Shown here in pieces: positions 1-64,000 of a DNA stretch of 64,000 bases. The DNA comes from Lachnospiraceae bacterium. GTDB lineage: Bacteria > Bacillota > Clostridia > Lachnospirales > Lachnospiraceae. The translations under genes were made by a program, and so were the position numbers. The DNA is taken from positions 62,001-126,000 of the forward strand of contig JAFSLV010000011.1 in NCBI GenBank assembly GCA_017448245.1. The letters are read 5' to 3'. The stretch's first letter is position 1. Each line of letters begins with the position of its first letter. The notes below the pieces were generated by a model. It was given only the letters and a program-made list of their open reading frames with translations. It did not search any database and had not been told where the DNA came from.

Positions 1-1
1 G

Positions 2-1297
2 CACCCCAGGGGACAGACGGACAGGGCACTGGTCGATGAGGGCTTTGCCATGCTCGGGCGTGCGCTCGAGATCATGGACGATCCCTTCTACGGGGACCAG
101 GTTCCTTCCTATGACTGGCGGTATCATGAATACCGGACGCTGGAGTATTTCTGCAATATGACGGAGCATCTCAATGCACTGGGTCTGAGCAAAGAGCAGC
201 TCGAGAGGATCCACGGGCACGCGGAGCGTCTTTCGCAGCTGCGGGCTTCCGATCCCGCGTATTTTGATTCGTTCAGCACCGAGGAGATGCTGCGTGTCAG
301 CCGTCTGCGCATCGCTTATCTGTGCGGACGGATGTCCGTTGACGAATACCGGGAACGGCTGATGCTGCTGTCGGAAAAGGCCAAGTCGGATGATTATTCG
401 ATTTTCAACAATGTGCTGCGGATTCTTGCACCGCTCGAATACCTGCTGACCGTCGATCCGGCGCATATGTCCGCCAGACAGGAGCAGACGGTCACGCGTA
501 TCTACCGGGATACGATCTCCTATGTGCACCGCATTCCCAAGATCGGCAATTTTACGTTTATGCTCGGGGACATCACATGGATGCTCGATCATTTCATCGA
601 AGTGCCGGGGGGTGTCGATTTTGAGACGCTTGCGATGGAACTGCTGGCGGCCCTCCATCCGCCGACCTATGTACACTCCCTGTCGGTGGCGGACCTGAGT
701 GTCTGTATCGCCAAGCATCTCTATGAAAAGGATCCGTCGTATTTTGCGCAGATCCCCGGCTATCCCGACAGGGAAAAGATGCGCGAAGTGATCTGGCATG
801 CGGCGGCCTGCCATGACATCGGCAAGCTCTTTATCGTCGATACGATCATCACCTACAACCGCGATCTCTTTGACGATGAGTTTTTCTGGATCAAGGCGCA
901 TCCGCAGATCGCGTCAGAGCTTCTTGCGCGTCACGCGGAGACAAGAGAGTATGCCAATACCGCCCTGATGCATCATCGTTTTTATGACGATACCGCGGGG
1001 TATCCCGCGCAATACAACATGGCGGACATGCAGGATAAGACGCTCGTCGCGATTGTCGAGTGCGCGGACTGTCTCGACGCGTCGACCGATGATGTGGGAC
1101 GCTCTTATAAGCGGGGAAAGACGCTCGAGGATTTTATCGGAGAGCTCAGGGACGACGGCGGATCCCGCTTTGCCCCGTATCTCGTGGAGCTCTTTCAGGA
1201 CGAGGGTCTGCGCGAGGACCTGGAGGGCATCTTAAAGGGCGGCAGGGAGCGCAATTATTACAAGACCTATATGGTGCTGGAGCGTGTATTAAAGTGA
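2..1297 (+). CDS. HD-GYP domain protein, 5' end outside window
   Basis: The frame is open from the left edge, and its first residues align with the middle of the two complete paralogues downstream, so the start and roughly 200 residues are missing. It carries an HD-GYP-type metal phosphohydrolase domain. The pair CHDIGKLFIVD supplies the HD, HPQIASELL the following helix, and HHRFYDDTAGYP the GYP signature. The family normally hydrolyses cyclic di-GMP, but activity of this divergent version is inferred only. The segment before the domain is shared with the paralogues and matches no sensor I recognise. The gene ends in a GTGA overlap with the next one, so the two are probably translationally coupled. 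Confidence 0.85.
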   Translation, partial: HPRGQTDRALVDEGFAMLGRALEIMDDPFYGDQVPSYDWRYHEYRTLEYFCNMTEHLNALGLSKEQLERIHGHAERLSQLRASDPAYFDSFSTEEMLRVSRLRIAYLCGRMSVDEYRERLMLLSEKAKSDDYSIFNNVLRILAPLEYLLTVDPAHMSARQEQTVTRIYRDTISYVHRIPKIGNFTFMLGDITWMLDHFIEVPGGVDFETLAMELLAALHPPTYVHSLSVADLSVCIAKHLYEKDPSYFAQIPGYPDREKMREVIWHAAACHDIGKLFIVDTIITYNRDLFDDEFFWIKAHPQIASELLARHAETREYANTALMHHRFYDDTAGYPAQYNMADMQDKTLVAIVECADCLDASTDDVGRSYKRGKTLEDFIGELRDDGGSRFAPYLVELFQDEGLREDLEGILKGGRERNYYKTYMVLERVLK

Positions 1298-3177
1298 AGG
1301 AAGAGATCACATTACGCGAAGCGCTCGACAAATACGTCGAGATGACGATCTGGATCAGGGAACTGTCGAGTCCGGACCTTTCGGGCGTGAAGGGGGCGGA
1401 GGAGTACAGGGAAAAACTGCTGCGCAATTTCTCCCGCATCGGCGAACTCGCCGCGATCAACGGGGATATTCTGGAACGCTATGCCTATCCTTTGCTGGAC
1501 GGGGAGAGGCTGCTTACGGACGACGAGGTGGAGGACTTTTTGCATTTCCATCACGCCATGCAGGATGCGCTCCATATGGAAAATCTGGACATTCCGCTGA
1601 TGCACCGCGTCATGCGGAGGCTCCTGGAGGATGCCGTCAAGAAGCAGGATGTCGCAAGACTCATCCGCGAACTGGACGGTTTTATCACGTCGAGCTATAC
1701 GATCATCGAGATGACGGCAAGGTTTTACGACTGCGATGATTCCTTTGCCCGTCTGAGAGCGGCCGGCAGGCTCACGGCAAGGAAGCTCCTCACCTTTCTG
1801 GAAAAGGATGTCTTTGCGTCCCTCCCCGATGAACATACCAAACAGATCGTGATGGTCAACGCCCGCTATGACTATGCGATGATGCAGCCTTATACGGGAG
1901 AGCGTGACGCGCATGCGATCGAAGAGACCATGTCTATTTTGCGGCACGCGCTTGCCATCATGGACGATCCTTTTTACCGGGAGCAGCTGCCGAATTATGA
2001 CTGGCGGTATCATGAATATCGAGTGCTGCAGTATTTTTGCAATCTCACCGATTACTGCAACCGCACGGGCCTTGATGAGGCGCAGTGCAGGGAGGTATGC
2101 GGCTACGCGTCGCGCTTCTACGAGCTGTGGATGTCGGATGTCGAATATTTTGAGGGAATCGAGTCGAGAGAGCTGATGACGATGACGGTTCTCAGAAACC
2201 GTTATCTTGCGGGGGAGATTGAAGGGGACGATTATCGTGCGGCGCTTATGGAGCTGCACAAAAACGCGACGGCGGATCAGTTTTCCTTTGATGACAATTC
2301 CGTACAGGTGATGATCCCTTTGGAGGCGGTATTGTCCCTGGATCCCGCGCATCTGACCGCAGAGCAGGGCGTGCTTGTCACGGATTTTTACCGTTCGATC
2401 ATCTCTTATCTCTACCGGATGCCAAAGCTCGGCAATCTGTCCTTTCTGCTGACGGATCTGAGCTGTCTTCTGGATCATTTTATCGACGTGCCGGACGGCA
2501 TCGATTTTGAGACGATGTGTCTCGAACTGATGGCGGCCGTGCATCCGCCGACCTATGTGCATTCGCTCTCGGTCGCGGATCTGACCGTCTGCCTCACAAA
2601 GCACCTTTTTGACAAAGATCCCGCACTCTTTGAGGGAGTGCCGGGCTATCCCGACAGGGAGGCGGTGCTCGATTTTGCGTGGCACAGCGCGGTATGTCAT
2701 GATTTCGGCAAGCTCTATATCGTCGAGACGATCATGACGTACGGCCGGAGTCTCTATGACATGGAATTTGACTGGATTCGCGCGCATCCCTCGATCGGCG
2801 CAAGGCTCCTTGCACAGCACGGGTCGACGGCCCTTTTTGCCAATGTCGCAAAGGGACATCATAAATGGTACAACGACAAGGGAGGATATCCCGCGGACTT
2901 TACGCTCGCTAACGCAAAGGACCGCACGATGATCGAGGTGGTCACCTGTGCGGACTGTCTCGATGCCTCGACCGATGCCGTCGGGCGCAGCTACAAAACC
3001 GGCAGGACGCTCGATGATTTTATCGCGGAGCTGAAGGAGAGGAGCGGCACGCAGTATGCGCCGTATCTTGAGAAGCTCGTCACGTCCGGGCCCGTGTACC
3101 GCGAACTCGACGCGATCCTGAATGCCGGCAGGGACGAAAATTACCGGCGTACGTACCGCATTCTGGAGCGGGTGTAA
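1294..3177 (+). CDS. HD-GYP domain protein, second tandem copy
   Basis: A 627-residue protein starting at a GTG that overlaps the previous stop by four bases. About 430 N-terminal residues form an unrecognised, probably helical region that is conserved between the copies, including the shared motif YDWRYHEYR. The C-terminal HD-GYP domain has H469-D470 in CHDFGK, a HPSIGARLL helix and G531-Y532-P533 after HHKWYNDKG. Likely a cyclic dinucleotide phosphodiesterase, or a degenerate sensor derived from one. No transmembrane segment or receiver domain is evident, so the signal is unknown. It converges on asnA with about 30 bases between them and no clear terminator. Confidence 0.85.
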   Translation: MKEEITLREALDKYVEMTIWIRELSSPDLSGVKGAEEYREKLLRNFSRIGELAAINGDILERYAYPLLDGERLLTDDEVEDFLHFHHAMQDALHMENLDIPLMHRVMRRLLEDAVKKQDVARLIRELDGFITSSYTIIEMTARFYDCDDSFARLRAAGRLTARKLLTFLEKDVFASLPDEHTKQIVMVNARYDYAMMQPYTGERDAHAIEETMSILRHALAIMDDPFYREQLPNYDWRYHEYRVLQYFCNLTDYCNRTGLDEAQCREVCGYASRFYELWMSDVEYFEGIESRELMTMTVLRNRYLAGEIEGDDYRAALMELHKNATADQFSFDDNSVQVMIPLEAVLSLDPAHLTAEQGVLVTDFYRSIISYLYRMPKLGNLSFLLTDLSCLLDHFIDVPDGIDFETMCLELMAAVHPPTYVHSLSVADLTVCLTKHLFDKDPALFEGVPGYPDREAVLDFAWHSAVCHDFGKLYIVETIMTYGRSLYDMEFDWIRAHPSIGARLLAQHGSTALFANVAKGHHKWYNDKGGYPADFTLANAKDRTMIEVVTCADCLDASTDAVGRSYKTGRTLDDFIAELKERSGTQYAPYLEKLVTSGPVYRELDAILNAGRDENYRRTYRILERV

Positions 3178-3208
3178 CGGCGCGTCCCGGGAATCGTCCG
3201 CACGTTTT

Positions 3209-4219
3209 CTACAGCAGACGGATCCCGTGTTCCTGACACGCACGCACCATTTCCAGCGGCCAGAGCGACGACTGCACCTCCCCGATATGTGCCTTTCGCA
3301 AAAAGAACATGCAGATGCGGGACTGTCCGATGCCTCCGCCGATCGAAAACGGCAGCGCGTCCTGCAGGATCGCCTTCTGGAAGGGAAGCGCGGCGCGGTC
3401 TTCGCAGCCGGCTTTTTTTAATTGCTCCCGAAGCGAGGAGGCATCCACGCGCACGCCCATCGAGGAGAGCTCGAGTGCGATGTCGAGCAGCGGATAGTAG
3501 ACCAGGATATCGCCGTTCATGGACCAGTCGTCATAGTCGGGCGAGCGTCCGTCGTGCGGCTTACCGTCCGAGAGCACATCTCCGATCTGCGTGATACAGA
3601 CGGCCCCGTGCTCTTTGGTAAAGAGATATTCTCTCTCCTTTGGCTCATGAGAGGGATACAGGTCGAGCAGCTCCTGTGAGGAGATAAAGGTGATCTCTCT
3701 TGGCAGGATCGTCTCGATGTAGTCGTATTCGATCGCGAGAAACTGTTCCGTTTTACGCAGCGCCTTGTAGACCTGGCGCACCGCCTCGCAAAACGTCTCC
3801 ATGGTGCGTTCCTCTCTCGTGATGACTTTTTCCCAGTCCCACTGGTCGACATAGATCGAGTGGATATTGTCACAGGTCTCGTCGCGCCGGATCGCGTTCA
3901 TGTCGGTGAAGAGTCCCTTTCCCACGTAGAAATCATAGACCTGCAGCGCATGGCGCTTCCACTTGGCCAGGGACTGCACGATCTCCGCGTTGTGATCGGC
4001 ATCGTGCAGGATGTCAAAGGCCACCGGACGCTCGTAGCCGTTTAAGTTGTCATTCATGCCGCTTAAGGGATCGACAAAGAGCGGCGCGGATACACGCAGC
4101 AGATTGAGTCTGGCGGACAGCATCCCCTGGAAGGTGTCCTTGACGGTTTTGATCGCGACCTGTGTTTCGTGCAGGTCGAGATCCGAGCGGTAGTTTGCGG
4201 GAAAAATCAGTTCGGACAT
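3209..4219 (-). CDS. asnA: Aspartate--ammonia ligase (asparagine synthetase A)
   Basis: A 336-residue protein of full family length that makes asparagine from aspartate, ammonia and ATP in the cytoplasm. It is the class-II-aminoacyl-tRNA-synthetase-like enzyme, not the glutamine-dependent AsnB. Diagnostic segments are the N-terminus with ETQVAIKTVKDTF, SARLNLLRVSAPLFVD, LNGYERPVAFDI, and the C-terminal GGGIGQSRICMFFLRKAHIGEVQ. The start is preceded by GAGG on the minus strand. It lies in reverse orientation between two HD-GYP paralogues, which suggests it was inserted into that tandem array. It shares a short divergent promoter region with the third paralogue. Confidence 0.96.
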   Translation of the reverse strand: MSELIFPANYRSDLDLHETQVAIKTVKDTFQGMLSARLNLLRVSAPLFVDPLSGMNDNLNGYERPVAFDILHDADHNAEIVQSLAKWKRHALQVYDFYVGKGLFTDMNAIRRDETCDNIHSIYVDQWDWEKVITREERTMETFCEAVRQVYKALRKTEQFLAIEYDYIETILPREITFISSQELLDLYPSHEPKEREYLFTKEHGAVCITQIGDVLSDGKPHDGRSPDYDDWSMNGDILVYYPLLDIALELSSMGVRVDASSLREQLKKAGCEDRAALPFQKAILQDALPFSIGGGIGQSRICMFFLRKAHIGEVQSSLWPLEMVRACQEHGIRLL

Positions 4220-4240
4220 ATGTTTGCCTCCTCTAAGCTT

Positions 4241-4272
4241 ACATTTTATTATATACCAAAATGTGATAAAAT
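4241..4272 (+). promoter_or_regulatory. Divergent promoter region with inverted repeat and extended -10
   Basis: The 62-base spacer between asnA (minus) and the third HD-GYP gene (plus) has a perfect 7-base inverted repeat, ACATTTT at 4241-4247 and AAAATGT at 4258-4264. It is followed by an extended -10 (TGATAAAAT, 4264-4272) on the plus strand. A TATAAT-like element for asnA overlaps the repeat on the minus strand. Only nine bases separate the plus -10 from the ATG and there is no ribosome site, so the plus transcript may be leaderless. A regulator-binding role for the repeat is inference. Confidence 0.5.
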
Positions 4273-4281
4273 ATACAGGCT

Positions 4282-6180
4282 ATGCAAAAAAAAGAACTGA
4301 TGGGTTATGTGGAGTTGTCCAACGAGATCCGCACGCTGTCGTCGCCCCTGATCGAGTCGATGGACGGTGAGGAGGATTACCGGACTACACTCCTTGAAAA
4401 CTTTATGCGGATCGGAGAGCTTGCGCGTGAAAACGGCAGGATTCTTGAACGTTTCTTCTGGCCGCTGATGGATGCGAACCGGGAGCTTGACGGCAGGGAT
4501 GTCGCGTGCCTTCGCGAATTCGGCAAAGCGATTCTCGATGCGCGCAGCGCGGAAAACCTGGATCAGATGATGGTCTTTTTGCAGGCCAAGCGTCTCGTGG
4601 AGGATGCGGAGAAAAAGGGCAATGTGCCGGTGCTCATACGCGCACTCGATGACATGGTCGCCGCTTCCGGCGCGATGGCGGTGATGACACTGAGACTGTA
4701 TCCGGTTTCGAGGGATTTTATCAACTACCGCGAACTGGGGCTTTCCGCCGCGGTGAAGCTGCTGCATTTTCTGGAACCGGACCGCTTCCGGCAGCTGGGA
4801 CCGGAGGAAAAGGAAGCCGTGCTGATCAACGCGCGCTATGTCTGTATTCTCTTCCAGAGAGAGGATCTTTTGGGAGACGAGGAGACAAACGCCGCCGATC
4901 TGGACACGATGGAGAGGGCCTACAGGCTGGCGGAAGATCCCTTTTACAGGGAACAGGCGCCGGCGTATGACTGGGACTATCATACCTACCGCGCCCTGCA
5001 GTATATCTGTCTGCCGACGGAGTATAACAACCGCCGGGGATATACCGGGGCACAGCTTGCCGTGATCGAGGGATATGCGGAACGGCTCAAACTCTTTTAT
5101 GAGGCGCATTATGAACAGTTTTCCGCGTTCGACCGCAGGGAGATGGTGGACCTTTTGGTCAACCGGGCCAGATATCTTTCGGGGAAGATGTCCCTTCAGG
5201 AATATCGTGAGGCCATGCGCCTTGCACCCGCGATGTGTGACGAAAACGATTTTTCCTACGATGCCTGCATTCTGAAGATCCTTGCACCGATCGAATACCT
5301 CTGTACCCTGGATCCCGGGCATCTGTCCGCGGAAGAAAAGAGGCTCATCGGGGAGTATTACCGGGGTCTGATCCTGCATCTGCACCGCCTGCCGCAAAAA
5401 GGAACGCAGATGTATCTGCTGGGGGATATCGCCAATGTGCTCACCTCCTTCATCGACGTGCCCGGAGGCATGAGCTTTGAAAGCTTCTGTCTGGAGCTGA
5501 CGGCGGCCATTCATCCGCCGACCTATGTGCATGTCTTAAGCGTTGCGGACTTTACGGTCTGTCTGACCAGACATCTGCTCAGGCGTCATCCGGAACTCTT
5601 TGTCGGCATGCCGGGGTATGACACGATAGAGCAGGTGCGCGAAGGGGCGGAGGATATCATCTCCTTTGCCGGTCATGCGGCGCTTCTGCATGATATCGGC
5701 AAGCTCTTTATCGTGGAGACGATCATCACCTACGGCAGACCGCTCTTTGACTGTGAGTTTGGCTGGATCAAGACACATCCGGAGATCGGTGCCGTTCTTT
5801 TGGAAAAGCACGACGCCACCAGGCGTTACGCCAATGTGGCCAGGGGACATCACCGCTGGTACAACAACGGCGGCGGCTATCCGGAGACGTATGATTTTGA
5901 TGCGGCGCCGGATAGAGTGATGGTCGCGATCGTGGAATGCGCGGACTGTCTCGACGCCTCCACCGACAGTATCGGCCGATCTTACAAGACGGGCAAGACA
6001 CTGGAGGATTTTATCGAAGAGGTGCAGCAGGGAGCGGGCACGCGCTATGCACCGTACATGGCAGAGCTTTTGACGGTCCCGGAGGTGCAGTCGGATCTGC
6101 GCAAGGTCTTAAAGAGCGGCCGGGACGACAATTACCGCAAGGCATACCGGATACTGGAAGGACTCTACGAAACGACATAA
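4282..6180 (+). CDS. HD-GYP domain protein, third copy
   Basis: A 632-residue paralogue of the preceding HD-GYP proteins, similar from the N-terminus (YVELSNEIRTLSSP against YVEMTIWIRELSSP) to the end. The catalytic pair is H470-D471 in LHDIGK, and the GYP signature is residues 532-534 after HHRWYNNGG. A conserved block follows the domain (ECADCLDASTDSIGRSYKTG), shared by all three copies. The probable role is cyclic dinucleotide hydrolysis or sensing in the cytoplasm. The ATG has no Shine-Dalgarno sequence and sits directly after an extended -10, unlike its SD-led neighbours. It is followed at 28 bases by pheS. Confidence 0.85.
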   Translation: MQKKELMGYVELSNEIRTLSSPLIESMDGEEDYRTTLLENFMRIGELARENGRILERFFWPLMDANRELDGRDVACLREFGKAILDARSAENLDQMMVFLQAKRLVEDAEKKGNVPVLIRALDDMVAASGAMAVMTLRLYPVSRDFINYRELGLSAAVKLLHFLEPDRFRQLGPEEKEAVLINARYVCILFQREDLLGDEETNAADLDTMERAYRLAEDPFYREQAPAYDWDYHTYRALQYICLPTEYNNRRGYTGAQLAVIEGYAERLKLFYEAHYEQFSAFDRREMVDLLVNRARYLSGKMSLQEYREAMRLAPAMCDENDFSYDACILKILAPIEYLCTLDPGHLSAEEKRLIGEYYRGLILHLHRLPQKGTQMYLLGDIANVLTSFIDVPGGMSFESFCLELTAAIHPPTYVHVLSVADFTVCLTRHLLRRHPELFVGMPGYDTIEQVREGAEDIISFAGHAALLHDIGKLFIVETIITYGRPLFDCEFGWIKTHPEIGAVLLEKHDATRRYANVARGHHRWYNNGGGYPETYDFDAAPDRVMVAIVECADCLDASTDSIGRSYKTGKTLEDFIEEVQQGAGTRYAPYMAELLTVPEVQSDLRKVLKSGRDDNYRKAYRILEGLYETT

Positions 6181-6208
6181 AACGTCCGGCGGGCGTTAAG
6201 GAGGCATT

Positions 6209-7228
6209 ATGACAGACAATCTCAGTAAACTGCGCGAACGCGCACTTGCACAGATCAGGGAAGGCACAACGCCGGAAAAGATCGAGGAGGCGCGCGTCGC
6301 CTTTTTGGGCAAAAAGGGCGAGCTGACAGCGATGCTCAAATCCATGAAGGATCTGTCCGCGGAGGAGAGACCCCGGTTCGGCCAGGCCGTGAACGAGCTC
6401 AGGGACGAGATCGAGCGCGCGATTGAAGAGGCACAGGGGGCGATGAAGCGCACGATGCGCGACGCGCAGCTGGCCGCAGAGACGCTCGATGTGACGCTGC
6501 CGGCCGGCCGCATGCAGATCGGTCATCCGCATCCCAACACTCTGGCACGCAAGGAGATCGAGCGGATATTCATCGGCATGGGATACGAGGTTGTCTCGTC
6601 CACGGAGATCGAAAAAGACTATTACAATTTTGAAGCACTCAATATCCCGGCGGATCATCCGGCCAAGGACGAACAGGATACCTTTTATCTCGGCGGCGAG
6701 TTTCTGCTGCGCACGCAGACATCCGGCGCACAGGTCCATGAGATGGAGAAGGGGCGCATCCCGATCAAGATGATCTCGCCCGGCCGTGTATTCCGTTCCG
6801 ACGAAGTGGACGCGACACACTCGCCGACCTTCCATCAGGTGGAAGGCCTTCTGATCGACAAGGGCATCACGTTTGCGGACTTAAAAGGGACGCTTGCCGT
6901 ATTTGCCAGGGAATTCTTCGGCGAGGACACAAAGGTCAAATTCCGTCCGCACCATTTTCCTTTTACGGAGCCGAGCGCGGAGATGGATGTCTCCTGCTAT
7001 AAGTGCAAGGGTGCGGGCTGTCGCTTTTGTAAGGGATCGGGCTGGATCGAGATCCTGGGCTGCGGCATGGTGCATCCGCACGTGCTCGAGATGAGCGGGG
7101 TCGACCCGGATACCTACACGGGCTTTGCCTTCGGACTCGGACTCGAGCGTCTGGCACTGTTAAAGTATGAGATCGAAGACATGCGCCTGCTGTATGAAAA
7201 TGATATACGCTTTTTAAATCAGTTTTAG
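6209..7228 (+). CDS. pheS: Phenylalanine--tRNA ligase alpha subunit
   Basis: A 339-residue catalytic subunit of the alpha2-beta2 enzyme that charges tRNA-Phe. Residues 1-90 form the N-terminal coiled coil that binds tRNA. The class II core follows, with LLRTQTSGAQVHEM, RVFRSDEVDATHSPTFHQVEG and motif 3 GFAFGLGLERLAL. A four-cysteine insert (CYKCKGAGCRFCKG) is typical of Firmicute PheS. The start ATG follows TAAGGAGGCATT. The beta subunit gene comes after an unusually structured 212-base spacer instead of the usual short gap. Confidence 0.97.
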   Translation: MTDNLSKLRERALAQIREGTTPEKIEEARVAFLGKKGELTAMLKSMKDLSAEERPRFGQAVNELRDEIERAIEEAQGAMKRTMRDAQLAAETLDVTLPAGRMQIGHPHPNTLARKEIERIFIGMGYEVVSSTEIEKDYYNFEALNIPADHPAKDEQDTFYLGGEFLLRTQTSGAQVHEMEKGRIPIKMISPGRVFRSDEVDATHSPTFHQVEGLLIDKGITFADLKGTLAVFAREFFGEDTKVKFRPHHFPFTEPSAEMDVSCYKCKGAGCRFCKGSGWIEILGCGMVHPHVLEMSGVDPDTYTGFAFGLGLERLALLKYEIEDMRLLYENDIRFLNQF

Positions 7229-7234
7229 GATATC

Positions 7235-7295
7235 ATCGCCGCAGGCATTTTGAATGTCGGAGTCGCTTCATGATTCCGACGAAGGAGGAATGCGG
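7235..7295 (+). repeat. First copy of a duplicated hairpin-plus-SD element
   Basis: About 60 bases beginning ATCGCCGCAGG and ending with AAGGAGGAATGCGG. The stretch is repeated, with substitutions, just before pheT. It can fold as a nine-pair hairpin, GTCGGAGTC with GATTCCGAC, one G-U pair and a seven-base loop. A strong ribosome-site sequence (AAGGAGG) follows directly. Function unknown; it may be a decayed translation signal or part of a leader. Confidence 0.55.
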
Positions 7296-7306
7296 AAGGA
7301 AACCCA

Positions 7307-7444
7307 ATGTCAGTACAGCCCGAAGCACTTGCTGCTGAGGGCGTAAAAATGAGTATCGTATGCCAGGCGGTGCGACCGACATCGCCGAAGGCGATTAGGA
7401 ATGTCGGGAGCACGTCATGCTTCCGACGTAAGGAGGAAGCATGA
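7307..7444 (+). CDS. Possible 45-residue leader ORF coupled to pheT
   Basis: An ATG preceded by GGAAGGA at six bases opens a 45-codon frame. Its TGA overlaps the pheT start as ATGA, the arrangement used for translational coupling. The product (MSVQPEALAAEGVK, then a basic Cys-containing tail ending RRKEEA) matches nothing I recognise and is not phenylalanine-rich, so it is not a classical attenuation peptide. The second half runs through the duplicated hairpin element, and its codons may simply reflect that element. It could equally be non-coding; confidence is low. Confidence 0.3.
   Translation: MSVQPEALAAEGVKMSIVCQAVRPTSPKAIRNVGSTSCFRRKEEA
7381..7440 (+). repeat. Second copy of the hairpin-plus-SD element, at the pheT start
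   Basis: Begins ATCGCCGAAGG and ends AAGGAGGAAGC directly before the pheT ATG. Its hairpin is GTCGGGAGC with GCTTCCGAC and a seven-base loop. Compared with the first copy, both arms changed while pairing was kept, which hints at selection for RNA structure. The AAGGAGG serves as the pheT ribosome site. The hairpin sits immediately upstream of it and could influence access. Confidence 0.55.
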
Positions 7445-9915
7445 ACGCAAGTATGTCATGGCTGAAAGCATATGTTCCGGAGCTCGACGTGAGCGACACC
7501 GAATTTACCGACGCAATGACCCTCTCCGGCACCAAGGTCGAGGGATATGAACGCCGCGACAAGAATCTGGAACGCATCGTCGTCGGAAAGATCCTCCGGA
7601 TCGAAGCCCATCCCGACGCGGAAAAACTGGTCGTATGCAGGGTCGATGTCGGCGACGCCGCAACCCGTTTTGACGTGGAACATGAAAACGGCATCGTGCA
7701 GATCGTCACCGGCGCAAAGAACATGCGGGAGGGAGATCTGGTACCCGTGGTGCTTGCCGGCGGCCGGGTCGCAGGCGGCCATGACGGCGCGCCCATGCCA
7801 AAGGAAGGCATGGCGATCCGGGCGGGGAAGCTCAGGGGGGTGACATCCAACGGCATGATGTGCTCGATCGAGGAGCTGGGCAGTACCAGAGATTTTTATC
7901 CGGAACAGCCCGAGGACGGTCTCTATATCTTTCAAAAGGACGCGGATGTACGGCCCGGGGACGATGCGGTGGAGGCGCTCGGCCTGCATGATACCGTGTT
8001 TGAATTTGAAATCACCTCGAACCGCGTCGACTGCTATGCGATGACGGGCGTTGCGAGGGAGGCGGCGGCGACCTTTGGAAAGAAACTCGTACTGCCCGAT
8101 GAGTCGGTGCATGAGACGGAGGAAAACTGCAGCGATTATATCAGCGTGGAGGTCAGCGATCCGGATCTGTGCACGCGCTACTGCGGCAGGGTCTGTACCG
8201 ACATCACGATCGCGCCGAGCCCTGAGTGGATGCAGAGGAGGCTTTCTTCCTGCGGGATCCGTCCGATCAACAATCTGGTCGATATCACCAATTACGTGAT
8301 GCTCGAGTACGGACAGCCGATGCATGCCTTTGATCTTGCCACCGTCGCGGGAAAAAAGATCATCGTGCGCAGGGCTTCGGACGGCGACAGATTTGTCACT
8401 CTTGACGGGCAGGAAAGGACACTCGACAAGGACGTGCTGATGATCTGCGACGCCGAAAAAGAGATCGGCATCGCCGGCATTATGGGCGGCGAAAACTCGA
8501 TGATCACGGAAGGCGTAAAGACCGTTCTTTTTGAGGCGGCGACTTTCAACGGCCCCAATATCCGCAAGTCCTCAAAGCGCATCGGTCTGCGCACGGACAG
8601 CTCGTCCTTTTTTGAGAAGGGGCTCGATCCGGCCAATGCCGAAGCGGCCATCAACCGTGCCTGCCATCTCGTGGAGGAGCTTCAGTGCGGCAGGGTGACG
8701 AAGGGGATTGTCGAGGTATGCGCACCGCTTCCTCCGCAAAAAAAAATCGTCTTTGATCCGGAAAAGATCAACGCGCTTTTAGGAACGGACATCGAAAAAG
8801 AACAGATGCTGGCGTATTTTGAGCCGCTCGGGATCGGATATGACGAACCGTCAAACGAGCTGCTGATTCCCTCCTTCCGGCAGGACTTAAACGCGCTGTG
8901 CGACATTGCGGAGGAGGTCGTGCGCTTCTTCGGCTATGACAAGACACCGACGACGCTGCCGTCCTCGCAGGTGTCGAGCGGCAAGCGCACCATGCAGATG
9001 GAGGTGGAAGACAGCTTAAAGGAGATCGCAAAGGCGGCGGGATTTTCCGAGGCATACAGCTACTCCTTTGAATCGGCGAGGGTCTTTGACAAACTGCGGC
9101 TTGCGCCCGATGCGCCGGAGCGGCAGGCGATCAGAATCGTCAATCCGCTCGGGGAGGATTTTTCGATCATGCGCACGATTCCCCTGAACGGCGTGCTGAG
9201 CTCTCTTTCCGTCAATTACAACCGCCGCAACAAAAGCGTAAAGCTCTTTGAATGCGGCAATGTCTATCTGCCGAAATCGCTCCCCCTGACGCAGCTGCCG
9301 GATGAGCGGATGATGCTCACTCTCGGGTTTTATACGGAGGATGCGTCCGGAAAAACGGGAGAGGCATTCTTTGCGCTCAAGGGGGTCGTGGAAGAGATGC
9401 TTTCGCACCTCGGGATATCCTCCGTATCGTATGAGGTGTCAGAGCGTGCGTACCTGCATCCCGGCCGGCAGGCACAGGTCCGCACCGGGGATACGCCGAT
9501 CGCATACCTCGGAGAACTCCATCCGGATGTGTGCGAGGCGTATGAGATCGGCGCACGCACCTTTGTCGCCGTGATCGACATCGCATCGCTGATGCCGTAT
9601 GCCTCCTTTGAGAGGACCTATGCGCCGCTCGCAAGATTTCCCGCGGTGACGCGCGACATCTCCATGACCGTGCCAAAGACGGTGACGCATGCGGCGCTCG
9701 AAGAGATGATCAGACAGCGCGGAGGAAAGCTCTTGGAGAGCGTTTCGCTCTTTGATATCTATGAGGGAGCACAGATCGGGGAGGGCCTCAAATCCATGGC
9801 TTACGCGCTTTCCTTCCGGGACGCTTCCCGTACGCTTTCCGACGAGGATGTTGCCGGTGCCATGAAGAAGATCTTAAACGGGCTCGAGACACTCGGCGCA
9901 AAGCTGCGCACCTGA
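7441..9915 (+). CDS. pheT: Phenylalanine--tRNA ligase beta subunit
   Basis: An 824-residue partner of PheS of normal length. Domain order: an N-terminal EMAP/OB tRNA-binding domain at about 40-155 (VVGKILRIEAHPDAEKLVVCRVDVG), the B3/4 editing region (FEITSNRVDCYAMTGVAREAAA through SSCGIRPINNLVDITNYVM), then B5. A degenerate class II core follows, and the C-terminal FDX-ACB anticodon-binding domain starts at about 735 (ARFPAVTRDISMTVPK). The ATG follows AAGGAGG. Standard housekeeping gene; the only oddity is the structured spacer upstream. Confidence 0.97.
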   Translation: MNASMSWLKAYVPELDVSDTEFTDAMTLSGTKVEGYERRDKNLERIVVGKILRIEAHPDAEKLVVCRVDVGDAATRFDVEHENGIVQIVTGAKNMREGDLVPVVLAGGRVAGGHDGAPMPKEGMAIRAGKLRGVTSNGMMCSIEELGSTRDFYPEQPEDGLYIFQKDADVRPGDDAVEALGLHDTVFEFEITSNRVDCYAMTGVAREAAATFGKKLVLPDESVHETEENCSDYISVEVSDPDLCTRYCGRVCTDITIAPSPEWMQRRLSSCGIRPINNLVDITNYVMLEYGQPMHAFDLATVAGKKIIVRRASDGDRFVTLDGQERTLDKDVLMICDAEKEIGIAGIMGGENSMITEGVKTVLFEAATFNGPNIRKSSKRIGLRTDSSSFFEKGLDPANAEAAINRACHLVEELQCGRVTKGIVEVCAPLPPQKKIVFDPEKINALLGTDIEKEQMLAYFEPLGIGYDEPSNELLIPSFRQDLNALCDIAEEVVRFFGYDKTPTTLPSSQVSSGKRTMQMEVEDSLKEIAKAAGFSEAYSYSFESARVFDKLRLAPDAPERQAIRIVNPLGEDFSIMRTIPLNGVLSSLSVNYNRRNKSVKLFECGNVYLPKSLPLTQLPDERMMLTLGFYTEDASGKTGEAFFALKGVVEEMLSHLGISSVSYEVSERAYLHPGRQAQVRTGDTPIAYLGELHPDVCEAYEIGARTFVAVIDIASLMPYASFERTYAPLARFPAVTRDISMTVPKTVTHAALEEMIRQRGGKLLESVSLFDIYEGAQIGEGLKSMAYALSFRDASRTLSDEDVAGAMKKILNGLETLGAKLRT

Positions 9916-9939
9916 CGTGCCGGGGGGAGATTTCTTTTG

Positions 9940-11163
9940 ATGCAGGATGAGGATACCGCCATGCCGGATGCAGGGGATATACGCGGATACGCAACGGCGG
10001 ATTATGAGTATGAGCTGCCCGGGGAACTGATCGCACAGGATCCGCTCCCGGACCGCGCGTCTTCCAGACTCATGGTACTGGACCGGGAGAGCGGCGGCAT
10101 ATCGCATCACCGGTTTTCGGAGATCGCCACCTTTTTGCGGGCGGGCGATCTTCTTGTTTTAAACGACACGCGGGTGCTTCCGGTCCGTCTGCACGGTGTC
10201 AAAAAAGACACCAGCGCAAAGGTCGAGCTGCTGCTGCTGAAGCGGAAACCGGACGCGGCGGGGCACCCGTACGATGCGGAGAACGGGGCAGAAGGCGGCT
10301 TTCTGTGGGAGTGCCTGGTGAAACCGGGAAGGAAGCTGCGCAGGGGCGCGGAGATGTCCTTTTACGGACAGGACGGGGAAGCGCCGCTCCTGAGAGCAAC
10401 CATTGAGGAGGAGCTTGCGGACGGTAACCGCCTGGTGCGTTTTTCGGTTGACGACAGGCACGGCCGGCGGGAAGCGTCCCTGTCCGGGACGGAGGGGGGA
10501 AAGCCCGTCACATTTGAAGAGATCCTGGACAGGCTCGGCGAGATGCCGCTGCCGCCCTACATAACACACAGGCTTGAAGACCGCAACCGGTACAATACGG
10601 TCTATGCCGTACATAACGGAAGTGCCGCCGCACCGACGGCGGGTCTGCATTTTACGCCGGAGCTCCTTGAAGAAGTACAGACGAAAGGTGTCGGGATCGC
10701 ATATGTGACGCTGCATGTGGGGCTCGGGACCTTCCGACCGGTCAGGACGGACGACGTACGAAAGCACCATATGCACAGCGAGTGGTATGCGGTGCCGGAG
10801 GAAACCGCACGGCGGATCCATGAGACCAAGAAACAGGGCGGGCGCGTGATCTGTGTCGGGACGACGAGCTGCCGGACGATCGAGAGTGCATCAGGTTGCG
10901 CGCGGGAGAAAAAGGCGGCGCACGGGCAGCCGGGGGAGCGGTATGTGCAGGCAGGCACGGGCGAAACGGAGATCTTTATCTATCCGGGCTTTCAATTCCG
11001 CGCCACCGACGGACTGCTCACCAATTTTCATCTGCCGCAGTCGACACTGCTCATGCTCGTGAGCGCGTTTGCGGGAAGGGAGCGAGTGCTTAGCGCCTAC
11101 CGGGAGGCCGTCAGGGAACGTTACCGTTTCTTTTCCTTCGGGGACGCGATGCTCATTCTCTGA
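9940..11163 (+). CDS. queA: S-adenosylmethionine:tRNA ribosyltransferase-isomerase
   Basis: A 407-residue enzyme that transfers and isomerises the ribose of S-adenosylmethionine onto 7-aminomethyl-deazaguanine in tRNA, making epoxyqueuosine. Family segments are [61 protein letters not shown] and [22 protein letters not shown]. The ATG at 9940 is preferred over the adjacent upstream TTG because GGGGGGAGA lies at a suitable distance. About fifteen extra N-terminal residues precede the conserved YELP core. An internal segment rich in Gly and charged residues (about 85-105) is longer than usual. Confidence 0.95.
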
Positions 11164-11205
11164 GCGCGGAGCCCTTTTGACGTTTGGCAACGGGAAAACG
11201 GACGC

Positions 11206-12750
11206 ATGGATTTTCATCATCTGACATTTATTCTTTTCTTTATGCCGTTTTGCGTGATCGTCTACAAGCTTTTAGAGCTTGCGGGCGAAGACGCTCTCGT
11301 GCGGCTGCGCAAGGCGTTTTTGATCTGCGCGTCCGTTGTGTATCTGCTCTGCTTTGGTATCCGGCACGCGGCGGCGCTTGCCGCAAGCATCGTTTTTAAT
11401 TATGCCGCATGGTGCGTCATGGAGAAAATAAACGTGGACGGCGCACAAGACAGGCACCGCAAAGGGCATGTCCCGCGAAAAAGAACCGTTGCGGCATGCG
11501 CGATAGCAATCAATGTCGCATGTCTTCTTGTCTTTAAGCTGACACGTTTCCCGATGCCCATGGGCATCAGCTTTTATACGTTTACGCAGGTCGCGTTTCT
11601 TGCGGATGCGCTGCGCGGAGAGGCCGCGGTCGCGTCGTTTCCCGATTATCTTTTGCACGCTCTCTTTTTTCCGCGCTTTTTGCAGGGACCGATCGTACGG
11701 TATGCGGATACGCGGGAGATGATTCTTTCACGTCTCGGCCGGAAGGTCCGGGCGGAGCATGTGCTGAACGGCGCCTTGCTGTTTTCGCTGGGGCTTGGCA
11801 AAAAAGTATTGCTCGCCGACCTCCTTGCGCGTGAAATCAACTTTGCCTACGGGGTGATTCCCGATCTGACAAGACCGGATGCGCTCCTTACGATTCTGAT
11901 CTATCCGATGATGCTCTATTTTGATTTCAGTGCCTACTGTGATATGGGGATGGGCGTGTGCCGCATGATGGCGCTCGATCTGCCGGACAATTTCCGTACA
12001 CCGCTGCGTGCGGCGTCTGTCGCCAAATTATGGAAGAGATGGCATATCTCGCTGACCGCGTTTTTTACGCGTTACGTCTATATCCCTCTCGGCGGGAACC
12101 GTAAGGGTGAGGCGAGACGCTGCCTGAATACGCTCATCGTCTTTGCTCTCAGCGCTTTCTGGCACGGCACCGGGTGGGGATTCATGATCTGGGGCATGAT
12201 GCACGGGATCGCGCTTCTTTTGACCGCACGCATCGACCGCGTGATCGATCCGTTGCTTCTTGACGGAGACGGCAGGCCAAAGCATCCCGTAGCGGCACTG
12301 TGTCAGGCAGTGCGCGTTTTGTTGTGTTATGTCTATGTATGTGCGACCTATGTTTTTTTCCGGGCGGACAGCCTGCAGGACGCGTTCAAACTCTTTGAGC
12401 GTACGTACGGTGCGCTCGTCGGCTACGTCTCCGGTCCCGTGTCTGCCACCTTCGCGCTCGATGAGGTGCGTTATGCCGTAAGGGCATTTGCGCCGGACAA
12501 TGCGTTTCTGTTCCGGTACGGCAGCATGATCACGGTACTCGCCGCGGGAGCGGTTGTCCTGTTTGCGGCACCGCGCGCAAAGGATATTGCGGACCGCATC
12601 ACGCGGGAGGCGTCCGGCCTTCCGGGTGAAAAGGGCTCAGGCGCGGGAATGGCGCTCCTTGGCATCTGTGCCGTTTTATGTGCGGCACTCTTCGTGTGGT
12701 CTCTGATCTCGTCCGGCGGCGTGAGCACCTATGTGTATGTCAATTTTTAG
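11206..12750 (+). CDS. MBOAT-family membrane O-acyltransferase (AlgI/DltB-like)
   Basis: A 514-residue polytopic membrane protein. Conserved MBOAT segments are GISFYTFTQVAFLADA, FFPRFLQGPIVRY, FDFSAYCDMGMGV, FRTPLRAASVAKLWKRWHISL and WHGTGWGFMIWGMMHG, which holds the catalytic-type histidine. Such proteins move acyl groups across the membrane onto extracellular polysaccharides or teichoic acid. With the next gene it forms the usual pair of MBOAT plus secreted SGNH-like partner. The acceptor polymer cannot be told from the sequence. The ribosome site is weak. Confidence 0.9.
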   Translation: MDFHHLTFILFFMPFCVIVYKLLELAGEDALVRLRKAFLICASVVYLLCFGIRHAAALAASIVFNYAAWCVMEKINVDGAQDRHRKGHVPRKRTVAACAIAINVACLLVFKLTRFPMPMGISFYTFTQVAFLADALRGEAAVASFPDYLLHALFFPRFLQGPIVRYADTREMILSRLGRKVRAEHVLNGALLFSLGLGKKVLLADLLAREINFAYGVIPDLTRPDALLTILIYPMMLYFDFSAYCDMGMGVCRMMALDLPDNFRTPLRAASVAKLWKRWHISLTAFFTRYVYIPLGGNRKGEARRCLNTLIVFALSAFWHGTGWGFMIWGMMHGIALLLTARIDRVIDPLLLDGDGRPKHPVAALCQAVRVLLCYVYVCATYVFFRADSLQDAFKLFERTYGALVGYVSGPVSATFALDEVRYAVRAFAPDNAFLFRYGSMITVLAAGAVVLFAAPRAKDIADRITREASGLPGEKGSGAGMALLGICAVLCAALFVWSLISSGGVSTYVYVNF

Positions 12751-12814
12751 TACGCCGGGTGACGGTACGGTAAGGAAAAAAAGAGAAGAGAAGGAAAGGA
12801 AAGAAAAGTAACGG

Positions 12815-13870
12815 ATGTGTAAAAAGCTTCTGCTGGTATTTTTCATCACGGTAATCGGCGGCATCGTACTGTGTGCCGGCGTGACGGCCGCGGTCGATCC
12901 GTTTTTTGTTTTTCATGCACCGCTGTCACGTTTTCCGTATGAGATCGACAACCAGCTGACACAGAATCCCGGCATGGCAAGACATTTTTCCTATGACAGT
13001 GCGATCATCGGCTCTTCGATGACCTTCAATTTTGATACGCGCGATTTTGAGGAGCGGATGGGGCTGCATACGATCAAGCTGAGCTACAGCGGCGCCTATA
13101 CAAGGGATGATGCGATCATTCTGGAGCAGATCTTTACGCGTGAGGGGATCAAAGAGATCTTTATCCCGATCGACATCGTGTCCTTCGGCGCGGAGCCGGA
13201 AGAGACCAAGTTTCCGGTTCCTTACAGTTACTACGACCGCAATCCCTTCAATGACATCCCGTATCTGCTCAATAAGGACGTGCTGTTGCAATACATCATC
13301 AAGCCGCTGATGCAGCCCGAGCCGACCCCGCTCCACGCGGTCTATGCGGAGACGTGGAGACAGGAGGAGGAATATGACGCGGTCAGAGTGCTTTCACAAT
13401 TTACTCCTTCGCCCGTGCGCAAGGAGGAGACCGCGCGGGAATCGCTGAACGCGCAGGCAAAGGTCAATCTCGACGCCAATCTGATACCGTTTATCGAAGC
13501 GCATCCGGAGACGACGTTTACGTTTTTCTTTCCTCCGTACAGCATTCTGTTCTGGTATGATCTTGCGCGGGAAAAAAGACTCGACGCGACGCTCGACGCC
13601 TGTGTGTATGTAGCCGGGGAGCTGCTTCGTTATGACAATGTCCGCGTCTTTTATTTCCAGGACATGGAGGAATACATCACGGATCTCGACAATTACGCGG
13701 ATTATTCGCATTATCATCCCGACATGAACCGCTACATGACCGCGTGCTTTGCGGACGGGATACGGGAGATAAAAAGCGCGGAGGAGCTCAGGGAGCGGAC
13801 CGGTCATCTGGCTCTCGTTACGGAACGCTTCAATTATGAGGCGCTCATGGAGATGTCCGAACGGCAGTGA
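12815..13870 (+). CDS. Membrane-anchored SGNH-like protein, partner of the MBOAT transferase
   Basis: A 351-residue protein with an N-terminal hydrophobic segment (LLLVFFITVIGGIVLCAGVTAA) that probably anchors it outside the membrane. IIGSSMTFNF resembles the block containing the nucleophilic serine. The late segment DYSHYHPDMN supplies an Asp-x-x-His-like pair, as in AlgJ/DltD-type acyltransferases. It most likely transfers the acyl group delivered by the upstream MBOAT protein to an extracellular glycan. The ribosome site lies in an unusually purine-rich leader (GGAAAGGAAAG). The exact substrate is unknown. Confidence 0.7.
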   Translation: MCKKLLLVFFITVIGGIVLCAGVTAAVDPFFVFHAPLSRFPYEIDNQLTQNPGMARHFSYDSAIIGSSMTFNFDTRDFEERMGLHTIKLSYSGAYTRDDAIILEQIFTREGIKEIFIPIDIVSFGAEPEETKFPVPYSYYDRNPFNDIPYLLNKDVLLQYIIKPLMQPEPTPLHAVYAETWRQEEEYDAVRVLSQFTPSPVRKEETARESLNAQAKVNLDANLIPFIEAHPETTFTFFFPPYSILFWYDLAREKRLDATLDACVYVAGELLRYDNVRVFYFQDMEEYITDLDNYADYSHYHPDMNRYMTACFADGIREIKSAEELRERTGHLALVTERFNYEALMEMSERQ

Positions 13871-13876
13871 CTCCTG

Positions 13877-13920
13877 TGTCACGCAACGGATGGCGTGACA
13901 GGAGGGGAGTGTGGTACAAT
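13877..13920 (+). promoter_or_regulatory. argH promoter with inverted repeat
   Basis: An extended -10, TGGTACAAT (13912-13920), lies upstream of argH. A perfect 8-base inverted repeat, TGTCACGC at 13877-13884 and GCGTGACA at 13893-13900, covers the expected -35 position. The repeat could be an operator or a weak terminator for the preceding gene; no T-run follows it. It does not resemble an ArgR box. Confidence 0.5.
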
Positions 13921-13943
13921 GGAATGAATCGGAGGTGCACGGA

Positions 13944-15368
13944 ATGGCACAGTTATGGGGCGGAAGATTCGAAGGGCAAACGGATGCGGAGGTCTTTGCG
14001 TTTAACGCGTCGATCGGCTTTGACATCCGCCTTTTGGACGTTGATATCGAGGGGTCAATAGCGCACGCAAAGATGCTCGGAAAGCAAAAGATCATCACGC
14101 GCGAAGAAACGGACGCAATCGTGAAGGGACTCGAGGAGATCCGGGCGGAGTTTTTGGCGGATGACAGTAAAGACGCGGTAAGAAAAGCCGCCGGCGAGTA
14201 CGAGGACGTGCATTCCTTTGTAGAGGCCCGGCTGATCGAAAAAATCGGGGACGCGGGCAAAAAGCTGCATACCGGCCGCAGCCGCAACGATCAGGTGGCG
14301 CTCGACATGCGCCTGTATACGAGAAAGCAGATTACGCACATGCGCTCCCTCCTGTACCGGATGCTTGATACGCTGCACGGACGGATGAAGGAGCATCTCC
14401 GCACGGTGATGCCTGGCTTTACGCATCTGCAAAAGGCACAGCCCGTGACGCTCGCGCATCACCTCGGCGCCTATTTCGAGATGTTTAAGCGCGATGAGGA
14501 GCGGTGCGCGGATATCTTTTTGCGCATAAATGTCTGCCCTCTGGGGAGCGGCGCGCTCGCCGGTACGACCTATCCGCTCGACCGCGACTATGTCGCAAAG
14601 CTCCTTTCCTTTGACGCCGTGTGCGACAATTCGATGGACGGCGTGAGCGACCGCGATTATCTGATCGAGTGTCTTTCTGCGCTTTCGCTGATCCAGATGC
14701 ATCTGTCGCGTTTTGCGGAGGAGATCATTCTCTGGAACAGCGACGAGTACCGCTTTGTCACGATCGATGACGCGTATGCGACGGGTTCTTCCATCATGCC
14801 GCAGAAAAAAAATCCGGATGTCGCGGAGCTTGTCCGGGGAAAGACGGGCCGCGTCTACGGAGATCTTTTGTCGCTGCTCACCACGATGAAGGGACTGCCG
14901 CTCGCCTACAACAAGGACATGCAGGAGGACAAGGAGTGCGCCTTTGACGCGTTTGATACGGTCGCCGCCTGCCTTTCGCTCTTTACGGAGATGCTAAAGG
15001 CGCTGACCTTCCATGCGGACGTGATGGCCAAAAGCGCCGCGCGCGGCTTTACGAACGCGACGGACGCCGCGGATTATCTGGCCGGGAAAGGGGTGCCGTT
15101 TCGTGACGCACATGAGATCACCGGCAGGGTGGTTCTTGCCTGCATCGAAAAAAACCGCGCCATCGACGATCTGACGCTTGAAGAGCTCAAGGCCTTTGCG
15201 CCGCAGTTTGAGGAGGATGTCTTTGAAGCCGTTTCCCTGAAAAACTGCGTGGACAGGCGCCTCACGCACGGCGCGCCGGGAGAGGAGGCCGTTAAGAAGG
15301 TGATTAAAGCACACGAGCGTTACCTGAAAGAGCTTCAGGTATCCGTTACGCAGGAGGAAAGCGTGTAA
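13944..15368 (+). CDS. argH: Argininosuccinate lyase
   Basis: A 474-residue enzyme cleaving argininosuccinate to arginine and fumarate, the last step of arginine synthesis. Recognised by MAQLWGGRFEGQTD at the start, HTGRSRNDQVALDMRLY, GFTHLQKAQPVTLAHH and the fumarase/aspartase signature GSSIMPQKKNPD. The ATG at 13944 is chosen because GGAGGT lies seven bases before it and family homology begins exactly there. An in-frame upstream start would add eleven unconserved residues. Other arginine genes are absent from the window. The stop overlaps the start of a small gene. Confidence 0.96.
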   Translation: MAQLWGGRFEGQTDAEVFAFNASIGFDIRLLDVDIEGSIAHAKMLGKQKIITREETDAIVKGLEEIRAEFLADDSKDAVRKAAGEYEDVHSFVEARLIEKIGDAGKKLHTGRSRNDQVALDMRLYTRKQITHMRSLLYRMLDTLHGRMKEHLRTVMPGFTHLQKAQPVTLAHHLGAYFEMFKRDEERCADIFLRINVCPLGSGALAGTTYPLDRDYVAKLLSFDAVCDNSMDGVSDRDYLIECLSALSLIQMHLSRFAEEIILWNSDEYRFVTIDDAYATGSSIMPQKKNPDVAELVRGKTGRVYGDLLSLLTTMKGLPLAYNKDMQEDKECAFDAFDTVAACLSLFTEMLKALTFHADVMAKSAARGFTNATDAADYLAGKGVPFRDAHEITGRVVLACIEKNRAIDDLTLEELKAFAPQFEEDVFEAVSLKNCVDRRLTHGAPGEEAVKKVIKAHERYLKELQVSVTQEESV

Positions 15369-15526
15369 TGGCAGCGGTATTGGAAGTATTCTTTGATATC
15401 GTGACGGAGACGTTATTTGAAATCGCGTTATGGGCAGCCGCAAAGGTATTCGGGCGGTTTCGCAAAAAATCGGAATCCGGCAGGTACATAGAGCTAAAAA
15501 GAGGAAGCGAGGGAAAAGATGAGTGA
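15368..15526 (+). CDS. Small 52-residue protein between argH and asd
   Basis: An ATG overlapping the argH stop (TAATG) has AGGAGG ten bases upstream and opens a 52-codon frame whose end overlaps the asd start by eight bases. The product begins MAAVLEVFFDIVTETLFEIA, continues as an aromatic, amphipathic or membrane-associated helix (LWAAAKVFGRFRKK) and ends in a charged tail. Overlaps at both ends and a strong ribosome site argue that it is translated as part of an argH-asd operon. I recognise no family. It may be a membrane-peripheral small protein. Confidence 0.65.
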   Translation: MAAVLEVFFDIVTETLFEIALWAAAKVFGRFRKKSESGRYIELKRGSEGKDE

Positions 15527-16604
15527 CAAATTGAGAGTTGCCGTACTCGGCGCGACAGGCATGGTGGGACAGCGCTTTGTGACGCTGCTTGCAGACCATC
15601 CGTGGTTTGAGGTGCATGTGCTTGCGGCGAGCCCGCGCAGTGCCGGAAAGACCTATGAAGAGGCGGTCGGCGCGCGCTGGAAGATGGATACGGCGATGCC
15701 TGAAGGCTTCCGGACGATGACGGTCATGAACGTGCAGGAGGTTGCAAAGATCGCGTCGCAGGTCGACTTTGTTTTTTCCGCGGTCGACATGACCAAAGAA
15801 GAGATCCGTGAAATCGAGGAGGCGTACGCACTCACCGAAACGCCGGTGGTGTCCAACAACAGCGCACACCGGTGGACGGAGGATGTGCCGATGATCATCC
15901 CGGAGATCAATCCGCAGCATACGGAGATCATTGGCGCACAGAAGAAACGTCTCGGCACCAAAAGAGGATTTGTCGCGGTCAAGCCCAACTGCTCGATCCA
16001 GAGTTATACGCCGGCGCTTTACGCCTGGCGCGACTACGAGCCGTACGAGGTGGTCGCTACCACCTACCAGGCGATTTCCGGCGCCGGCAAGACCTTTGCC
16101 GACTGGCCCGAGATGGAGCACAACATCATCCCCTATATCGGAGGCGAAGAGGAAAAATCCGAACAGGAGCCCTTAAAGATCTTAGGGCATATCGAGGGGG
16201 ACAGAATCGTAAAGGCCGCATCCCCCGTCATCACGACACAGTGCATCCGCGTGCCGGTCTTAAACGGCCATACGGCGGCGGTATTTGTCAAAATGAAAAA
16301 GAAGGCGGAAAAGGAAGAGCTGATTGAAAAGCTGCGTGCGTTATCCGGTGTGCCGCAGGAAATGGCGCTTCCGGGCGCACCAAAGCAGTTCATACAGTAT
16401 CTGGAGGAGGACAACCGTCCGCAGGTCGCGCTCGATGTCGACTATGAGCGCGGCATGGGCATCTCGATCGGCAGACTCCGGCCCGATACCGTCTACGACT
16501 GGAAGTTTGTCGGTCTTTCGCACAACACCCTGCGCGGCGCCGCGGGCGGCGCCGTCCTCTGCGCGGAGCTCCTAAAGGCGCAGGGATATATCACGCCCGC
16601 GTAA
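15519..16604 (+). CDS. asd: Aspartate-semialdehyde dehydrogenase
   Basis: A 361-residue enzyme reducing aspartyl phosphate to aspartate semialdehyde for lysine, threonine and methionine synthesis. The NADP-binding start is VAVLGATGMVGQRF. The catalytic cysteine is C158 in KPNCSIQS, and RVPVLNGHTAAVFV belongs to the dimerisation domain. The length and the KPNCSIQ form fit the archaeal/fungal-like class, which also occurs in Clostridia. The ribosome site (GAAGCGAGGGAAAAG) lies inside the preceding small gene. Confidence 0.95.
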   Translation: MSDKLRVAVLGATGMVGQRFVTLLADHPWFEVHVLAASPRSAGKTYEEAVGARWKMDTAMPEGFRTMTVMNVQEVAKIASQVDFVFSAVDMTKEEIREIEEAYALTETPVVSNNSAHRWTEDVPMIIPEINPQHTEIIGAQKKRLGTKRGFVAVKPNCSIQSYTPALYAWRDYEPYEVVATTYQAISGAGKTFADWPEMEHNIIPYIGGEEEKSEQEPLKILGHIEGDRIVKAASPVITTQCIRVPVLNGHTAAVFVKMKKKAEKEELIEKLRALSGVPQEMALPGAPKQFIQYLEEDNRPQVALDVDYERGMGISIGRLRPDTVYDWKFVGLSHNTLRGAAGGAVLCAELLKAQGYITPA

Positions 16605-16619
16605 GAGGCCGACAGGGAA

Positions 16620-18734
16620 ATGGGGAAGGCGGTCTATATCGCGGAAAAGCCGAGCGTGGCGCGCGCCTTTGCCGAGGCGCTGCAGATCAGGGGCCGCGGG
16701 AGCGAGGGCGCCATCGAATCGGACGAAGCGATCGTCACGTGGTGTGTCGGACATCTCGTGACGATGTGTTATCCCGATGCGTATGATGCGTCGCTCAAAA
16801 AATGGTCGCTCGACACGATCCCCTTTTTACCGGAGACATTCAAATACGAAGTCATCGCCGCCGTGAAAAAACAGTTTGCGATCGTCAGCAGGATATTGAA
16901 CCGTGACGATGTCTCCGTGATCTATGTCTGCACGGATGCGGGGCGCGAGGGCGAGTACATCTACCGGCTCGTCGAGCAGATGGCGCACGTGACGGGAAAA
17001 GAAAGAAGGCGCGTCTGGATCGATGCGCAGACGCAGGAGGAGATCCTGCGCGGCATCCGCGAGGCCAGGGACCTGTCCGCCTATGATCATCTGAGCGACG
17101 CCGCCTATCTGCGCGCCAAAGAAGATTATCTGATGGGGATCAATTTTTCCAGGGCGCTGACACTGAAATACGGTAATACGTTAAAAAACTATCTAAAAGC
17201 CGATAAGTGCGTGATCGCGATCGGTCGTGTCATGACCTGTGTGCTGGGGCTTGTGGTCGACAGGGAAAGGGAAATCCGCGCGTTTCAAAAGACCCCTTTT
17301 TACGGTGTGGAAAGCGGTTTTTTTTCCTGGAAGGTCCAGGAACTGAGCCGTTACGCAGGCTCCCCCCTCCTCTACAACGAAAAAGGCTTTAAGGAAAAGA
17401 AAACGGCACAGGAGCTGATCGCGCGTCTGTCCCCTTATCCGCGCGAAGCGACGGTCGTAAAGGCGGAGAAAAAAAAAGAAAAAAAGAATCCGCCGCTGTT
17501 ATACAATCTCGCGGAGCTGCAAAACGACTGCGCGAGGTTTTTCCGGATCAGTCCCGACCAGACGCTGCAGGTCGCACAGGAGCTCTACGAAAAGAAGCTG
17601 ACCACCTATCCGAGAACGGACGCCAGGGTACTGTCAAGCGCCATCGCCAAAGAGATTAAAAAGAATATAGAGGGACTTGCCTCCTACGCGCCGCTTTCGG
17701 TGTATGCAAGGGCCATCCTACAGCACGCATCCTACCGGACGATCGCCAAAACCCGCTATGTCGACGACAAAAAAGTGACCGACCACTATGCGATCATCCC
17801 GACGGGGGAGGCGGTTTTGCAGGTCGCAAAGCTCCCGCCCGTATCGCGGGCGGTCTATGAGCTGATCGCGCGAAGATTCCTCGCTGTCTTTTATCCGCCG
17901 GCGCAGTATGACAGGCTATCGCTTACGGTTGGCGTTCAAGATGAACAATATACCGAATACTTCTATACGACATTACGTCTCCTTACCGCGAAGGGATATC
18001 TGCACGTGCTGCAGCGGCCCAAGGCGGACAAACAGGGAGAGGAAGAAAAAAAAGCGGACGGTCCGGGCGACGAAAAGGAAGCCGGAGCGGACGGTGTGGA
18101 AATCGATAACGAAGCGCTGATGGAGGAGATGAAAAAGCTCCGCAAGGGCGCGAAGGTCACGCTCGAAGAATTGCTTGTCAAAGAAAGGGAGACTTCGCCG
18201 CCCAGGCGCTATAATTCCGGGACGCTGATTCTGACCATGGAGAACGCCGGGCAGTTCATTGAGGATGAGGAGCTGCGCGCACAGATCAAAGGCTCCGGGA
18301 TCGGCACGAGTGCAACGCGGGCGGAGATATTGAAAAAACTCGTCGCCAACCGGTATTTAAAGCTCAATCAAAAGACCCAGATCATCACGCCGACACAGCT
18401 CGGAGAGATGATCTACGAGACGGTGTTCCTCTCCATGAAGCCGATGCTCAATCCGGCGCTGACCGCCAGCTGGGAAAAGGGACTCTCCGGTGTGGCGGGA
18501 GGGAGCGTCACCGGGAAGGAATATATGGAAAAACTCGAGGACTTTATCCGCCGGCGCGTGGACGCGGTCAAAACACAGGATGTCCGCACACAGCTGCTTG
18601 CGCGGTTTGATGCTTTTTCTGTATACTATGAGAAGGACGCCGCGGCACAGAGAAAACCTGCCGTAAGAACCAACAGACGAAAGCCTAAAGAAGAAGGGAC
18701 AAAGGATCCGAAAAGCGGGAGAAAGAAGACATGA
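16620..18734 (+). CDS. topB: DNA topoisomerase III (type IA)
   Basis: A 704-residue type IA topoisomerase that relaxes or decatenates DNA through a 5'-phosphotyrosine link. The Toprim domain begins VYIAEKPSVARAFAEAL and contains CTDAGREGEYIYRLV. The active-site tyrosine is Y330 in LTTYPRTDARVL, and GSGIGTSATRAEILKKL is conserved near residues 560-576. A Lys/Glu-rich stretch at about 468-490 is a variable insertion. The C-terminus is basic and lacks zinc-finger cysteines. It ends in an ATGA overlap with the next gene. Such TopB-like genes occur both as chromosomal and mobile-element genes; this one sits in a housekeeping context. Confidence 0.93.
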   Translation: MGKAVYIAEKPSVARAFAEALQIRGRGSEGAIESDEAIVTWCVGHLVTMCYPDAYDASLKKWSLDTIPFLPETFKYEVIAAVKKQFAIVSRILNRDDVSVIYVCTDAGREGEYIYRLVEQMAHVTGKERRRVWIDAQTQEEILRGIREARDLSAYDHLSDAAYLRAKEDYLMGINFSRALTLKYGNTLKNYLKADKCVIAIGRVMTCVLGLVVDREREIRAFQKTPFYGVESGFFSWKVQELSRYAGSPLLYNEKGFKEKKTAQELIARLSPYPREATVVKAEKKKEKKNPPLLYNLAELQNDCARFFRISPDQTLQVAQELYEKKLTTYPRTDARVLSSAIAKEIKKNIEGLASYAPLSVYARAILQHASYRTIAKTRYVDDKKVTDHYAIIPTGEAVLQVAKLPPVSRAVYELIARRFLAVFYPPAQYDRLSLTVGVQDEQYTEYFYTTLRLLTAKGYLHVLQRPKADKQGEEEKKADGPGDEKEAGADGVEIDNEALMEEMKKLRKGAKVTLEELLVKERETSPPRRYNSGTLILTMENAGQFIEDEELRAQIKGSGIGTSATRAEILKKLVANRYLKLNQKTQIITPTQLGEMIYETVFLSMKPMLNPALTASWEKGLSGVAGGSVTGKEYMEKLEDFIRRRVDAVKTQDVRTQLLARFDAFSVYYEKDAAAQRKPAVRTNRRKPKEEGTKDPKSGRKKT

Positions 18735-19408
18735 ACATATGCATCGAAGACTTTTTTGACCTGAAGGAGACGATCGCTTCGGAGCTGTTTGCGGGACTTT
18801 TATACCCCTGGGAGGCACTTCCCCTGATCCGGGATTTTATCGTGCGTTTGGGTAAGACGCTCGATCCCGCACGCTTTGAAAAGCGCGGTGCGCATGTGTG
18901 GGTGGCAAAGAGCGCGGACATCTTTGACTCCGCCTTTATCGGGGATTATTGCATCATCGACGAAGAGGCAAAAGTCCGTCACGGTGCGTTTATCAGGGAG
19001 TGCGCGATCGTGGGAAAGGGCGCAACGGTCGGCAATTCGACGGAACTCAAAAACGTCGTGCTGTTCAATCAGGTCGAGGCGCCGCATTACAATTATGTCG
19101 GCGATTCGATTCTCGGCTTTCACGCGCACATGGGAGCCGGGGCGATTACGAGCAATGTCAAGGCGGACCGCAAAAATATCGTCGTAAAGGACGGCGAAGC
19201 GCGTATCGAAACGGGGCTGCGCAAGTTTGGCGCGATGCTCGGCGACTATGCGGAGATCGGCTGCAATGCGGTCTTAAATCCCGGCACCGTGATCGGCGCG
19301 CATACCAATGTCTATCCGACGACGAGTGTCCGCGGCGTGATCCCGGCACATCATATCGTCAAGGACAGCACGGTCATCGTGCCGAAAAGAGACGCATCAG
19401 CATCTTAA
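18731..19408 (+). CDS. Left-handed beta-helix (hexapeptide repeat) transferase-like protein
   Basis: A 225-residue protein with a short helical N-terminus followed by hexapeptide repeats of the GlmU C-terminal type. Examples are ADIFDSAFIGDYCIIDEEAKV, RECAIVGKGATVGNSTELKN and GFHAHMGAGAITSNVK. Related proteins are annotated as UDP-N-acetylglucosamine pyrophosphorylase-like, but the nucleotidyltransferase domain is absent. This one may acetylate a sugar or may be structural. It overlaps topB by four bases and is probably cotranscribed with it. Confidence 0.75.
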   Translation: MNICIEDFFDLKETIASELFAGLLYPWEALPLIRDFIVRLGKTLDPARFEKRGAHVWVAKSADIFDSAFIGDYCIIDEEAKVRHGAFIRECAIVGKGATVGNSTELKNVVLFNQVEAPHYNYVGDSILGFHAHMGAGAITSNVKADRKNIVVKDGEARIETGLRKFGAMLGDYAEIGCNAVLNPGTVIGAHTNVYPTTSVRGVIPAHHIVKDSTVIVPKRDASAS

Positions 19409-19447
19409 GCAGGGCAGGGGATTTATAAGCAGAAGAAAGGACAACAC

Positions 19448-19630
19448 ATGAAAACGGAAAAACTGCGCAATGATTTGAAGGAATACTTTAAGACGGCCGC
19501 AAGCTTCGGCTTTTCCCGAAAGCTGATCGAAGTCGACTTACGGCGCGTCGACGAGGCGGACGAAGAGGGCCTCATCGCCATCGCCAAAGAGCAGGACATC
19601 GATCTTTCGGAATATGAGGACGAAGCATAA
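19448..19630 (+). CDS. Small acidic protein, 60 residues
   Basis: A short protein (MKTEKLRNDLKEYFKTAASF, then an acidic C-terminus ending LSEYEDEA) predicted to be helical and soluble. The ribosome site AGAAAGGA lies at a good distance, and the gene is followed at once by an intrinsic terminator, so it is the last gene of the topB group. No known domain is recognised. Confidence 0.65.
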   Translation: MKTEKLRNDLKEYFKTAASFGFSRKLIEVDLRRVDEADEEGLIAIAKEQDIDLSEYEDEA

Positions 19631-19661
19631 AAAAACACCCCCCGGCGGGGGGGTTTTTTTT
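19629..19661 (+). terminator. Bidirectional intrinsic terminator
   Basis: CCCCCC (19638-19643) pairs with GGGGGG (19647-19652) around a GGC loop. A-tracts lie before and a run of eight T after. It serves the plus-strand small gene and, in reverse, the DtxR gene whose stop codon it touches. Confidence 0.92.
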
Positions 19662-20082
19662 AACAGTCGGGCTTGGGATTCTTGCAAAACTGCTTGCAGG
19701 CCTTTTCGATCTTTTTCAGATGCAGATTGGTGTAGCGGCAGATCGCGTCAAAGGTCTCCTCGCTCAGGTCATGCTCCACGCGGTGCGCGTCCTTTCTTGC
19801 GATCTCAGGATCGACGCCGAGTGCGATAAAGATATCGGAGAGCCGCTTGTGCTTGGTATAGATGTCGCTTGCGATCGCCATGCCGGAATCGGTCAGCTGG
19901 ATAAACTTGTCCTTGTCCATCGAGATGTAACCGTTTTCGCGCAGCCTCTTGACGGCGTAGGAGACACTCGGCTTGGTCACGCCGAGACGCTCGGCCAGAT
20001 CGATCGAGCGGATGTAGCCGTGCTGTTCCTTGAGTTCGAGCATCGTTTCCAGATAATCTTCCGCGGATTTTTGAATCGTCAT
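19660..20082 (-). CDS. DtxR-family metal-dependent repressor
   Basis: A 140-residue regulator with an N-terminal winged helix (EDYLETMLELKEQHGYIRSIDL, VTKPSVSYAVKRLRENGYI) and a metal-binding dimerisation part (DAHRVEHDLSEETFDAI). It lacks the SH3 domain of the long family members, which fits the MntR/short class that senses Mn or Fe. The C-terminus is Cys-containing (CKQFCKNPKPDC), which is unusual and could bind metal. It is divergent from selenium/molybdenum maturation genes, but no metal transporter is adjacent, so its regulon is unknown. Confidence 0.88.
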   Translation of the reverse strand: MTIQKSAEDYLETMLELKEQHGYIRSIDLAERLGVTKPSVSYAVKRLRENGYISMDKDKFIQLTDSGMAIASDIYTKHKRLSDIFIALGVDPEIARKDAHRVEHDLSEETFDAICRYTNLHLKKIEKACKQFCKNPKPDC

Positions 20083-20100
20083 AGTCTTCTCCCTGTTAGA

Positions 20101-20151
20101 GTAATCTTACCGGTACCTTTTCATTATACAGAGAAAGCGGGGATATTTCAA
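20101..20151 (-). promoter_or_regulatory. dtxR-family gene promoter with possible operator
   Basis: On the minus strand TTGAAA (20151-20146) and TATAAT (20128-20123) are separated by 17 bases, close to consensus. A small palindrome GTAA-TC-TTAC (20101-20110) lies just downstream of the expected transcription start and could be an autoregulatory site. That role is inferred from position only. Confidence 0.6.
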
Positions 20152-20170
20152 ACGTGAAAAGAATGCCGTA

Positions 20171-20179
20171 TGATATAAT
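20171..20179 (+). promoter_or_regulatory. Extended -10 of a leaderless-looking promoter
   Basis: TGATATAAT (20171-20179) is an extended -10 ending seven bases before the ATG at 20187. Transcription would begin at or next to the start codon, and there is no Shine-Dalgarno sequence. Confidence 0.6.
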
Positions 20180-20186
20180 GAATATC

Positions 20187-20459
20187 ATGGAATCCTATAT
20201 CGCCACATTTTATTCACATTTCGGCGCGATGCGCTTTTACAAAGGCCTGGATGCGGCGCATAAAAAGGCGCGGATGGCGCCGGTACCGCGCACGCTGAGC
20301 TCCTCGTGCGGCACCTGCGTGATGTTTGAGGACGCCGGTGACGCGTTTGAGGAGGGCTATACGGATCCGCACGGAGAGATCGAGCAGATCGTTGCGATCG
20401 TGCAGGACACACCGGATACGAACGGTTACCGTACGGTATACCGGGCAAAGGGCGCATAA
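20187..20459 (+). CDS. DUF3343 protein, putative Se/S carrier
   Basis: A 90-residue protein with the DUF3343 features FYSHFGAMRFYKGL near the start and VPRTLSSSCGTCVMF, whose cysteines resemble a sulfur or selenium carrier site. DUF3343 genes are known companions of selenium-dependent molybdenum hydroxylase maturation genes (yqeB, yqeC, selD, yedE), and yqeB/yqeC homologues follow directly here. The ATG at 20187 is chosen because family similarity starts there. It has no ribosome site and an extended -10 seven bases upstream. Carrier function is inferred. Confidence 0.8.
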   Translation: MESYIATFYSHFGAMRFYKGLDAAHKKARMAPVPRTLSSSCGTCVMFEDAGDAFEEGYTDPHGEIEQIVAIVQDTPDTNGYRTVYRAKGA

Positions 20460-20521
20460 CGAATGGCACGTGACCGGGACGGGCACCGTCACGGCGCATG
20501 AAACGGAGAAGAAGGAGTCAG

Positions 20522-22399
20522 ATGGACAGGTTATCTTTTTTTCGGGAGTTTTTGAGAGAAACCATCAGAGGCGAGGCCGTGCTGTGTACCATCATTGCGG
20601 ATCAGGGTTCGACGCCGCGCAAGGCGGGTACCCACATGGCAGTGTTTCCTGCCGGACGGGAGGATGGGGACACCGGGGAGGGAGGCAGGACCGCCTTCAC
20701 CGTCGGCACCGTCGGCGGCGGTGCGGTCGAGCGTTGTGCGATACGGGACGCATGTAAGATGCTTGAGGATCCTTCCGTGCGGACTTATGTCAGGGAATAC
20801 GATCTGGAGGGCACGAAACGCGATAATACGACCGGCATGATCTGCGGCGGTGCGGTACGGATTCTTTTTATAAGGGTACACGAAGAGGAGTATTCCGCGC
20901 TGCAGGTGCTTGCGGATGCGCAGGAGGGGGAGGCGAATCTGTTTCTGGAAATCGAAACGGAGGGATTGCCGCTGACAGGGAAGGAGGCATCGCGTGCGTC
21001 TGACGCACGGGCCCGCTTTCTTGTGACCAAAAAAGAAGCCTATGCGGATACGGTCTGCGAGGCACACCGGTTTGTCGAGCCCGTTAGCCGCAGAGGCATC
21101 GTCTATCTGTTCGGCCTCGGGCATGTGGGACATGCTCTTTTTCCCGTATTGCGCAGGCTGGACTTTCCCGTTACGGTGATCGATGACCGGGCGCAGCTGA
21201 CGGAGGACGCGTCCTATGCGGATGCAACGGCGAGATATTGCATCTCCTATGATGAGATCGCGGGTTCCGTTCCGGTGACGCCGGATGACTATGTGATCGT
21301 TACGACCTACGGTCACAGGGGTGATTTTTCCGTACTGTCACAGATCCTGCCGATGCGCCCGTATTACATCGGATGCATCGGCAGCAGGAACAAGGCAAAG
21401 ACACTGAATGAAAAGCTGCGGAATGCGGGCTTCCCGGAGGAAGACATTGCGCGGATCCACTCTCCCATAGGACTGGCAATCGGTGCGGGGACACCCGCAG
21501 AGATCGCAATCAGCATCGCCGCGGAGATGACGTTGCACCGGGCCCTGCGGGAAGGAAGTGAGGTCAAAGGAAAGGGGGCACCCGCTTCGGCACTGATGAA
21601 GGCAGATCAGAAAACCGTCGTCATCCGCGGTGCGGGAGACCTCGCAAGCGGCATTGCCATCCGCCTGTTCCGTGCGGGATTTTTGGTGGTCATGTGCGAT
21701 ACGGAGGAGCCGACCGCCATCCGGCGGACGGTTGCTTTTTCCGAAGCGATCCGCTGCGGGCAATATACGGTCGAGGACGTGACGGCTGTCCTTGTGAGGG
21801 ACGCGGAGGAAGCGCTTGCCGTTTGCGGGAAGGGGGAGATTGCGGTCTTCATCGATCCGGAGGCCTCCTGCGTCGCGGACTTACGTCCGGCCGTCCTGGT
21901 CGATGCGATCATTGCCAAAAAGAATCTCGGCACAAAGATCACGGACGCGCCCTGTGTCATCGGCGTGGGGCCGGGATTTACGGCAGGAGAGGACTGCCAT
22001 GCGGTCATAGAGACAAAACGCGGACATACACTCGGTCGCGTATTGTATGAGGGAAGTGCCGCGAAAAACAGCGGACGTCCAGGGGATATTATGGGCTTTA
22101 CGACGGAGCGTCTTTTACGCGCACCCGCCGCGGGGATCCTGCGCACGCGCAAAGAAATCGGCGACCATGTAGAGCCGGGGGATGTCTGCGGTGTGGTGGA
22201 GCCCGGAGGAGAGGAGATGATGAGCGCCATCGGCGGCGTCCTCAGGGGACTTCTGCCGGACGGTGCACGGGTGCATGAGGGGATGAAGGCGGGCGACGTC
22301 GACCCGAGAGACGACGCCTCTTATTGTCACAGTGTCTCCGACAAAGCACTGTCCGTTGCGGGCGGCGTGCTGGAGGCGGTATTGCATTTTACGGGATGA
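20522..22399 (+). CDS. XdhC-YqeB fusion, selenium-dependent Mo hydroxylase maturation
   Basis: A 625-residue two-part protein. Residues about 1-350 are XdhC/CoxI-like. They carry the N-terminal GSTPRKAGTHMAVF and VGGGAVE, then a Rossmann segment YLFGLGHVGHALFPVL and GCIGSRNKAKTL. This type of protein inserts the terminal sulfido ligand into the Mo cofactor. Residues about 365-625 are YqeB-like (VVIRGAGDLASGIAIRLFRAG, IIAKKNLGT, GVGPGFTAG), a marker of selenium-dependent molybdenum hydroxylases. The ATG at 20522 follows AGAAGGAG; an upstream in-frame ATG adds eight basic residues and is less likely. The fusion suggests direct handover between sulfur- or selenium-insertion steps. YqeC follows. 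Confidence 0.88.
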   Translation: MDRLSFFREFLRETIRGEAVLCTIIADQGSTPRKAGTHMAVFPAGREDGDTGEGGRTAFTVGTVGGGAVERCAIRDACKMLEDPSVRTYVREYDLEGTKRDNTTGMICGGAVRILFIRVHEEEYSALQVLADAQEGEANLFLEIETEGLPLTGKEASRASDARARFLVTKKEAYADTVCEAHRFVEPVSRRGIVYLFGLGHVGHALFPVLRRLDFPVTVIDDRAQLTEDASYADATARYCISYDEIAGSVPVTPDDYVIVTTYGHRGDFSVLSQILPMRPYYIGCIGSRNKAKTLNEKLRNAGFPEEDIARIHSPIGLAIGAGTPAEIAISIAAEMTLHRALREGSEVKGKGAPASALMKADQKTVVIRGAGDLASGIAIRLFRAGFLVVMCDTEEPTAIRRTVAFSEAIRCGQYTVEDVTAVLVRDAEEALAVCGKGEIAVFIDPEASCVADLRPAVLVDAIIAKKNLGTKITDAPCVIGVGPGFTAGEDCHAVIETKRGHTLGRVLYEGSAAKNSGRPGDIMGFTTERLLRAPAAGILRTRKEIGDHVEPGDVCGVVEPGGEEMMSAIGGVLRGLLPDGARVHEGMKAGDVDPRDDASYCHSVSDKALSVAGGVLEAVLHFTG

Positions 22400-22412
22400 A
22401 GGAGGATGCAGC

Positions 22413-23129
22413 ATGGCTGAAATGCTTATAAGCGCGGATATAGCGGATGCGCTGGCAATCAAAAAGGGAATCAACTGTGTCATCGGCTCCGGCGGAAAGA
22501 CGACACTGCTCCGTGCGCTTTCGCGCGTGCCGGAGGGGCGTGTGATTCTGACCACATCGACCAAAATCTATCCTTTTGCGGATGTGCCGCTCTACACCGG
22601 TGAGGATGAGGAGGCGCTTGGTACCCTTTTACAAAAGCATCGTGTGGTATGTACGGGATCTCCGCTGGAGGCGCCCGCACAGGCGCCCGGCCTGATGCGC
22701 GAAGCGGTGAAAACAGGTGCGGAGGGAAAGCTCCGTGCGCCGGCGATTCCTTTTGACAGGCTGGCGCGGATGGCGGAGTATGTTCTGGCAGAGGCGGACG
22801 GGGCAAAGGGGCTTCCGCTGAAGGCGCACGCACCGTACGAACCGGTGATCCCGGAAGGAACGAAGCGCAGGATCCTGGTCGTCGGGGCCGCGGGATTTGG
22901 AAGAACCATCCGCGATGTGGCGCACCGGCCGGAGATCTTTTGTGCACTGACGGGCGCATCTCCGGAGGACACGGCGACACCGGAGGTGGTGGCGGACGCG
23001 ATCCGCAAGGAGGCGCTCTTTGATATCATCGCCGTCTCGCAGGCGGACAGCGAACCGCGGCGTAAGGAGGCGCAGCACTTTGCGTCTCTTTTTCCGGGAG
23101 AGTGCGTGATTCTGCCTCCGATCGCATGA
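22413..23129 (+). CDS. yqeC: YqeC-like selenium-dependent hydroxylase accessory protein
   Basis: A 238-residue protein with a P-loop-like start (CVIGSGGKTTLLRALSR), TTSTKIYPF, and the conserved block YVLAEADGAKGLPLKAHAPYEPVIP. The family is tied by co-occurrence to molybdenum hydroxylases carrying labile selenium; the biochemical step is unproven. The start at 22413 follows AAGGAGG and lies 13 bases after the XdhC-YqeB stop, so the two are cotranscribed. A much longer in-frame start inside the upstream gene is not supported. Confidence 0.9.
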   Translation: MAEMLISADIADALAIKKGINCVIGSGGKTTLLRALSRVPEGRVILTTSTKIYPFADVPLYTGEDEEALGTLLQKHRVVCTGSPLEAPAQAPGLMREAVKTGAEGKLRAPAIPFDRLARMAEYVLAEADGAKGLPLKAHAPYEPVIPEGTKRRILVVGAAGFGRTIRDVAHRPEIFCALTGASPEDTATPEVVADAIRKEALFDIIAVSQADSEPRRKEAQHFASLFPGECVILPPIA

Positions 23130-23175
23130 TCTTGAAGGATCAGATATCTTGCGGAATGGCTTAAAAAAGGAAAAG

Positions 23176-24867
23176 ATGATGCGTCGAGAAAAACAAAATA
23201 AAATAAACCATTGTCAGATCTGCTCAAAAGAGGATTATGCTTTGGCACGAAGGGCGAAACAATCAGTCTATGTTCGTGTGTTCAGGATGGTTTCGGAGTT
23301 CAGGTCACGACTGATAGTGGTTGTTTTACTTTCTGTTTTATCCTCTGCCTTTGGTATTGCTTCCGGGATTACTTTAAAACTGGTTGTTGATTATGCCATT
23401 CCGCAAGGTGCCATAAAGAGACTATGGTTTCTTCAATTCTTGTTTATCGTTCTGGTTTTGTTAAACTCTCTGACCGGAATTGTCAAGGGCAGGATAGCAG
23501 AGAGCCTGTCGCAAAAAGCGCAGAACGAATTACGATACCGTATTTTTGGAAAGCTTTTATCGACAGATTATCTGGCTTTTCAGAAAATCCGCCAATCAGA
23601 AATTACAGCGATTGCCAATTATAGCGTGGATGCACTTGACGGTGTGTTTCGCACCGGTATCACGGAGGCTGCAAATAATATTCTTACAATCATTGTTACG
23701 GCAGGCATTATGCTTTGGTTTGATTGGAGATTGACATTGCTTTCTGTTCCTGTATATCCGCTACTGATCATATTGTCATCACGGATCGGGAAAAGAACAA
23801 AAGCGACTAATCGGGAAATGCAGGACCGGCGTAATTTGGTCATGCAGGATTTAGAAGAGGGGGTTGATTGTTATATCAGTATTCGCAATTATGACTTAAC
23901 CGAGTGGATGATGAAACGTTTTCAGAATCATATCAGCAAATTTGCGGAGGCAGCAATTAATCAGGATACCCTTTTCGATGTAATGAGACGTTCCAGTTGG
24001 ACAATGGTGATGGTTCCCTATCAGGCAATTCTTTACGGAGTTGGAGGGACGTTGTCTATTCTTTCCGGACATCCGACAATTGGAACAATACTGATTTTTG
24101 CCAATCTGACAAATTATCTGATAGAGCCTGTCATGAGTCTTGTGAATATGTCTGCAGAATCAGCTATTGCGAAAGAGTCGTTTCGAAAAATAGATTCCAT
24201 ATTGATGATGCCTGACAGGATGCCGATATCACATGAACAAACACGTGATGATCGTATGGCCGTAGAGGCGGAGAGTCTGAGCTACCGTTATCCTGATCAA
24301 TCGACGGATGTATTTCACAATCTGTCGTTTTGCATTCCGCTGAACAGAACCACCATTCTCTGGGGAAAGAGCGGCAGCGGAAAAAGTACACTACTCAAGA
24401 TATTGGCGGAGTACTTGGATTTGCATAAGAATACTATGATACAAAAGGCAAACGGTCTCAGATGGAGTTACTTTCCTCAACAACCGGCGCTGTTTCATTT
24501 GACAGTGGCTGAGAATTATCGTTTGGTTCGTGAGAACATCACGGAAGAAGAAATCATTCGCTCCCTTTCGCGAGTTGGTCTGAATCATGCTTTCCGGGGA
24601 AAGAACGCAGGAATCGATAGCATAGTCGGAAATAAAGAAGCACGTCTTTCCGGTGGGGAATATAAGCGGTTGTGCTTTGCTGTTTTTTTGGAAGCTGAGG
24701 CAGATGTGTTACTGATCGATGAGCCTACAACCTCTCTGGATCAGGAAAGCGCCAATATGATCCGCCATGTCCTTGAAGAACTGGCCCGGGACGGAAAAAC
24801 ATTGGTAATCGCGACGCATGATGAGTCGTTGCGAAGTCTGTCGGATAACGAGATCTCTTTTCCGTGA
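23176..24867 (+). CDS. ABC transporter half-molecule, permease-ATPase fusion
   Basis: A 563-residue exporter-type half-transporter. Residues about 30-330 hold six transmembrane helices. The ATPase shows Walker A GKSGSGKST, Q-loop FPQQP, signature LSGGEYKRL, Walker B VLLIDEPT and the switch histidine in ATHDE. It would act as a homodimer; the substrate is unknown. A cysteine pair (CQIC) near the N-terminus is unusual. Base composition is clearly more AT-rich than both neighbours, suggesting transfer. The ATG at 23176 follows AAAAAGGAAAAG; an in-frame TTG at 23149 after GAAGGA is an alternative. No bacteriocin or peptide gene is visible beside it. Confidence 0.85.
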   Translation: MMRREKQNKINHCQICSKEDYALARRAKQSVYVRVFRMVSEFRSRLIVVVLLSVLSSAFGIASGITLKLVVDYAIPQGAIKRLWFLQFLFIVLVLLNSLTGIVKGRIAESLSQKAQNELRYRIFGKLLSTDYLAFQKIRQSEITAIANYSVDALDGVFRTGITEAANNILTIIVTAGIMLWFDWRLTLLSVPVYPLLIILSSRIGKRTKATNREMQDRRNLVMQDLEEGVDCYISIRNYDLTEWMMKRFQNHISKFAEAAINQDTLFDVMRRSSWTMVMVPYQAILYGVGGTLSILSGHPTIGTILIFANLTNYLIEPVMSLVNMSAESAIAKESFRKIDSILMMPDRMPISHEQTRDDRMAVEAESLSYRYPDQSTDVFHNLSFCIPLNRTTILWGKSGSGKSTLLKILAEYLDLHKNTMIQKANGLRWSYFPQQPALFHLTVAENYRLVRENITEEEIIRSLSRVGLNHAFRGKNAGIDSIVGNKEARLSGGEYKRLCFAVFLEAEADVLLIDEPTTSLDQESANMIRHVLEELARDGKTLVIATHDESLRSLSDNEISFP

Positions 24868-24903
24868 TATACCGCTGTTAAGTGTTACGGATTGCAAATG
24901 AAG

Positions 24904-24935
24904 CGGGCAGGGGAAATCCCCTGCCCGTTCCTTAC
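24904..24935 (+). terminator. Intrinsic terminator, probably bidirectional
   Basis: A perfect ten-pair stem, CGGGCAGGGG with CCCCTGCCCG, has a four-base AAAT loop and is followed by TTCCTT. It lies between the ABC transporter and the convergent DUF35 gene. Confidence 0.8.
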
Positions 24936-24958
24936 ATTGCGGTTATCACGCCGCCGAT

Positions 24959-25330
24959 TCAAGGTTTTTGGAAAATGAAGCCGTACTGTTCTTCATTTAC
25001 GGATTCCTTGTATTTGATTACAAAGTTGCGGATCACGCCAACGGTGGAAACTACCTCCATGCCGTTTTCGATATCGTCAAATCCGATCTGGCCGGTGGCG
25101 CGTACGCCGTTTTCGAATTCCACAATGCCAAAGTTCAGCCAGGCCTGGGAGAAGCCCTCGGGCAGGTTGTACACTCTCGTCCAGGTTAACAGCTTGGCCT
25201 TGCCGCCCAGTTCCATCTCGTCAAACTCGCGACCGTCACAATCGGGATTCTGACAGACGATATAGCGCGGATGGTGCAGCTTCTGGCATTTTTTGCACTG
25301 GTATGCGTACATTTTCCTTCCTTCTTCCAT
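24959..25330 (-). CDS. DUF35 zinc-ribbon/OB-fold protein
   Basis: A 123-residue protein with a rubredoxin-like zinc ribbon (YQCKKCQKLHHPRYIVCQN, then PDCDG) and a C-terminal OB fold (LLTWTRVYNLPEGF, ATGQIGFDDIENGMEV). DUF35 proteins typically form complexes with thiolase-like proteins, bridging acyl-CoA channels in archaeal acetoacetyl-CoA/HMG-CoA synthesis and in PhlACB-type acyltransferases. Its gene follows such a thiolase-like gene by 16 bases. The ATG at 25330 follows AGGAGG; an adjacent GTG or a later ATG are alternatives. Last gene of the minus-strand operon. Confidence 0.88.
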   Translation of the reverse strand: MEEGRKMYAYQCKKCQKLHHPRYIVCQNPDCDGREFDEMELGGKAKLLTWTRVYNLPEGFSQAWLNFGIVEFENGVRATGQIGFDDIENGMEVVSTVGVIRNFVIKYKESVNEEQYGFIFQKP

Positions 25331-25346
25331 CACTGATTCCTCCTGC

Positions 25347-26543
25347 TTATTCGTTTGTCAAGACCGCGGATACGACGTTGTTGCCGAAGCCGCCGAAGTT
25401 TACGATGAGCCCTGTCTTTGCGCCTTCCACCTGCCGCTCCTGAGCCGTTCCGCGCAGCTGTTTTACGATCTCCACGATCTGGGATACGCCGGTCGCACCG
25501 AGCGGATGCCCCTTGGCCTTCAGACCGCCGGATGTGTTGATGGGCATCTCACCGTGGATCTCCGATTTGCCCTCGCGTGCGGCGATATGTCCCTGTCCCT
25601 TCGGGAAGAGTCCCGTTTCCTCACTCTCTGCGATCTCGAGAATCTGGAATGCGTCATGGAGTTCCGCCACATCGATGTCTTCGGGCTTCTTTCCGCTCAT
25701 GTCATACGCCTTCTGCGAGGACAGCCTGACAGCCAGAAGCTCGGTAGGATCGGCACGGTTTGCCACATAGTGCGTATCCGTCGCGGAAGCGATGCCCGCG
25801 ATCTTTATGAAGGGCTTGCCGTCAAATCCCAGATCCTTCATTTTTTCCTTGGCCACAAGCAGCACTGCCGCCGCGCCGTCGGAAACGGGGCACATGTCGA
25901 ACTGTCTGAGCGGGTCCGCGACCAGAGGGTTTGTTGCGGCTATGATGCGCTCGTCCGTGATGCGTTCGAGTACGACTTTGTTCTGGATATGCGCGACGGG
26001 GTTCAGACACGCGTTTGCATGGTTCTTAACGGAAATGATGCTCAGGTCCCTGCTCTCCACGCCGTTCTTTTCCATGAGCAGGCGGGTGAACATGCCGGCG
26101 AAGGAAGGAAGCGTGCAGCCGTAGGGGTATTCTCCCGTCGGATGCAGCATCGTGGCAACAAAGTCGGTGCCTTCCCAGCCGGTGACGGCGCGCATGCCTT
26201 CCGCGCCTACCACGAGGCAGCAGTCGGAGCAGCCCGACGCGATCGCCTGGAATCCGAGCTTTACCGCCGACGCGCCGGAAGCCGGGCCGTTTTCTATGGT
26301 TTCCGCCGCGGCAGGACGGATGTTGAGTGTATCCACGAGTGCGCTTGCGATGCCGGATACGCGGCTCACCATGCCGCTGCCCATGGAACCTACAAATACC
26401 TGGTCAATCACGTTTTTGTTACCGGTCTTTGCGCCTGCGTCGTCCATGGCCTCAAGTGCGGCCGCGCAAGCCATGTCAAGAAACGGAACCTGGGACTTGC
26501 CGAACTTGGTATGTCCGATCCCGATAATGCCAACTTCACGCAT
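25347..26543 (-). CDS. Thiolase-superfamily protein lacking the nucleophilic cysteine
   Basis: A 398-residue thiolase-fold protein of the SCPx/archaeal class that pairs with DUF35. Conserved parts are VGIIGIGHTKFGK, ELHDAFQILEI and SGGLKAKGHPLGATG, which keeps the GHP histidine. At the nucleophile position, normally a Cys in a sequence like ENACASG, it has Pro87 (TIENGPASGASA). The C-terminal position often held by a second Cys reads NFGGFGNN. It is therefore unlikely to be a normal thiolase. It may bind an acyl-CoA or act as a scaffold or noncanonical acyltransferase. The start at 26543 follows GAGGAGGTGC. It lies between the GNAT-like and DUF35 genes. Confidence 0.85.
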   Translation of the reverse strand: MREVGIIGIGHTKFGKSQVPFLDMACAAALEAMDDAGAKTGNKNVIDQVFVGSMGSGMVSRVSGIASALVDTLNIRPAAAETIENGPASGASAVKLGFQAIASGCSDCCLVVGAEGMRAVTGWEGTDFVATMLHPTGEYPYGCTLPSFAGMFTRLLMEKNGVESRDLSIISVKNHANACLNPVAHIQNKVVLERITDERIIAATNPLVADPLRQFDMCPVSDGAAAVLLVAKEKMKDLGFDGKPFIKIAGIASATDTHYVANRADPTELLAVRLSSQKAYDMSGKKPEDIDVAELHDAFQILEIAESEETGLFPKGQGHIAAREGKSEIHGEMPINTSGGLKAKGHPLGATGVSQIVEIVKQLRGTAQERQVEGAKTGLIVNFGGFGNNVVSAVLTNE

Positions 26544-26557
26544 GATGCACCTCCTCA

Positions 26558-27238
26558 TCAGACCTTGATTTCGGAAATAGGTTTCAGCACTTCGTTTGCC
26601 TTGATGATCTCCGGATCGGCAGGGCGCAGACCGACATTCTTGTTGCCCTTATGCTTTTCCCAGAGAGCTCTTGTCAGCACATAAGTGGGAACGCCGCCCA
26701 GTTCATGCGGTCTGTCGGGTGCCGATTCAAGCTCGTATTCGATCATCCAGCGGCGGAAGCCGTTGGGCGATTCGGCAACGATCAAAACCTCGTCCTGGTT
26801 CATGAAATCAAAATGGTATTCCATCTTGGCCGCAAAAAGCTGGGCACCAACGCGTGCGCCGCGCTTGATGGTCATGGTATGATAGCTCATGCCTGTCTTT
26901 GCGTTCACGAGACGTCCGTTGACGATACCCGCCAGTTCGCCGTTAATCAGTCCCCAGAACAGATATTCATCCTGCACGCGATAGCGGAGCATACCGAGCA
27001 GTTCCGTGTAGATTCTTGCCGCAACGATGTCGTAATAATCGGCGACGTGATCAAACAGCGGTTTGATCGCTTCGAGTACCACGGGGATCTCTTCCGGCTT
27101 GGCTTCACGCACCAGCATGTCTTCGCCGGTTGTGAGCGGAATGACCTTGGGCTCGTAGGGAACCATGCCGATCGTCGGCGGGCGGAGTTTTTGCTCCATT
27201 TCGTTCAACTCAACGTTATACTTGTCCAGTACACTCAT
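26558..27238 (-). CDS. GNAT-like protein of unknown function
   Basis: A 226-residue protein. The central part, about 42-175 (LVREAKPEEIPVVLEAIKPL, WGLINGELAGIVNGRLVN, VLIVAESPNGFRRWMIEYEL), looks like a GNAT acyltransferase fold. The acetyl-CoA loop is not clear, so this is a fold-level guess. First gene of an operon with thiolase-like and DUF35 proteins, divergent from the PucR regulator. The three may form one acyl-handling complex. No named family is recognised with certainty. Confidence 0.55.
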   Translation of the reverse strand: MSVLDKYNVELNEMEQKLRPPTIGMVPYEPKVIPLTTGEDMLVREAKPEEIPVVLEAIKPLFDHVADYYDIVAARIYTELLGMLRYRVQDEYLFWGLINGELAGIVNGRLVNAKTGMSYHTMTIKRGARVGAQLFAAKMEYHFDFMNQDEVLIVAESPNGFRRWMIEYELESAPDRPHELGGVPTYVLTRALWEKHKGNKNVGLRPADPEIIKANEVLKPISEIKV

Positions 27239-27276
27239 GCTTTTGCTACCTCCTCTTCTTATTTGTTGTGAAAAAC

Positions 27277-27294
27277 AATGATGCGATCATTATA
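27277..27294. promoter_or_regulatory. Palindrome and -10 between the PucR gene and the GNAT/thiolase operon
   Basis: AATGAT-GCG-ATCATT (27277-27291) is a perfect six-base inverted repeat overlapping a TATAAT (27294-27289) for the minus-strand operon. A second -10, TATAAT (27343-27348), faces the PucR gene. The position suggests an operator for a divergently acting regulator such as PucR; no family consensus match is claimed. Confidence 0.45.
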
Positions 27295-27392
27295 AGACAT
27301 AAAAAAACAAAAACATATGTGGAATGTTTACAAAGATTGTTTTATAATTTTGAGTGAAAAAAACACTATTTTCAAAGGAGATTTCGTGCAAT

Positions 27393-28997
27393 ATGCCTAA
27401 CAGGTTGCAAAAATCGTTCTATCCGACCATCGAAGAACTGCTGACGCTGCCCGCGTTCCGGGACTGTACCGTGGTGGCGGGCAGCAAGGGACTCGGCCAC
27501 CGGGTATGCGGCGTAAACTTAAGCGATACACCGGATTATCACAAGTGGCTCACAAAGGACGAGATTATGGCCACCACCTGTTTTTCCATCCATAACGACA
27601 GTCAGGCCATAGAAAGCTTTGTTTCCAATGTATACAAACGCGGGCTTTCCGGCATCTTCATCAAGCCGAAACAGTATCTGGGAAGTATCCCCCGCGTGAT
27701 GAAAGAACAGGCCGATGCGTACGATCTTCCCCTCATCGAGCTGCCCGATACGGTCAGACTGTCGGGCATTGTGAAGGCGGTTTTTGACGAGATCACGAAA
27801 AGGGAAACCGATGTGCTCCGGCAAAGCCTCGCGGTCAACCGCACACTGATACGTACCATTCTGGACGGTGCCGACCTTGATGACATCGCGCGGATGATAT
27901 CCGAGCAGACCGGCGCGAGCGTCATGATTACGGATACGGTGAACGGCAGGAGGGCACTCTGTATCGCTAAATCCGATCAGGAGGTCTTCCGGGAAGCGGA
28001 CGAAGAAAAGACCGCGCAGATCATCACGGACAGTGCGGTCCCGTTCCCGCTGCAGGCGGAGGGCGCTTCCTTCGGACAGATATACTTTTACGGCGAGGCG
28101 TCCGCTTCGGATATGGATGAGACTCTCCTCACCCAGTTGCTGTCCGTTATCCCGCTCGAGATATCGGCAAGGCAGAGCAAGAACGAGGCGCGCCGCAGGG
28201 AGCTGTCGGCGTTCATCCGGCATCTGTTTTCGGATCCGATCACCGACATGGCCTGGGAGGAGAGCCGTGCCCTGGAATACGGGCTCAGACCGAAGGACGC
28301 CTATGTGGTGCTGCTGTTAAAGCTGGAAGAACTGCGTACGAACAACGGGAATTCCGGTCTCTTCCAGAGAGCGCTGTTTATCGGGGGGCTCAAAAACGTC
28401 TTTGCCCGCCGGGGCTACGAGCTGCAGGTGGTGGAGCGTACCGATCAAATCGTTTTTATTGCGGGGATCCGTCCCGAAAACGAACGGATGCAGGAGCTTG
28501 CCCTGGCAATCAAGCGCATGTTTGCGGACGCGATCAACCAGTATCACCTGCTGCGTCTGACAGGGGGGCTCAGCGCTTCCAACCGGGGGATCGCGGGGCT
28601 TGTCAACGGTATCCGTCAGGCGGAAGTCTGCATGAAGGTAACGGAGAGCCTGGGCATCCGGTATATATGCTTTGAGGATATGGGGATTCTCCGGATGGTC
28701 TACAGTGATAACCCGGAGTATGCGATATCGAGATTCCTGCACGAGGTATTGCGCGACCTGCTCGATGCCGGACAACCGCGAAATGTCGAGCTGATGACGA
28801 CTCTTGAAAGCTACTTAAGAAACGGCGGAAACGTGCGTCAGGTCTCGAAAGACCTGTACACACACTATAATACCGTTTCCTATCGCCTGAAAAAAATCGA
28901 AGAGATCACCGGCGCGGACCTGCGTGACCCCGATGACCGGTTTCTCCTTGACCTTGCGCTCAGGCTGATACGCATCACATCGGGGCAGATCATATAA
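27393..28997 (+). CDS. PucR-family transcriptional regulator
   Basis: A 534-residue regulator. The N-terminal PucR sensor domain spans roughly 10-135 (YPTIEELLTLPAFRDCTVVAG, LPLIELPDTVRLSGIVKAVFDEI). A GGDEF-like middle segment follows, and the C-terminal helix-turn-helix comes at about 470-530 (YLRNGGNVRQVSKDLYTHYN, TVSYRLKKIEEITG). PucR proteins control purine and related nitrogen-heterocycle catabolism, which fits the gene cluster from 29 to 42 kb. The ATG at 27393 follows AAAGGAG. An in-frame GTG at 27354 lies only five bases after the -10 and is unlikely. A terminator follows. Confidence 0.92.
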   Translation: MPNRLQKSFYPTIEELLTLPAFRDCTVVAGSKGLGHRVCGVNLSDTPDYHKWLTKDEIMATTCFSIHNDSQAIESFVSNVYKRGLSGIFIKPKQYLGSIPRVMKEQADAYDLPLIELPDTVRLSGIVKAVFDEITKRETDVLRQSLAVNRTLIRTILDGADLDDIARMISEQTGASVMITDTVNGRRALCIAKSDQEVFREADEEKTAQIITDSAVPFPLQAEGASFGQIYFYGEASASDMDETLLTQLLSVIPLEISARQSKNEARRRELSAFIRHLFSDPITDMAWEESRALEYGLRPKDAYVVLLLKLEELRTNNGNSGLFQRALFIGGLKNVFARRGYELQVVERTDQIVFIAGIRPENERMQELALAIKRMFADAINQYHLLRLTGGLSASNRGIAGLVNGIRQAEVCMKVTESLGIRYICFEDMGILRMVYSDNPEYAISRFLHEVLRDLLDAGQPRNVELMTTLESYLRNGGNVRQVSKDLYTHYNTVSYRLKKIEEITGADLRDPDDRFLLDLALRLIRITSGQII

Positions 28998-28999
28998 GA

Positions 29000-29051
29000 A
29001 AACGGCTCCGGGCGCCTGTCCGTGCGGCACCCGGAGCCGTTTGGTTCTTTT
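29000..29051 (+). terminator. Bidirectional intrinsic terminator
   Basis: A 13-pair perfect stem, AAACGGCTCCGGG (29000-29012) with CCCGGAGCCGTTT (29030-29042), is followed by GGTTCTTTT. It separates the convergent PucR and nitroreductase genes. Confidence 0.88.
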
Positions 29052-29060
29052 ACTTTCAGA

Positions 29061-29582
29061 TCAGACCTTGAGGATATAGCCGTCCTTTCTGGGAGCGGCT
29101 TCCGGAAGGGGCTCGTCGGTGTACCCCAGCGCGATGCTGCCGACACCCATGAGCTTTTCGGAAAGTCCCCATTTTTTTAACAGCTCTTTGCCTTCCGCGC
29201 CTTCAAAGATCTCTTTTTCACGATGTACCCATACGCTGGCCAGCCCTATGGAATGTGCGGCCAGCATCATGTTGCCGATCACAAGGCTTCCGTCTTCGAC
29301 GGGCGTGTTTGACGTGCTGTCGGCAAGCACCAGCACGATAACGGGGGCGCCGTAGTAAGGATCGGTATCGGATCCCATGACCGCGGCGTTCAGCCTGCGT
29401 AACGTTTCCCGCACGGCCTTGTCCCTGACCGCAACGATCTGTGCCGCCTGTCTGCCACCGCCGGACGCGGCATACGTGCCCGCTCTCAAAACCGCATCAA
29501 GCGCTTCCTCCGGAACTTCCCTGTCATTATATGAGCGGAAGCTCCTTCTTGATTCCATCAGCTTCAGTGTTTCATTCGTCAT
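29061..29582 (-). CDS. Nitroreductase-family flavoprotein
   Basis: A 173-residue FMN-dependent oxidoreductase of the short nitroreductase class. Recognised by the N-terminal ESRRSFRSYNDREVPEE that binds FMN phosphate, LVIGNMMLAAHSIGLASVWVH and the C-terminal GSIALGYTDEPLPEAAPRK. The natural substrate is unknown; the family reduces nitro groups, quinones or enones with NAD(P)H. The ribosome site GAGAGGAAA precedes the ATG. It lies downstream of a symporter gene on the same strand and may form an operon with it. Confidence 0.9.
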   Translation of the reverse strand: MTNETLKLMESRRSFRSYNDREVPEEALDAVLRAGTYAASGGGRQAAQIVAVRDKAVRETLRRLNAAVMGSDTDPYYGAPVIVLVLADSTSNTPVEDGSLVIGNMMLAAHSIGLASVWVHREKEIFEGAEGKELLKKWGLSEKLMGVGSIALGYTDEPLPEAAPRKDGYILKV

Positions 29583-29664
29583 TTCCCGTTTCCTCTCTTC
29601 CGAAAATAAGCATCTGTGCCAATAACTGTTTTATGGTAACAGATGGAGAAAAAAAGTCAAGCGC

Positions 29665-31197
29665 TTACGCGGGGCACTGCGGTCCCCGTTTCCTCCGGGC
29701 GGAAAACAATACCCCGCACAGACAGCACAGCACCGATACGACCATCCCGGGGATCAGCGGGTCGATCCCCTTCACGAGTATCCGGCAGAGAATGACCGTG
29801 ACCGGCGCACACAGGATGCTTGCCAGCACAAAACGGGAATCCACGCGCTCTTTCAGCCACAGCGCGCAACTCAGCGGCATGAAGATCACGGTGCCGCGCA
29901 GGCCCATCGATAAAAACCCGAAATCGTTGATGGTGCTGCCGGGCATCAGTATGGCGCAGAGCGCGGCGATACCAAGCACCAGGGCAATGCACCCCCGGGT
30001 CACCGCAAGCTCTTTTCCGGATGTGTCGATACGGTTCGTGACCCTGCGGAAAATATCCTTCAGCATGACCGTCGCGATGCCAAGTGACAGTCCCGCACCG
30101 CCCGCGATGGCGCTTAAGAGAAGCGCCCCCAGAACAAAGCCCGCGATGACCGGAGGCAGATATTCGATCGCAAAAACCGGAAATGCCTGTATGGTTCCGG
30201 CAAGTACGGGCATATCGGGAACGGATCTGCCCGCGGCAAGCAGTGCGTCGGCTTCGGCCTGCGTGATAAACCGCGTTCGCATAAAAATCCCCACGGCGAT
30301 GCCGGCAATCCCCAGAGGCGGCGTGAGAAAAGCGCTGATCAGCGCACCGTTTCTTGCCGCGGTGTGGTTCTTTGCGCTGAAGACTGCCTGCGCATATGTC
30401 TGCGTGGAAAGAACACCAAGCATCAGAGAAAAACCCGATCCGAGATCCTTTGCCGCTCCGCGTGCCAGAATATTGCCGAAGCGTGCCGTCACGTCGGCTC
30501 CGGTGCGTAATACGGGAAGGGAAACGGATTCCTGTATCAGTCCGAGGTCCGTTCCCGCCAGCAGATGGCGGAGCTGCCCGGCAAGAGACGATATGCCGCC
30601 CGACAGGGAAAGCGTGAGCACAAGACCCGAAATGCCCGCCAGATAGAGCAGCAGGAGCTTGCACATCCCGCCCATCCCCATGCTGAACACGCCGCCGAAG
30701 ATCACATACAGGCACATGACGGCAACCGAAACGAACGTCGCAGCCGCAGGCGAGACGCCCGGGAACAATACGCTCATAAGACCGCTGCAGGCAATGACCT
30801 GGGAAAGCACGCTGAAGAACGTGCCTGCGGAGCTCAATACCGACCCCAGACTCTCGGTGGTCTTTCCGTAAGACGCCGATATGATCTGGAGCTCGGTGAC
30901 ACAGCCCGCCTCACGCAGCGGGCGAACATAAAAGAGCGCAAGGATCAGACAGCCGATGCCCGCACCCAGCGTGAACCACCATGCGGCGATACCGTACTGA
31001 AATGCCATCTGCGCGGTACCGATGGTGGCCTGGGAAGAAACAAGACTGCCCATGATGGCGCCGCTTACCATGAAACTGCCGCTTCCCCCGCCCGTCAGGA
31101 AATCCTTTGCACTCTTGATCCGTCTTCCCGAAAAGAATCCGACCAGGAGAACCAGCGCAAGCACCATGGTGATGCCCAGAAATGTCATTCCCGTCAT
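29665..31197 (-). CDS. Sodium:solute symporter family transporter
   Basis: A 510-residue polytopic protein with about thirteen hydrophobic segments. It has SSS-family features: FFSGRRIKSAKDFLTGG near the start, GSLVSSQATIGTAQMAFQYG in the first core helices, and GALLLSAIAGGAGLSLGIATVMLKDIF before helix nine. It imports a solute with sodium. The substrate is not deducible, but neighbours make a nitrogen heterocycle or its acidic breakdown product plausible. It is divergent from the AllH-FdrA-YlbE series across a spacer with a strong palindrome. Confidence 0.87.
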   Translation of the reverse strand: MTGMTFLGITMVLALVLLVGFFSGRRIKSAKDFLTGGGSGSFMVSGAIMGSLVSSQATIGTAQMAFQYGIAAWWFTLGAGIGCLILALFYVRPLREAGCVTELQIISASYGKTTESLGSVLSSAGTFFSVLSQVIACSGLMSVLFPGVSPAAATFVSVAVMCLYVIFGGVFSMGMGGMCKLLLLYLAGISGLVLTLSLSGGISSLAGQLRHLLAGTDLGLIQESVSLPVLRTGADVTARFGNILARGAAKDLGSGFSLMLGVLSTQTYAQAVFSAKNHTAARNGALISAFLTPPLGIAGIAVGIFMRTRFITQAEADALLAAGRSVPDMPVLAGTIQAFPVFAIEYLPPVIAGFVLGALLLSAIAGGAGLSLGIATVMLKDIFRRVTNRIDTSGKELAVTRGCIALVLGIAALCAILMPGSTINDFGFLSMGLRGTVIFMPLSCALWLKERVDSRFVLASILCAPVTVILCRILVKGIDPLIPGMVVSVLCCLCGVLFSARRKRGPQCPA

Positions 31198-31272
31198 TGA
31201 AACAACCTCCGATGGTCAAAATCAGGTGTTTTACAGTATGCCACCTTTGCAGGATACCGTCAACCCGGGCGG

Positions 31273-31295
31273 TTTTTGTGCATATTGCACAAAAA
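31273..31295. promoter_or_regulatory. Perfect palindrome in the divergent spacer, probable operator
   Basis: Ten-base arms TTTTTGTGCA and TGCACAAAAA surround TAT. An extra half-site TTTGTGCA lies at 31407-31414, just before the ribosome site of the DUF2877 gene. The 237-base spacer is AT-rich. Placement between the symporter and the catabolic series suggests an operator for the cluster regulator, perhaps the nearby PucR protein. Confidence 0.6.
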
Positions 31296-31434
31296 GAAAC
31301 GCGAAGTTGCAACGTTTTTATCTAAAAACGATAAACTAATATTTGTGAACAGTTCATATATTTTCAAACCAAAGTATGTATTAAAATAAAAACATAGCAA
31401 AAACCCTTTGTGCAACGCATCGGAGGTGTGATCC

Positions 31435-32286
31435 GTGATAGAAGCCGCCAGCGTGTGTGACAGATTATTAAGGGACGTCGGACAGGATACCTGCAGCCTG
31501 CAGGTACACTCCATGTTTGATACTGCCGTCAATTTTACGTCTGCCTTCGGCATTGTGACGGTGCTTTCTCCGGGCAGGAGCCTTCAGCCATACGCGATGG
31601 TACTGTGTCAGGATTTCGACTTTCATTTCTTTGAATACAGGGTTTCGGGCATTAACGACGCCGGTGTACATGCAAACGGCATACAGGTGATAGATTTTTC
31701 CTGCGCGAGCCGTCCCGATCTGAGTATCGAGGGGCGCAAGCTCCCCGCATACGATCCGGCAGAAGCCGCGCTGGGACATATTCGTTCATTTCTGAAGGGG
31801 CATTGTGAAGAGGGGCTTTCGAGGCTGGTATTTCACCGCCTTGACAATGCCGTAACCGGATTCCTCTATCCGCGGATTGAGGCTTTCCGGAAAGCGGCGG
31901 CCGGGAGCGATGACGAGGCATTCATCCGGGCGGCCTACGAGATTTCCGGCTGCGGTGAAGGACTGACCCCGTCCTCGGACGATTTTCTCAGCGGCTATTT
32001 GCTGTGCGCCGGCTTTATCCGGGGCAGGGAGGTCACGAAAGCGGCGGCCTATATGGCAGCCGAACGCACAAATGACATCAGCGCGGCCCTTCTGAAGCGC
32101 AGCGGTGAAGGCCTGTATTCCGAGGACATACTGGCATTGCTGACGGCACTGGGCAGTGCGGACAACGAAGAAGAGATCAACCGCGCGATTTCGCGCGTGG
32201 CTGAATTTGGCAGCAGTTCCGGCTGTGATTTTCTCACCGGATTGTATTTTGGCATCAAAGACTTACTCGTGCGGAAGGAGGAATGA
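31435..32286 (+). CDS. DUF2877 protein, oxamate carbamoyltransferase subunit AllH-like
   Basis: A 283-residue DUF2877 protein (E. coli YlbF/AllH type). The conserved block is GCGEGLTPSSDDFLSGYLLC, near residues 178-197. With FdrA and YlbE it forms the three-part oxamate carbamoyltransferase of allantoin fermentation, which phosphorolyses oxalurate to oxamate and carbamoyl phosphate. All three genes are adjacent here in one operon. The start is GTG after CGGAGGTG. Substrate identity in this organism is not fixed, because allantoinase and allantoate genes are absent from the window. Confidence 0.85.
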   Translation: MIEAASVCDRLLRDVGQDTCSLQVHSMFDTAVNFTSAFGIVTVLSPGRSLQPYAMVLCQDFDFHFFEYRVSGINDAGVHANGIQVIDFSCASRPDLSIEGRKLPAYDPAEAALGHIRSFLKGHCEEGLSRLVFHRLDNAVTGFLYPRIEAFRKAAAGSDDEAFIRAAYEISGCGEGLTPSSDDFLSGYLLCAGFIRGREVTKAAAYMAAERTNDISAALLKRSGEGLYSEDILALLTALGSADNEEEINRAISRVAEFGSSSGCDFLTGLYFGIKDLLVRKEE

Positions 32287-32290
32287 AGCA

Positions 32291-33847
32291 TTGAAGAAAC
32301 TTGAAGTCAGAAAGAACGCCTACTACGATTCCGTGACGCTCATGATCATCTCAAAGGAGGTCAAAAAGCTGGACGGTGTCCGCGAGGCGCTGGTCGGGAT
32401 GGGAACCGATCTGAACCGGGACCTTGTGGTCAGCACGGGACTGGAGGTGGAGGGATTTGACGCGGTGACGGCGAACGATTTCTTTATCGCCGCCGACTGC
32501 GATTCCGAAGACACCTTCCTGTCTGTCATACAGAAGGTGGACGAGCTGTTGTCCAAAAAGGCGGACAAGGCAAAGAGCGATTATTATCCGCCCACACTGG
32601 ACGGCGCACTGAAGATCGACGAGCATCTGAACATGGCAGTTATTTCGGTGCCCGGCAGATTTGCCGCAGGCGTCGCACAGGAGTGCTTAAACCATGATAT
32701 CAACGTGATGCTGTTCAGCGATAACGTAACGGTCGAAGAAGAGAAAGAACTGAAGGAATATGCCGTTTCAAAGGAGCTGCTGATGATGGGGCCCGACTGC
32801 GGAACGGCGGTGATCAACGGCGTGCCTCTCGCCTTTGCCAATGTGCTGCGCAGGGGTGATATCGGCATGGCCTGCGCGTCCGGAACAGGCGCGCAGGAGG
32901 TTTCCGTGCTGATCGACCAGCTGGGCGGCGGCGTTTCGCAGCTGCTGGGTACGGGAGGCCGTGACTTAAAAGCCGATATCGGCGGCATCATGATGAAACA
33001 GTGCCTGGACGCGCTGATCCATGATGACGCGACCAGGGTCATCACCCTGGTATCCAAGCCCCCGGCAGCGGAGGTCATGGACAAGATCTTACGGCAGGCA
33101 GCCGACGGCGGAAAGCCCACCGTCGTGTGCTTCATCGGCGGCGACCCCGCAGCGGTCGAAAAATACGGTCTGACGGCCGCCGTTTCCCTGGAGGACGCCG
33201 CACACAAGGCGGTCGCGCTCTCCAAAGGCGAGACGCCCGAAACCTTTGAATCGTTTTCGATGGGTCTGGAGGCCGCGGAAAAAATGGCAAAGGAAGAAGC
33301 GTCAAAGATGGCTTCCGGACAGAAATACGCGCGCGGTCTCTATACCGGCGGAACGGTCTGCGATGAGGCAATGAAGCTGATGATCGGGGAGTTAAAGCAC
33401 ATTTATTCCAACATACCGCTCAGTCCCGAAGACAAGCTGGAGGACGCAAGGAACGGGAAGTCGAAGGAGCATACCTTCCTCGATTTCGGCGACGATGAAT
33501 TTACGGTAGGACGTCCGCACCCGATGATCGACCCTTCCCTGCGTGCGGAGCGCGTGGTGCAGGAAGCCGAAGACAGGGAAGTGGCGGTCATCCAGGTAGA
33601 TTGCGTGATCGGCCTTGGCTCGCACGAAGACCCCGCGGAGGAGCTCTCGCAATCCATACGGAAAGCAAAGGAGATCGCCGCAAAGGACGGCAGGTATCTG
33701 TCGGTCGTCGCGGAAATCCTGGGAACGGATGCCGACCCGCAGGGGAAGGCCGCTTCCGGGAAGAAGCTTGAGGACGCGGGCGCGATCGTTCTTCCGTCGA
33801 ACGCGCAGGCGACGCGCTTTACGCAGCTGATCCTGAAAAACCTGTAA
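32291..33847 (+). CDS. fdrA: FdrA family protein, oxamate carbamoyltransferase subunit
   Basis: A 518-residue acyl-CoA-synthetase-like protein (FdrA/AllF). Segments GPDCGTAVINGVPLAFANVL, ACASGTGAQEVSVLIDQLGG and LLGTGGRDL resemble succinyl-CoA ligase alpha domains. The start is TTG at 32291, nine bases after AGGAGG, giving MKKLEVRKNAYYDSVTLM. A longer in-frame start lies inside the upstream gene and is rejected. It acts with the DUF2877 and DUF1116 proteins on either side. The expected reaction is phosphorolysis of a ureido acid to carbamoyl phosphate, later used by carbamate kinase. Confidence 0.9.
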   Translation: MKKLEVRKNAYYDSVTLMIISKEVKKLDGVREALVGMGTDLNRDLVVSTGLEVEGFDAVTANDFFIAADCDSEDTFLSVIQKVDELLSKKADKAKSDYYPPTLDGALKIDEHLNMAVISVPGRFAAGVAQECLNHDINVMLFSDNVTVEEEKELKEYAVSKELLMMGPDCGTAVINGVPLAFANVLRRGDIGMACASGTGAQEVSVLIDQLGGGVSQLLGTGGRDLKADIGGIMMKQCLDALIHDDATRVITLVSKPPAAEVMDKILRQAADGGKPTVVCFIGGDPAAVEKYGLTAAVSLEDAAHKAVALSKGETPETFESFSMGLEAAEKMAKEEASKMASGQKYARGLYTGGTVCDEAMKLMIGELKHIYSNIPLSPEDKLEDARNGKSKEHTFLDFGDDEFTVGRPHPMIDPSLRAERVVQEAEDREVAVIQVDCVIGLGSHEDPAEELSQSIRKAKEIAAKDGRYLSVVAEILGTDADPQGKAASGKKLEDAGAIVLPSNAQATRFTQLILKNL

Positions 33848-33861
33848 GGGAGGTGGGTGAT

Positions 33862-35292
33862 ATGAGCAAGGTAAACGAGCTTTTCAATAAAAAATTAGCG
33901 GTGGTCAATTTCGGCATAGAATCCTTTTATCATGACCAGGTACATCAGAACAACCCCGCGGTGCATGTGGACTGGAAGCCCGTTGCGGGCGGTGACAAAA
34001 AGGTCGCGGGCTGCCTGATGCAGCTGAAGAAACCGGAGCTTCTTGAAAAGATCGAAAAGGCCAATCAGGAAGCCTTACAGCGGATCCTTTCGGCGCAGCC
34101 CGTGCTCGCGGGCTTAAGCACCGCCGGTGAGTCCATTCCCGGCATGACAGAAACCACCATCCTTCACGCCGGGCCTCCCGTCACGTGGGAGCGCATGAGC
34201 GGGCCGCAGAAGGGGGCGGTCATGGGCGGCCTGATCTACGAAGGCCTCGCAAAGGATCTGAAAGAGGCGGAAGAACTGGCCGCAAGCGGAAAGATCACCT
34301 TTGACCCCTGTCACCACCACCATACGGTGGGGCCCATGGGCGGTATCGTCACGTACCATATGCCGGTATGGCGCATCGTAAACAAGGCGTTTGATTATGA
34401 AGCGTTCTGCACGCTGAATGAGGGCCTGGGCAAGGTGCTGCGCTTCGGCGCCTGCGATCAGGAGGTCATAGACAGACTGAACCGCATGCAGAACGAATTC
34501 TATCCGGTGTACAAGGAAGCGCTGGAACTGCACGGCGAGATCGACATGAAGGTACTGATCGCGCAGGCGCTGCAGATGGGGGATGAATGCCACAACCGCA
34601 ACAAAGCGGCCACCTCCCTTTTACTGCGCGAGATCGCAACGGATATCTACAACACGCACTTCCCTAAGGAACAGCAGGAAGCCGCGTTCCGGTTTTTAAA
34701 CGACAACGACCATACCTTCCTGAATCTGTCCATGCCGGTGTGCAAAGCCACCATGGATCCGATCTTTGACATCCCCTACTGCACGCTGGTTGCCACCATG
34801 TCCCGGAACGGCACGGACTTCGGCATACGCATCGCGGGTCTGGGACAGGACGAATGGTTCACCGCGCCTGCCGAAATGGTGAAGGGCCTGTATTTTCCGG
34901 GCTTTTCGGATGAGGACGCCAATCCCGATCTCGGTGACAGCTGCATCACGGAAACCACCGGCATCGGCGGCTTCTGTATGGCGGCATCTCCGGCGATCGT
35001 GCAGTTTGTGGGCGGCCAGGTGCAGGATGCGATCAATTATTCCACCCAGATGTATGAAATCACCGTTGGCGAGGGCAATGCCTACAAAATCCCGTCGCTC
35101 GATTTCCGGGGAAGCGCGACGGGCATCGATCTGATGAAGGTCATTGAAACGGGCATCCGCCCCATCATCAACACGGGTATCGCCCACAAAAATTACGGCG
35201 TGGGGCAGGTAGGCGCGGGGCTTGTGCATCCGCCGGAAGACTGCTTTAAGAAGGCGGTCACCGCGTGCGCCGAAAAATGGAGCAACGGATGA
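33862..35292 (+). CDS. DUF1116 (YlbE/AllG-like) protein
   Basis: A 476-residue DUF1116 protein (E. coli YlbE/AllG type), the third part of the oxamate carbamoyltransferase group. Conserved segments are NPAVHVDWKPVAGGD, FDPCHHHHTVGPMGGIVTYHMP, RNGTDFGIRIAGLG and KIPSLDFRGSATGID. The His-rich motif suggests metal or phosphate handling at an active site. The ATG at 33862 follows GGGAGGTGGGTG. Being in one operon with the other two parts and the later carbamate kinase supports carbamoyl transfer as the role. Confidence 0.9.
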   Translation: MSKVNELFNKKLAVVNFGIESFYHDQVHQNNPAVHVDWKPVAGGDKKVAGCLMQLKKPELLEKIEKANQEALQRILSAQPVLAGLSTAGESIPGMTETTILHAGPPVTWERMSGPQKGAVMGGLIYEGLAKDLKEAEELAASGKITFDPCHHHHTVGPMGGIVTYHMPVWRIVNKAFDYEAFCTLNEGLGKVLRFGACDQEVIDRLNRMQNEFYPVYKEALELHGEIDMKVLIAQALQMGDECHNRNKAATSLLLREIATDIYNTHFPKEQQEAAFRFLNDNDHTFLNLSMPVCKATMDPIFDIPYCTLVATMSRNGTDFGIRIAGLGQDEWFTAPAEMVKGLYFPGFSDEDANPDLGDSCITETTGIGGFCMAASPAIVQFVGGQVQDAINYSTQMYEITVGEGNAYKIPSLDFRGSATGIDLMKVIETGIRPIINTGIAHKNYGVGQVGAGLVHPPEDCFKKAVTACAEKWSNG

Positions 35293-35377
35293 AGGATAAG
35301 GGAACCGTGCGGCGACGCATTCCAAATAGCAACAGTACCATTTCAAACGGACACAAAAGAAAAGGAGGAAATCATCA

Positions 35378-36178
35378 ATGAGCAAGTGGTCAGACATCAA
35401 GATTTATGATCTTTCAATCCCGATCGGTGTCGGAACCCCCCCGTGGCCGACCTATGAGCCGCTTCAGATGAAGTATTTCAAGCGCCTGAGCTTTAACGGC
35501 GCAAACGGCCAGATACTCACGCATTCCAACCATGTCGGCACACATCTGGACGGACCGCTGCACTTTGATACGGCAGGCAGGGACATGGCTTCCCTGGAGC
35601 TCACTAAGCTCTGTGCGCCGGGCGTTGTCTGCGACCTGTCCGACCAGGCCGAGGACTGGGGTATCTACACGGGTGAGGATATTGAAAAACGCTGCGAGGT
35701 GAAGGAAGGCGATATCCTGATCATCAACACGGGCTACCACAAATACGGATGGGATATGCCCGAAGCCGACGAGAGGCGCTACATGCTGCGGCATCCCGGC
35801 CCGTCACTCGATTTCGTGAACTGGGTACGCGAAAAGAAGCTTCGCTGGCTCGGTGTCGACTGCGGCAGTGCCGACCATCCCATGAACACCAAGATCCGTG
35901 ACTGGGAGCCCCTCGAAGCGGAAAAATGTGACAAGGTGTTCCGTGAAAAATACGGCAAGGGGCTGAACGACATCTATCCGTGGCCCGATCACTATCAGGC
36001 AATGCATATCGAGCTCTTCTGCAAGCCGTATGAAGCGATTCACGCGGAATGCGTGGGTGGCGATATCGACCAGCTGTCCAACAAGCGTGTCGTCATCGGC
36101 TGCTTCCCCTGGAAGCTGGTGGACGGTGAGAGCTGCATCAGCCGCATTGTTGCCTTTGACGGATTCGAGGATGTATAA
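35378..36178 (+). CDS. Cyclase-family metal hydrolase
   Basis: A 266-residue member of the kynurenine formamidase/isatin hydrolase fold. It has the metal motif HVGTHLDGPLHF (HxGTHxDxPxH), and LGVDCGSADHPMN follows near residue 165. The family hydrolyses cyclic or formylated amides. Between carbamoyltransferase and molybdenum hydroxylase genes it is a good candidate for opening an oxidised ring to a ureido acid. That substrate is my inference. AAAGGAGGAAA precedes the ATG, and a strong hairpin follows the gene. Confidence 0.85.
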   Translation: MSKWSDIKIYDLSIPIGVGTPPWPTYEPLQMKYFKRLSFNGANGQILTHSNHVGTHLDGPLHFDTAGRDMASLELTKLCAPGVVCDLSDQAEDWGIYTGEDIEKRCEVKEGDILIINTGYHKYGWDMPEADERRYMLRHPGPSLDFVNWVREKKLRWLGVDCGSADHPMNTKIRDWEPLEAEKCDKVFREKYGKGLNDIYPWPDHYQAMHIELFCKPYEAIHAECVGGDIDQLSNKRVVIGCFPWKLVDGESCISRIVAFDGFEDV

Positions 36179-36191
36179 AATCCTCTTTTTA

Positions 36192-36221
36192 CGGCCCGCG
36201 CACGTATCTGTGCGCGGGCCG
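36192..36221 (+). other. Strong GC hairpin between cyclase and hydroxylase genes
   Basis: A perfect twelve-pair stem, CGGCCCGCGCAC with GTGCGCGGGCCG, and a six-base loop. No T-run follows on the plus strand, so it is not a standard terminator. It could stabilise or process the transcript, giving different levels of upstream and downstream genes. Confidence 0.6.
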
Positions 36222-36314
36222 CACAGGACGCGCTGATGAGCCGGAACCGTATCCGTTTCCCGGAAGCGGAGCAGCAACAAAAAAGACAGTATATCAGAGA
36301 AAGAGGTGAGCGCC

Positions 36315-37148
36315 GTGAAAGAGATCACATATATTGCACCGGAAAGCATTTCCGAAGCGCTTAAGCTCCTTACGAAACATAAGGGAAAGGCCGTTATCTT
36401 TAACGGCGGAACAGATGTGATGATCAGGCTGCGGGAAAATCTGATACAGCCCGATTACGTCATTGATATCAAACGGATTCCCGGATTAAAGGAAATCACG
36501 TTTAAAAAAGACGGTCTCCACGTCGGATGCTGTGCGACCATGAATGAGATTGCGGAGCATGCGGATGTGCGGAAATATTATCCGTATTACGCAAAAGCAT
36601 GCGCAAGCGTCGGCTCAAAGCAGGTGCGCAATCGTGCCACCTGTATCGGCAACATCGTCAACGCCTCTCCCCTTGCCGATTCCGCGACACCTCTTTATGC
36701 GATGGACGCCGTCCTTCTGATCGAAGGACCGGAGGGAAAACGCGAGGTGCCTGTCCGTGAATTCATTACCTTTGTGAGGAAGACCGTGCTTGCCGAAGAC
36801 GAAATCGTTCTCGGCGTTCGCGTGCCTTACATAAAAGGGGCAAAAGGCGTATACACCAAGAATTCGCGCCGCAAGGAGGTGGATCTTTCCAATGTCTGCG
36901 CGACTGTCGTGCGCACGGGGGACGAGTACCGGATCGCTTTTGGCTCGGTTGCCCCCACGCCGAAACGACTCGAAAAAACAGAGAAGCTCCTGAACGGCAA
37001 AAAAATAACGCCCGCATTGATCGAAAAAGCAAAGCAGACGGCCGTAACGGAGGTGGCGCCCATTGATGACGTACGGGCCTCAAAGGTCTATCGTCTGGAT
37101 ATCGTGCAGGCAATCGTCGAAAACTCACTGCTTGCGCTTGGTCGCTGA
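36315..37148 (+). CDS. Molybdenum hydroxylase FAD-binding subunit
   Basis: A 277-residue medium subunit of the xanthine dehydrogenase family. The FAD-binding segments FNGGTDVMIRLRENL and GSKQVRNRATCIGNIVNASP are clear, and the C-terminal CO-dehydrogenase flavoprotein domain includes TKNSRRKEVDLSNVCATV. It passes electrons from the iron-sulfur subunit to NAD or another acceptor. GTG at 36315, six bases after GAGGTG, is preferred over the GTG nine bases upstream. It forms an operon with the two following subunits. Confidence 0.92.
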   Translation: MKEITYIAPESISEALKLLTKHKGKAVIFNGGTDVMIRLRENLIQPDYVIDIKRIPGLKEITFKKDGLHVGCCATMNEIAEHADVRKYYPYYAKACASVGSKQVRNRATCIGNIVNASPLADSATPLYAMDAVLLIEGPEGKREVPVREFITFVRKTVLAEDEIVLGVRVPYIKGAKGVYTKNSRRKEVDLSNVCATVVRTGDEYRIAFGSVAPTPKRLEKTEKLLNGKKITPALIEKAKQTAVTEVAPIDDVRASKVYRLDIVQAIVENSLLALGR

Positions 37149-37160
37149 GGAGGTGGTCTT

Positions 37161-37673
37161 ATGCATACGATAGAGTTCAGTATCAACGGAGAAGCCTTAA
37201 CGCTGCTTGTCGAAGACAACCAGACAGCGCTGCGCGTCATCAGGGAGCAGGCGGGGTTCACGGGCACAAAGCCCGGATGTGAAGCCGGCGAGTGCGGTGC
37301 CTGCACCATACTGGTAAACGGAAAGCCCGTCAATGCATGTCTGATGCTTGCACCGGAGCTGGACGGAAAGGAAATCACAACGGTGGAAGGACTTGCGGAC
37401 GGGGAAAACCTGTCCGTGCTGCAGCAAAAATTCATCGATCACGCCGCGCTCCAGTGCGGCTACTGCACGCCGGGATTTCTGATGAGCGCGACGGCCCTGC
37501 TCAATGAGAACCCGCATCCGACCAGACAGGAAATCGTGGAGGCGATCAGCGGGAATCTGTGCCGCTGTACCGGATACAAGCGCATCATCGAGGCCATCGA
37601 GGATGCCGCAAACAGCGGGACCAAAAAGATCCCCGCAAAGAAAACAAAAGCGAAGGGAGGTGCGCGCAAATGA
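37161..37673 (+). CDS. Molybdenum hydroxylase [2Fe-2S] subunit
   Basis: A 170-residue small subunit with two [2Fe-2S] centres. The plant-ferredoxin-type cluster uses the cysteines of PGCEAGECGACTILVNG, and the second uses CGYCTPGF and GNLCRCTGYKRI. It transfers electrons from the Mo centre to the FAD subunit. The C-terminal 20 residues are Lys-rich and not part of the core fold. GGAGGTGGTC precedes the ATG. The stop overlaps the next start as ATGA. Confidence 0.95.
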   Translation: MHTIEFSINGEALTLLVEDNQTALRVIREQAGFTGTKPGCEAGECGACTILVNGKPVNACLMLAPELDGKEITTVEGLADGENLSVLQQKFIDHAALQCGYCTPGFLMSATALLNENPHPTRQEIVEAISGNLCRCTGYKRIIEAIEDAANSGTKKIPAKKTKAKGGARK

Positions 37674-40039
37674 CACAGGACGGAAAGTACACCGAAATAG
37701 GCAATTCCCTTCCGCGCGTTGACGGAAAGGCAAAGGTCACCGGTGCGGCAAAATACGCGGGAGATTATTACTTTCCCCGCGAGCTGTGGGCACAGGTGGT
37801 GCGCAGCCCCTACCCGCACGCAAAAATCAAAAAGATAGACACGTCGGCGGCCGAAAAGCTCAAGGGCGTCAGGAACGTGATCACGGGAGATTATTACAAA
37901 AAACGCGGCGGGTTGTATCTTGCCGATAAAAACTTCCTTGCGTACCAGACGGTGAAATACAGGGGCGAAGCGGTGGTTGCCGTATGCGCCGAAACAAGGG
38001 AGATCGCCGAGGAGGCATGCCGCCTTGTAAAGATCGATTACGAAGAGCTGCCGGCGGTGTTCAGCCCGATGGAAGCCATGAAGAAGGGCGCGCCCCTGAT
38101 CCATCCGGATCTGCATACATACCGCGTAGCCCCCATCTTTCATCCCGTGCCGCATACGAACATCTCGCACCATCATGTGCTGCGCAAGGGCGATGTAAAG
38201 AAGGGCTTCAGGGAAAGCTATCGGATATTCGAGCACAGCTATCACATCCCGCATGTCCAGCATGTGCCCATCGAGACCCATGTAACGACCGCACTGTACG
38301 ATACGGCCGGTTCGCTGACCGTGTGGTCGTGTTGCCAGTCACCCTACGCCGTGCGCGCGGCGCTGGCGGATTCCTTTGACATACCGCTGAACAAGCTCCG
38401 CGTCATATCCGAGTTTGTGGGCGCGGGGTTCGGCTCCAAGGCGGGAACCACCATCGAGGGTATCGTGATACCGCTCGCGCAGCTGAATCCCGGCAGGCAC
38501 ATCCGTCTGGACTACAGCCGTGAGGACGAATTTGAAAATGCCTATGTGCGCCAGGGGATGTACGCCAGGATCAAAACAGGCGTGGACAAAAAGGGAAAGA
38601 TCCTTGCGGTGGAAAATGAATTTCTCTGGGACGGCGGCGCCTACACGGAATACGGCGTAAATATCGTCAAGGCGGCAGGCTTTGCGGGCGCGGGTCCCTA
38701 CAATATCGACAACATAGCGACCGACAGCTACTGCCTGTACACGAATCACCCGGTGGGCGGTCCGTACAGGGGATTCGGCATGTGCGAGATCCATTTCGCG
38801 ATCGAACAGAACATCGACATGATCGCAAAGGAAATGGGCATTTCTCCTGTCGAGATGCGCAAAATCAACGGCCTGCGTCCGGGAGACACCACCAATACGG
38901 GCGAAGTGATGAAGGTATCGGGATACCAGGACTGCCTGGATACGGTCATCAAAGCGCTCGATTACAACAGGAAGAGCGCACAGCCGAAGGATAAGCATAA
39001 GATCCGGGCAAAGGGGATTGCGGCGGGCTGGAAATCTCCTTCCCAGCCGACGGATGCCGCAAGCGCGGCAATCATACGCATGAATGAGGACGGTACCTTT
39101 TATCTGCAGACGAGCGCGGAAGAGATCGGCCAGGGTTCGAATACCGTACTGACACAGATCGCAGCCGAGGTATTAAACGTGAACCCCGACCGCATCACGC
39201 TCACCAGCGGTGATACCACGGCCAATCCTTACGAGTGGCAGACGGTTGCTTCCCGCACGACGTACTGCGCGGGCAACGCCGTAAAGCTTGCCGCGGAAGA
39301 CTTAAAGGAGCATGTGCTGGATCTTGCCCAGATCAAGCTCGGCTGCGCAAAGAGAGACATCCATCTCGAGAGAGATGATGATCATCATATGACCTGGGTT
39401 GTTGCCACCAATCATCCCGAAAACCGCGTGCCCATCAGCACCTTCGCACTGGGGCTTACGTTACCCGACGGATCGGGTATCGGGGGACCCGCGATCGGTA
39501 CGGGACGGTTCGTGCTTCCCAACAACTTTGCGTACAACATGGAAGACTCCCAGTCTCCGAAGCCGGTTGCGTTCTGGACCATTGGCGTTACGGGGGCGGA
39601 AGTCGAGGTGGATACGCAGACGGGTCACATAAAGGTACTGCAGATGATATCCTGTTTTGATCCCGGAAAGACCGTCAACCGCGCGCTCTATGACGCACAG
39701 GTGGAGGGCGGCATGATCCAGGCGATGGGAACCGCCATTTTCGAGGAACTGATGCTGAAGGACGGCAGGGTTCTGAATAAGAACTTTGTCGATTACAAGA
39801 TCCCTACGGCGGATGATATCCCGGAAAGGCTGGAATCCCTCATCGTGGAATATCCGGAAGAGACAGGGCCCTTTGGTGCGAGGGGTATAGGCGAACCTGT
39901 CATGGTCCCCGGGGCTCCGGCGATCGCAAATGCCGTGGCAAACGCTCTGGGCCATCACTTCGACCATATGCCCATCACACCCGACGATGTACTGGAAGTT
40001 GTAAGAGGCAAAAAGTCAAAGTCCAAAGCAAAGCGGTAA
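37670..40039 (+). CDS. Molybdenum hydroxylase large subunit (xanthine dehydrogenase family)
   Basis: A 789-residue Mo-binding subunit, normal for a three-subunit enzyme. It begins SLPRVDGKAKVTGAAKYAGD. Cofactor segments are FVGAGFGSKAG, GGPYRGFG and EEIGQGSNTV, and the catalytic glutamate is E742 in GARGIGEP. It hydroxylates a nitrogen heterocycle or similar substrate; purine, pyrimidine or nicotinate cannot be separated by eye. The window also encodes a selenium-dependent hydroxylase maturation set, so a labile selenium ligand is likely by association. The ATG at 37670 follows AAGGGAGGTG. The C-terminus is a short basic tail (KKSKSKAKR). Confidence 0.93.
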   Translation: MTQDGKYTEIGNSLPRVDGKAKVTGAAKYAGDYYFPRELWAQVVRSPYPHAKIKKIDTSAAEKLKGVRNVITGDYYKKRGGLYLADKNFLAYQTVKYRGEAVVAVCAETREIAEEACRLVKIDYEELPAVFSPMEAMKKGAPLIHPDLHTYRVAPIFHPVPHTNISHHHVLRKGDVKKGFRESYRIFEHSYHIPHVQHVPIETHVTTALYDTAGSLTVWSCCQSPYAVRAALADSFDIPLNKLRVISEFVGAGFGSKAGTTIEGIVIPLAQLNPGRHIRLDYSREDEFENAYVRQGMYARIKTGVDKKGKILAVENEFLWDGGAYTEYGVNIVKAAGFAGAGPYNIDNIATDSYCLYTNHPVGGPYRGFGMCEIHFAIEQNIDMIAKEMGISPVEMRKINGLRPGDTTNTGEVMKVSGYQDCLDTVIKALDYNRKSAQPKDKHKIRAKGIAAGWKSPSQPTDAASAAIIRMNEDGTFYLQTSAEEIGQGSNTVLTQIAAEVLNVNPDRITLTSGDTTANPYEWQTVASRTTYCAGNAVKLAAEDLKEHVLDLAQIKLGCAKRDIHLERDDDHHMTWVVATNHPENRVPISTFALGLTLPDGSGIGGPAIGTGRFVLPNNFAYNMEDSQSPKPVAFWTIGVTGAEVEVDTQTGHIKVLQMISCFDPGKTVNRALYDAQVEGGMIQAMGTAIFEELMLKDGRVLNKNFVDYKIPTADDIPERLESLIVEYPEETGPFGARGIGEPVMVPGAPAIANAVANALGHHFDHMPITPDDVLEVVRGKKSKSKAKR

Positions 40040-40079
40040 AAGAATCTGCAATTCAAAGACTAACAAGGAGGAAAGCATT

Positions 40080-41429
40080 ATGAAACTGGTTTATGACGTC
40101 GAATCAAAACCTTCCATGGGTGCAAATCTGGTTCTTGCATTCCAGCAGCTGATGGCAATCACCGCTGCAACGATCCTGGTTCCCGCCATTGTGAACGGCG
40201 CATCGGAAACACCGCTCCTGAACCAGGGTTCGGCGCTGATGGGCGCGGGATTCGGTACACTTGTCTACCTGTTCTTTACGCAGAGAAAAAGTCCCGTGTT
40301 TCTCGGCTCGTCATTTGCTTTTATCTCACCCCTGATCGGTGCGGCATCCTTTGGGTCGCTGGGCATCATTCTGGGCGCCGTGTTCGCGGGCGGTGTGTAT
40401 GTGGTGATCGCGCTCATCATCAAGATGGTAGGCACCGACTGGGTGAACAAACTGATGCCGCCCGTTATCATCGGCCCGACGGTCGCGCTGATCGGTCTGT
40501 CCCTCTGCGGAACGGCCATCAATGACGTGAACGGCGGATCGAGCGGAGGCTATAACCTGGTGAAGATCCTCGTCGGCATCATCACCTTCTTCATCATCGT
40601 GTACTGCTCGGCAAAGGGCAACCAGACGATGCAGCTGTATCCCTTTATCTTTGGTATGCTGGGCGGCTATATCATCGCGAGCATCTTTACCGCGATCGGC
40701 AACGCGACAGGCAATGACTATCTGAAGATCGTTGATTACAGTGCGCTTGTAAATAATTTCTCGCCGTTTTCCTTCTCGAGCATCATTGCGGTTCCGCCGA
40801 TCGTTGCGCTGAATGCGGCGTCCGAGGGGGCGGCGATTGACGGGACGGCAATCGCGTCCCTCTTTGTACTGTTCGCGCCGGTGGCCTTTGTTGTGTTCGC
40901 GGAGCATATCGCCGACCACAAAAACTTAAGCTCGGTCATCGGACGTGATCTGATCAAGGAACCCGGTCTCACACGCACACTCCTGGGAGACGGCGTGGGT
41001 TCCATCGTGGGCTCGCTCTTCGGCGGATGCCCGAACACGACCTACGGCGAATCCGTCGGCTGTGTCGCCATCACGGGCTGTGCTTCGACCCATACCATAA
41101 CGACCGCGGGCATCATGGCCATTGTCCTGTCCCTGTGCGCGCCGTTCGTGGCGTTCATCAACACGCTGCCCGGCTGCGTCATGGGCGGCGCCTGTGTGGC
41201 CCTGTACGGCTTTATAGCGGTTTCCGGTCTCAAGATGCTGGCAAAGGTGGACCTCGGACAGAATGAAAATCTGTACGTGGTTTCGGCAATCCTGGTCACC
41301 GGCGTGGGCGGCCTTGTGCTTACCTTTGGCGCGGTGGAACTGTCCGCCATCGCAACGGCCCTGATCGTTGGCATCATCACAAGGGCAATCGTAGGAAACG
41401 CGAAAGACGCGCCGGGCGGGGATGGTTGA
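40080..41429 (+). CDS. NCS2 nucleobase permease, UraA-like
   Basis: A 449-residue permease with about fourteen transmembrane segments. Family motifs are FQQLMAITAATILVPAIV at the N-terminus and GGCPNTTYGESVG in the substrate region. The TTYGE form is typical of the uracil (UraA) branch; purine permeases differ there. It imports a nucleobase with a cation. Its place between the molybdenum hydroxylase and carbamate kinase genes makes it the probable importer for this pathway and hints at a pyrimidine-like substrate. AAGGAGGAAAG precedes the ATG. Confidence 0.9.
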   Translation: MKLVYDVESKPSMGANLVLAFQQLMAITAATILVPAIVNGASETPLLNQGSALMGAGFGTLVYLFFTQRKSPVFLGSSFAFISPLIGAASFGSLGIILGAVFAGGVYVVIALIIKMVGTDWVNKLMPPVIIGPTVALIGLSLCGTAINDVNGGSSGGYNLVKILVGIITFFIIVYCSAKGNQTMQLYPFIFGMLGGYIIASIFTAIGNATGNDYLKIVDYSALVNNFSPFSFSSIIAVPPIVALNAASEGAAIDGTAIASLFVLFAPVAFVVFAEHIADHKNLSSVIGRDLIKEPGLTRTLLGDGVGSIVGSLFGGCPNTTYGESVGCVAITGCASTHTITTAGIMAIVLSLCAPFVAFINTLPGCVMGGACVALYGFIAVSGLKMLAKVDLGQNENLYVVSAILVTGVGGLVLTFGAVELSAIATALIVGIITRAIVGNAKDAPGGDG

Positions 41430-41473
41430 TCATGGCCGCGTGATTCTGCGCAATACTGCCTGATACTGCATCA

Positions 41474-41514
41474 TGCTTCCATAAGCGGAATGAATCATTT
41501 CGCTTATGGAAGCA
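41474..41514 (+). other. Long near-perfect hairpin before carbamate kinase
   Basis: The fourteen-base arms TGCTTCCATAAGCG and CGCTTATGGAAGCA match perfectly. The inner stretch AATGA-A-TCATT, flanked by a G-T pair, extends the palindrome almost to the centre. No long T-run follows. It may be a transcript-stability or partial termination element, or a protein-binding palindrome. Confidence 0.65.
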
Positions 41515-41574
41515 CTTTCGTCATGCATCTGTCATGCCTGATCGTATCAAGCGAATGATAAGGAGGAAAGAAAC

Positions 41575-42516
41575 ATGTCAAAGAAAATCGTTATCGCGCT
41601 CGGCGGGAACGCGCTTGGTAACGGACTTGCGGAACAGAAAATAGCGGTGGTCGAAACGGCAAAGGCCATCGCCGATCTGATCGAGGAAGGGCACAATGTG
41701 GTGATCGCCCACGGCAACGGTCCGCAGGTGGGCATGATCCAGAACGCGATGACCGCGCTTGAACGGAGCGAACCGGAAAAGTATTCGCATGTACCGCTGT
41801 CGGTCTGCGTGGCCATGAGCCAGGGGTATATAGGTTATGACCTGCAGTGTTTTTTACGCGAGGAGCTGCTCAACCGCGGCATAAAAAAAAGCATATCGAC
41901 CATCCTCACGCAGGTGCAGGTCGATCCGGAAGATCCCGCATTTAAAAATCCCACGAAACCGATCGGTGCCTTTATGACCAGGGAAGAAGCCGATGCACTC
42001 GCAAAGGATCCGCGCATCACGATCATCGAGGATTCCGGCAGGGGGTACCGCCGCGTTGTGGCTTCGCCCAAGCCCGTCGCGATTGTGGAGATTGAAGCCA
42101 TCCGCGAGCTGGTCGACCACGGTCACGTGGTGGTTGCCTGCGGCGGGGGAGGAATTCCCGTTACCAGCGACGGGGGTAACGGCCTGCGCGGTGCAGGCGC
42201 CGTGATCGACAAAGACTTTGCGGCCTGTACCCTCGCAAAGCAGCTGGATGCCGATACGCTCATCATACTCACGGCCGTTGAGAAGGTGGCAATCCGCTTT
42301 GGCAAGCCTGATCAGAAGGATCTTGACGAACTGACCCCTCAGGAAGCAAGACGCTACATTGCCGACGGTGAATTCGCGCCGGGATCGATGTTGCCCAAGG
42401 TGGAAGCGGCGCTCGACTTTGCGGAATCGAAGGAGGGACGCGCGTCACTGATCACTCTTTTGGAAAAAGCAAAGGACGGAATATCGGGAAAAACCGGAAC
42501 GCACATACACGCGTGA
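41575..42516 (+). CDS. arcC: Carbamate kinase
   Basis: A 313-residue amino-acid-kinase-fold enzyme that makes ATP from carbamoyl phosphate and ADP. Motifs are IALGGNALGNGL at the start, IAHGNGPQVGMIQNAM, VVACGGGGIPV, and GSMLPKVEAALDF at the end. It closes the catabolic series and would harvest the carbamoyl phosphate formed by the AllH-FdrA-YlbE group, as YbcF/AllK does in allantoin fermentation. No arginine deiminase genes accompany it. AAGGAGGAAAG precedes the ATG. Confidence 0.95.
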   Translation: MSKKIVIALGGNALGNGLAEQKIAVVETAKAIADLIEEGHNVVIAHGNGPQVGMIQNAMTALERSEPEKYSHVPLSVCVAMSQGYIGYDLQCFLREELLNRGIKKSISTILTQVQVDPEDPAFKNPTKPIGAFMTREEADALAKDPRITIIEDSGRGYRRVVASPKPVAIVEIEAIRELVDHGHVVVACGGGGIPVTSDGGNGLRGAGAVIDKDFAACTLAKQLDADTLIILTAVEKVAIRFGKPDQKDLDELTPQEARRYIADGEFAPGSMLPKVEAALDFAESKEGRASLITLLEKAKDGISGKTGTHIHA

Positions 42517-42565
42517 TCCGGCTTTTACCGGCATTCCGCCCTGCAAATGAGCGGTTGTGCAACCG

Positions 42566-42766
42566 TCAGGATAAAACCACGGTATAGGTGCCCGCGTCTT
42601 CCGTGACAGTGGGAGTGAGACGCTCCTTCGAGGCGAGTCTCGAGATATTCTCGACGGAGACGCGGTTGTCGACCATGATTTCATAGCGCTCCGACGGATG
42701 CTCTTTCATCTCCTTACGTAACAGAATCACGGGTTCCGGACAGGACAATCCTCTGGCATCGATCAT
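42566..42766 (-). CDS. TusA/SirA-like sulfur or selenium carrier
   Basis: A 66-residue protein with the family motif ARGLSCPEPVILLRKEM, whose CPxP cysteine carries persulfide or selenium. Its start overlaps the yedE-like stop by four bases. The pairing of a SirA-like protein with a YedE transporter, cysteine desulfurase and SelD is a known selenium-trafficking arrangement. The ATG at 42766 is chosen because conservation begins there; a longer frame lies inside the upstream gene. Confidence 0.9.
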   Translation of the reverse strand: MIDARGLSCPEPVILLRKEMKEHPSERYEIMVDNRVSVENISRLASKERLTPTVTEDAGTYTVVLS

Positions 42767-43839
42767 GACCGGGTGCCTCCTTTCCGAAAAGTATTGAGTG
42801 CGGCGATGACGCATATGACACAGATGCCGATGAGGACGGCGGCCTTTCCGTTACCGGTGGGGCCTGCCGCCGAAGAGGCGAGGCCAAAGTTGTGGCAGAA
42901 CGCGGCACCTGTCAGGAGCCCCAGATACGTCACGGCGGAATCCGTATTACCTTCGCCCGCAAGCACCATCTGTCTCAGGGGGCAACCGCCGAGCAGCACG
43001 CAGCCGAATCCCGCAAGCAGCATTCCGAGGAAATTCCACAGGCCGTCCGTATGCGCGACCGCCTGCTCCGCAAAACCGGGATGAAAACGTCCGGTGATGA
43101 GATTGCCGATGAGCGCCGCCGCAAAGATCCCCGCAAAGCCGATCATGAGCTTAGGTTCTTTAAAGAGAATCAGATCGCGGAATGCGCCGACCATGCACAT
43201 CCTTGTAAACTGTGCGAGCGCACCGACAAGGAGCCCTGCGCCGAGAGAAAGCAAAACGGGCGCATGCTTTCCGCCGGGACCGGCATCGGCCGCACTGAAA
43301 AAGATAAAGGCGGGCGCGGCGATCAAGAGGATCAGCAGCACAACCTGTGACGCGGGGAAAAGAACTCCTTCCGCAGCGGGCTGTGCGTAGTTGCGCCCGA
43401 GCGAAAATCCCTTTTGCAGGAAGAAGACACCGCATCCGATTCCTGCCGCAAAGCCGGCAAGGCCGAAGAGCGCGTTCAGATCACCGCCCGCAAGACGCAG
43501 CACCATGCGGAAGGGGCAGCCAAGAAACATCAGGCATCCGATCATGACAAAGAAGCCCAGGATAAAACGTGTAAACGGTGCGGAGCCGCCCTTGACACGA
43601 AATTCCTTCCGTGCAAAAGAGAGCAAAAACGCGCCGAGCACAAGCCCCGCCACCTCCGGACGGATGTACTGCACGGGCTCCGCGCGATGCAGTCCCAGTC
43701 CTCCCGCCGTGTCGCGGATAAAGCAGGCCAGGCAAAAACCCATGTTGGCCGGATTGCCGCTCATGACGAGGACGACGGCGACGCAGCCGGTGAGAATGCC
43801 GGCCAGTGCGATCGTGAGTCTTTCTTTTTTGAAATCCAT
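42763..43839 (-). CDS. yedE: YedE-family putative selenium transporter
   Basis: A 358-residue protein with about ten membrane segments and duplicated sulfur-transport (YeeE/YedE) units. Each unit bears a conserved cysteine motif, LGCPFRMVLRL and LGGCPLRQMVLAGEGN, that could pass thio- or selenium compounds. The family member next to SelD and a SirA-like gene is assigned to selenium uptake by association. AAAGGAGG precedes the ATG, and an extended -10 (TGGTATACT) lies upstream on the minus strand. It is divergent from the cysteine desulfurase-like gene. Confidence 0.9.
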   Translation of the reverse strand: MDFKKERLTIALAGILTGCVAVVLVMSGNPANMGFCLACFIRDTAGGLGLHRAEPVQYIRPEVAGLVLGAFLLSFARKEFRVKGGSAPFTRFILGFFVMIGCLMFLGCPFRMVLRLAGGDLNALFGLAGFAAGIGCGVFFLQKGFSLGRNYAQPAAEGVLFPASQVVLLILLIAAPAFIFFSAADAGPGGKHAPVLLSLGAGLLVGALAQFTRMCMVGAFRDLILFKEPKLMIGFAGIFAAALIGNLITGRFHPGFAEQAVAHTDGLWNFLGMLLAGFGCVLLGGCPLRQMVLAGEGNTDSAVTYLGLLTGAAFCHNFGLASSAAGPTGNGKAAVLIGICVICVIAALNTFRKGGTRS

Positions 43840-43995
43840 TGTGAATCCCTCCTTTGTCTAACAGTATACCATTGTTTTTTTGTTTTGTCTCGTTTATGAT
43901 GATATAGGTGTCAAAAGTCATGAAGACGATCTTGCTTGCAGGAATCGTCGAATGACGGCAGGATCGCGGGAGTTTCTTTAGAAACGGGGGACGGT

Positions 43996-45222
43996 ATGAA
44001 ACGCATCCATCTGGATCAGGCAGCGAGCTCTTTTCCGAAGGCGCCGGGCGTTTCGGATGCAATGAAGCGCTTCCTGGACGAGTCCGGCGCAAACATCGCA
44101 AGAGGCTCTTATAAGGCGGCGATCGAAGCGGAGGAGCGGGTCTTTGAGACGAGGTCGCTTCTGGCGCGCCTCTTTCACGCACCCGACGCAAAAAATGTCA
44201 TCTTTACGGGCGGCGCCACCACCGCGCTCAACATGATTCTCAGGGGATTTCTGCATCCCGGGGATCATGTGCTTGTCAGTGCCTTTGAACATAATGCCGT
44301 TATGCGGCCGCTGACCCTGATGCAAAAAGACGGCGTGATTTTTGACGTGATCCCCGCATCCGCGGACGGCGGCATGCATCTGGCGGATGCGGACGCGTTT
44401 GTCACGACGCAGACCAAGGCGATCATCATGACGCATGCATCGAATGTCACGGGCGCGGTGATGCCGGTCAGGGAGGCGGGACTGTTTAGCAAAGAGTACG
44501 GCCTGAAACTTATCGTCGATACCGCACAGACCGCGGGCATCCTGCCCGTCGACATGGAGGCCTTCGGGATCGACGCGCTCGCTTTTTCCGGTCACAAGGG
44601 ACTGCTCGGTCCGCAGGGGGTCGGCGGCATGGTCGTAACGGACGAGATGGCGTCCATGATGACGCCGCTCATCGCGGGCGGCACCGGATCTTTTTCCCAT
44701 CTGTATGAGATGCCGGATGTTTTGCCCGACCGGTTTGAGGCGGGCACCCTGAATCTCCCGGGGATCTGCGGGCTCGAAGCGGCGCTTTTATTTTTGCGGG
44801 AAGTACATCCGGAGGTCTTTGCCGGGGCACAGGAGGACGCGTCGCTACAGGCAGAGGGGATCTATGCCCGGGAGACGGAGCTGTACGCAAGGCTCCTTTC
44901 CGGAATCGATGCGATCAATGAAGAGGCGGGGAAAGAATGCATCCGCGTCATTCGTCCGCAGTGCGCCTGCGTTCCGCTGCTGTCGATCGCGTTTAAGGAT
45001 CACGACCAGGGGGAGGTCGCACGCCAACTCGAGGAAAAATACGGCATCCTCACGCGTGTGGGGTTACATTGCGCACCCGCCGCGCATCATGCGTCCGGGA
45101 CCTTTCCCGACGGAACGATCCGTTTTTCCTTTGGCGCGTTTCATACGGAAGAGGATGCGGATTCCGCTGTCCTTGCTTTGCACGAAATGGTGATTGACCG
45201 ATGGAAACTCAGGCAAGACTGA
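43996..45222 (+). CDS. Cysteine desulfurase-like aminotransferase class V
   Basis: A 408-residue PLP enzyme. The cofactor lysine lies in [17 protein letters not shown], and the substrate cysteine region is [21 protein letters not shown]-terminal [20 protein letters not shown] is typical of the family often found with SelD. It likely releases selenium from selenocysteine or sulfur from cysteine for delivery to SelD and the Mo cofactor. The ATG at 43996 is preferred because homology starts there. Its 3' end overlaps selD by 22 bases, implying coupling. Confidence 0.9.
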
Positions 45223-46349
45223 CAAGACTCGCAAAATGCGCAGGCTGCGGCGCAAAGGTGGGCGCGGGAACGCTCGCACAGCTCCTTGACGGATTTCAGT
45301 CGCACCGTGACGAGCGGCTGGTCGTCGGCTTTGACAAAAGCGACGACGCCTGCGTCTACCTGCTGGATGAGAACAGGGTGCTGATCGAAACTGTCGACTT
45401 TTTCCCGCCGATCGTGGACGATCCGTATCTCTTCGGGCAGATCGCGGCGGCCAATGCCCTGAGCGATATCTATGCGATGGGCGGAGAGCCTGCGCTCGCA
45501 CTCAATGTGATGAGTGTGACGGAGGACATGACGGAAAAAGAAATCCGGGAGATCCTGCGCGGCGGCTATGACAAGGTATATGAGGCGGGAGCCGTTATCG
45601 CCGGAGGACATACGATCACGACGGCGGAACCCGTCTACGGTCTGCAGGTAACGGGCTTTGCGCATCCTCAGCGATTCTGGAAAAACGCGGGGGCGCGGGA
45701 AGGGGACGTGCTGCTTCTGACCAAGCCTCTCGGCGCCGGGATTCTGACGACGGCAAGAAAGGGCGGCGAGGTCGATGATGCGGTATATGACGCACTGTGT
45801 GCGCAGATGTGTACGCTCAACCGTAAGGCGGCTGAGATACTTCGCGGATTTGAGGTCCATGCCTGCACCGACGTGACGGGATTCGGACTGATGGGACATG
45901 CGTATGAAATGGCCGGCGGGTCCGGAGTAACGGTCCGGATCTTTACGGAGCAGGTGCCGTACATCCGCGAGGCCTATGCCTGTGCGGAGTACGGTTTTGT
46001 GCCCGCGGGCGCGTACCGCAACCGGGAATATACCGCAGGCAGAGTCCTTGCCGAAGAGGGGATCACGCGTGCCATGGAGGACATTCTCTACGATCCGCAG
46101 ACATCGGGCGGACTGCTCGCGGCGATTCCCGCCGCGCAGGAAAAAGAGGCGCTCGACGCATTACGCGCAGCGGATACGGATGCGGCATGTGTGGGAGAGA
46201 TCTGCTCAGATGACCGCGACAGCCTCGATTTCGACGAGCGCGTCCTTCGGAAGCGCGGCGACCTGGAAGGCGGCGCGCGCGGGGAAGGGCTCACTGAAAA
46301 AGGTGGCATACACCTCGTTCATCGCCGCAAAGTCCGCGATATCTTTTAA
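45201..46349 (+). CDS. selD: Selenophosphate synthetase with an extended C-terminus
   Basis: A 382-residue ATP-dependent enzyme making selenophosphate from selenide. The catalytic pair is C16 and K19 in AGCGAK, with cysteine rather than selenocysteine. [31 protein letters not shown] and the C-terminal DPQTSGGLL are conserved. The family usually ends about fifteen residues after a VGEI-like strand. Here, from Ser336 on, 47 extra codons run antisense through the end of a ridA sequence. With no selA or selB in the window, it fits an orphan SelD supporting the Mo hydroxylase. Its last 224 bases lie in a direct repeat. Confidence 0.93.
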
Positions 46350-46364
46350 CAGGACGGTCGTCTT
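46126..46364 (+). repeat. Left copy of a 239-bp direct repeat (3' ends of selD and ridA)
   Basis: Identical to 49180-49418 except for three substitutions (A/C, G/A and G/A). This copy holds the end of intact selD. On the opposite strand it holds a 159-base 3' fragment of ridA without a start. Similarity ends sharply at TCTT on the right and TTCCC on the left. Confidence 0.95.
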
Positions 46365-46434
46365 TTATTCAAATAAGTTCTCTTTTCGAAAAACCGGTCA
46401 CCTGACAATATGATGAAGATAATTCAATCGGTTC

Positions 46435-46480
46435 GCAATGGACAGATCAAGCAATTCTATTTGCATGGTCTGTCCATTGC
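46435..46480 (+). other. Long hairpin inside the insertion
   Basis: Twelve-base perfect arms GCAATGGACAGA and TCTGTCCATTGC enclose 22 bases, which include a second small stem (GCAA with TTGC). No T-run follows. It lies 71 bases inside the left junction and may be a remnant of an element end, a regulatory RNA structure or a protein-binding site. Confidence 0.6.
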
Positions 46481-46636
46481 ACGGAAAGATAAAAGGTGCA
46501 AGAATAAAGTAAACTGTAACAAGCATTGTGGAAATATAGTTGCATTCTTATGGATGTGGTAATGAGCTTCAGACTCTTTAACTTGGCAAAAGAACGAATG
46601 ATGATTTGTGACGTAGCGATTTAAAGGAACAATGAC

Positions 46637-48712
46637 ATGTTCAACCGATTATCACGATGGAAAAAAATATTTGTCTTATTGGCAGGAATAATGCTTTTGA
46701 TTTCAGCTTGCGGAGCACATGGAACACCGGAAAATGCATCCGTTAGAGAGCAGTCATCTGTAGTAAAAAGCACCAATGAAAATGTGAATATCACCACCAT
46801 AACACCGGTGACCGGGATGGAAAAGATCCTGTATGTATTGTCCTGCCGAGAACATTTTGCCTGCATAGTTGATACGGGAGTCGAATTGGGCGTAGTCTAT
46901 CTTGACCGGGAAGGAAGGATTGTTTCAAGAAAAACGTTGGAAAAAGTACCCGATGTGCCACAAGGCATGGAGGAAATCCGTGGAGCAGATATTAATGGAG
47001 ACTATACGCTGACAATGCTGTATTCTGACGCTCAAAAAGTGTCAGAGGGCAGTGCATCATATCTTTTGTGTCAATATGATGAAGAAGGCGGATTGACCAA
47101 TAGCAAAAGACTGGACTCGGAATATGCCTTCCACAGCGTTCTTGCCATGGATAATGAACGGATCCTTCTTTGCGGTATGTCAGCGATTGTTATGATCGAA
47201 AACGACAAGGAAGTATTAGTCAAAGAAGCCGGCGCAAATATGGCTTTTCTGGCCGCCTTAAAGAAAAGCACAAATGACTACTGTGTGGTTGCATATGCGG
47301 ATGGCGTTCCGGGAGTTTTTCAGTCATTGGCCAACGACGAGTTCCTTCCGCTCAGCAATTCCGTTATGCCGACAGAAGTGAGTTACAGTGTTCAAAATAA
47401 TGCAACACCGCTGGTTACTGCAGATGTTTTGTATCAATTAGACACTGAAACACATCAATTAAACGCAAGGGCATCATGGGATTCGCTGTCAATCAAAGGG
47501 AGTAATATTAAAAGCGTTGCCTGTATCGATAACGAAACAATACTTTTATGTTTGCATGATACACCGGAATTATATCTGTTGAGTGTTGAGCGAAGAGAGG
47601 AACAACGAGAGGTTATAAAAGTTGGAGCAATCAGGGAAGCGAGTCCGTCACTTGGCAGGTTTGTCACATATTTTAATGATACAAACGAAGAATATGAGGC
47701 TGAAATTGTATATTACGAGGATCAGTCTGCCTTAATAACCAGTCTGTCTGCCGGAAACGGTCCGGATATTATGGAAATAAGCGGTGTGAGCATTCCGTTC
47801 ACGCCGGACAAATTTGTTGACATGAACACGCTGTCCGGAAACGCAGTCGGCGCAGTGGAAAAAAGTATAAAAGATGCACTCCTGATAGAGGGCGCACTTA
47901 CAACCGTTCCATCATCATTTTGGATCAAAACTATTGTCGGAAGAGAAAGTGATGTAGGGCCGAACTCTGGCTGGAGCGTGAGGGAACTTGTCTCGTTATC
48001 CGAAAGAAGAGGTGATGGAACCGACGTATTTCCTCCATGGATGACAGGCGACGAATTGATGCGATGGATCTGCAACATCAGTTTGGGGCAGTTTGTGGAT
48101 TGGACAGCCTGCTTCAGCAGGTTTGATAGCGATGACTTTGCAGCTCTTTTGGAATTTTGCGCTGATCAGCCGCAGTCCTTTGATGTGGCAGAATACATAT
48201 CTGATTACGAACCGGATATATTATTAACTGTTCAATTGATTCAGTCAGAAAAATGGATTGGTGTATTAAAAGAAAACTATGGAGGTCATAAAATCACCTA
48301 CATCGGGTTTCCAAACGAATCATCGAATAACGGAAGCTTTTTTTCGCGCGCTGAAGAGGACGTTATATTTGCAATTCCGCTTTCTTCGCAAAGCATGAAC
48401 GGAGCCGAAGCAGTGATTGCCTGTATGCTGTCGGAAGGATGGCAGGAAAAAACCATGAGCATGCCCGTAAACAGCACGGTACTGGAACATCGCCTGGAGG
48501 CACTTTTAAACTTGCCGGAAATGAGTGTAACCGATGAAGACATAGAAAAACTGCGTAAGTTGATCGAGGAGACAACTGTATTCATACATTATGATGATAC
48601 GATCACGCAAATCGTTATGGAAGAAGTTCAATCGTTTTTCGATGGAAGCAAAACGGCAAGTGAAGTAGGAAAGATCATTGATTCACGTATTGACAGTTAT
48701 TTGAACGAATGA
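46637..48712 (+). CDS. Lipoprotein with solute-binding-like domain
   Basis: A 691-residue exported lipoprotein. The signal peptide (KKIFVLLAGIMLLISACG) ends in a lipobox with Cys25. A Thr/Asn-rich linker is followed by a region of about 300 residues that may be a beta-propeller (repeated strands such as GVELGVVYLDREGRIV). A C-terminal half from about 345 resembles family 1 extracellular solute-binding proteins (YNDTNEEYEAEIVYYEDQ-like start, then GNGPDIMEIS). Such proteins occur in Lachnospiraceae; the ligand is unknown and no permease gene is next to it. AAAGGA precedes the ATG. Composition is AT-rich, as for the whole insertion. Confidence 0.7.
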   Translation: MFNRLSRWKKIFVLLAGIMLLISACGAHGTPENASVREQSSVVKSTNENVNITTITPVTGMEKILYVLSCREHFACIVDTGVELGVVYLDREGRIVSRKTLEKVPDVPQGMEEIRGADINGDYTLTMLYSDAQKVSEGSASYLLCQYDEEGGLTNSKRLDSEYAFHSVLAMDNERILLCGMSAIVMIENDKEVLVKEAGANMAFLAALKKSTNDYCVVAYADGVPGVFQSLANDEFLPLSNSVMPTEVSYSVQNNATPLVTADVLYQLDTETHQLNARASWDSLSIKGSNIKSVACIDNETILLCLHDTPELYLLSVERREEQREVIKVGAIREASPSLGRFVTYFNDTNEEYEAEIVYYEDQSALITSLSAGNGPDIMEISGVSIPFTPDKFVDMNTLSGNAVGAVEKSIKDALLIEGALTTVPSSFWIKTIVGRESDVGPNSGWSVRELVSLSERRGDGTDVFPPWMTGDELMRWICNISLGQFVDWTACFSRFDSDDFAALLEFCADQPQSFDVAEYISDYEPDILLTVQLIQSEKWIGVLKENYGGHKITYIGFPNESSNNGSFFSRAEEDVIFAIPLSSQSMNGAEAVIACMLSEGWQEKTMSMPVNSTVLEHRLEALLNLPEMSVTDEDIEKLRKLIEETTVFIHYDDTITQIVMEEVQSFFDGSKTASEVGKIIDSRIDSYLNE

Positions 48713-48769
48713 TCATGCGGCGGTCATTTGACGGTGCATTCATTGATTACCAACTAAGGAGGTTGCACT

Positions 48770-49087
48770 ATGAATCAGGCAAAAAGAATTGTGGCAATCA
48801 TTATCTGCTGTGTTCTTGTGATGATCAATCCGATTACAGTGATGGCGGCAAAGCCTGCGGTTGTTCCGGGATATGGATATGCTGTAACTGAAGCCGCACA
48901 TCTCCGTACCACAGAAGGTGGAACGTCGATCGGAATTGTTCTCGCGGGAGAGTGCATGGAGGTATCTCGGGTTTCTTCGAATCATGTATGGGGATACACG
49001 TGGATATATGGAATGATGAGTTCCGGGAGGCTGAGATACCAAATCGGATATGTGATACGTGATTGTCTTGAGAGTTATCCCGGATAA
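48770..49087 (+). CDS. Small secreted SH3-like protein
   Basis: A 105-residue protein with a clear signal peptide (IVAIIICCVLVMINPITVMA, cleavage after VMA) and a short bacterial-SH3-like remainder (AHLRTTEGGTSIGIVLAGE, VWGYTWIYG, IGYVIRDCL). SH3b modules bind cell-wall peptides, so a wall-associated role is plausible. CTAAGGAGG precedes the ATG. It lies 57 bases after the lipoprotein gene within the insertion and is probably cotranscribed. Confidence 0.65.
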   Translation: MNQAKRIVAIIICCVLVMINPITVMAAKPAVVPGYGYAVTEAAHLRTTEGGTSIGIVLAGECMEVSRVSSNHVWGYTWIYGMMSSGRLRYQIGYVIRDCLESYPG

Positions 49088-49179
49088 GTGACAGTTGCCG
49101 CCGCATGATTATCTGAAGACCAGTTATGGATATGTTACCTGAATGGATTTTTGCAGGGTTGGCCGGCCGGTTGCATTTG

Positions 49180-49418
49180 TTCCCGCCGCGCAGGAAAAAG
49201 CGGCGCTCGACGCATTACGCGCAGCGGATACGGATGCGGCATATGTGGGAGAGATCTGCTCAGATGACCGCGACAGCCTCGATTTCGACGAGCGCGTCCT
49301 TCGGAAGCGCGGCGACCTGGAAGGCGGCGCGCGCGGGGAAGGGCTCACTGAAAAAGGTAGCATACACCTCGTTCATCGCCGCAAAGTCCGCGATATCTTT
49401 TAACAGGACGGTCGTCTT
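49180..49418 (+). repeat. Right copy of the 239-bp direct repeat, with selD 3' fragment
   Basis: The second copy holds the intact 3' part of ridA (minus strand). On the plus strand it holds a headless selD fragment: 49180-49403 continues the selD frame to the same stop but has no upstream selD sequence. The apparent short plus-strand frame across the junction is therefore a remnant, not a gene. Confidence 0.95.
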
Positions 49419-49640
49419 GACAACGGCGTCCATGCCGGCACCGGCTTCTTTCAGGATATTTTGGATATTGGTGAGGCTCTGCCTGGTCTGTGCGCGGATC
49501 TCGTCACCGGCAAATGCGCCGGTTGCGGGGTCGATCGGCAGCTGCCCCGAGACATAGACGGTCCGGTCCGCCTGAATCGCCTGGGAGTAGGGCCCGATGG
49601 CGGCGGGTGCGTTTGTGGTTGCGATGGCCTTGTTGCTCAT
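49260..49640 (-). CDS. ridA: RidA/YjgF-family enamine/imine deaminase
   Basis: A 126-residue protein of typical length that hydrolyses reactive enamines and imines. Features are [25 protein letters not shown] at the start region, [15 protein letters not shown], and the C-terminal [21 protein letters not shown] with the conserved Arg. GAAAGGAG precedes the ATG. Members also occur in pyrimidine and purine catabolism operons, and here it follows a dihydropyrimidinase gene. Its 3' third lies in the direct repeat and is antisense to a selD fragment. Confidence 0.95.
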
Positions 49641-49661
49641 GAGAGTACTCCTTTCCGTGTG

Positions 49662-51065
49662 TCAGAAGGAAGGTTTTGCGGACACCCCTTCCGACCCGTG
49701 ACGTCTGACAAATCTTCCCGTATTTTCTTTGACGACGCGTCCTTCTTCCGCGCATAACGTACCGCGCAGAAATACCTTTTCCACCACTCCGGTGATTTCT
49801 TTTCCCTCATACGGCGTATAATCGCAGCGGCTGACCTGTGCGGCGGAGGTGATGGTTTTTTTGCGCGCGGGATCAAGCACGACGATGTCGGCATCGCTGT
49901 CTTTTGCGATCACGCCCTTTTGCGGATAGAGACCGTAGAGTCTTGCGACATTTTCGGAAAGAGCGGCGCAGTAGCGTTCCGCCGTGATGCGCCCCTTTAC
50001 GACGCCTTCCGTATACATGATCTCGCCCCTTGTCTCCACACCCGGCATACCGCCCGGGATCTTTTTGAAGTCATCGATGCCCAGACGCTTTTGCTCAAGG
50101 GTAAACGGGCAGTGATCGGTACAGACGGTCTGGATTTCGCCTGTGGCAAGCGCTGCCCACAGGGCTTCCTGATCGCTCTTTTTGCGCAGCGGCGGTGCGC
50201 AGACATACTTCGCGCCCTCAAAGCCCGCAAGCTCATAGCAGGAATCGTCAAAGGTGAGATACTGCGGACAGGTCTCCGCGTAGACGCGCACGCCGCGCTT
50301 TCTCGCCGCGCGGATCTCTTCGAGTCCGGCCTCACAGGTCAGATGCACGTCGATGACCGCGCAGTCCGCTATTTCCGCAATGTAGAGATAGCGGCCTATG
50401 GCCTCGGCCTCCGCCTGCGGGGGGCGTGTAAGATAGTGGGAGGAGACTTTTCTGATCCGCTCGTCCGAAGAGTACGCGGCACGTAACGCATCGATGACGC
50501 CCGCGTTTTCGCAGTGGCACCCGGTGATCCCTCCGACCTCCTTCAGCCTGCACAATATCTCAAAGATCTCGCGGTCCGTCAGCTGCAGGTCATAGGTCAT
50601 GTAGATCTTGAAGGTTGTGACCCCCGCATCCATCATGTCCCTGCACTGACGGGACGCTTCTTCATTCCAGTCCGTGATCGACATGTGGATGCCGTAGTCA
50701 CAGGAGACGCCGTTCTTTGCTTTTTCCAGCCAGTTCTCCATGCCCTGACGCAGGGTCTCTCCCTTGTACTGCGTGCCCATGTCGATGACGCAGGTCGTGC
50801 CGCCCGCAACGGCGGCCCTGGAACCGGAGGCAAAATCATCCGCCGTTACCGTGCCCGCGACGTGCAGATCAAAGTGGGTATGCGCATCGATAAAGCCGGG
50901 GAAGAGAAGCTTTCCGGTCACGTCGATGATCTGCGCATCCGCGACCTGCGTTGCGGAGATTTCCTGCCTGCGGAAGACGCCGGCGATTTTTTCGCCGTCG
51001 ATCAGCACATCCGCAGGATAGTGTTCCGTGGCACTTACGACGGTGCCGCCCTGTAACAGAATCAT
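49662..51065 (-). CDS. hydA: Dihydropyrimidinase/hydantoinase
   Basis: A 467-residue cyclic amidohydrolase. Metal ligands are the HTH of PGFIDAHTHFDL, the carboxylated lysine in TTFKIYMTY, the histidines of GCHCENAGVI and VIDVHLTC, and Asp in CTDHCPF. It opens dihydropyrimidine, hydantoin or related imide rings to ureido acids. Related genes occur in anaerobic purine-degradation clusters with selenium-dependent Mo enzymes and carbamate kinase, as here. It overlaps the MocA-like gene upstream by four bases and precedes ridA. The exact substrate is not deducible. Confidence 0.92.
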   Translation of the reverse strand: MILLQGGTVVSATEHYPADVLIDGEKIAGVFRRQEISATQVADAQIIDVTGKLLFPGFIDAHTHFDLHVAGTVTADDFASGSRAAVAGGTTCVIDMGTQYKGETLRQGMENWLEKAKNGVSCDYGIHMSITDWNEEASRQCRDMMDAGVTTFKIYMTYDLQLTDREIFEILCRLKEVGGITGCHCENAGVIDALRAAYSSDERIRKVSSHYLTRPPQAEAEAIGRYLYIAEIADCAVIDVHLTCEAGLEEIRAARKRGVRVYAETCPQYLTFDDSCYELAGFEGAKYVCAPPLRKKSDQEALWAALATGEIQTVCTDHCPFTLEQKRLGIDDFKKIPGGMPGVETRGEIMYTEGVVKGRITAERYCAALSENVARLYGLYPQKGVIAKDSDADIVVLDPARKKTITSAAQVSRCDYTPYEGKEITGVVEKVFLRGTLCAEEGRVVKENTGRFVRRHGSEGVSAKPSF

Positions 51066-51754
51066 AATATCTCCTTTCGAAATGTATCATACACCAAACC
51101 GGAAAGGAAGGAAAGCGACTCCTTCGTGTCGACATCATACAGCTCCGCCCCGTCCGTGACGTAAGTCAGATGTACGCGGCCGTCCCGCAACAGCACGCTT
51201 CCGCCGCGGTCACCGGAAAGCGCACACAGTGCATCATAGAATGCCGGGGGAAAGATCACGGGGCTTCCCTGCGTGACCGCACCGTCCCTGCCGACAGCAG
51301 CCATGCGGCAGGGAACGGAAGGGTCGTTGCAATAGTTTTTCAGCAGACGCAAAACCGACGCGGTCCGCACGAGCGGCTGGTCGCCGGGAATACAGAGAAT
51401 CCCCTGAAGGGGCGTGACGGAGGATTGCCGCAGGTCCTCCGGTCCGTTCGTTTTTTGCAGCAGATGCGTTACACCCGCACGTACGGAATCGCTCTGCAAA
51501 GGGAAGGACGCGCACAGCGCAAAAAAACCCTTGTCTCTTGCCAGCGAAGCGACCCTTTCGTCGGAAGTGACGACGCAGACGGGTCCGACGGCGACGTCCC
51601 GCGTCAGGGAAGATACCTCACGCAGCATATCGAGGACATGCGAAAGGACCGGCTTTCCCGCGAGATCCGCAAGCAGCTTGTTTTCTTTTCCGAATCTTTT
51701 GGACGCACCGGCGGCCATCACGACGCATCCGATGCGGGGTTCAGCCTGTTGCAT
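51062..51754 (-). CDS. MocA-like molybdenum cofactor nucleotidyltransferase
   Basis: A 230-residue MobA-like NTP transferase. The nucleotide loop is CVVMAAGASKRFGKENKLLADLAGKPV cut to its key parts AAGASKRFG and NKLL, and GDQPLV holds the metal-binding acidic residue. MocA makes the cytosine dinucleotide form of the Mo cofactor used by xanthine-dehydrogenase-type enzymes. That suits the hydroxylase at 36-40 kb. The ATG at 51754 follows GGAGG and overlaps the end of mutY by 14 bases. A longer in-frame start inside mutY is rejected. Confidence 0.88.
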   Translation of the reverse strand: MQQAEPRIGCVVMAAGASKRFGKENKLLADLAGKPVLSHVLDMLREVSSLTRDVAVGPVCVVTSDERVASLARDKGFFALCASFPLQSDSVRAGVTHLLQKTNGPEDLRQSSVTPLQGILCIPGDQPLVRTASVLRLLKNYCNDPSVPCRMAAVGRDGAVTQGSPVIFPPAFYDALCALSGDRGGSVLLRDGRVHLTYVTDGAELYDVDTKESLSFLSGLVYDTFRKEIL

Positions 51755-52838
51755 GACGTGCGGCCTCCGTATAGGTGCGAAAGGCGGAAGGGATCGCATA
51801 GACGGTATCGAGGTCCGTGCGATCCGCAAAAAAAAGAGGAGACATGCGCGCATTGCCGGACAGGAGCGCCTTTTCCGGGAGGTGCTCCACATATACCAGA
51901 TAGCCCTTCATATGCCATTCCACATGGGTGAACAGATGCTTTGCGTCGGGAAGCGCAAGGATGCGCAGGGCATCCGCCTCTTCCTCCCGTAACAGACGGC
52001 GCAGCTCCCTTTGCGTCAGATGTCCGGGGACGGAAGGAAATTCATAGAGCCCTGCAAGCAGTCCCTTCCGCGGGCGTTTTCTCAGCGCCACGTGCGTGCG
52101 GTCGCTAAGCAACAGTACCGTGCGTTTTTCGATCCTGCGCGGTTTTTTTGCGCGCTTCACCGGATAGGAAAGCGTGTCTCCAAGGCGGTATGCCGCACAG
52201 AAGGAGGCAACGGGACATCGTGTGCATAAGGGTGCGCCGGCAGGCACACAGACCGTCTCCCCGAGTTCCATCAGCGCCTGGAAAAAGGTGCCGCAGTCCC
52301 GGTCTCTTTCCGGCAAAAAGTCCTCTTCGAGCTCGTGTTGCACCGCGCGTTTTACCGCCTCCGAGGAGATGTCCCGTGTATCCGCGCGCAGTCTTGCCAT
52401 TACGCGCAGCACATTGCCGTCGACGAACGAGGCGCGCCCGGAAAAAGCGATCGCCGCGATCGCGCCCGCGGTATAAGGACCGATCCCGGGCAGCGCGCGC
52501 AGTTCTTCCACGGTATGCGGCAGTGTGCCGTCATAGTCCCTCATCACGATCTGTGCGGCCTTTTTCATGTTGCGCACACGCGAATAATAGCCGAGTCCCT
52601 CCCAGAGCTTTAAGAGCGTATCTTCCGGGGCATCCGCCAGATGCGCGATATCCGGAAGCGCATCCAGAAAACGCGCGTAGTAGGCTTTGACCGTTTCAAT
52701 CCGTGTCTGCTGCAGCATGATCTCCGACAACCAGACGTGATACGGCGCGGGATCCTGCCGCCAGGGCAGCTTCCTTGCATGCTTTTTGTACCATTGTAAC
52801 AGCGCCTTTGTCACGGCGGGCGCGGACGGATCTTTCAT
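51741..52838 (-). CDS. mutY: A/G-specific adenine glycosylase
   Basis: A 365-residue base-excision enzyme removing adenine opposite 8-oxoguanine. LSEIMLQQTRIETV, the helix-hairpin-helix LPGIGPYTAGAIAAIAF and the catalytic Asp in FVDGNVLRVMARL are present. A C-terminal NUDIX-like domain recognises 8-oxoguanine. The iron-sulfur loop reads C-x7-C-x2-C-x5-C (CVPAGAPLCTRCPVASFC), one residue longer than the usual first spacing. The ATG at 52838 lies seven bases after an extended -10 and lacks a ribosome site. An in-frame ATG at 52877 would add 13 residues. Confidence 0.92.
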   Translation of the reverse strand: MKDPSAPAVTKALLQWYKKHARKLPWRQDPAPYHVWLSEIMLQQTRIETVKAYYARFLDALPDIAHLADAPEDTLLKLWEGLGYYSRVRNMKKAAQIVMRDYDGTLPHTVEELRALPGIGPYTAGAIAAIAFSGRASFVDGNVLRVMARLRADTRDISSEAVKRAVQHELEEDFLPERDRDCGTFFQALMELGETVCVPAGAPLCTRCPVASFCAAYRLGDTLSYPVKRAKKPRRIEKRTVLLLSDRTHVALRKRPRKGLLAGLYEFPSVPGHLTQRELRRLLREEEADALRILALPDAKHLFTHVEWHMKGYLVYVEHLPEKALLSGNARMSPLFFADRTDLDTVYAIPSAFRTYTEAARHATG

Positions 52839-52845
52839 AAACAGT

Positions 52846-52854
52846 ATTCTATCA
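52846..52854 (-). promoter_or_regulatory. Extended -10 of mutY, leaderless arrangement
   Basis: TGATAGAAT on the minus strand ends seven bases before the mutY ATG at 52838, so transcription should begin at or beside the start codon. Confidence 0.5.
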
Positions 52855-52884
52855 TAATACGGAGAAGAAATCGCCATCCGCCGT

Positions 52885-52913
52885 TTGACAAAGCGGATGC
52901 CTTACGATATAAT
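52885..52913 (+). promoter_or_regulatory. Consensus promoter of the TetR-family gene
   Basis: TTGACA (52885-52890) and TATAAT (52908-52913) are separated by exactly 17 bases, a perfect sigma-A-type promoter. It drives the TetR-family regulator and probably the flavoprotein gene overlapping it. Confidence 0.9.
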
Positions 52914-52992
52914 AACAAACGCTATGCATTGGGGGACCGCAAGGCACGCATCGTGCGGTCATGCAAAGACATTTCGACTCCGGGAGGAAATC

Positions 52993-53544
52993 ATGTCCAG
53001 AAAAGCGGTGATCACGCAAAAAGAGATCGTCGACGCGGCATTCCGCATCACGCAGGCGGAGGGCTTTGACAAGATCACTTCGAGAGGCCTCGCGCAGGAG
53101 GCGGGCTGCTCCACACAGCCGATTTTTCGCATTTACGAAAATATGGAGGCGTTGAAAAAAGACGTCTACGACCAGGCGGCCTCCTTTTACGAAAGCTATA
53201 CCCGGCGCAACAAGGGCGACAGCACCACCCCCTTTGTCAATCTGGGCATGGCCTATATCGGATTTGCAAGAGAGCATCCGCATCTGTTCCGGCTGCTGTT
53301 TCTGACGGACAACCTGGCCGGCAAGCGCAGCATGTACGATCTCGTCAACGGCACGCAGGAAGCGGTATCCAGGGAGGCGCAGCGAGCAAAGGAAGCCGGA
53401 TGCGCGGATCCGAACGGGCTCTTCATGCGGATGTGGATCTTTATCCACGGTGCGGCCTGCATGGCCGTCACCGGCGATTATGACCTCGGCGAAGAGGAAA
53501 GCAGGTCGATGCTGACGACCTGCTACGAAGATTTTGCCGGCTGA
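52993..53544 (+). CDS. TetR-family transcriptional regulator
   Basis: A 183-residue regulator. The N-terminal helix-turn-helix is recognisable in ITQKEIVDAAFRITQAEGFD, KITSRGLAQEAGCSTQPIF and RIYENMEALKKDVY. The C-terminal ligand domain (residues 70-180) is TetR_C-like (FAREHPHLFRLLFLTDN, MRMWIFIHGAACMAV). The ATG at 52993 follows GGGAGGAAA. An in-frame ATG at 52924, ten bases after the -10, is an alternative. The ligand is unknown; the target could be the overlapping flavoprotein gene. Confidence 0.88.
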   Translation: MSRKAVITQKEIVDAAFRITQAEGFDKITSRGLAQEAGCSTQPIFRIYENMEALKKDVYDQAASFYESYTRRNKGDSTTPFVNLGMAYIGFAREHPHLFRLLFLTDNLAGKRSMYDLVNGTQEAVSREAQRAKEAGCADPNGLFMRMWIFIHGAACMAVTGDYDLGEEESRSMLTTCYEDFAG

Positions 53545-54784
53545 AGTCATCGTCATCGGCTGCGGCGCATCCGGCATGGCGGCAGCGATCGCCGCGGCAC
53601 GGGAAGGCGCGCATGTGACGGTTCTCGAAAAAAACGACCGCGCCGGAAAGAAGGTCTTTATCTCCGGCAAAGGCCGCTGCAACGTGACCAATGATTGCGA
53701 CACGGCGGATTTTTTTGACCATGTCATGCGGGGAAAAAAGTTTTTATACAGCGCTGTATACGGATGCGATACCGCCCGTGTACAGCGTTTTTTTGAAGAA
53801 AACGGATGCCCCCTGAAGGTCGAGCGCGGCGGCCGTGTCTTTCCGGTTTCCGACAAATCCTCGGATATCATACGGACGCTTCTGCGTCAGATGGAAGCGC
53901 TTGGCGTCCGCATATGCTTTGATACCCGCGCCCGGCGCCTGCGCACGGAAGAGACACGGGAGGGAGTAAGAGCCGGCGGCGTCATATCCGATACGGGGGA
54001 GGCGTTTTTTGCGGATGCCGTGATCCTCGCAACGGGGGGCCTGAGCTATCCGCTGACCGGCGCGACCGGGGACGGATTGCGCATGGCAGGGGAAGCGGGA
54101 CATAAGATCACGGAATGCACGCCCTCGCTCGTGCCCTTTGAAACGAAGGAGGCATGGTGCCGCGACCTGCAGGGACTTTCGCTCAGAAACGTGCGCCTGT
54201 ATACGGAGGGGAAGAAGGGCTTTGACCGGCAGGGTGAGATGCTTTTTACGCACTTCGGGGTCTCCGGGCCGCTCGTCCTGAACGCGAGCGCGTATGTGGA
54301 AGATGCCCGTCTCCCCGCAACGTATTATATCGACCTGAAGCCGGGACTCGACGAAGTAACGCTCGACAAAAGGCTGCAGAGGGAGTTTCTTTTACACGGG
54401 AAAAAGCAGTTCAAAAACAGTCTGTCGTCGCTCTTTCCCGCACGCCTCATCCCCGTGATGGTCGGACTGTCGCAGATCGAAAAGGAAAAGAGCTGCGCAC
54501 GGATCACGGCTGAGGAAAGAAAGCGTTTTGCCGCACGGATCAGGAAGGTGCCCTTTACGGTGAGCAAAAAGCGCGGATGGGATGAGGCGATCGTGACGCG
54601 GGGAGGTGTTTCGACTGCGGACATCGATCCGTCCACGATGGCGTCGAGGCGCTGCCGGGGGCTGTATTTTGCGGGAGAGGTAATGGATGTCGATGCGCTT
54701 ACCGGCGGCTTTAATCTGCAGATTGCCTGGTCCACCGGGGTGCTTGCGGGCAGGCATGCCGCGCACGGCGGATCTGTGGTATAA
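53534..54784 (+). CDS. BaiN/HI0933-family FAD-dependent oxidoreductase
   Basis: A 416-residue flavoprotein. The dinucleotide-binding start is VIVIGCGASGMAAAIAAARE, followed by FISGKGRCNVTN, and ATGGLSYPLTGATGDG is a family hallmark. The C-terminal LYFAGEVMDVDALTGGFNLQ with the following AWSTG completes the FAD site. Substrate unknown; one member acts on bile acids, but most are uncharacterised. The start is TTG overlapping the TetR gene by eleven bases. An extended -10 for the next gene lies across its stop codon. Confidence 0.9.
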   Translation: MPAEVIVIGCGASGMAAAIAAAREGAHVTVLEKNDRAGKKVFISGKGRCNVTNDCDTADFFDHVMRGKKFLYSAVYGCDTARVQRFFEENGCPLKVERGGRVFPVSDKSSDIIRTLLRQMEALGVRICFDTRARRLRTEETREGVRAGGVISDTGEAFFADAVILATGGLSYPLTGATGDGLRMAGEAGHKITECTPSLVPFETKEAWCRDLQGLSLRNVRLYTEGKKGFDRQGEMLFTHFGVSGPLVLNASAYVEDARLPATYYIDLKPGLDEVTLDKRLQREFLLHGKKQFKNSLSSLFPARLIPVMVGLSQIEKEKSCARITAEERKRFAARIRKVPFTVSKKRGWDEAIVTRGGVSTADIDPSTMASRRCRGLYFAGEVMDVDALTGGFNLQIAWSTGVLAGRHAAHGGSVV

Positions 54785-54785
54785 T
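54777..54785 (+). promoter_or_regulatory. Extended -10 for the glutamate-rich membrane protein gene
   Basis: TGGTATAAT (54777-54785) spans the stop codon of the flavoprotein gene and lies upstream of a ribosome site (AAAGGGG) and the ATG at 54824. No good -35 is seen. Confidence 0.55.
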
Positions 54786-54823
54786 GATAGGAACTGTGTA
54801 AAACGAGCAAAGGGGTAGGGCTT

Positions 54824-56752
54824 ATGAAATTTTCGCTTGGCGAGTTCAGCACGTACGGTCTGAAAAAGGAGATCTTCGACGCCTGCGGGGACAGGATCCG
54901 CGCCTGGCATTATCTGGTATTCAGGGTGTCGGTCGTCGCCTCGTTTTTTGCGTTTGCGATCGCGCTTCTCGAAACGGAGATTCTCGGTGTGCTCTATGAT
55001 TACGGCGGTGCGTTCATCGTCTACTTTTTTGTTACCGGACTGCTGTTTGTCTTTCTGATCCGCCGGCCGGAAACCGTCGCAAAGCACGCGACCGCTTTTT
55101 ATTACATACTCGGTATCATTCTGATCTCATATCCGATCGTGACGAGCCGGTTTGCGGACTGGGAGCGGATGGCCAATTTCCCGGTGATTCTGGCCATCGT
55201 GGTATTGCCGCTGATCGACAATACGCTGCGCGTGGCGGTACTGGTCGCCGCCTCCGATGCGGCGGCGCTTGTGATGATGCGCGTGTTTTTAAAGCATCCG
55301 ACGGTCATCGCCAACGACACGATGAGTATTCTCTTTTTCAGTATTCTGATCCTGATCGGCAATTTCTTCCTGCACCATTTCCGCCTGAAGGAGATGTATG
55401 AGGCATCGAGACTGACGGAGACGGCCGAGGGCCTGGCCGCGATGGCGGGGCAGATCAGGGAGGCGGAGGCCGATGTCCGGGAGGTGTCCGCGCAGATGAA
55501 CGTGCTGCTCGGTCAGCTGGAGGCGGACGCGCAGCAGAGGGAGACGCATACCGTGCGGGAGGAGGAAAAAGAGGCCGCGCGGGAAACCGCGGCGGCGGAA
55601 GAGGCGGTGACGGCGGCGGAAGAAACGGTGACGGCGGCGGAAGAAACGGTGACGGAAGAAACGGTGACGGAAGAACCGGTGACGCCGGAAGGGATGAAGG
55701 AGGCCGCACGGGAGTCCGTGGCGGAGGAAGAGACAGCGGAAGAGACCGTACGGGAGTCCGTGGAGGAAGAAGAGACAGCGGAAGAGGCCGCACGGGAGTC
55801 CGTGGCGGAGGAAGAGACGGCGGAAGAGACCGCACGGGAAGAGACGACGCAGGAGGTGCCCGTGGCGGGCACAAAGGAAGACGGCGTGCTGATCCTGCCC
55901 TGGGACGAAGAGGATACGGACAGCTGGGAGGCGATTCCTTTGAGTGCGGATACGGCCGAGGATCTGGGACTGCTCGATCCCGAACTGGAGATGAATATAC
56001 AGAAAGAACCGGACAGCGAAGATGCCGTGCCGGAGATGTTTGTGGATGCGTCCCTTCCGGAAGAAGGAGACGAAGAAGAGCGGACGGAAGAAGAGCAGCC
56101 TGAAGAGGCACCCGTCACCGCACCTTCGGAAGACGACATGATCCTTGGTACCACGGTCAGCGATTTCTTCCGGAAGATGACGGAGGAGCTGCTTTCGGAC
56201 GGAAAGGAAGAGGCAAAGACACCGGAAGAGGAGGACGCCTTCGAGGAGATTCCGGAAGAGGAAGTTGCGGAAGAGGAAGAAGACGTGTTCCCGGAAGAGG
56301 AAGAAGAAGAGGATATCTTCCCGGAGGAGGAAGAGGAGGTCTTCGAAGGGACCGTGACGGCACCGGCCTATCCGGCGCGTGCCATGGGAACGGCGGCACC
56401 TGCGGCACCGCCCGCGGCGCAGCCGGTATCTGCCGCACATGTATCGGTACCCGCCGCTCCCGCACCAGCCCCCGCACCGGCACCCGCGGCACCGCCCGTC
56501 ATGCCGGCGATGCCTCTGTCCGCGGACGAAAAGCGCGTGATCACCAAAGAGGAACTCGACGAAGCCTATGCGCAGATCCTTGCGGACGCAAGGGACGGAG
56601 ATATCGCCTCTGTAAGGGCACGTCTCAAGGCACTCAACGACGGCTTTGCCATCCCCGGCATCTACCGCATGAAGGTCATGCAGCTTGACGGGATGGTACG
56701 CGGCGGCAATCTGGAGGGAGTGAAGTCACTGCTCGGCGGAGGTGCTTCATGA
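54824..56752 (+). CDS. Membrane protein with glutamate-rich repeat tail, unknown function
   Basis: A 642-residue protein not matching a family I know. Residues 27-190 contain about six hydrophobic segments (YILGIILISYPIV, SILFFSILILIGNFFL). A coiled-coil-like stretch follows at about 195-240. A Glu/Thr/Val-rich region at 245-345 includes three 14-residue repeats (ARESVAEEETAEET type), and a long acidic part with EEE runs reaches to about 510. A Pro/Ala linker (about 525-570) leads to a small conserved-looking C-terminal domain (VITKEELDEAYAQILADARD). It overlaps cmk by four bases. It could be a cytoplasmic scaffold on the membrane; this is a guess. Confidence 0.7.
   Translation: MKFSLGEFSTYGLKKEIFDACGDRIRAWHYLVFRVSVVASFFAFAIALLETEILGVLYDYGGAFIVYFFVTGLLFVFLIRRPETVAKHATAFYYILGIILISYPIVTSRFADWERMANFPVILAIVVLPLIDNTLRVAVLVAASDAAALVMMRVFLKHPTVIANDTMSILFFSILILIGNFFLHHFRLKEMYEASRLTETAEGLAAMAGQIREAEADVREVSAQMNVLLGQLEADAQQRETHTVREEEKEAARETAAAEEAVTAAEETVTAAEETVTEETVTEEPVTPEGMKEAARESVAEEETAEETVRESVEEEETAEEAARESVAEEETAEETAREETTQEVPVAGTKEDGVLILPWDEEDTDSWEAIPLSADTAEDLGLLDPELEMNIQKEPDSEDAVPEMFVDASLPEEGDEEERTEEEQPEEAPVTAPSEDDMILGTTVSDFFRKMTEELLSDGKEEAKTPEEEDAFEEIPEEEVAEEEEDVFPEEEEEEDIFPEEEEEVFEGTVTAPAYPARAMGTAAPAAPPAAQPVSAAHVSVPAAPAPAPAPAPAAPPVMPAMPLSADEKRVITKEELDEAYAQILADARDGDIASVRARLKALNDGFAIPGIYRMKVMQLDGMVRGGNLEGVKSLLGGGAS
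55706..55831 (+). repeat. Three tandem 42-bp repeats in the coding sequence
   Basis: Three in-frame 42-base units encode ARESVAEEETAEET-like peptides. A shorter repetitive stretch lies before them (55610-55685), built from GTGACGGCGGCGGAAGAAAC-like units. Such arrays change copy number readily. Confidence 0.85.
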
Positions 56753-57411
56753 AGCATCACGCGATCGCCATCGACGGCCCCTCCGGTGCGGGCAAATCCA
56801 CCGTCGCAAGGATCCTCGCCAAGGAACTCGGCTTTGTCTTTATTGATACCGGCGCCATGTACCGGGCGCTTGCGATCCGCACGCTCGAAGAGGGCATCGA
56901 CGCGACCGACCAGGCAGCGGTCGAAGAGGCAGCGGAACGGGCAACCGTGACGATCCGGTTTGAGGACGGCACACAGCATGTCTTTCTCGACGGCACGGAC
57001 GTCACGGCAAGACTCCGCGACCAGACGGTCGGCGATACGGCAAGCGCGATCAGCGTCTACGGACGCGTGAGAGAGCGGATGGTGGAGCTGCAGCAGGCTC
57101 TCGCCAAAGAGGCGGACGTCATCATGGACGGACGCGACATCGGGACCGTCGTGCTGCCCGGTGCGGATCTCAAGATCTATCTGACGGCCTCTTCTTTCGT
57201 GCGTGCCAAGCGCAGATATGACGAGCTGATCGCGCGCGGGGAACAGGCGCATCTGCCCGATATCGAACAGGAGATAAAAGAGCGCGATCACCGCGACACG
57301 ACGCGCACGCATTCGCCGCTGCGCAGGGCGGAGGATGCCGTGGAGATCGATTCGTCCGGTCTCACGATCGAAGAGGTCGTCGCGCGGATCCGCGCGCTGT
57401 ATGAGGGCTGA
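56749..57411 (+). CDS. cmk: Cytidylate kinase
   Basis: A 220-residue kinase phosphorylating CMP and dCMP. The P-loop is IDGPSGAGKSTVARILA, DTGAMYRALAIR follows, MDGRDIGTVVLPGADLKIYL is the central motif, and LIARGEQAHLPDIEQEIKERD is the lid region. It overlaps the upstream membrane-protein gene by four bases and precedes ispH by 30 bases. A cmk-ispH-S1 gene order is common in Clostridia. Confidence 0.96.
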   Translation: MKHHAIAIDGPSGAGKSTVARILAKELGFVFIDTGAMYRALAIRTLEEGIDATDQAAVEEAAERATVTIRFEDGTQHVFLDGTDVTARLRDQTVGDTASAISVYGRVRERMVELQQALAKEADVIMDGRDIGTVVLPGADLKIYLTASSFVRAKRRYDELIARGEQAHLPDIEQEIKERDHRDTTRTHSPLRRAEDAVEIDSSGLTIEEVVARIRALYEG

Positions 57412-57441
57412 AGCACATATGGCAGAAAGGAGCGCTTCCGG

Positions 57442-58296
57442 TTGGAGATCGTGGTAGCAAAAAATGCCGGCTTCTGTTTCGGTGTCGAAAAGGCCGTCGA
57501 GGAGGTCTATGCGCAGACCGCTTCGCGGGATGCGATCTGCACCTACGGCGAGATCATCCACAACGAGGCGGTCGTGAGCGACCTGAAGGAGAAGGGCGTG
57601 CGCGTGATCGAAGACGCCGCGCAGCTTATGCAGGGGGCAGGCACCTGTGTCGTCATCCGCTCGCATGGTGTGGCGAAGAGCGTCTATGACGCTCTTTCGG
57701 AGAAGGGATGCCGCATTGTCGACGCGACCTGTCCCTTTGTGCGCAGGATCCATGAGACCGTAAAAGACGCGACGCAAAGGGGAGAAACGGTCATCGTCTT
57801 CGGCTCGAAAGACCATCCGGAGGTCGAGGGGATCGTCGGCTGGGCGTCGGGACCCGTATACGTGTTGTCTTCCGCGGAAGAAGCGCTGTCCTTTGAGGCG
57901 GACACGGACACAACGATCACCGTCGTGTCCCAGACGACCATGGATGCCCATAAGTTTAAAGAAACTGTTGAAATTCTGAAAAAAAAAGGTTACAATATTA
58001 ACATTGTGAATACGATATGCCATGCGACGAGCGTGCGTCAGGAAGAGGCAAAAAGAATGGCCGCGGAGGTTGACGTCATGATCGTCGTTGGTGGTGCCCA
58101 TTCTTCCAACACACGCAAACTCTACGAGATCTGCGCGGAGCATTGCCCCAGGACATATCTGATTCAGAGCGCGGGGGATCTGAAAGATATTCTTTTAGAC
58201 GGCGCGGGTCGTGTCGGTATTACTGCCGGCGCGTCTACCCCAAAGAATATCATTGAGGAGGTTCAGTCATATGTCAGAAATGGATCAGTCGTTTGA
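57442..58296 (+). CDS. ispH: 4-hydroxy-3-methylbut-2-enyl diphosphate reductase
   Basis: A 284-residue iron-sulfur enzyme producing isopentenyl and dimethylallyl diphosphate in the last MEP-pathway step. The cluster cysteines are in AKNAGFCFGVEKAV, VDATCPFVRRIHE and NTICHATSVRQEEA. GSKDHPEVEGIVGW and TAGASTPKNIIEE are also typical. The start is TTG after AAAGGAG. In many Clostridia IspH is fused to the S1 protein; here they are separate frames overlapping by 26 bases. Confidence 0.96.
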   Translation: MEIVVAKNAGFCFGVEKAVEEVYAQTASRDAICTYGEIIHNEAVVSDLKEKGVRVIEDAAQLMQGAGTCVVIRSHGVAKSVYDALSEKGCRIVDATCPFVRRIHETVKDATQRGETVIVFGSKDHPEVEGIVGWASGPVYVLSSAEEALSFEADTDTTITVVSQTTMDAHKFKETVEILKKKGYNINIVNTICHATSVRQEEAKRMAAEVDVMIVVGGAHSSNTRKLYEICAEHCPRTYLIQSAGDLKDILLDGAGRVGITAGASTPKNIIEEVQSYVRNGSVV

Positions 58297-59485
58297 AGAG
58301 ATGCTCGAGGCGTCGTTCAAACCGATTCATGTGGGAAAAATTGTTGAGGGGACGGTTATCGATGTCAAGCCGGATGAGATCATTTTAAACATCGGCTACA
58401 AATCCGACGGGATTCTCACGCGCAACGAGTACAGCAACGAAAAGGATCTCGATCTCACCACGGTCGTCAAGGTCGGCGACGAGATGGAGGCCAAGGTCAT
58501 CAAAACCAACGACGCGGACGGACAGGTGCTGTTGTCGTACAAGCGGCTTGCGGTCGAAAAGGGCAACAAGCGCATCGAGGACGCGTTTAACAACAAGGAG
58601 GTCCTTACCGCCAGGGTCGTGCAGGTGCTGGGCGGGGGTCTCGTGGTGGTCGTCGAGGAGGTGCGCATCTTTATCCCCGCATCGCTTGTCTCCGACACCT
58701 ACGAAAAGGATCTCACCAAGTACGAGGGACAGGAGATCCAGTTCATCGTCACCGAGTACAATCCCAAGAGACGCCGCTACATCGGCAACCGCAAGATCCT
58801 GATCGCGGAAGAGCGTGCGGCCAAGGCCAAGGAGCTCTTTGAGCGTATTCAGGTCGGCGACGTCACGGAGGGTATCGTCAAGAATATCACGGACTTCGGC
58901 GCCTTTATCGATCTGGGCGGCGCGGACGGTCTGCTACACATCTCCGAGATGAGCTGGGGACGCGTCGAGAATCCCAAGAAGGTATTCAAGGTCGGCGATG
59001 CCGTCAAGGTGCTGATCAAAAATATCGACGGTGCCAAGATCGCGCTGTCGCGCAAGTTTGAGGACGAGAATCCCTGGAAGGAAGCGGCGGAGCGCTACCA
59101 GATCGGTGCGACCGTCACCGGCAAGATCGCCCGTATGACCGATTTCGGCGCGTTTGTCGAGCTCGAGCCCGGCATCGATGCGCTGCTGCACGTATCGCAG
59201 ATCGCAAGAGAGCACATCGAAAAGCCTTCCGACGTGCTCAAGACCGGACAGGAAGTGACCGCAAAGATCGTCGACTTCAACGAGGCCGAAAAGAAGATCT
59301 CTCTCAGCATGAAGGCACTGCTTCCGGACGCGCCGGCGGAAGAGGCGCCGGCAGCCGCGCAGGAAGCGCCTGCACAGGAAGAGGCACCGCAGGAAGCGCC
59401 CGCACAGGAAGAGGCCCCCGCACAGGAGGAAGCTGCGCCCGCCGGGGAAGCACCCGCGGAAGAAGAAGCGTCTGCGGAGGCATAA
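58271..59485 (+). CDS. S1 RNA-binding domain protein (ribosomal protein S1-like)
   Basis: A 404-residue protein with four S1 domains at about 20-85, 100-170, 190-258 and 275-345; the best examples are GIVKNITDFGAFIDLGG and GKIARMTDFGAFVELEPG. It binds mRNA and may support translation initiation. The C-terminal 50 residues are Ala/Glu/Pro repeats (EEAPAQEEAP type). The ATG at 58271 lies inside ispH, after GAGGAGG, so the two are coupled. An upstream in-frame start is not supported. Confidence 0.93.
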   Translation: MSEMDQSFEEMLEASFKPIHVGKIVEGTVIDVKPDEIILNIGYKSDGILTRNEYSNEKDLDLTTVVKVGDEMEAKVIKTNDADGQVLLSYKRLAVEKGNKRIEDAFNNKEVLTARVVQVLGGGLVVVVEEVRIFIPASLVSDTYEKDLTKYEGQEIQFIVTEYNPKRRRYIGNRKILIAEERAAKAKELFERIQVGDVTEGIVKNITDFGAFIDLGGADGLLHISEMSWGRVENPKKVFKVGDAVKVLIKNIDGAKIALSRKFEDENPWKEAAERYQIGATVTGKIARMTDFGAFVELEPGIDALLHVSQIAREHIEKPSDVLKTGQEVTAKIVDFNEAEKKISLSMKALLPDAPAEEAPAAAQEAPAQEEAPQEAPAQEEAPAQEEAAPAGEAPAEEEASAEA

Positions 59486-59491
59486 TCCTGC

Positions 59492-60292
59492 ATGACATAC
59501 GATTACGAGTGGTTTAAAAAGCAGATCTATACGATCACGACGATCGATCTGAACAGTTATAAAGAAAAGCAGATGAAGCGCAGGATCGATACCCTGATCG
59601 GCAAGTACAATGTCGACGGGTACAACCCTTTTATCGATCTGCTCAAAAAAGACAAGGAGGTCTTAAACAGCTTCATCGCCTATCTGACCATCAACGTGTC
59701 GGAGTTTTTCCGCAACAGGGAGCAATGGGATCTGATGGACAAAAACATGATCCCGATGCTCACGAAGCGCTTTGGCAACAAACTCAAGATCTGGTCCGCC
59801 GCCTGCTCCACGGGGGACGAACCCTATACGATCGTGATGCTTTTGTCGCGCCATATGCCGCTGTCCCAGATCAACGTCCTCGCCACCGACATCGATCTGA
59901 CCGCGATCGCCAAGGCCAAGAACGGTGTCTACGAGGCCAAGGAGATTGCGGGCGTTCCCGATGATCTGAAGAAAAAGTATTTCACAAAGGAAGGGGACCG
60001 TTTCAAGATCGCCAACGAGATCAAGATGCGCGTCAATTTCCGCAAGTCGGATCTGCTGCGCGATCCGTATCCGACGGATTATCATCTGATCGTATGCCGC
60101 AATGTCATGATCTATTTTACCGAGGAAGCCAAGGACGATATTTACCGTAAGTTTTACCGGGCCCTGGCGCCGGAGGGGATTCTGTTCATCGGCTCGACCG
60201 AGCAGATCATCAACTACAAGGAGATCGGCTATACGAGAGCCAATTCCTTCTATTACGAAAGACCGGGAATCAAACTGCCGGGAAAGACCTGA
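59492..60292 (+). CDS. cheR: CheR-type protein-glutamate methyltransferase
   Basis: A 266-residue methyltransferase that uses S-adenosylmethionine to methylate glutamates of chemoreceptors. The N-terminal helical domain includes SYKEKQMKRRIDTLIGKYNV and INVSEFFRNREQW. The catalytic domain has IWSAACSTGDEPYTIVMLL, NVLATDIDLTAIAKAKNGVY and LIVCRNVMIYFTEEAK. No other chemotaxis gene is in the window. It follows the S1 gene by six bases, with GGAGG inside that gene's end. Confidence 0.93.
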   Translation: MTYDYEWFKKQIYTITTIDLNSYKEKQMKRRIDTLIGKYNVDGYNPFIDLLKKDKEVLNSFIAYLTINVSEFFRNREQWDLMDKNMIPMLTKRFGNKLKIWSAACSTGDEPYTIVMLLSRHMPLSQINVLATDIDLTAIAKAKNGVYEAKEIAGVPDDLKKKYFTKEGDRFKIANEIKMRVNFRKSDLLRDPYPTDYHLIVCRNVMIYFTEEAKDDIYRKFYRALAPEGILFIGSTEQIINYKEIGYTRANSFYYERPGIKLPGKT

Positions 60293-60303
60293 TCCGGGCA
60301 ACT

Positions 60304-61416
60304 TCAGGAAATGATATGATGGATGACATGTGCCGCGTAGAGAGACAGATCTTCGCGGCTTTGTTTTAGCTCGTCCGTGATCTCGAAATAGAGCGTATTG
60401 TCCTCATAGGAGGTACGGAAGACAGGCTCAAAGAGCATCGCCCACTGCTTGAGAAAGCGGGACTCTTTTCTGGTATAGCAGGTTGCGGGCGTGGCCTTGA
60501 CACGGTGAAGCTTGTCGACGAATTCCGCCACCGACTTGTGTAAGGCCGTATCCTCCTCCGGCAGATAGTAGTAATCGCGCCAGCCCGCATAGAAAAACTT
60601 GAGCTCGCCGATGACGAGCGGCACGCGCAACACGGCCGTATCGGCAAAAGCACGCAGATAACACTCGTCGCGGTTGCACTTGAAGGGGGCGGGCACCGAA
60701 AAGGGAAGGGAGAGCTCCATGTAGAGTTCCCAGTGTTTTTCCCCCTCGAGATCGTCATAGGCCCTCGCCTGTGCCTTGATGACGCGGATATCGTCGATCG
60801 CATCGGTAAAGGCCGCATATCCGAGCACCGGAAGCGTAAGGATCAGTCCCTTAAGATCATCCGCGTTGTGGAGCAGGATCGTTTTTTCCTTTTCCTCGTC
60901 GGGAGATACCGCATAGGCCTTGAAGACGTCGATGAGCTCCCTGCCGCCGAGCGTGTCCTTACGCTGTATCCCGAGAAACTGTTCGATGGTCTTCAGCCTG
61001 GCATCGGGGAGCGAAAGCAGCTTCTTCATCGGCAGGATATGCTTGTAGAGATCGATGCTCTCCCTGCCGCGCAGGATGTCATTGATGCCGTAGCGCAGGT
61101 TTCTCTCCCGGATAAAGGGCAGATCAAAGCGGTCGCCGTTGTAGGTCAGAAACGCCTCATAGGGCCCCGCAAAATTCCAGAAGGCGGAGAGCACCACGCG
61201 TTCCTCGACCTCTTTTTCCGCAAGGAACTGCTTGAGCATCCACTGGCCGCCGGCCAGATAGGCGCAGCCGATCAGATAGACGGTATCGTGCTCCCTTGAG
61301 AGACCCGTCGTCTCGATATCAAACACAAGCACCTTGTCCGGGGAGATGCCCTGCGGGAGTACCGCGTCGAGCGAGACGGCCGCAGCACCTTCGATTGCAG
61401 ATACGATTTCTTTCAT
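60304..61416 (-). CDS. YprB-like RNase H-fold exonuclease domain protein
   Basis: A 370-residue protein with a DEDD-type nuclease core: VLVFDIETTGLSREHDTVYL holds the first Asp and Glu, YEAFLTYNGDRFDLPFIRER the next Asp, and LLHNADDLKGL a later acidic pair. It matches the ribonuclease-H-like YprB family of Firmicutes; the nucleic-acid substrate is unknown. The C-terminal 150 residues are not recognised. The ATG has no ribosome site. An extended -10 (TGGTATACT) ends seven bases before it, so the transcript is probably leaderless. Confidence 0.85.
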   Translation of the reverse strand: MKEIVSAIEGAAAVSLDAVLPQGISPDKVLVFDIETTGLSREHDTVYLIGCAYLAGGQWMLKQFLAEKEVEERVVLSAFWNFAGPYEAFLTYNGDRFDLPFIRERNLRYGINDILRGRESIDLYKHILPMKKLLSLPDARLKTIEQFLGIQRKDTLGGRELIDVFKAYAVSPDEEKEKTILLHNADDLKGLILTLPVLGYAAFTDAIDDIRVIKAQARAYDDLEGEKHWELYMELSLPFSVPAPFKCNRDECYLRAFADTAVLRVPLVIGELKFFYAGWRDYYYLPEEDTALHKSVAEFVDKLHRVKATPATCYTRKESRFLKQWAMLFEPVFRTSYEDNTLYFEITDELKQSREDLSLYAAHVIHHIIS

Positions 61417-61432
61417 GCTGTATAGTATACCA

Positions 61433-62203
61433 TTATCCTAAATAATCGTCGAGTTCCGCCTCCATGCGCAAAAACGCCGCGCATGTCGCCGCATCCGTCA
61501 TGGGATGCGCAAAGATCTTTTTGTGGTAGCCCGTTTCCTTCAGAAGCTTTCGGCTCTCCCGGTAAAAGAGACCGAAGGCAAGCGATGCGTCCCCGGCCAT
61601 GAAGTCTGCGGGCGTATGCTTGATGTCGTGATCGATGACATGGCGCGTATGGAAGACCTCCTCGACCTCTTTTGAGACGGCGGAGGAGAGCACTTTTTCC
61701 GCGTCCGTCTCATAGACCGCGTCCGGCGGTTCAAAGGAAGCGATGCGCAGGATGTCGATCTTGTCCGCATCCCGCAGGATCCGGCAAAACATCCGCTCCC
61801 TGTCCGACTGGTTTTTGGGGAGACGGAAGCGGTTGTGCGCCCGGATGACATGCTCGATCAGAAGGTCGTGGCGGTCCGAGGCGACATAATCGCGTATGTG
61901 TCCGTCGCGAAACAAAAGATCCGCACCCAGTGCCGCATGGTCGACGGAGCCTTTGTCAAAGAAGGTACCGTAGCGGGCGAGCTGTTCAAAGTGTCCGATG
62001 TCATGCAGCATGCCCGTGAGCCATGCGATCCCGGTTTCTTCTTCCGAAAGAGACAGCGCCTGTGCGATCTGCGCAGACAGCGCGGCCACATGCCCCGCAT
62101 GGGAGGCCTTCATGGTCACGCGGACATCACTCGTATCAAATTGTGTCACATAACGGTGAAACGTATCACGTACATGCGCGCGGTTGATCCATTGGTCTGC
62201 CAT
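61433..62203 (-). CDS. HD-domain phosphohydrolase
   Basis: A 256-residue protein with a standard HD domain. HAGHVAALSAQIAQAL gives the first His, WLTGMLHDIGHFEQLARYGTF the HD pair, and SVDHAALGADLLF a later His. The Asp in RILRDADKIDILRI completes the metal site. A nucleotide or phosphate-ester substrate is likely but unknown. Its -10 (TATACT) ends six bases before the ATG with no ribosome site. It is 16 bases upstream of the YprB-like gene. Confidence 0.85.
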   Translation of the reverse strand: MADQWINRAHVRDTFHRYVTQFDTSDVRVTMKASHAGHVAALSAQIAQALSLSEEETGIAWLTGMLHDIGHFEQLARYGTFFDKGSVDHAALGADLLFRDGHIRDYVASDRHDLLIEHVIRAHNRFRLPKNQSDRERMFCRILRDADKIDILRIASFEPPDAVYETDAEKVLSSAVSKEVEEVFHTRHVIDHDIKHTPADFMAGDASLAFGLFYRESRKLLKETGYHKKIFAHPMTDAATCAAFLRMEAELDDYLG

Positions 62204-62261
62204 AGGTACAGTATAGCCTATTTACTTGAATTTTTCACTATATGAGCGTAAACTTACCTTC

Positions 62262-62357
62262 ATGGGAAGAATCAACTGGAAATCGGCACTGGTCATACTT
62301 GCGGCTCTGCTTTTGAGCGGCGTGCTGCTGCGCCTGATTCCCGGACTGATCCGGTAA
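62262..62357 (+). CDS. Possible 31-residue membrane peptide
   Basis: ATG at 62262 opens a 31-codon frame, MGRINWKSALVILAALLLSG and a short basic end, predicted to be a single membrane helix. There is no ribosome site, so translation is doubtful. It fills the spacer between the HD gene and the histidine phosphatase gene and could be a genuine small membrane protein. Confidence 0.3.
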   Translation: MGRINWKSALVILAALLLSGVLLRLIPGLIR

Positions 62358-62372
62358 GGAGCATCATGTGAC

Positions 62373-62969
62373 ATGATCTGGAATTTTATCCGTCACGGGC
62401 AGACCGACTGGAATGTCCGGCAGCTGTTTCAGGGACGCCGGGATATCCCCCTCAATGATACGGGGAGGGCGCAGGCTTTTGCCGCGGGCAGGGAATTTGC
62501 GGAAAAAGGCATCTCCTTTGCGCGCGTCTACAGCTCCCCGCTGGTGCGGGCCAAAGAGACCGCAACCATCCTCACCGGCCTCCCGGAGGAGGCGCTGATC
62601 ATTGACGATCGCCTGTCCGAGATGGACTTCGGTCCGCTTGACGGTACGACCTATGACAGGGAGGCTGAGGAATTACAGGCGTTTTTTTATCATCCGGGTA
62701 CCTATGTGGCACCCGCGGGTGCGGAGACCTTTGAGCAGATCCTCGAACGGACCGCCTCCTTTTTGCGGGATCTCAGGAAGGAAGCCGTGCCCGGTGGAGA
62801 CAATATCCTGATCCAGACGCACGGAGGGACGCTCCGGGCACTGATCGTGCATCTCGACCGTCTTGCCATCGACGATTACTGGAAAAACCGCATCGATAAC
62901 TGCGCACTTGTCCGCTACCGCTGTGACGGCCCCGACGACATACCGCACAGACTATCCTGCGAGCCCTGA
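62373..62969 (+). CDS. Histidine phosphatase family protein
   Basis: A 198-residue phosphoglycerate-mutase-like phosphatase. The catalytic motif is FIRHGQTDWN, then ARVYSSPLVRAKETA and LSEMDFGPLDGTTYD, and a late His in IQTHGGTLRALI. The substrate could be a sugar phosphate or a nucleotide-loop intermediate such as alpha-ribazole phosphate; no cobalamin gene is near. GTAAGGAG precedes the ATG at 12 bases. Confidence 0.92.
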   Translation: MIWNFIRHGQTDWNVRQLFQGRRDIPLNDTGRAQAFAAGREFAEKGISFARVYSSPLVRAKETATILTGLPEEALIIDDRLSEMDFGPLDGTTYDREAEELQAFFYHPGTYVAPAGAETFEQILERTASFLRDLRKEAVPGGDNILIQTHGGTLRALIVHLDRLAIDDYWKNRIDNCALVRYRCDGPDDIPHRLSCEP

Positions 62970-63010
62970 ATCAGACGCACGCACCGGATACGGTCCATAT
63001 ACAGAGAGGA

Positions 63011-63043
63011 GGCCAGTACCGAATGGGGAGTTCGATACTGGCC
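63011..63043 (+). terminator. Hairpin after the histidine phosphatase gene
   Basis: GGCCAGTA pairs with TACTGGCC, and CGAA with TTCG inside, with one mismatch between and a seven-base loop. A long T-run is lacking, so termination is likely but not certain. The rest of 62970-63212 shows no gene. Confidence 0.45.
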
Positions 63044-63129
63044 GTATGAAAAAAGTTTTGTTGGGGGAGTGAGACTTTTACATCTCACACATTATATCGG
63101 CGCTTTCGGCAAAACCTTTAGCCTTTTTC

Positions 63130-63158
63130 TTGGTTTTTTTTAAAAAATTTGGTACAAT
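63130..63158 (+). promoter_or_regulatory. Promoter of the right-edge lipoprotein gene
   Basis: An extended -10, TGGTACAAT (63150-63158), has TTGGTT 17 bases before its hexamer as a weak -35. The spacer is rich in T and A. Confidence 0.6.
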
Positions 63159-63212
63159 ACAGATATTGCGTCGGTTAGAGCAGCCTAACACAAAATATGG
63201 GAGGATATTCAA

Positions 63213-64000
63213 ATGATGCTTTCAAAAATCAAACGGTCTATGGCGATTTTTGCTGCCTGCGCCCTGCTATTCGGCTGTGCACAGTCTGCGGGCAGCACAC
63301 AGAGTACTCCGCCCGGTGCCCCTGCGGAGGCTTCGCAGGAAGAGCCGGCCGGAGAAGAGGCGGAGGATGCCGCCGCGGAGGACAGCGGGACGGCACAGAC
63401 CTCGACGGAAGGGGCATTCCTCGATCCCGCTGACCGCGTACCGATGCGTGTCGGCGCGCTCAAAGGACCCACGGCCATCGGTCTTGTGCGTCTGATGAAT
63501 GATGTCGCTCAGGATGAAAATGCCGGCAGCTTCCTGTATGCGTTTACCGTCGAGACGGACCCTTCGGCGATTGCGGCACAGATGATCGGGGGCGAACTGG
63601 ATGTCGCCCTGGTGCCGGCCAATCTCGCGTCCGTCCTGTATAACCGGACGGAGGGCGGCGTGGTCGTGCTCAATATCAATACGCTGGGCGTTCTGGAGTG
63701 CGTGAGCGCGGACGATACGGTGGAGCACATCACGGATCTTGCGGGAAAGACCGTGCTGTCGACAGGACAGGGAGCGACCCCCGAATATGCGCTGAAGTAT
63801 CTGCTTGACCGGTACGGGGTGACGGACTGCACGATCGAGTTTCATGCGGAGGCGGCCGAAATTGCGGCCCTTATGCAGGAGCGGGAGGATATCGTGGCCA
63901 TTCTGCCACAGCCCTTTGCGACGGTTGCGAGCGCACAGAACGAGGCCTACAGCATCCGCTTTGCGCTGACGGACGAGTGGAATGCGCTGGGAGAGGATTC
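63213..64000 (+). CDS. ABC transporter substrate-binding lipoprotein, 3' end outside window
   Basis: The frame runs open to the right edge (262 codons seen). A signal peptide (SMAIFAACALLFGC) ends in a lipobox at Cys22, followed by an Ala/Glu/Ser-rich linker to about residue 68. The binding domain then begins (VPMRVGALKGPTAIGLVRLM). GELDVALVPANLASVLYN, LAGKTVLSTGQGATPEYALK and IVAILPQPFATVA are typical of the SsuA/THI5/nitrate-type periplasmic-binding family. It delivers a small organic or oxyanion ligand to an ABC importer that would lie beyond the window. GGGAGGA precedes the ATG. Confidence 0.88.
   Translation, partial: MMLSKIKRSMAIFAACALLFGCAQSAGSTQSTPPGAPAEASQEEPAGEEAEDAAAEDSGTAQTSTEGAFLDPADRVPMRVGALKGPTAIGLVRLMNDVAQDENAGSFLYAFTVETDPSAIAAQMIGGELDVALVPANLASVLYNRTEGGVVVLNINTLGVLECVSADDTVEHITDLAGKTVLSTGQGATPEYALKYLLDRYGVTDCTIEFHAEAAEIAALMQEREDIVAILPQPFATVASAQNEAYSIRFALTDEWNALGED

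Follow-up and report, generated by a model that had tools for sequence, protein, structure and literature searches.

A nine-gene operon around AllFGH

Which compound is degraded by an operon that joins the AllFGH transcarbamylase to a cyclase-family hydrolase and a molybdenum hydroxylase? We studied such a locus in the window, the whole stretch of 64,000 nucleotides of Lachnospiraceae DNA that was analysed. A preliminary description had proposed a co-directional series for AllH, FdrA, YlbE, a cyclase, a Mo hydroxylase, a permease and carbamate kinase, and this series held up: all nine genes lie on the forward strand at 31435-42516, with intergenic gaps of -4 to 145 bases. The three transcarbamylase subunits are encoded together, all above cut-off and with gaps of 4 and 5 bases: AllH (31435..32286; PF11392, 87 bits, above the Pfam cut-off), AllF (FdrA; 32291..33847, start assumed; PRK06091, 471 bits for a cut-off of 433) and AllG (YlbE; 33853..35292; PF06545, 306 bits, above the Pfam cut-off). 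They are followed by a cyclase-family metal hydrolase, the putative barbiturate ring opener (35378..36178; PF04199, 117 bits, above the Pfam cut-off), and by the FAD (XdhB-like, 36306..37148), 2Fe-2S (XdhC-like, 37161..37673) and catalytic (XdhA-like, 37670..40039; PF02738, PF20256 and PF01315) subunits of a Mo hydroxylase, which we propose as a uracil dehydrogenase and whose subunits all score below every NCBIfam cut-off. The series ends with an NCS2 (UraA-type) nucleobase permease (40080..41429; PF00860, 231 bits) and carbamate kinase (arcC; 41575..42516; TIGR00746, 372 bits, cut-off 358). The permease falls short of the more specific models, namely TIGR00801 (267 bits, cut-off 292) and the uracil permease model (266 bits, cut-off 477). 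A PucR-type regulator is encoded upstream on the same strand (27354..28997; PF07905, PF13556). As for horizontal transfer, the cluster and the window have nearly the same GC content (0.563 and 0.559), so composition shows no sign of recent import.

In E. coli, AllFGH converts oxalurate to oxamate (PMC11326118). The allantoin route of that species, with AllFGH and the carbamate kinase AllK, resembles our operon in having all three subunit families and a carbamate kinase in one series, and by analogy the phosphorolysis of an N-carbamoyl amide would be expected here too. It differs in its allB, allC, allD and allE genes, whereas the window has the cyclase and the Mo hydroxylase. No allantoin-pathway gene is found among the nine operon genes, and the earlier statement that allantoinase is missing is strictly correct, as the best match in the genome reaches 273.5 bits for a cut-off of 358. 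This match is a dihydropyrimidinase/D-hydantoinase (49665-51065, reverse strand; 543 bits, cut-off 393). Its gene is also part of the window, at a distance of 7 kb from the cluster and beyond the stretch covered by the preliminary description, and its product could open the ring in place of the cyclase.

Conservation of the cyclase and AllG pair

The co-occurrence of the cyclase gene with fdrA/ylbE, seen at this single locus, recurs in other genomes: among the 80 loci around the best 80 of 251 cyclase relatives, AllG is present in 76 and AllF in 68. AllG and the cyclase occur together in 109 of the 145 loci examined; 106 of these have the two genes on the same strand, and in 91 fewer than 400 bases separate them. 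This arrangement is not due to chance. The cyclase–AllG records found here fall mostly in groups that we take to be anaerobes, unlike the barbiturase-type pathway. The window's cyclase has kynurenine formamidases as its top solved relatives, isatin hydrolases being weaker, and shares with the PF04199 (cyclase/isatin hydrolase/kynurenine formamidase) superfamily the motif HxGTHxDGxxH, presumably the metal site, which is unchanged in all 29 cyclase sequences compared (the aligned place reads HTGTHIDAPFH in the kynurenine formamidase 4co9 and HTGAHCDAPLH in 4cog).

When the search starts from AllG, the cyclase is present in 33 of 65 regions, which come from 59 further genomes within the phylum. 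These 65 (of 68) leave out L176 and L182, which belong to the sample of relatives, and L184, the window; cyclase matches below 35% identity were scored absent (L171, 26%), and L127, although its contig stops next to AllG, counts as cyclase-negative. For neighbours, we set the identity thresholds (28-55%) after viewing the matches, and amidase matches of 31-32% (L134, L137, L139) were left out of the counts. The Mo hydroxylase accompanies 26 of the 33 cyclase-positive regions and 5 of the 32 cyclase-negative ones. For carbamate kinase the difference is not clear-cut (20/33 versus 12/32, p 0.08, and such Fisher p-values overstate the evidence because the loci share descent). E. coli AllB, AllC, AllD or AllE is never the best match in the cyclase-positive regions, versus five of the cyclase-negative ones. 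A quick tree of AllG (LG+G4; 74 rows passing a length filter, the cyclase-centred ones taken from 25 loci chosen by hand, not all of which passed the filter) places the window's AllG inside an all-cyclase group, apart from a pair formed by E. coli and L148 that was flagged as two long branches meeting. Among 60 congeners, some with genomes only 60-90% complete, none has an AllG match.

Malonate genes beside the core

The genes next to this core would fit a three-carbon product. In L047, L055, L063 and L069, three of which are Lachnospiraceae records, a complete co-directional run encodes MdcA, a biotin-dependent decarboxylase, an amidase, AllF, AllG, the cyclase, XdhBCA and the NCS2 permease, with MdcA, an mmdA-like carboxyltransferase and OadB adjoining the core; L048 shares this run from OadB onward. 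In L063, MdcA exceeds the equivalog cut-off (804 versus 789 bits) and the carboxyltransferase reaches 886 bits with the mmdA (methylmalonyl-CoA decarboxylase) model, whose cut-off is 999. The XdhA proteins of these five loci are 72-73% identical to that of the window; AllH, needed in E. coli, was found in none of the five. The run fits a sequence from malonamate to malonate, malonyl-CoA and acetyl-CoA.

More broadly, either MdcA (10 loci) or a family III CoA-transferase (44) is present in 54 of 114 cyclase-positive loci, the two never occurring together; 45 of the 114 have an amidase or C-N hydrolase, and 14 have relatives of cytosine deaminase. Among the AllG regions, an amidase or C-N hydrolase occurs in 16/33 cyclase-positive versus 0/32 cyclase-negative ones, and MdcA, CoA-transferase or biotin decarboxylase in 12/33 versus 2/32. 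Any such C3 gene, amidases included, is found in 25/33 versus 3/32, and eight cyclase-positive regions have none. The modules at the C3 position are mutually exclusive across loci. The top solved relatives of the amidase are peptide amidases, malonamidase E2 ranking far lower. The CoA-transferase of the cyclase loci is about 42% identical to the E. coli oxalate CoA-transferase YfdE, so that in the loci with this gene, and only there, oxalate is conceivable.

Proposed pathway and alternative substrates

Taken together, it is rather probable that the cluster serves to oxidise pyrimidines anaerobically with conservation of energy; we infer every substrate named here from gene content, conservation and the mutual exclusion of modules, which are themselves observed. 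The NCS2 permease would import uracil (perhaps thymine, or cytosine after deamination), the Mo hydroxylase would oxygenate C6 to give barbiturate, and the cyclase-family metal hydrolase would open it to ureidomalonate (3-oxo-3-ureidopropanoate). AllFGH would split this N-carbamoyl amide with phosphate into malonamate and carbamoyl phosphate, from which carbamate kinase would make ATP. In relatives, the amidase would release malonate, MdcA or the family III CoA-transferase would form malonyl-CoA, and the biotin-dependent decarboxylase would yield acetyl-CoA; in the window's lineage the C3 position would be taken by a module of a thiolase, a Zn-ribbon protein and an orphan protein. Gene content and conservation thus favour, above other readings, the order given in the preliminary description, from import through hydroxylation and ring opening to phosphorolysis and the formation of ATP, its activities, substrate and flux remaining predictions. 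Its guess of uracil, barbiturate and ureidomalonate, likewise a predicted substrate series, is favoured by what adjoins the core elsewhere (malonate genes, amidases, relatives of cytosine deaminase) and by reductive-urate-like genes in the genome. The C3 end, the selenium genes, the hydantoinase and the module just mentioned (module C) were absent from that account.

The same families could act on other rings. In a route through oxalurate, which we find quite unlikely, the Mo hydroxylase and cyclase would turn a five-membered ring (hydantoin, then parabanate) into oxalurate, AllFGH would give oxamate and carbamoyl phosphate, and the amidase and CoA-transferase would lead to oxalate and oxalyl-CoA. 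AllFGH is proven on oxalurate (PMC11326118), and both the resemblance to YfdE and the nearby hydantoinase agree with such a route, but MdcA and the mmdA-like decarboxylase suit malonate, not oxalate, the permease belongs to the uracil/xanthine type, and the loci compared (the 80 around the cyclase, the full set of 68 AllG regions and another two regions of the window's genome) contain a single match to the oxalyl-CoA decarboxylase Oxc, 26% identical, in L135. If instead the base were a purine, the cyclase would open the pyrimidine ring of xanthine in the manner of a xanthinase and AllFGH would phosphorolyse 4-ureido-5-imidazolecarboxylate. This would agree with Mo hydroxylase subunits that resemble xanthine dehydrogenases, with the adjacent PucR regulator and with the relatives of 8-oxoguanine/guanine deaminase in six loci. 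However, it gives no role to the malonate genes, and in the 114 cyclase loci no gene has any of eight E. coli urate/purine proteins as its best match (same-family proteins of the window or loci may have taken matches). Moreover, XdhD-, YgfK-, SsnA-, YgeW-, YgeX- and YgeY-like genes occur on other contigs of the genome, so urate need not be the task of the cluster, and purines seem to be handled by these reductive-urate-like genes. The XdhA protein retains the catalytic Glu in a pocket unlike those of E. coli XdhA and XdhD: at the position that we take to be bovine Glu802, 55 of 61 relatives have Ala, whereas both E. coli proteins have Gln. We regard a purine as very unlikely.

It is also unlikely that this chemistry serves a related base only, such as thymine or 5-methylcytosine (giving methylmalonate) or barbiturate-like ureides of dietary or plant origin, with uracil not the main substrate. 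The decarboxylase does resemble the methylmalonyl-CoA decarboxylase model, and the permease reaches no substrate-specific cut-off, but MdcA is by model a malonate enzyme. Between uracil and thymine, the data do not separate.

A candidate C3 end in this lineage

The window's genome gave no match to MdcA (in a search run without a positive control) and no PF01425 amidase, and its one C-N hydrolase lies in a 734-aa open frame; the malonamate step thus rests on module C or dead-ends. Oxamate is a dead end in E. coli, and malonamate might be likewise here. Module C, on the reverse strand, comprises a small zf-ChsH2/DUF35-like Zn-ribbon protein read from an open frame (24959..25312, start assumed), a thiolase-like protein without the nucleophilic Cys (25347..26558; PF22691/PF00108) and, kept together with the thiolase, an orphan protein that is at best GNAT-like (26558..27238). 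The Zn-ribbon protein is found in 15 of 80 cyclase loci, and its relative in L056 is just over the PF12172 cut-off (23.5 versus 23.2 bits). Aligned to 7yvy and 6esq, the thiolase-like protein reads IENGPASG where 7yvy reads IEAACASG; NGPASG is unchanged in 11/11 such proteins, Pro replacing the nucleophilic cysteine in each. The orphan protein has no Pfam family at E<=10 (one of 12 family members touches Acetyltransf_1, E 0.13) and no credible relative in a profile search of PDB sequences; with no usable relative from either search, the GNAT-like label is our assumption from a weak motif resemblance.

Three CoA-transferases on contig C37 were rejected as the C3 step, their neighbours being acyl-CoA dehydrogenase- and MmgE-like in translation; the best match to the pathway CoA-transferase there is 29% identical, and mmdA-like matches on this contig (360 and 119 bits) are far below the cut-off of 999. 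We propose that module C replaces the malonate genes in the window's lineage. A bolder version, which we hold to be doubtful though conceivable, combines a widespread anaerobic route from pyrimidine to barbiturate, and phosphorolysis of ureidomalonate by AllFGH, with new enzymes that would take malonamate to acetyl-CoA in this lineage: the orphan protein would replace the amidase and CoA-transferase, and the Cys-less thiolase/Zn-ribbon pair would do the work of the biotin decarboxylase in the manner of polyketide synthase KS-Q domains, which decarboxylate.

Relation to known pathways

To our knowledge, pyrimidine breakdown without oxygen has been described mainly as a reductive route. In the oxidative pathway of some bacteria, barbiturate is converted through ureidomalonate to malonate and urea (PMC3758960, citing Soong et al.). 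Our proposal shares its uracil, barbiturate, ureidomalonate and malonate, but differs in the ring opener, putatively of PF04199 instead of AtzD/barbiturase (a family with no match among the cluster proteins), and in a phosphate split with ATP gain where ureidomalonase hydrolyses to urea. The reductive uric acid pathway (XdhD, YgfK, SsnA, HyuA, YgeW, YgeY, YgeX; PMC12507026) likewise combines a Mo hydroxylase, carbamoyl transfer and carbamate kinase in anaerobes; its transcarbamylase and ring-opening families are different, and its relatives here are on other contigs. The third comparison concerns the C3 end. Anaerobic malonate decarboxylation uses MdcA, a biotin carrier and a membrane decarboxylase, much like the genes beside the core in the four complete runs, whereas the window's genome has the thiolase-like module. 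The preliminary remark that this gene combination seemed undescribed agrees with our search: titles and abstract openings of the open-licence PMC articles listed gave no description of an anaerobic barbiturate/ureidomalonate route or of a link between AllFGH and the cyclase.

If the proposed pathway is correct, an oxidative, phosphorolytic pyrimidine route would be common in gut and sediment bacteria, with nucleic-acid bases as an added source of ATP, ammonia and acetate. AllFGH would gain a second natural substrate, a PF04199 subfamily a function, and one selenium-type Mo hydroxylase a suggested substrate. Annotations of allantoin or oxalurate degraders based on AllFGH would often be wrong, given the cyclase in 33 of the 65 sampled AllG regions, and module C would be a compact search space for new malonyl or malonamate chemistry.

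Selenium genes near the Mo hydroxylase

The operon's Mo hydroxylase is probably selenium-dependent, judging from its neighbours. An XdhC-YqeB fusion (20498-22399) and YqeC (22332-23129), both for maturation of Se-dependent Mo hydroxylases, form a forward-strand block at 20498..23129 (TIGR03309 and TIGR03172, above cut-off). Just downstream of the operon, 42566..46349 encodes a YedF-like protein, YedE, an EF2568-type cysteine desulfurase and SelD (TIGR04112, TIGR01977 and TIGR00476 above cut-off; the YedF model gives 52 bits for a cut-off of 110). Thus SelD, YqeB, YqeC and YedE all lie in the window near the Mo hydroxylase, in a genome without a selA match (4 of 14 controls gave matches in this search, 1 above cut-off). 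The XdhA protein itself scores 353 bits with the Se_dep_XDH model, below its cut-off of 830. A second Mo hydroxylase is present in the genome, and a MobA/MocA-like nucleotidyltransferase (PF12804) is encoded in the window at 51062..51892 on the reverse strand.

Organization of the cluster and its surroundings

The genes of the cluster are all present as the preliminary description had them. In the order allH, allF (fdrA), allG (ylbE), a PF04199 cyclase-family hydrolase (hereafter, the cyclase), xdhB, xdhC, xdhA, an NCS2 permease and carbamate kinase, they occupy positions 31435-42516 on the + strand, with intergenic gaps of -4 to 145 bases. Going outward from allH, one finds an SSS-family sodium symporter (29665-31197, - strand, divergent from allH and under every NCBIfam cut-off) that could be a second uptake route, a nitroreductase-like gene (-), a PucR gene (+), and then module C (24959-27238, -), where a gene for a thiolase-like protein lies between one for an orphan protein and, outermost, one for a small Zn-ribbon protein. 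YqeB and YqeC are also encoded upstream (20498-23129). Downstream of the cluster lies a selenium block (YedF-like, YedE, EF2568-type desulfurase and SelD, 42566-46349), followed by a 691-aa frame without Pfam match and, about 7 kb from the cluster, by a dihydropyrimidinase (D-hydantoinase model, 543 bits) with an adjoining MobA/MocA-like gene (49665-51892, -). Three long + strand frames (50-1297, 1294-3177 and 4282-6180) are, by the look of their sequences, candidate HD-domain paralogues. Since AllG had no match in 60 congeners of the same genus, some with incomplete genomes, the cluster is sporadic in the genus. Despite this, its GC content is that of the window.

Conservation of the cyclase with AllF and AllG

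A search with the cyclase in 84,980 species genomes gave 251 relatives, of which we kept the best 80 (65-89% identity). These 80 include Clostridia (Flavonifractor, Anaerotruncus, Anaerocolumna, Alkaliphilus, Maledivibacter, Lutispora and others), but also Coriobacteriales, Anaerolineaceae, other Chloroflexi and a Thermotogales bin. Among cultured strains, Anaerocolumna aminovalerica DSM 1283, Maledivibacter halophilus and Alkaliphilus peptidifermentans have the cluster in their genomes. The co-occurrence of the cyclase with fdrA and ylbE is conserved among them: AllG (YlbE) is nearby in 76 of the 80 loci and AllF (FdrA) in 68, while XdhA is found in 46 and NCS2 in 45, many of the contigs being short. 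To avoid selecting loci on the cyclase, we also surveyed the phylum with AllG. Matches were found in 60 of 398 genomes, the window's among them, and 65 regions were taken from the other 59. The cyclase is present in 33 of these regions, from 31 genomes. When presence of the cyclase is mapped on a quickly built tree of 74 AllG sequences, it needs 7 changes, against 21.6 with shuffled labels, and the window falls within an all-cyclase group. The E. coli AllG is placed elsewhere, paired with that of locus L148, a join flagged as two long branches meeting.

Cyclase-positive and cyclase-negative regions of the survey differ in content. E. coli-type allantoin genes occur in 0/33 of the former versus 5/32 of the latter, Mo hydroxylase in 26/33 versus 5/32, amidase or C-N hydrolase in 16/33 versus 0/32, MdcA, CoA-transferase or biotin decarboxylase in 12/33 versus 2/32, and module C in 7/33 versus 1/32. 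Any of the last three classes is found in 25/33 versus 3/32, and one of the last-named three, L127, is truncated where its contig stops. The difference is not clear for carbamate kinase (20/33 versus 12/32, p 0.08).

A candidate route from pyrimidines to acetyl-CoA

The substrate of AllFGH described in PMC11326118 is oxalurate, the N-carbamoyl amide of oxalate, and the products are oxamate and carbamoyl phosphate. In the oxidative pyrimidine route, as outlined in PMC3758960, barbiturate is opened to ureidomalonate, and barbiturase and ureidomalonase lead to malonate and urea. Ureidomalonate carries the same N-carbamoyl amide group as oxalurate, on malonate instead of oxalate. In the proposed pathway, the Mo hydroxylase would perform the first step and the cyclase the second, opening barbiturate to ureidomalonate, which AllFGH would then split into malonamate and carbamoyl phosphate, with a carbamate kinase gene in the same neighbourhood. 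Malonamate would proceed through malonate and malonyl-CoA to acetyl-CoA by means of an amidase, a malonate CoA-transferase and a biotin decarboxylase. Genes for AllFGH, carbamate kinase and these three enzymes lying together are what such a passage from ureidomalonate to acetyl-CoA would call for. The preliminary description had suggested import of a base, hydroxylation, ring opening, phosphorolysis and ATP formation, with uracil and barbiturate as one option; gene content and neighbourhoods make this scheme, with that option, the best-supported reading, which we hold with moderate confidence. Among known systems, the cluster comes closest to the E. coli AllFGH operon and to the oxidative pyrimidine route of the barbiturase type, and it would join the two in a new variant. 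We found no description of such a route in the open-licence PMC literature.

The cyclase, proposed for the second step, has a relative in kynurenine formamidase and a weaker one in isatin hydrolase. Across 114 cyclase-positive loci (the best 80 of 251 relatives, the 33 survey regions and the window), relatives of cytosine deaminase occur in 14, which fits a pyrimidine substrate; 8-oxoguanine/guanine-type deaminases, in 6, match it less clearly. Among 61 aligned XdhA sequences, Glu is kept at the catalytic-base place (which we take to be bovine Glu1261) in 60, the other having a gap, and Arg at another pocket place (presumably bovine 880) in 57. The Glu802 place has Ala in 55 sequences and Gln in E. 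coli XdhA and XdhD, and the Phe914 place is variable. The aligned pocket thus suggests a substrate different from that of the two E. coli enzymes, without pointing to which one.

No selA match was found in the window's genome (4 of 14 controls gave one, 1 above the cut-off), and NCBIfam names yqeB and yqeC as selenium cofactor genes, so that a selenium-dependent type of Mo hydroxylase would fit. Selenium may support the use of Mo in some organisms, as proposed in PMC2432076. Since the genome has two Mo hydroxylases, one in the cluster and one on contig C31, the selenium genes may serve another purpose.

Purine and oxalate as alternatives

In the window's genome, contig C31 has XdhD-, YgfK- and SsnA-like genes (28, 42-44 and 31% identity to E. 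coli) and contig C44 has YgeW-, YgeY- and YgeX-like genes (68, 59 and 50%). We read these genes, which cover the greater part of the reductive uric acid pathway by similarity, as a putative reductive urate set. Moreover, none of eight E. coli urate-type proteins is a best match in the 114 cyclase-positive loci. These points argue against a purine. The hydantoinase of the window, 37% identical to E. coli HyuA, is possibly part of the urate set, and carbamate kinase might be shared between this set and the cluster. A route through oxamate and oxalate could fit the loci with a CoA-transferase when these are taken alone, as their family III enzyme is about 42% identical to the E. coli oxalate CoA-transferase YfdE. 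Against it, oxalyl-CoA decarboxylase has a single match (26%, in L135) in 80 cyclase loci, 68 AllG regions and two regions of the window's genome, and MdcA with the mmdA-like enzyme fits malonate.

Apparent alternative modules for the C3 end

The most telling loci for the downstream part of the proposed pyrimidine route are L047, whose record is named uncultured Clostridia, and three loci from records named Lachnospiraceae (L055, L063 and L069). They have a run in one direction throughout: MdcA, mmdA-like carboxyltransferase, OadG-like protein, biotin carrier, OadB, PF01425 amidase, AllF, AllG, cyclase, XdhB, XdhC, XdhA and NCS2. A further Lachnospiraceae locus, L048, starts past the first genes of the run. 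The MdcA of L063 matches TIGR01110 with 804 bits (cut-off 789), the carboxyltransferase scores 886 bits, below its cut-off of 999, and the small OadG-like and biotin-carrier proteins are tentatively assigned from reading their sequences. Among relatives of the amidase with solved structures, peptide amidases rank best and malonamidase E2 stands far down the list, so the amidase alone does not name the substrate. The XdhA proteins of these five loci share 72-73% identity with that of the window. A profile search detected AllH in 92 of the 131 loci that have the cyclase (many negative loci are short pieces), but not in the DNA fetched for these five, which have AllF and AllG, whereas E. coli AllFGH needs all three subunits.

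Many other loci of Clostridia, Tissierellia and Chloroflexi have the family III CoA-transferase instead, some with an amidase or C-N hydrolase. MdcA is present in 10 of the 114 cyclase-positive loci and CoA-transferase in 44, never together; 45 loci have an amidase or C-N hydrolase and 17 have parts of the biotin decarboxylase, while 24 have none of these nor the module C thiolase.

The module C trio lies beside the same core (AllF, AllG and cyclase) in other genomes too, and its orphan protein family has no significant Pfam match. The thiolase, in 21 of the 114 loci, never accompanies MdcA or CoA-transferase (0/21 versus 54/93 of the other loci, Fisher p 2e-7), nor amidase or C-N hydrolase (0/21 versus 45/93, p 8e-6), p values that are only indicative because the loci are related. 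Loci L149 and L150 have a relative of the orphan protein (40-41%) and biotin decarboxylase, without the thiolase. On this evidence, module C seems to substitute for the C3 end. The nucleophilic Cys is replaced by Pro in all 11 thiolase sequences, which is reminiscent of the cysteine-less decarboxylating KS domains. This leads to a bold reading of module C as a new enzyme system for malonamate, in which the orphan protein would replace amidase and CoA-transferase, and the thiolase/Zn-ribbon pair the biotin decarboxylase. In the genome of the window, a PF01425 amidase is absent (detected in 12 of 14 controls), MdcA has no match (in a search without control) and there is a single C-N hydrolase, within a long frame; its malonamate would be either handled by module C or excreted.

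Finally, L173 and L174 combine AllG-AllF with carbamate kinase and an mmdA-like gene (44%), with no match to cyclase or Mo hydroxylase, and their substrate may be different again.
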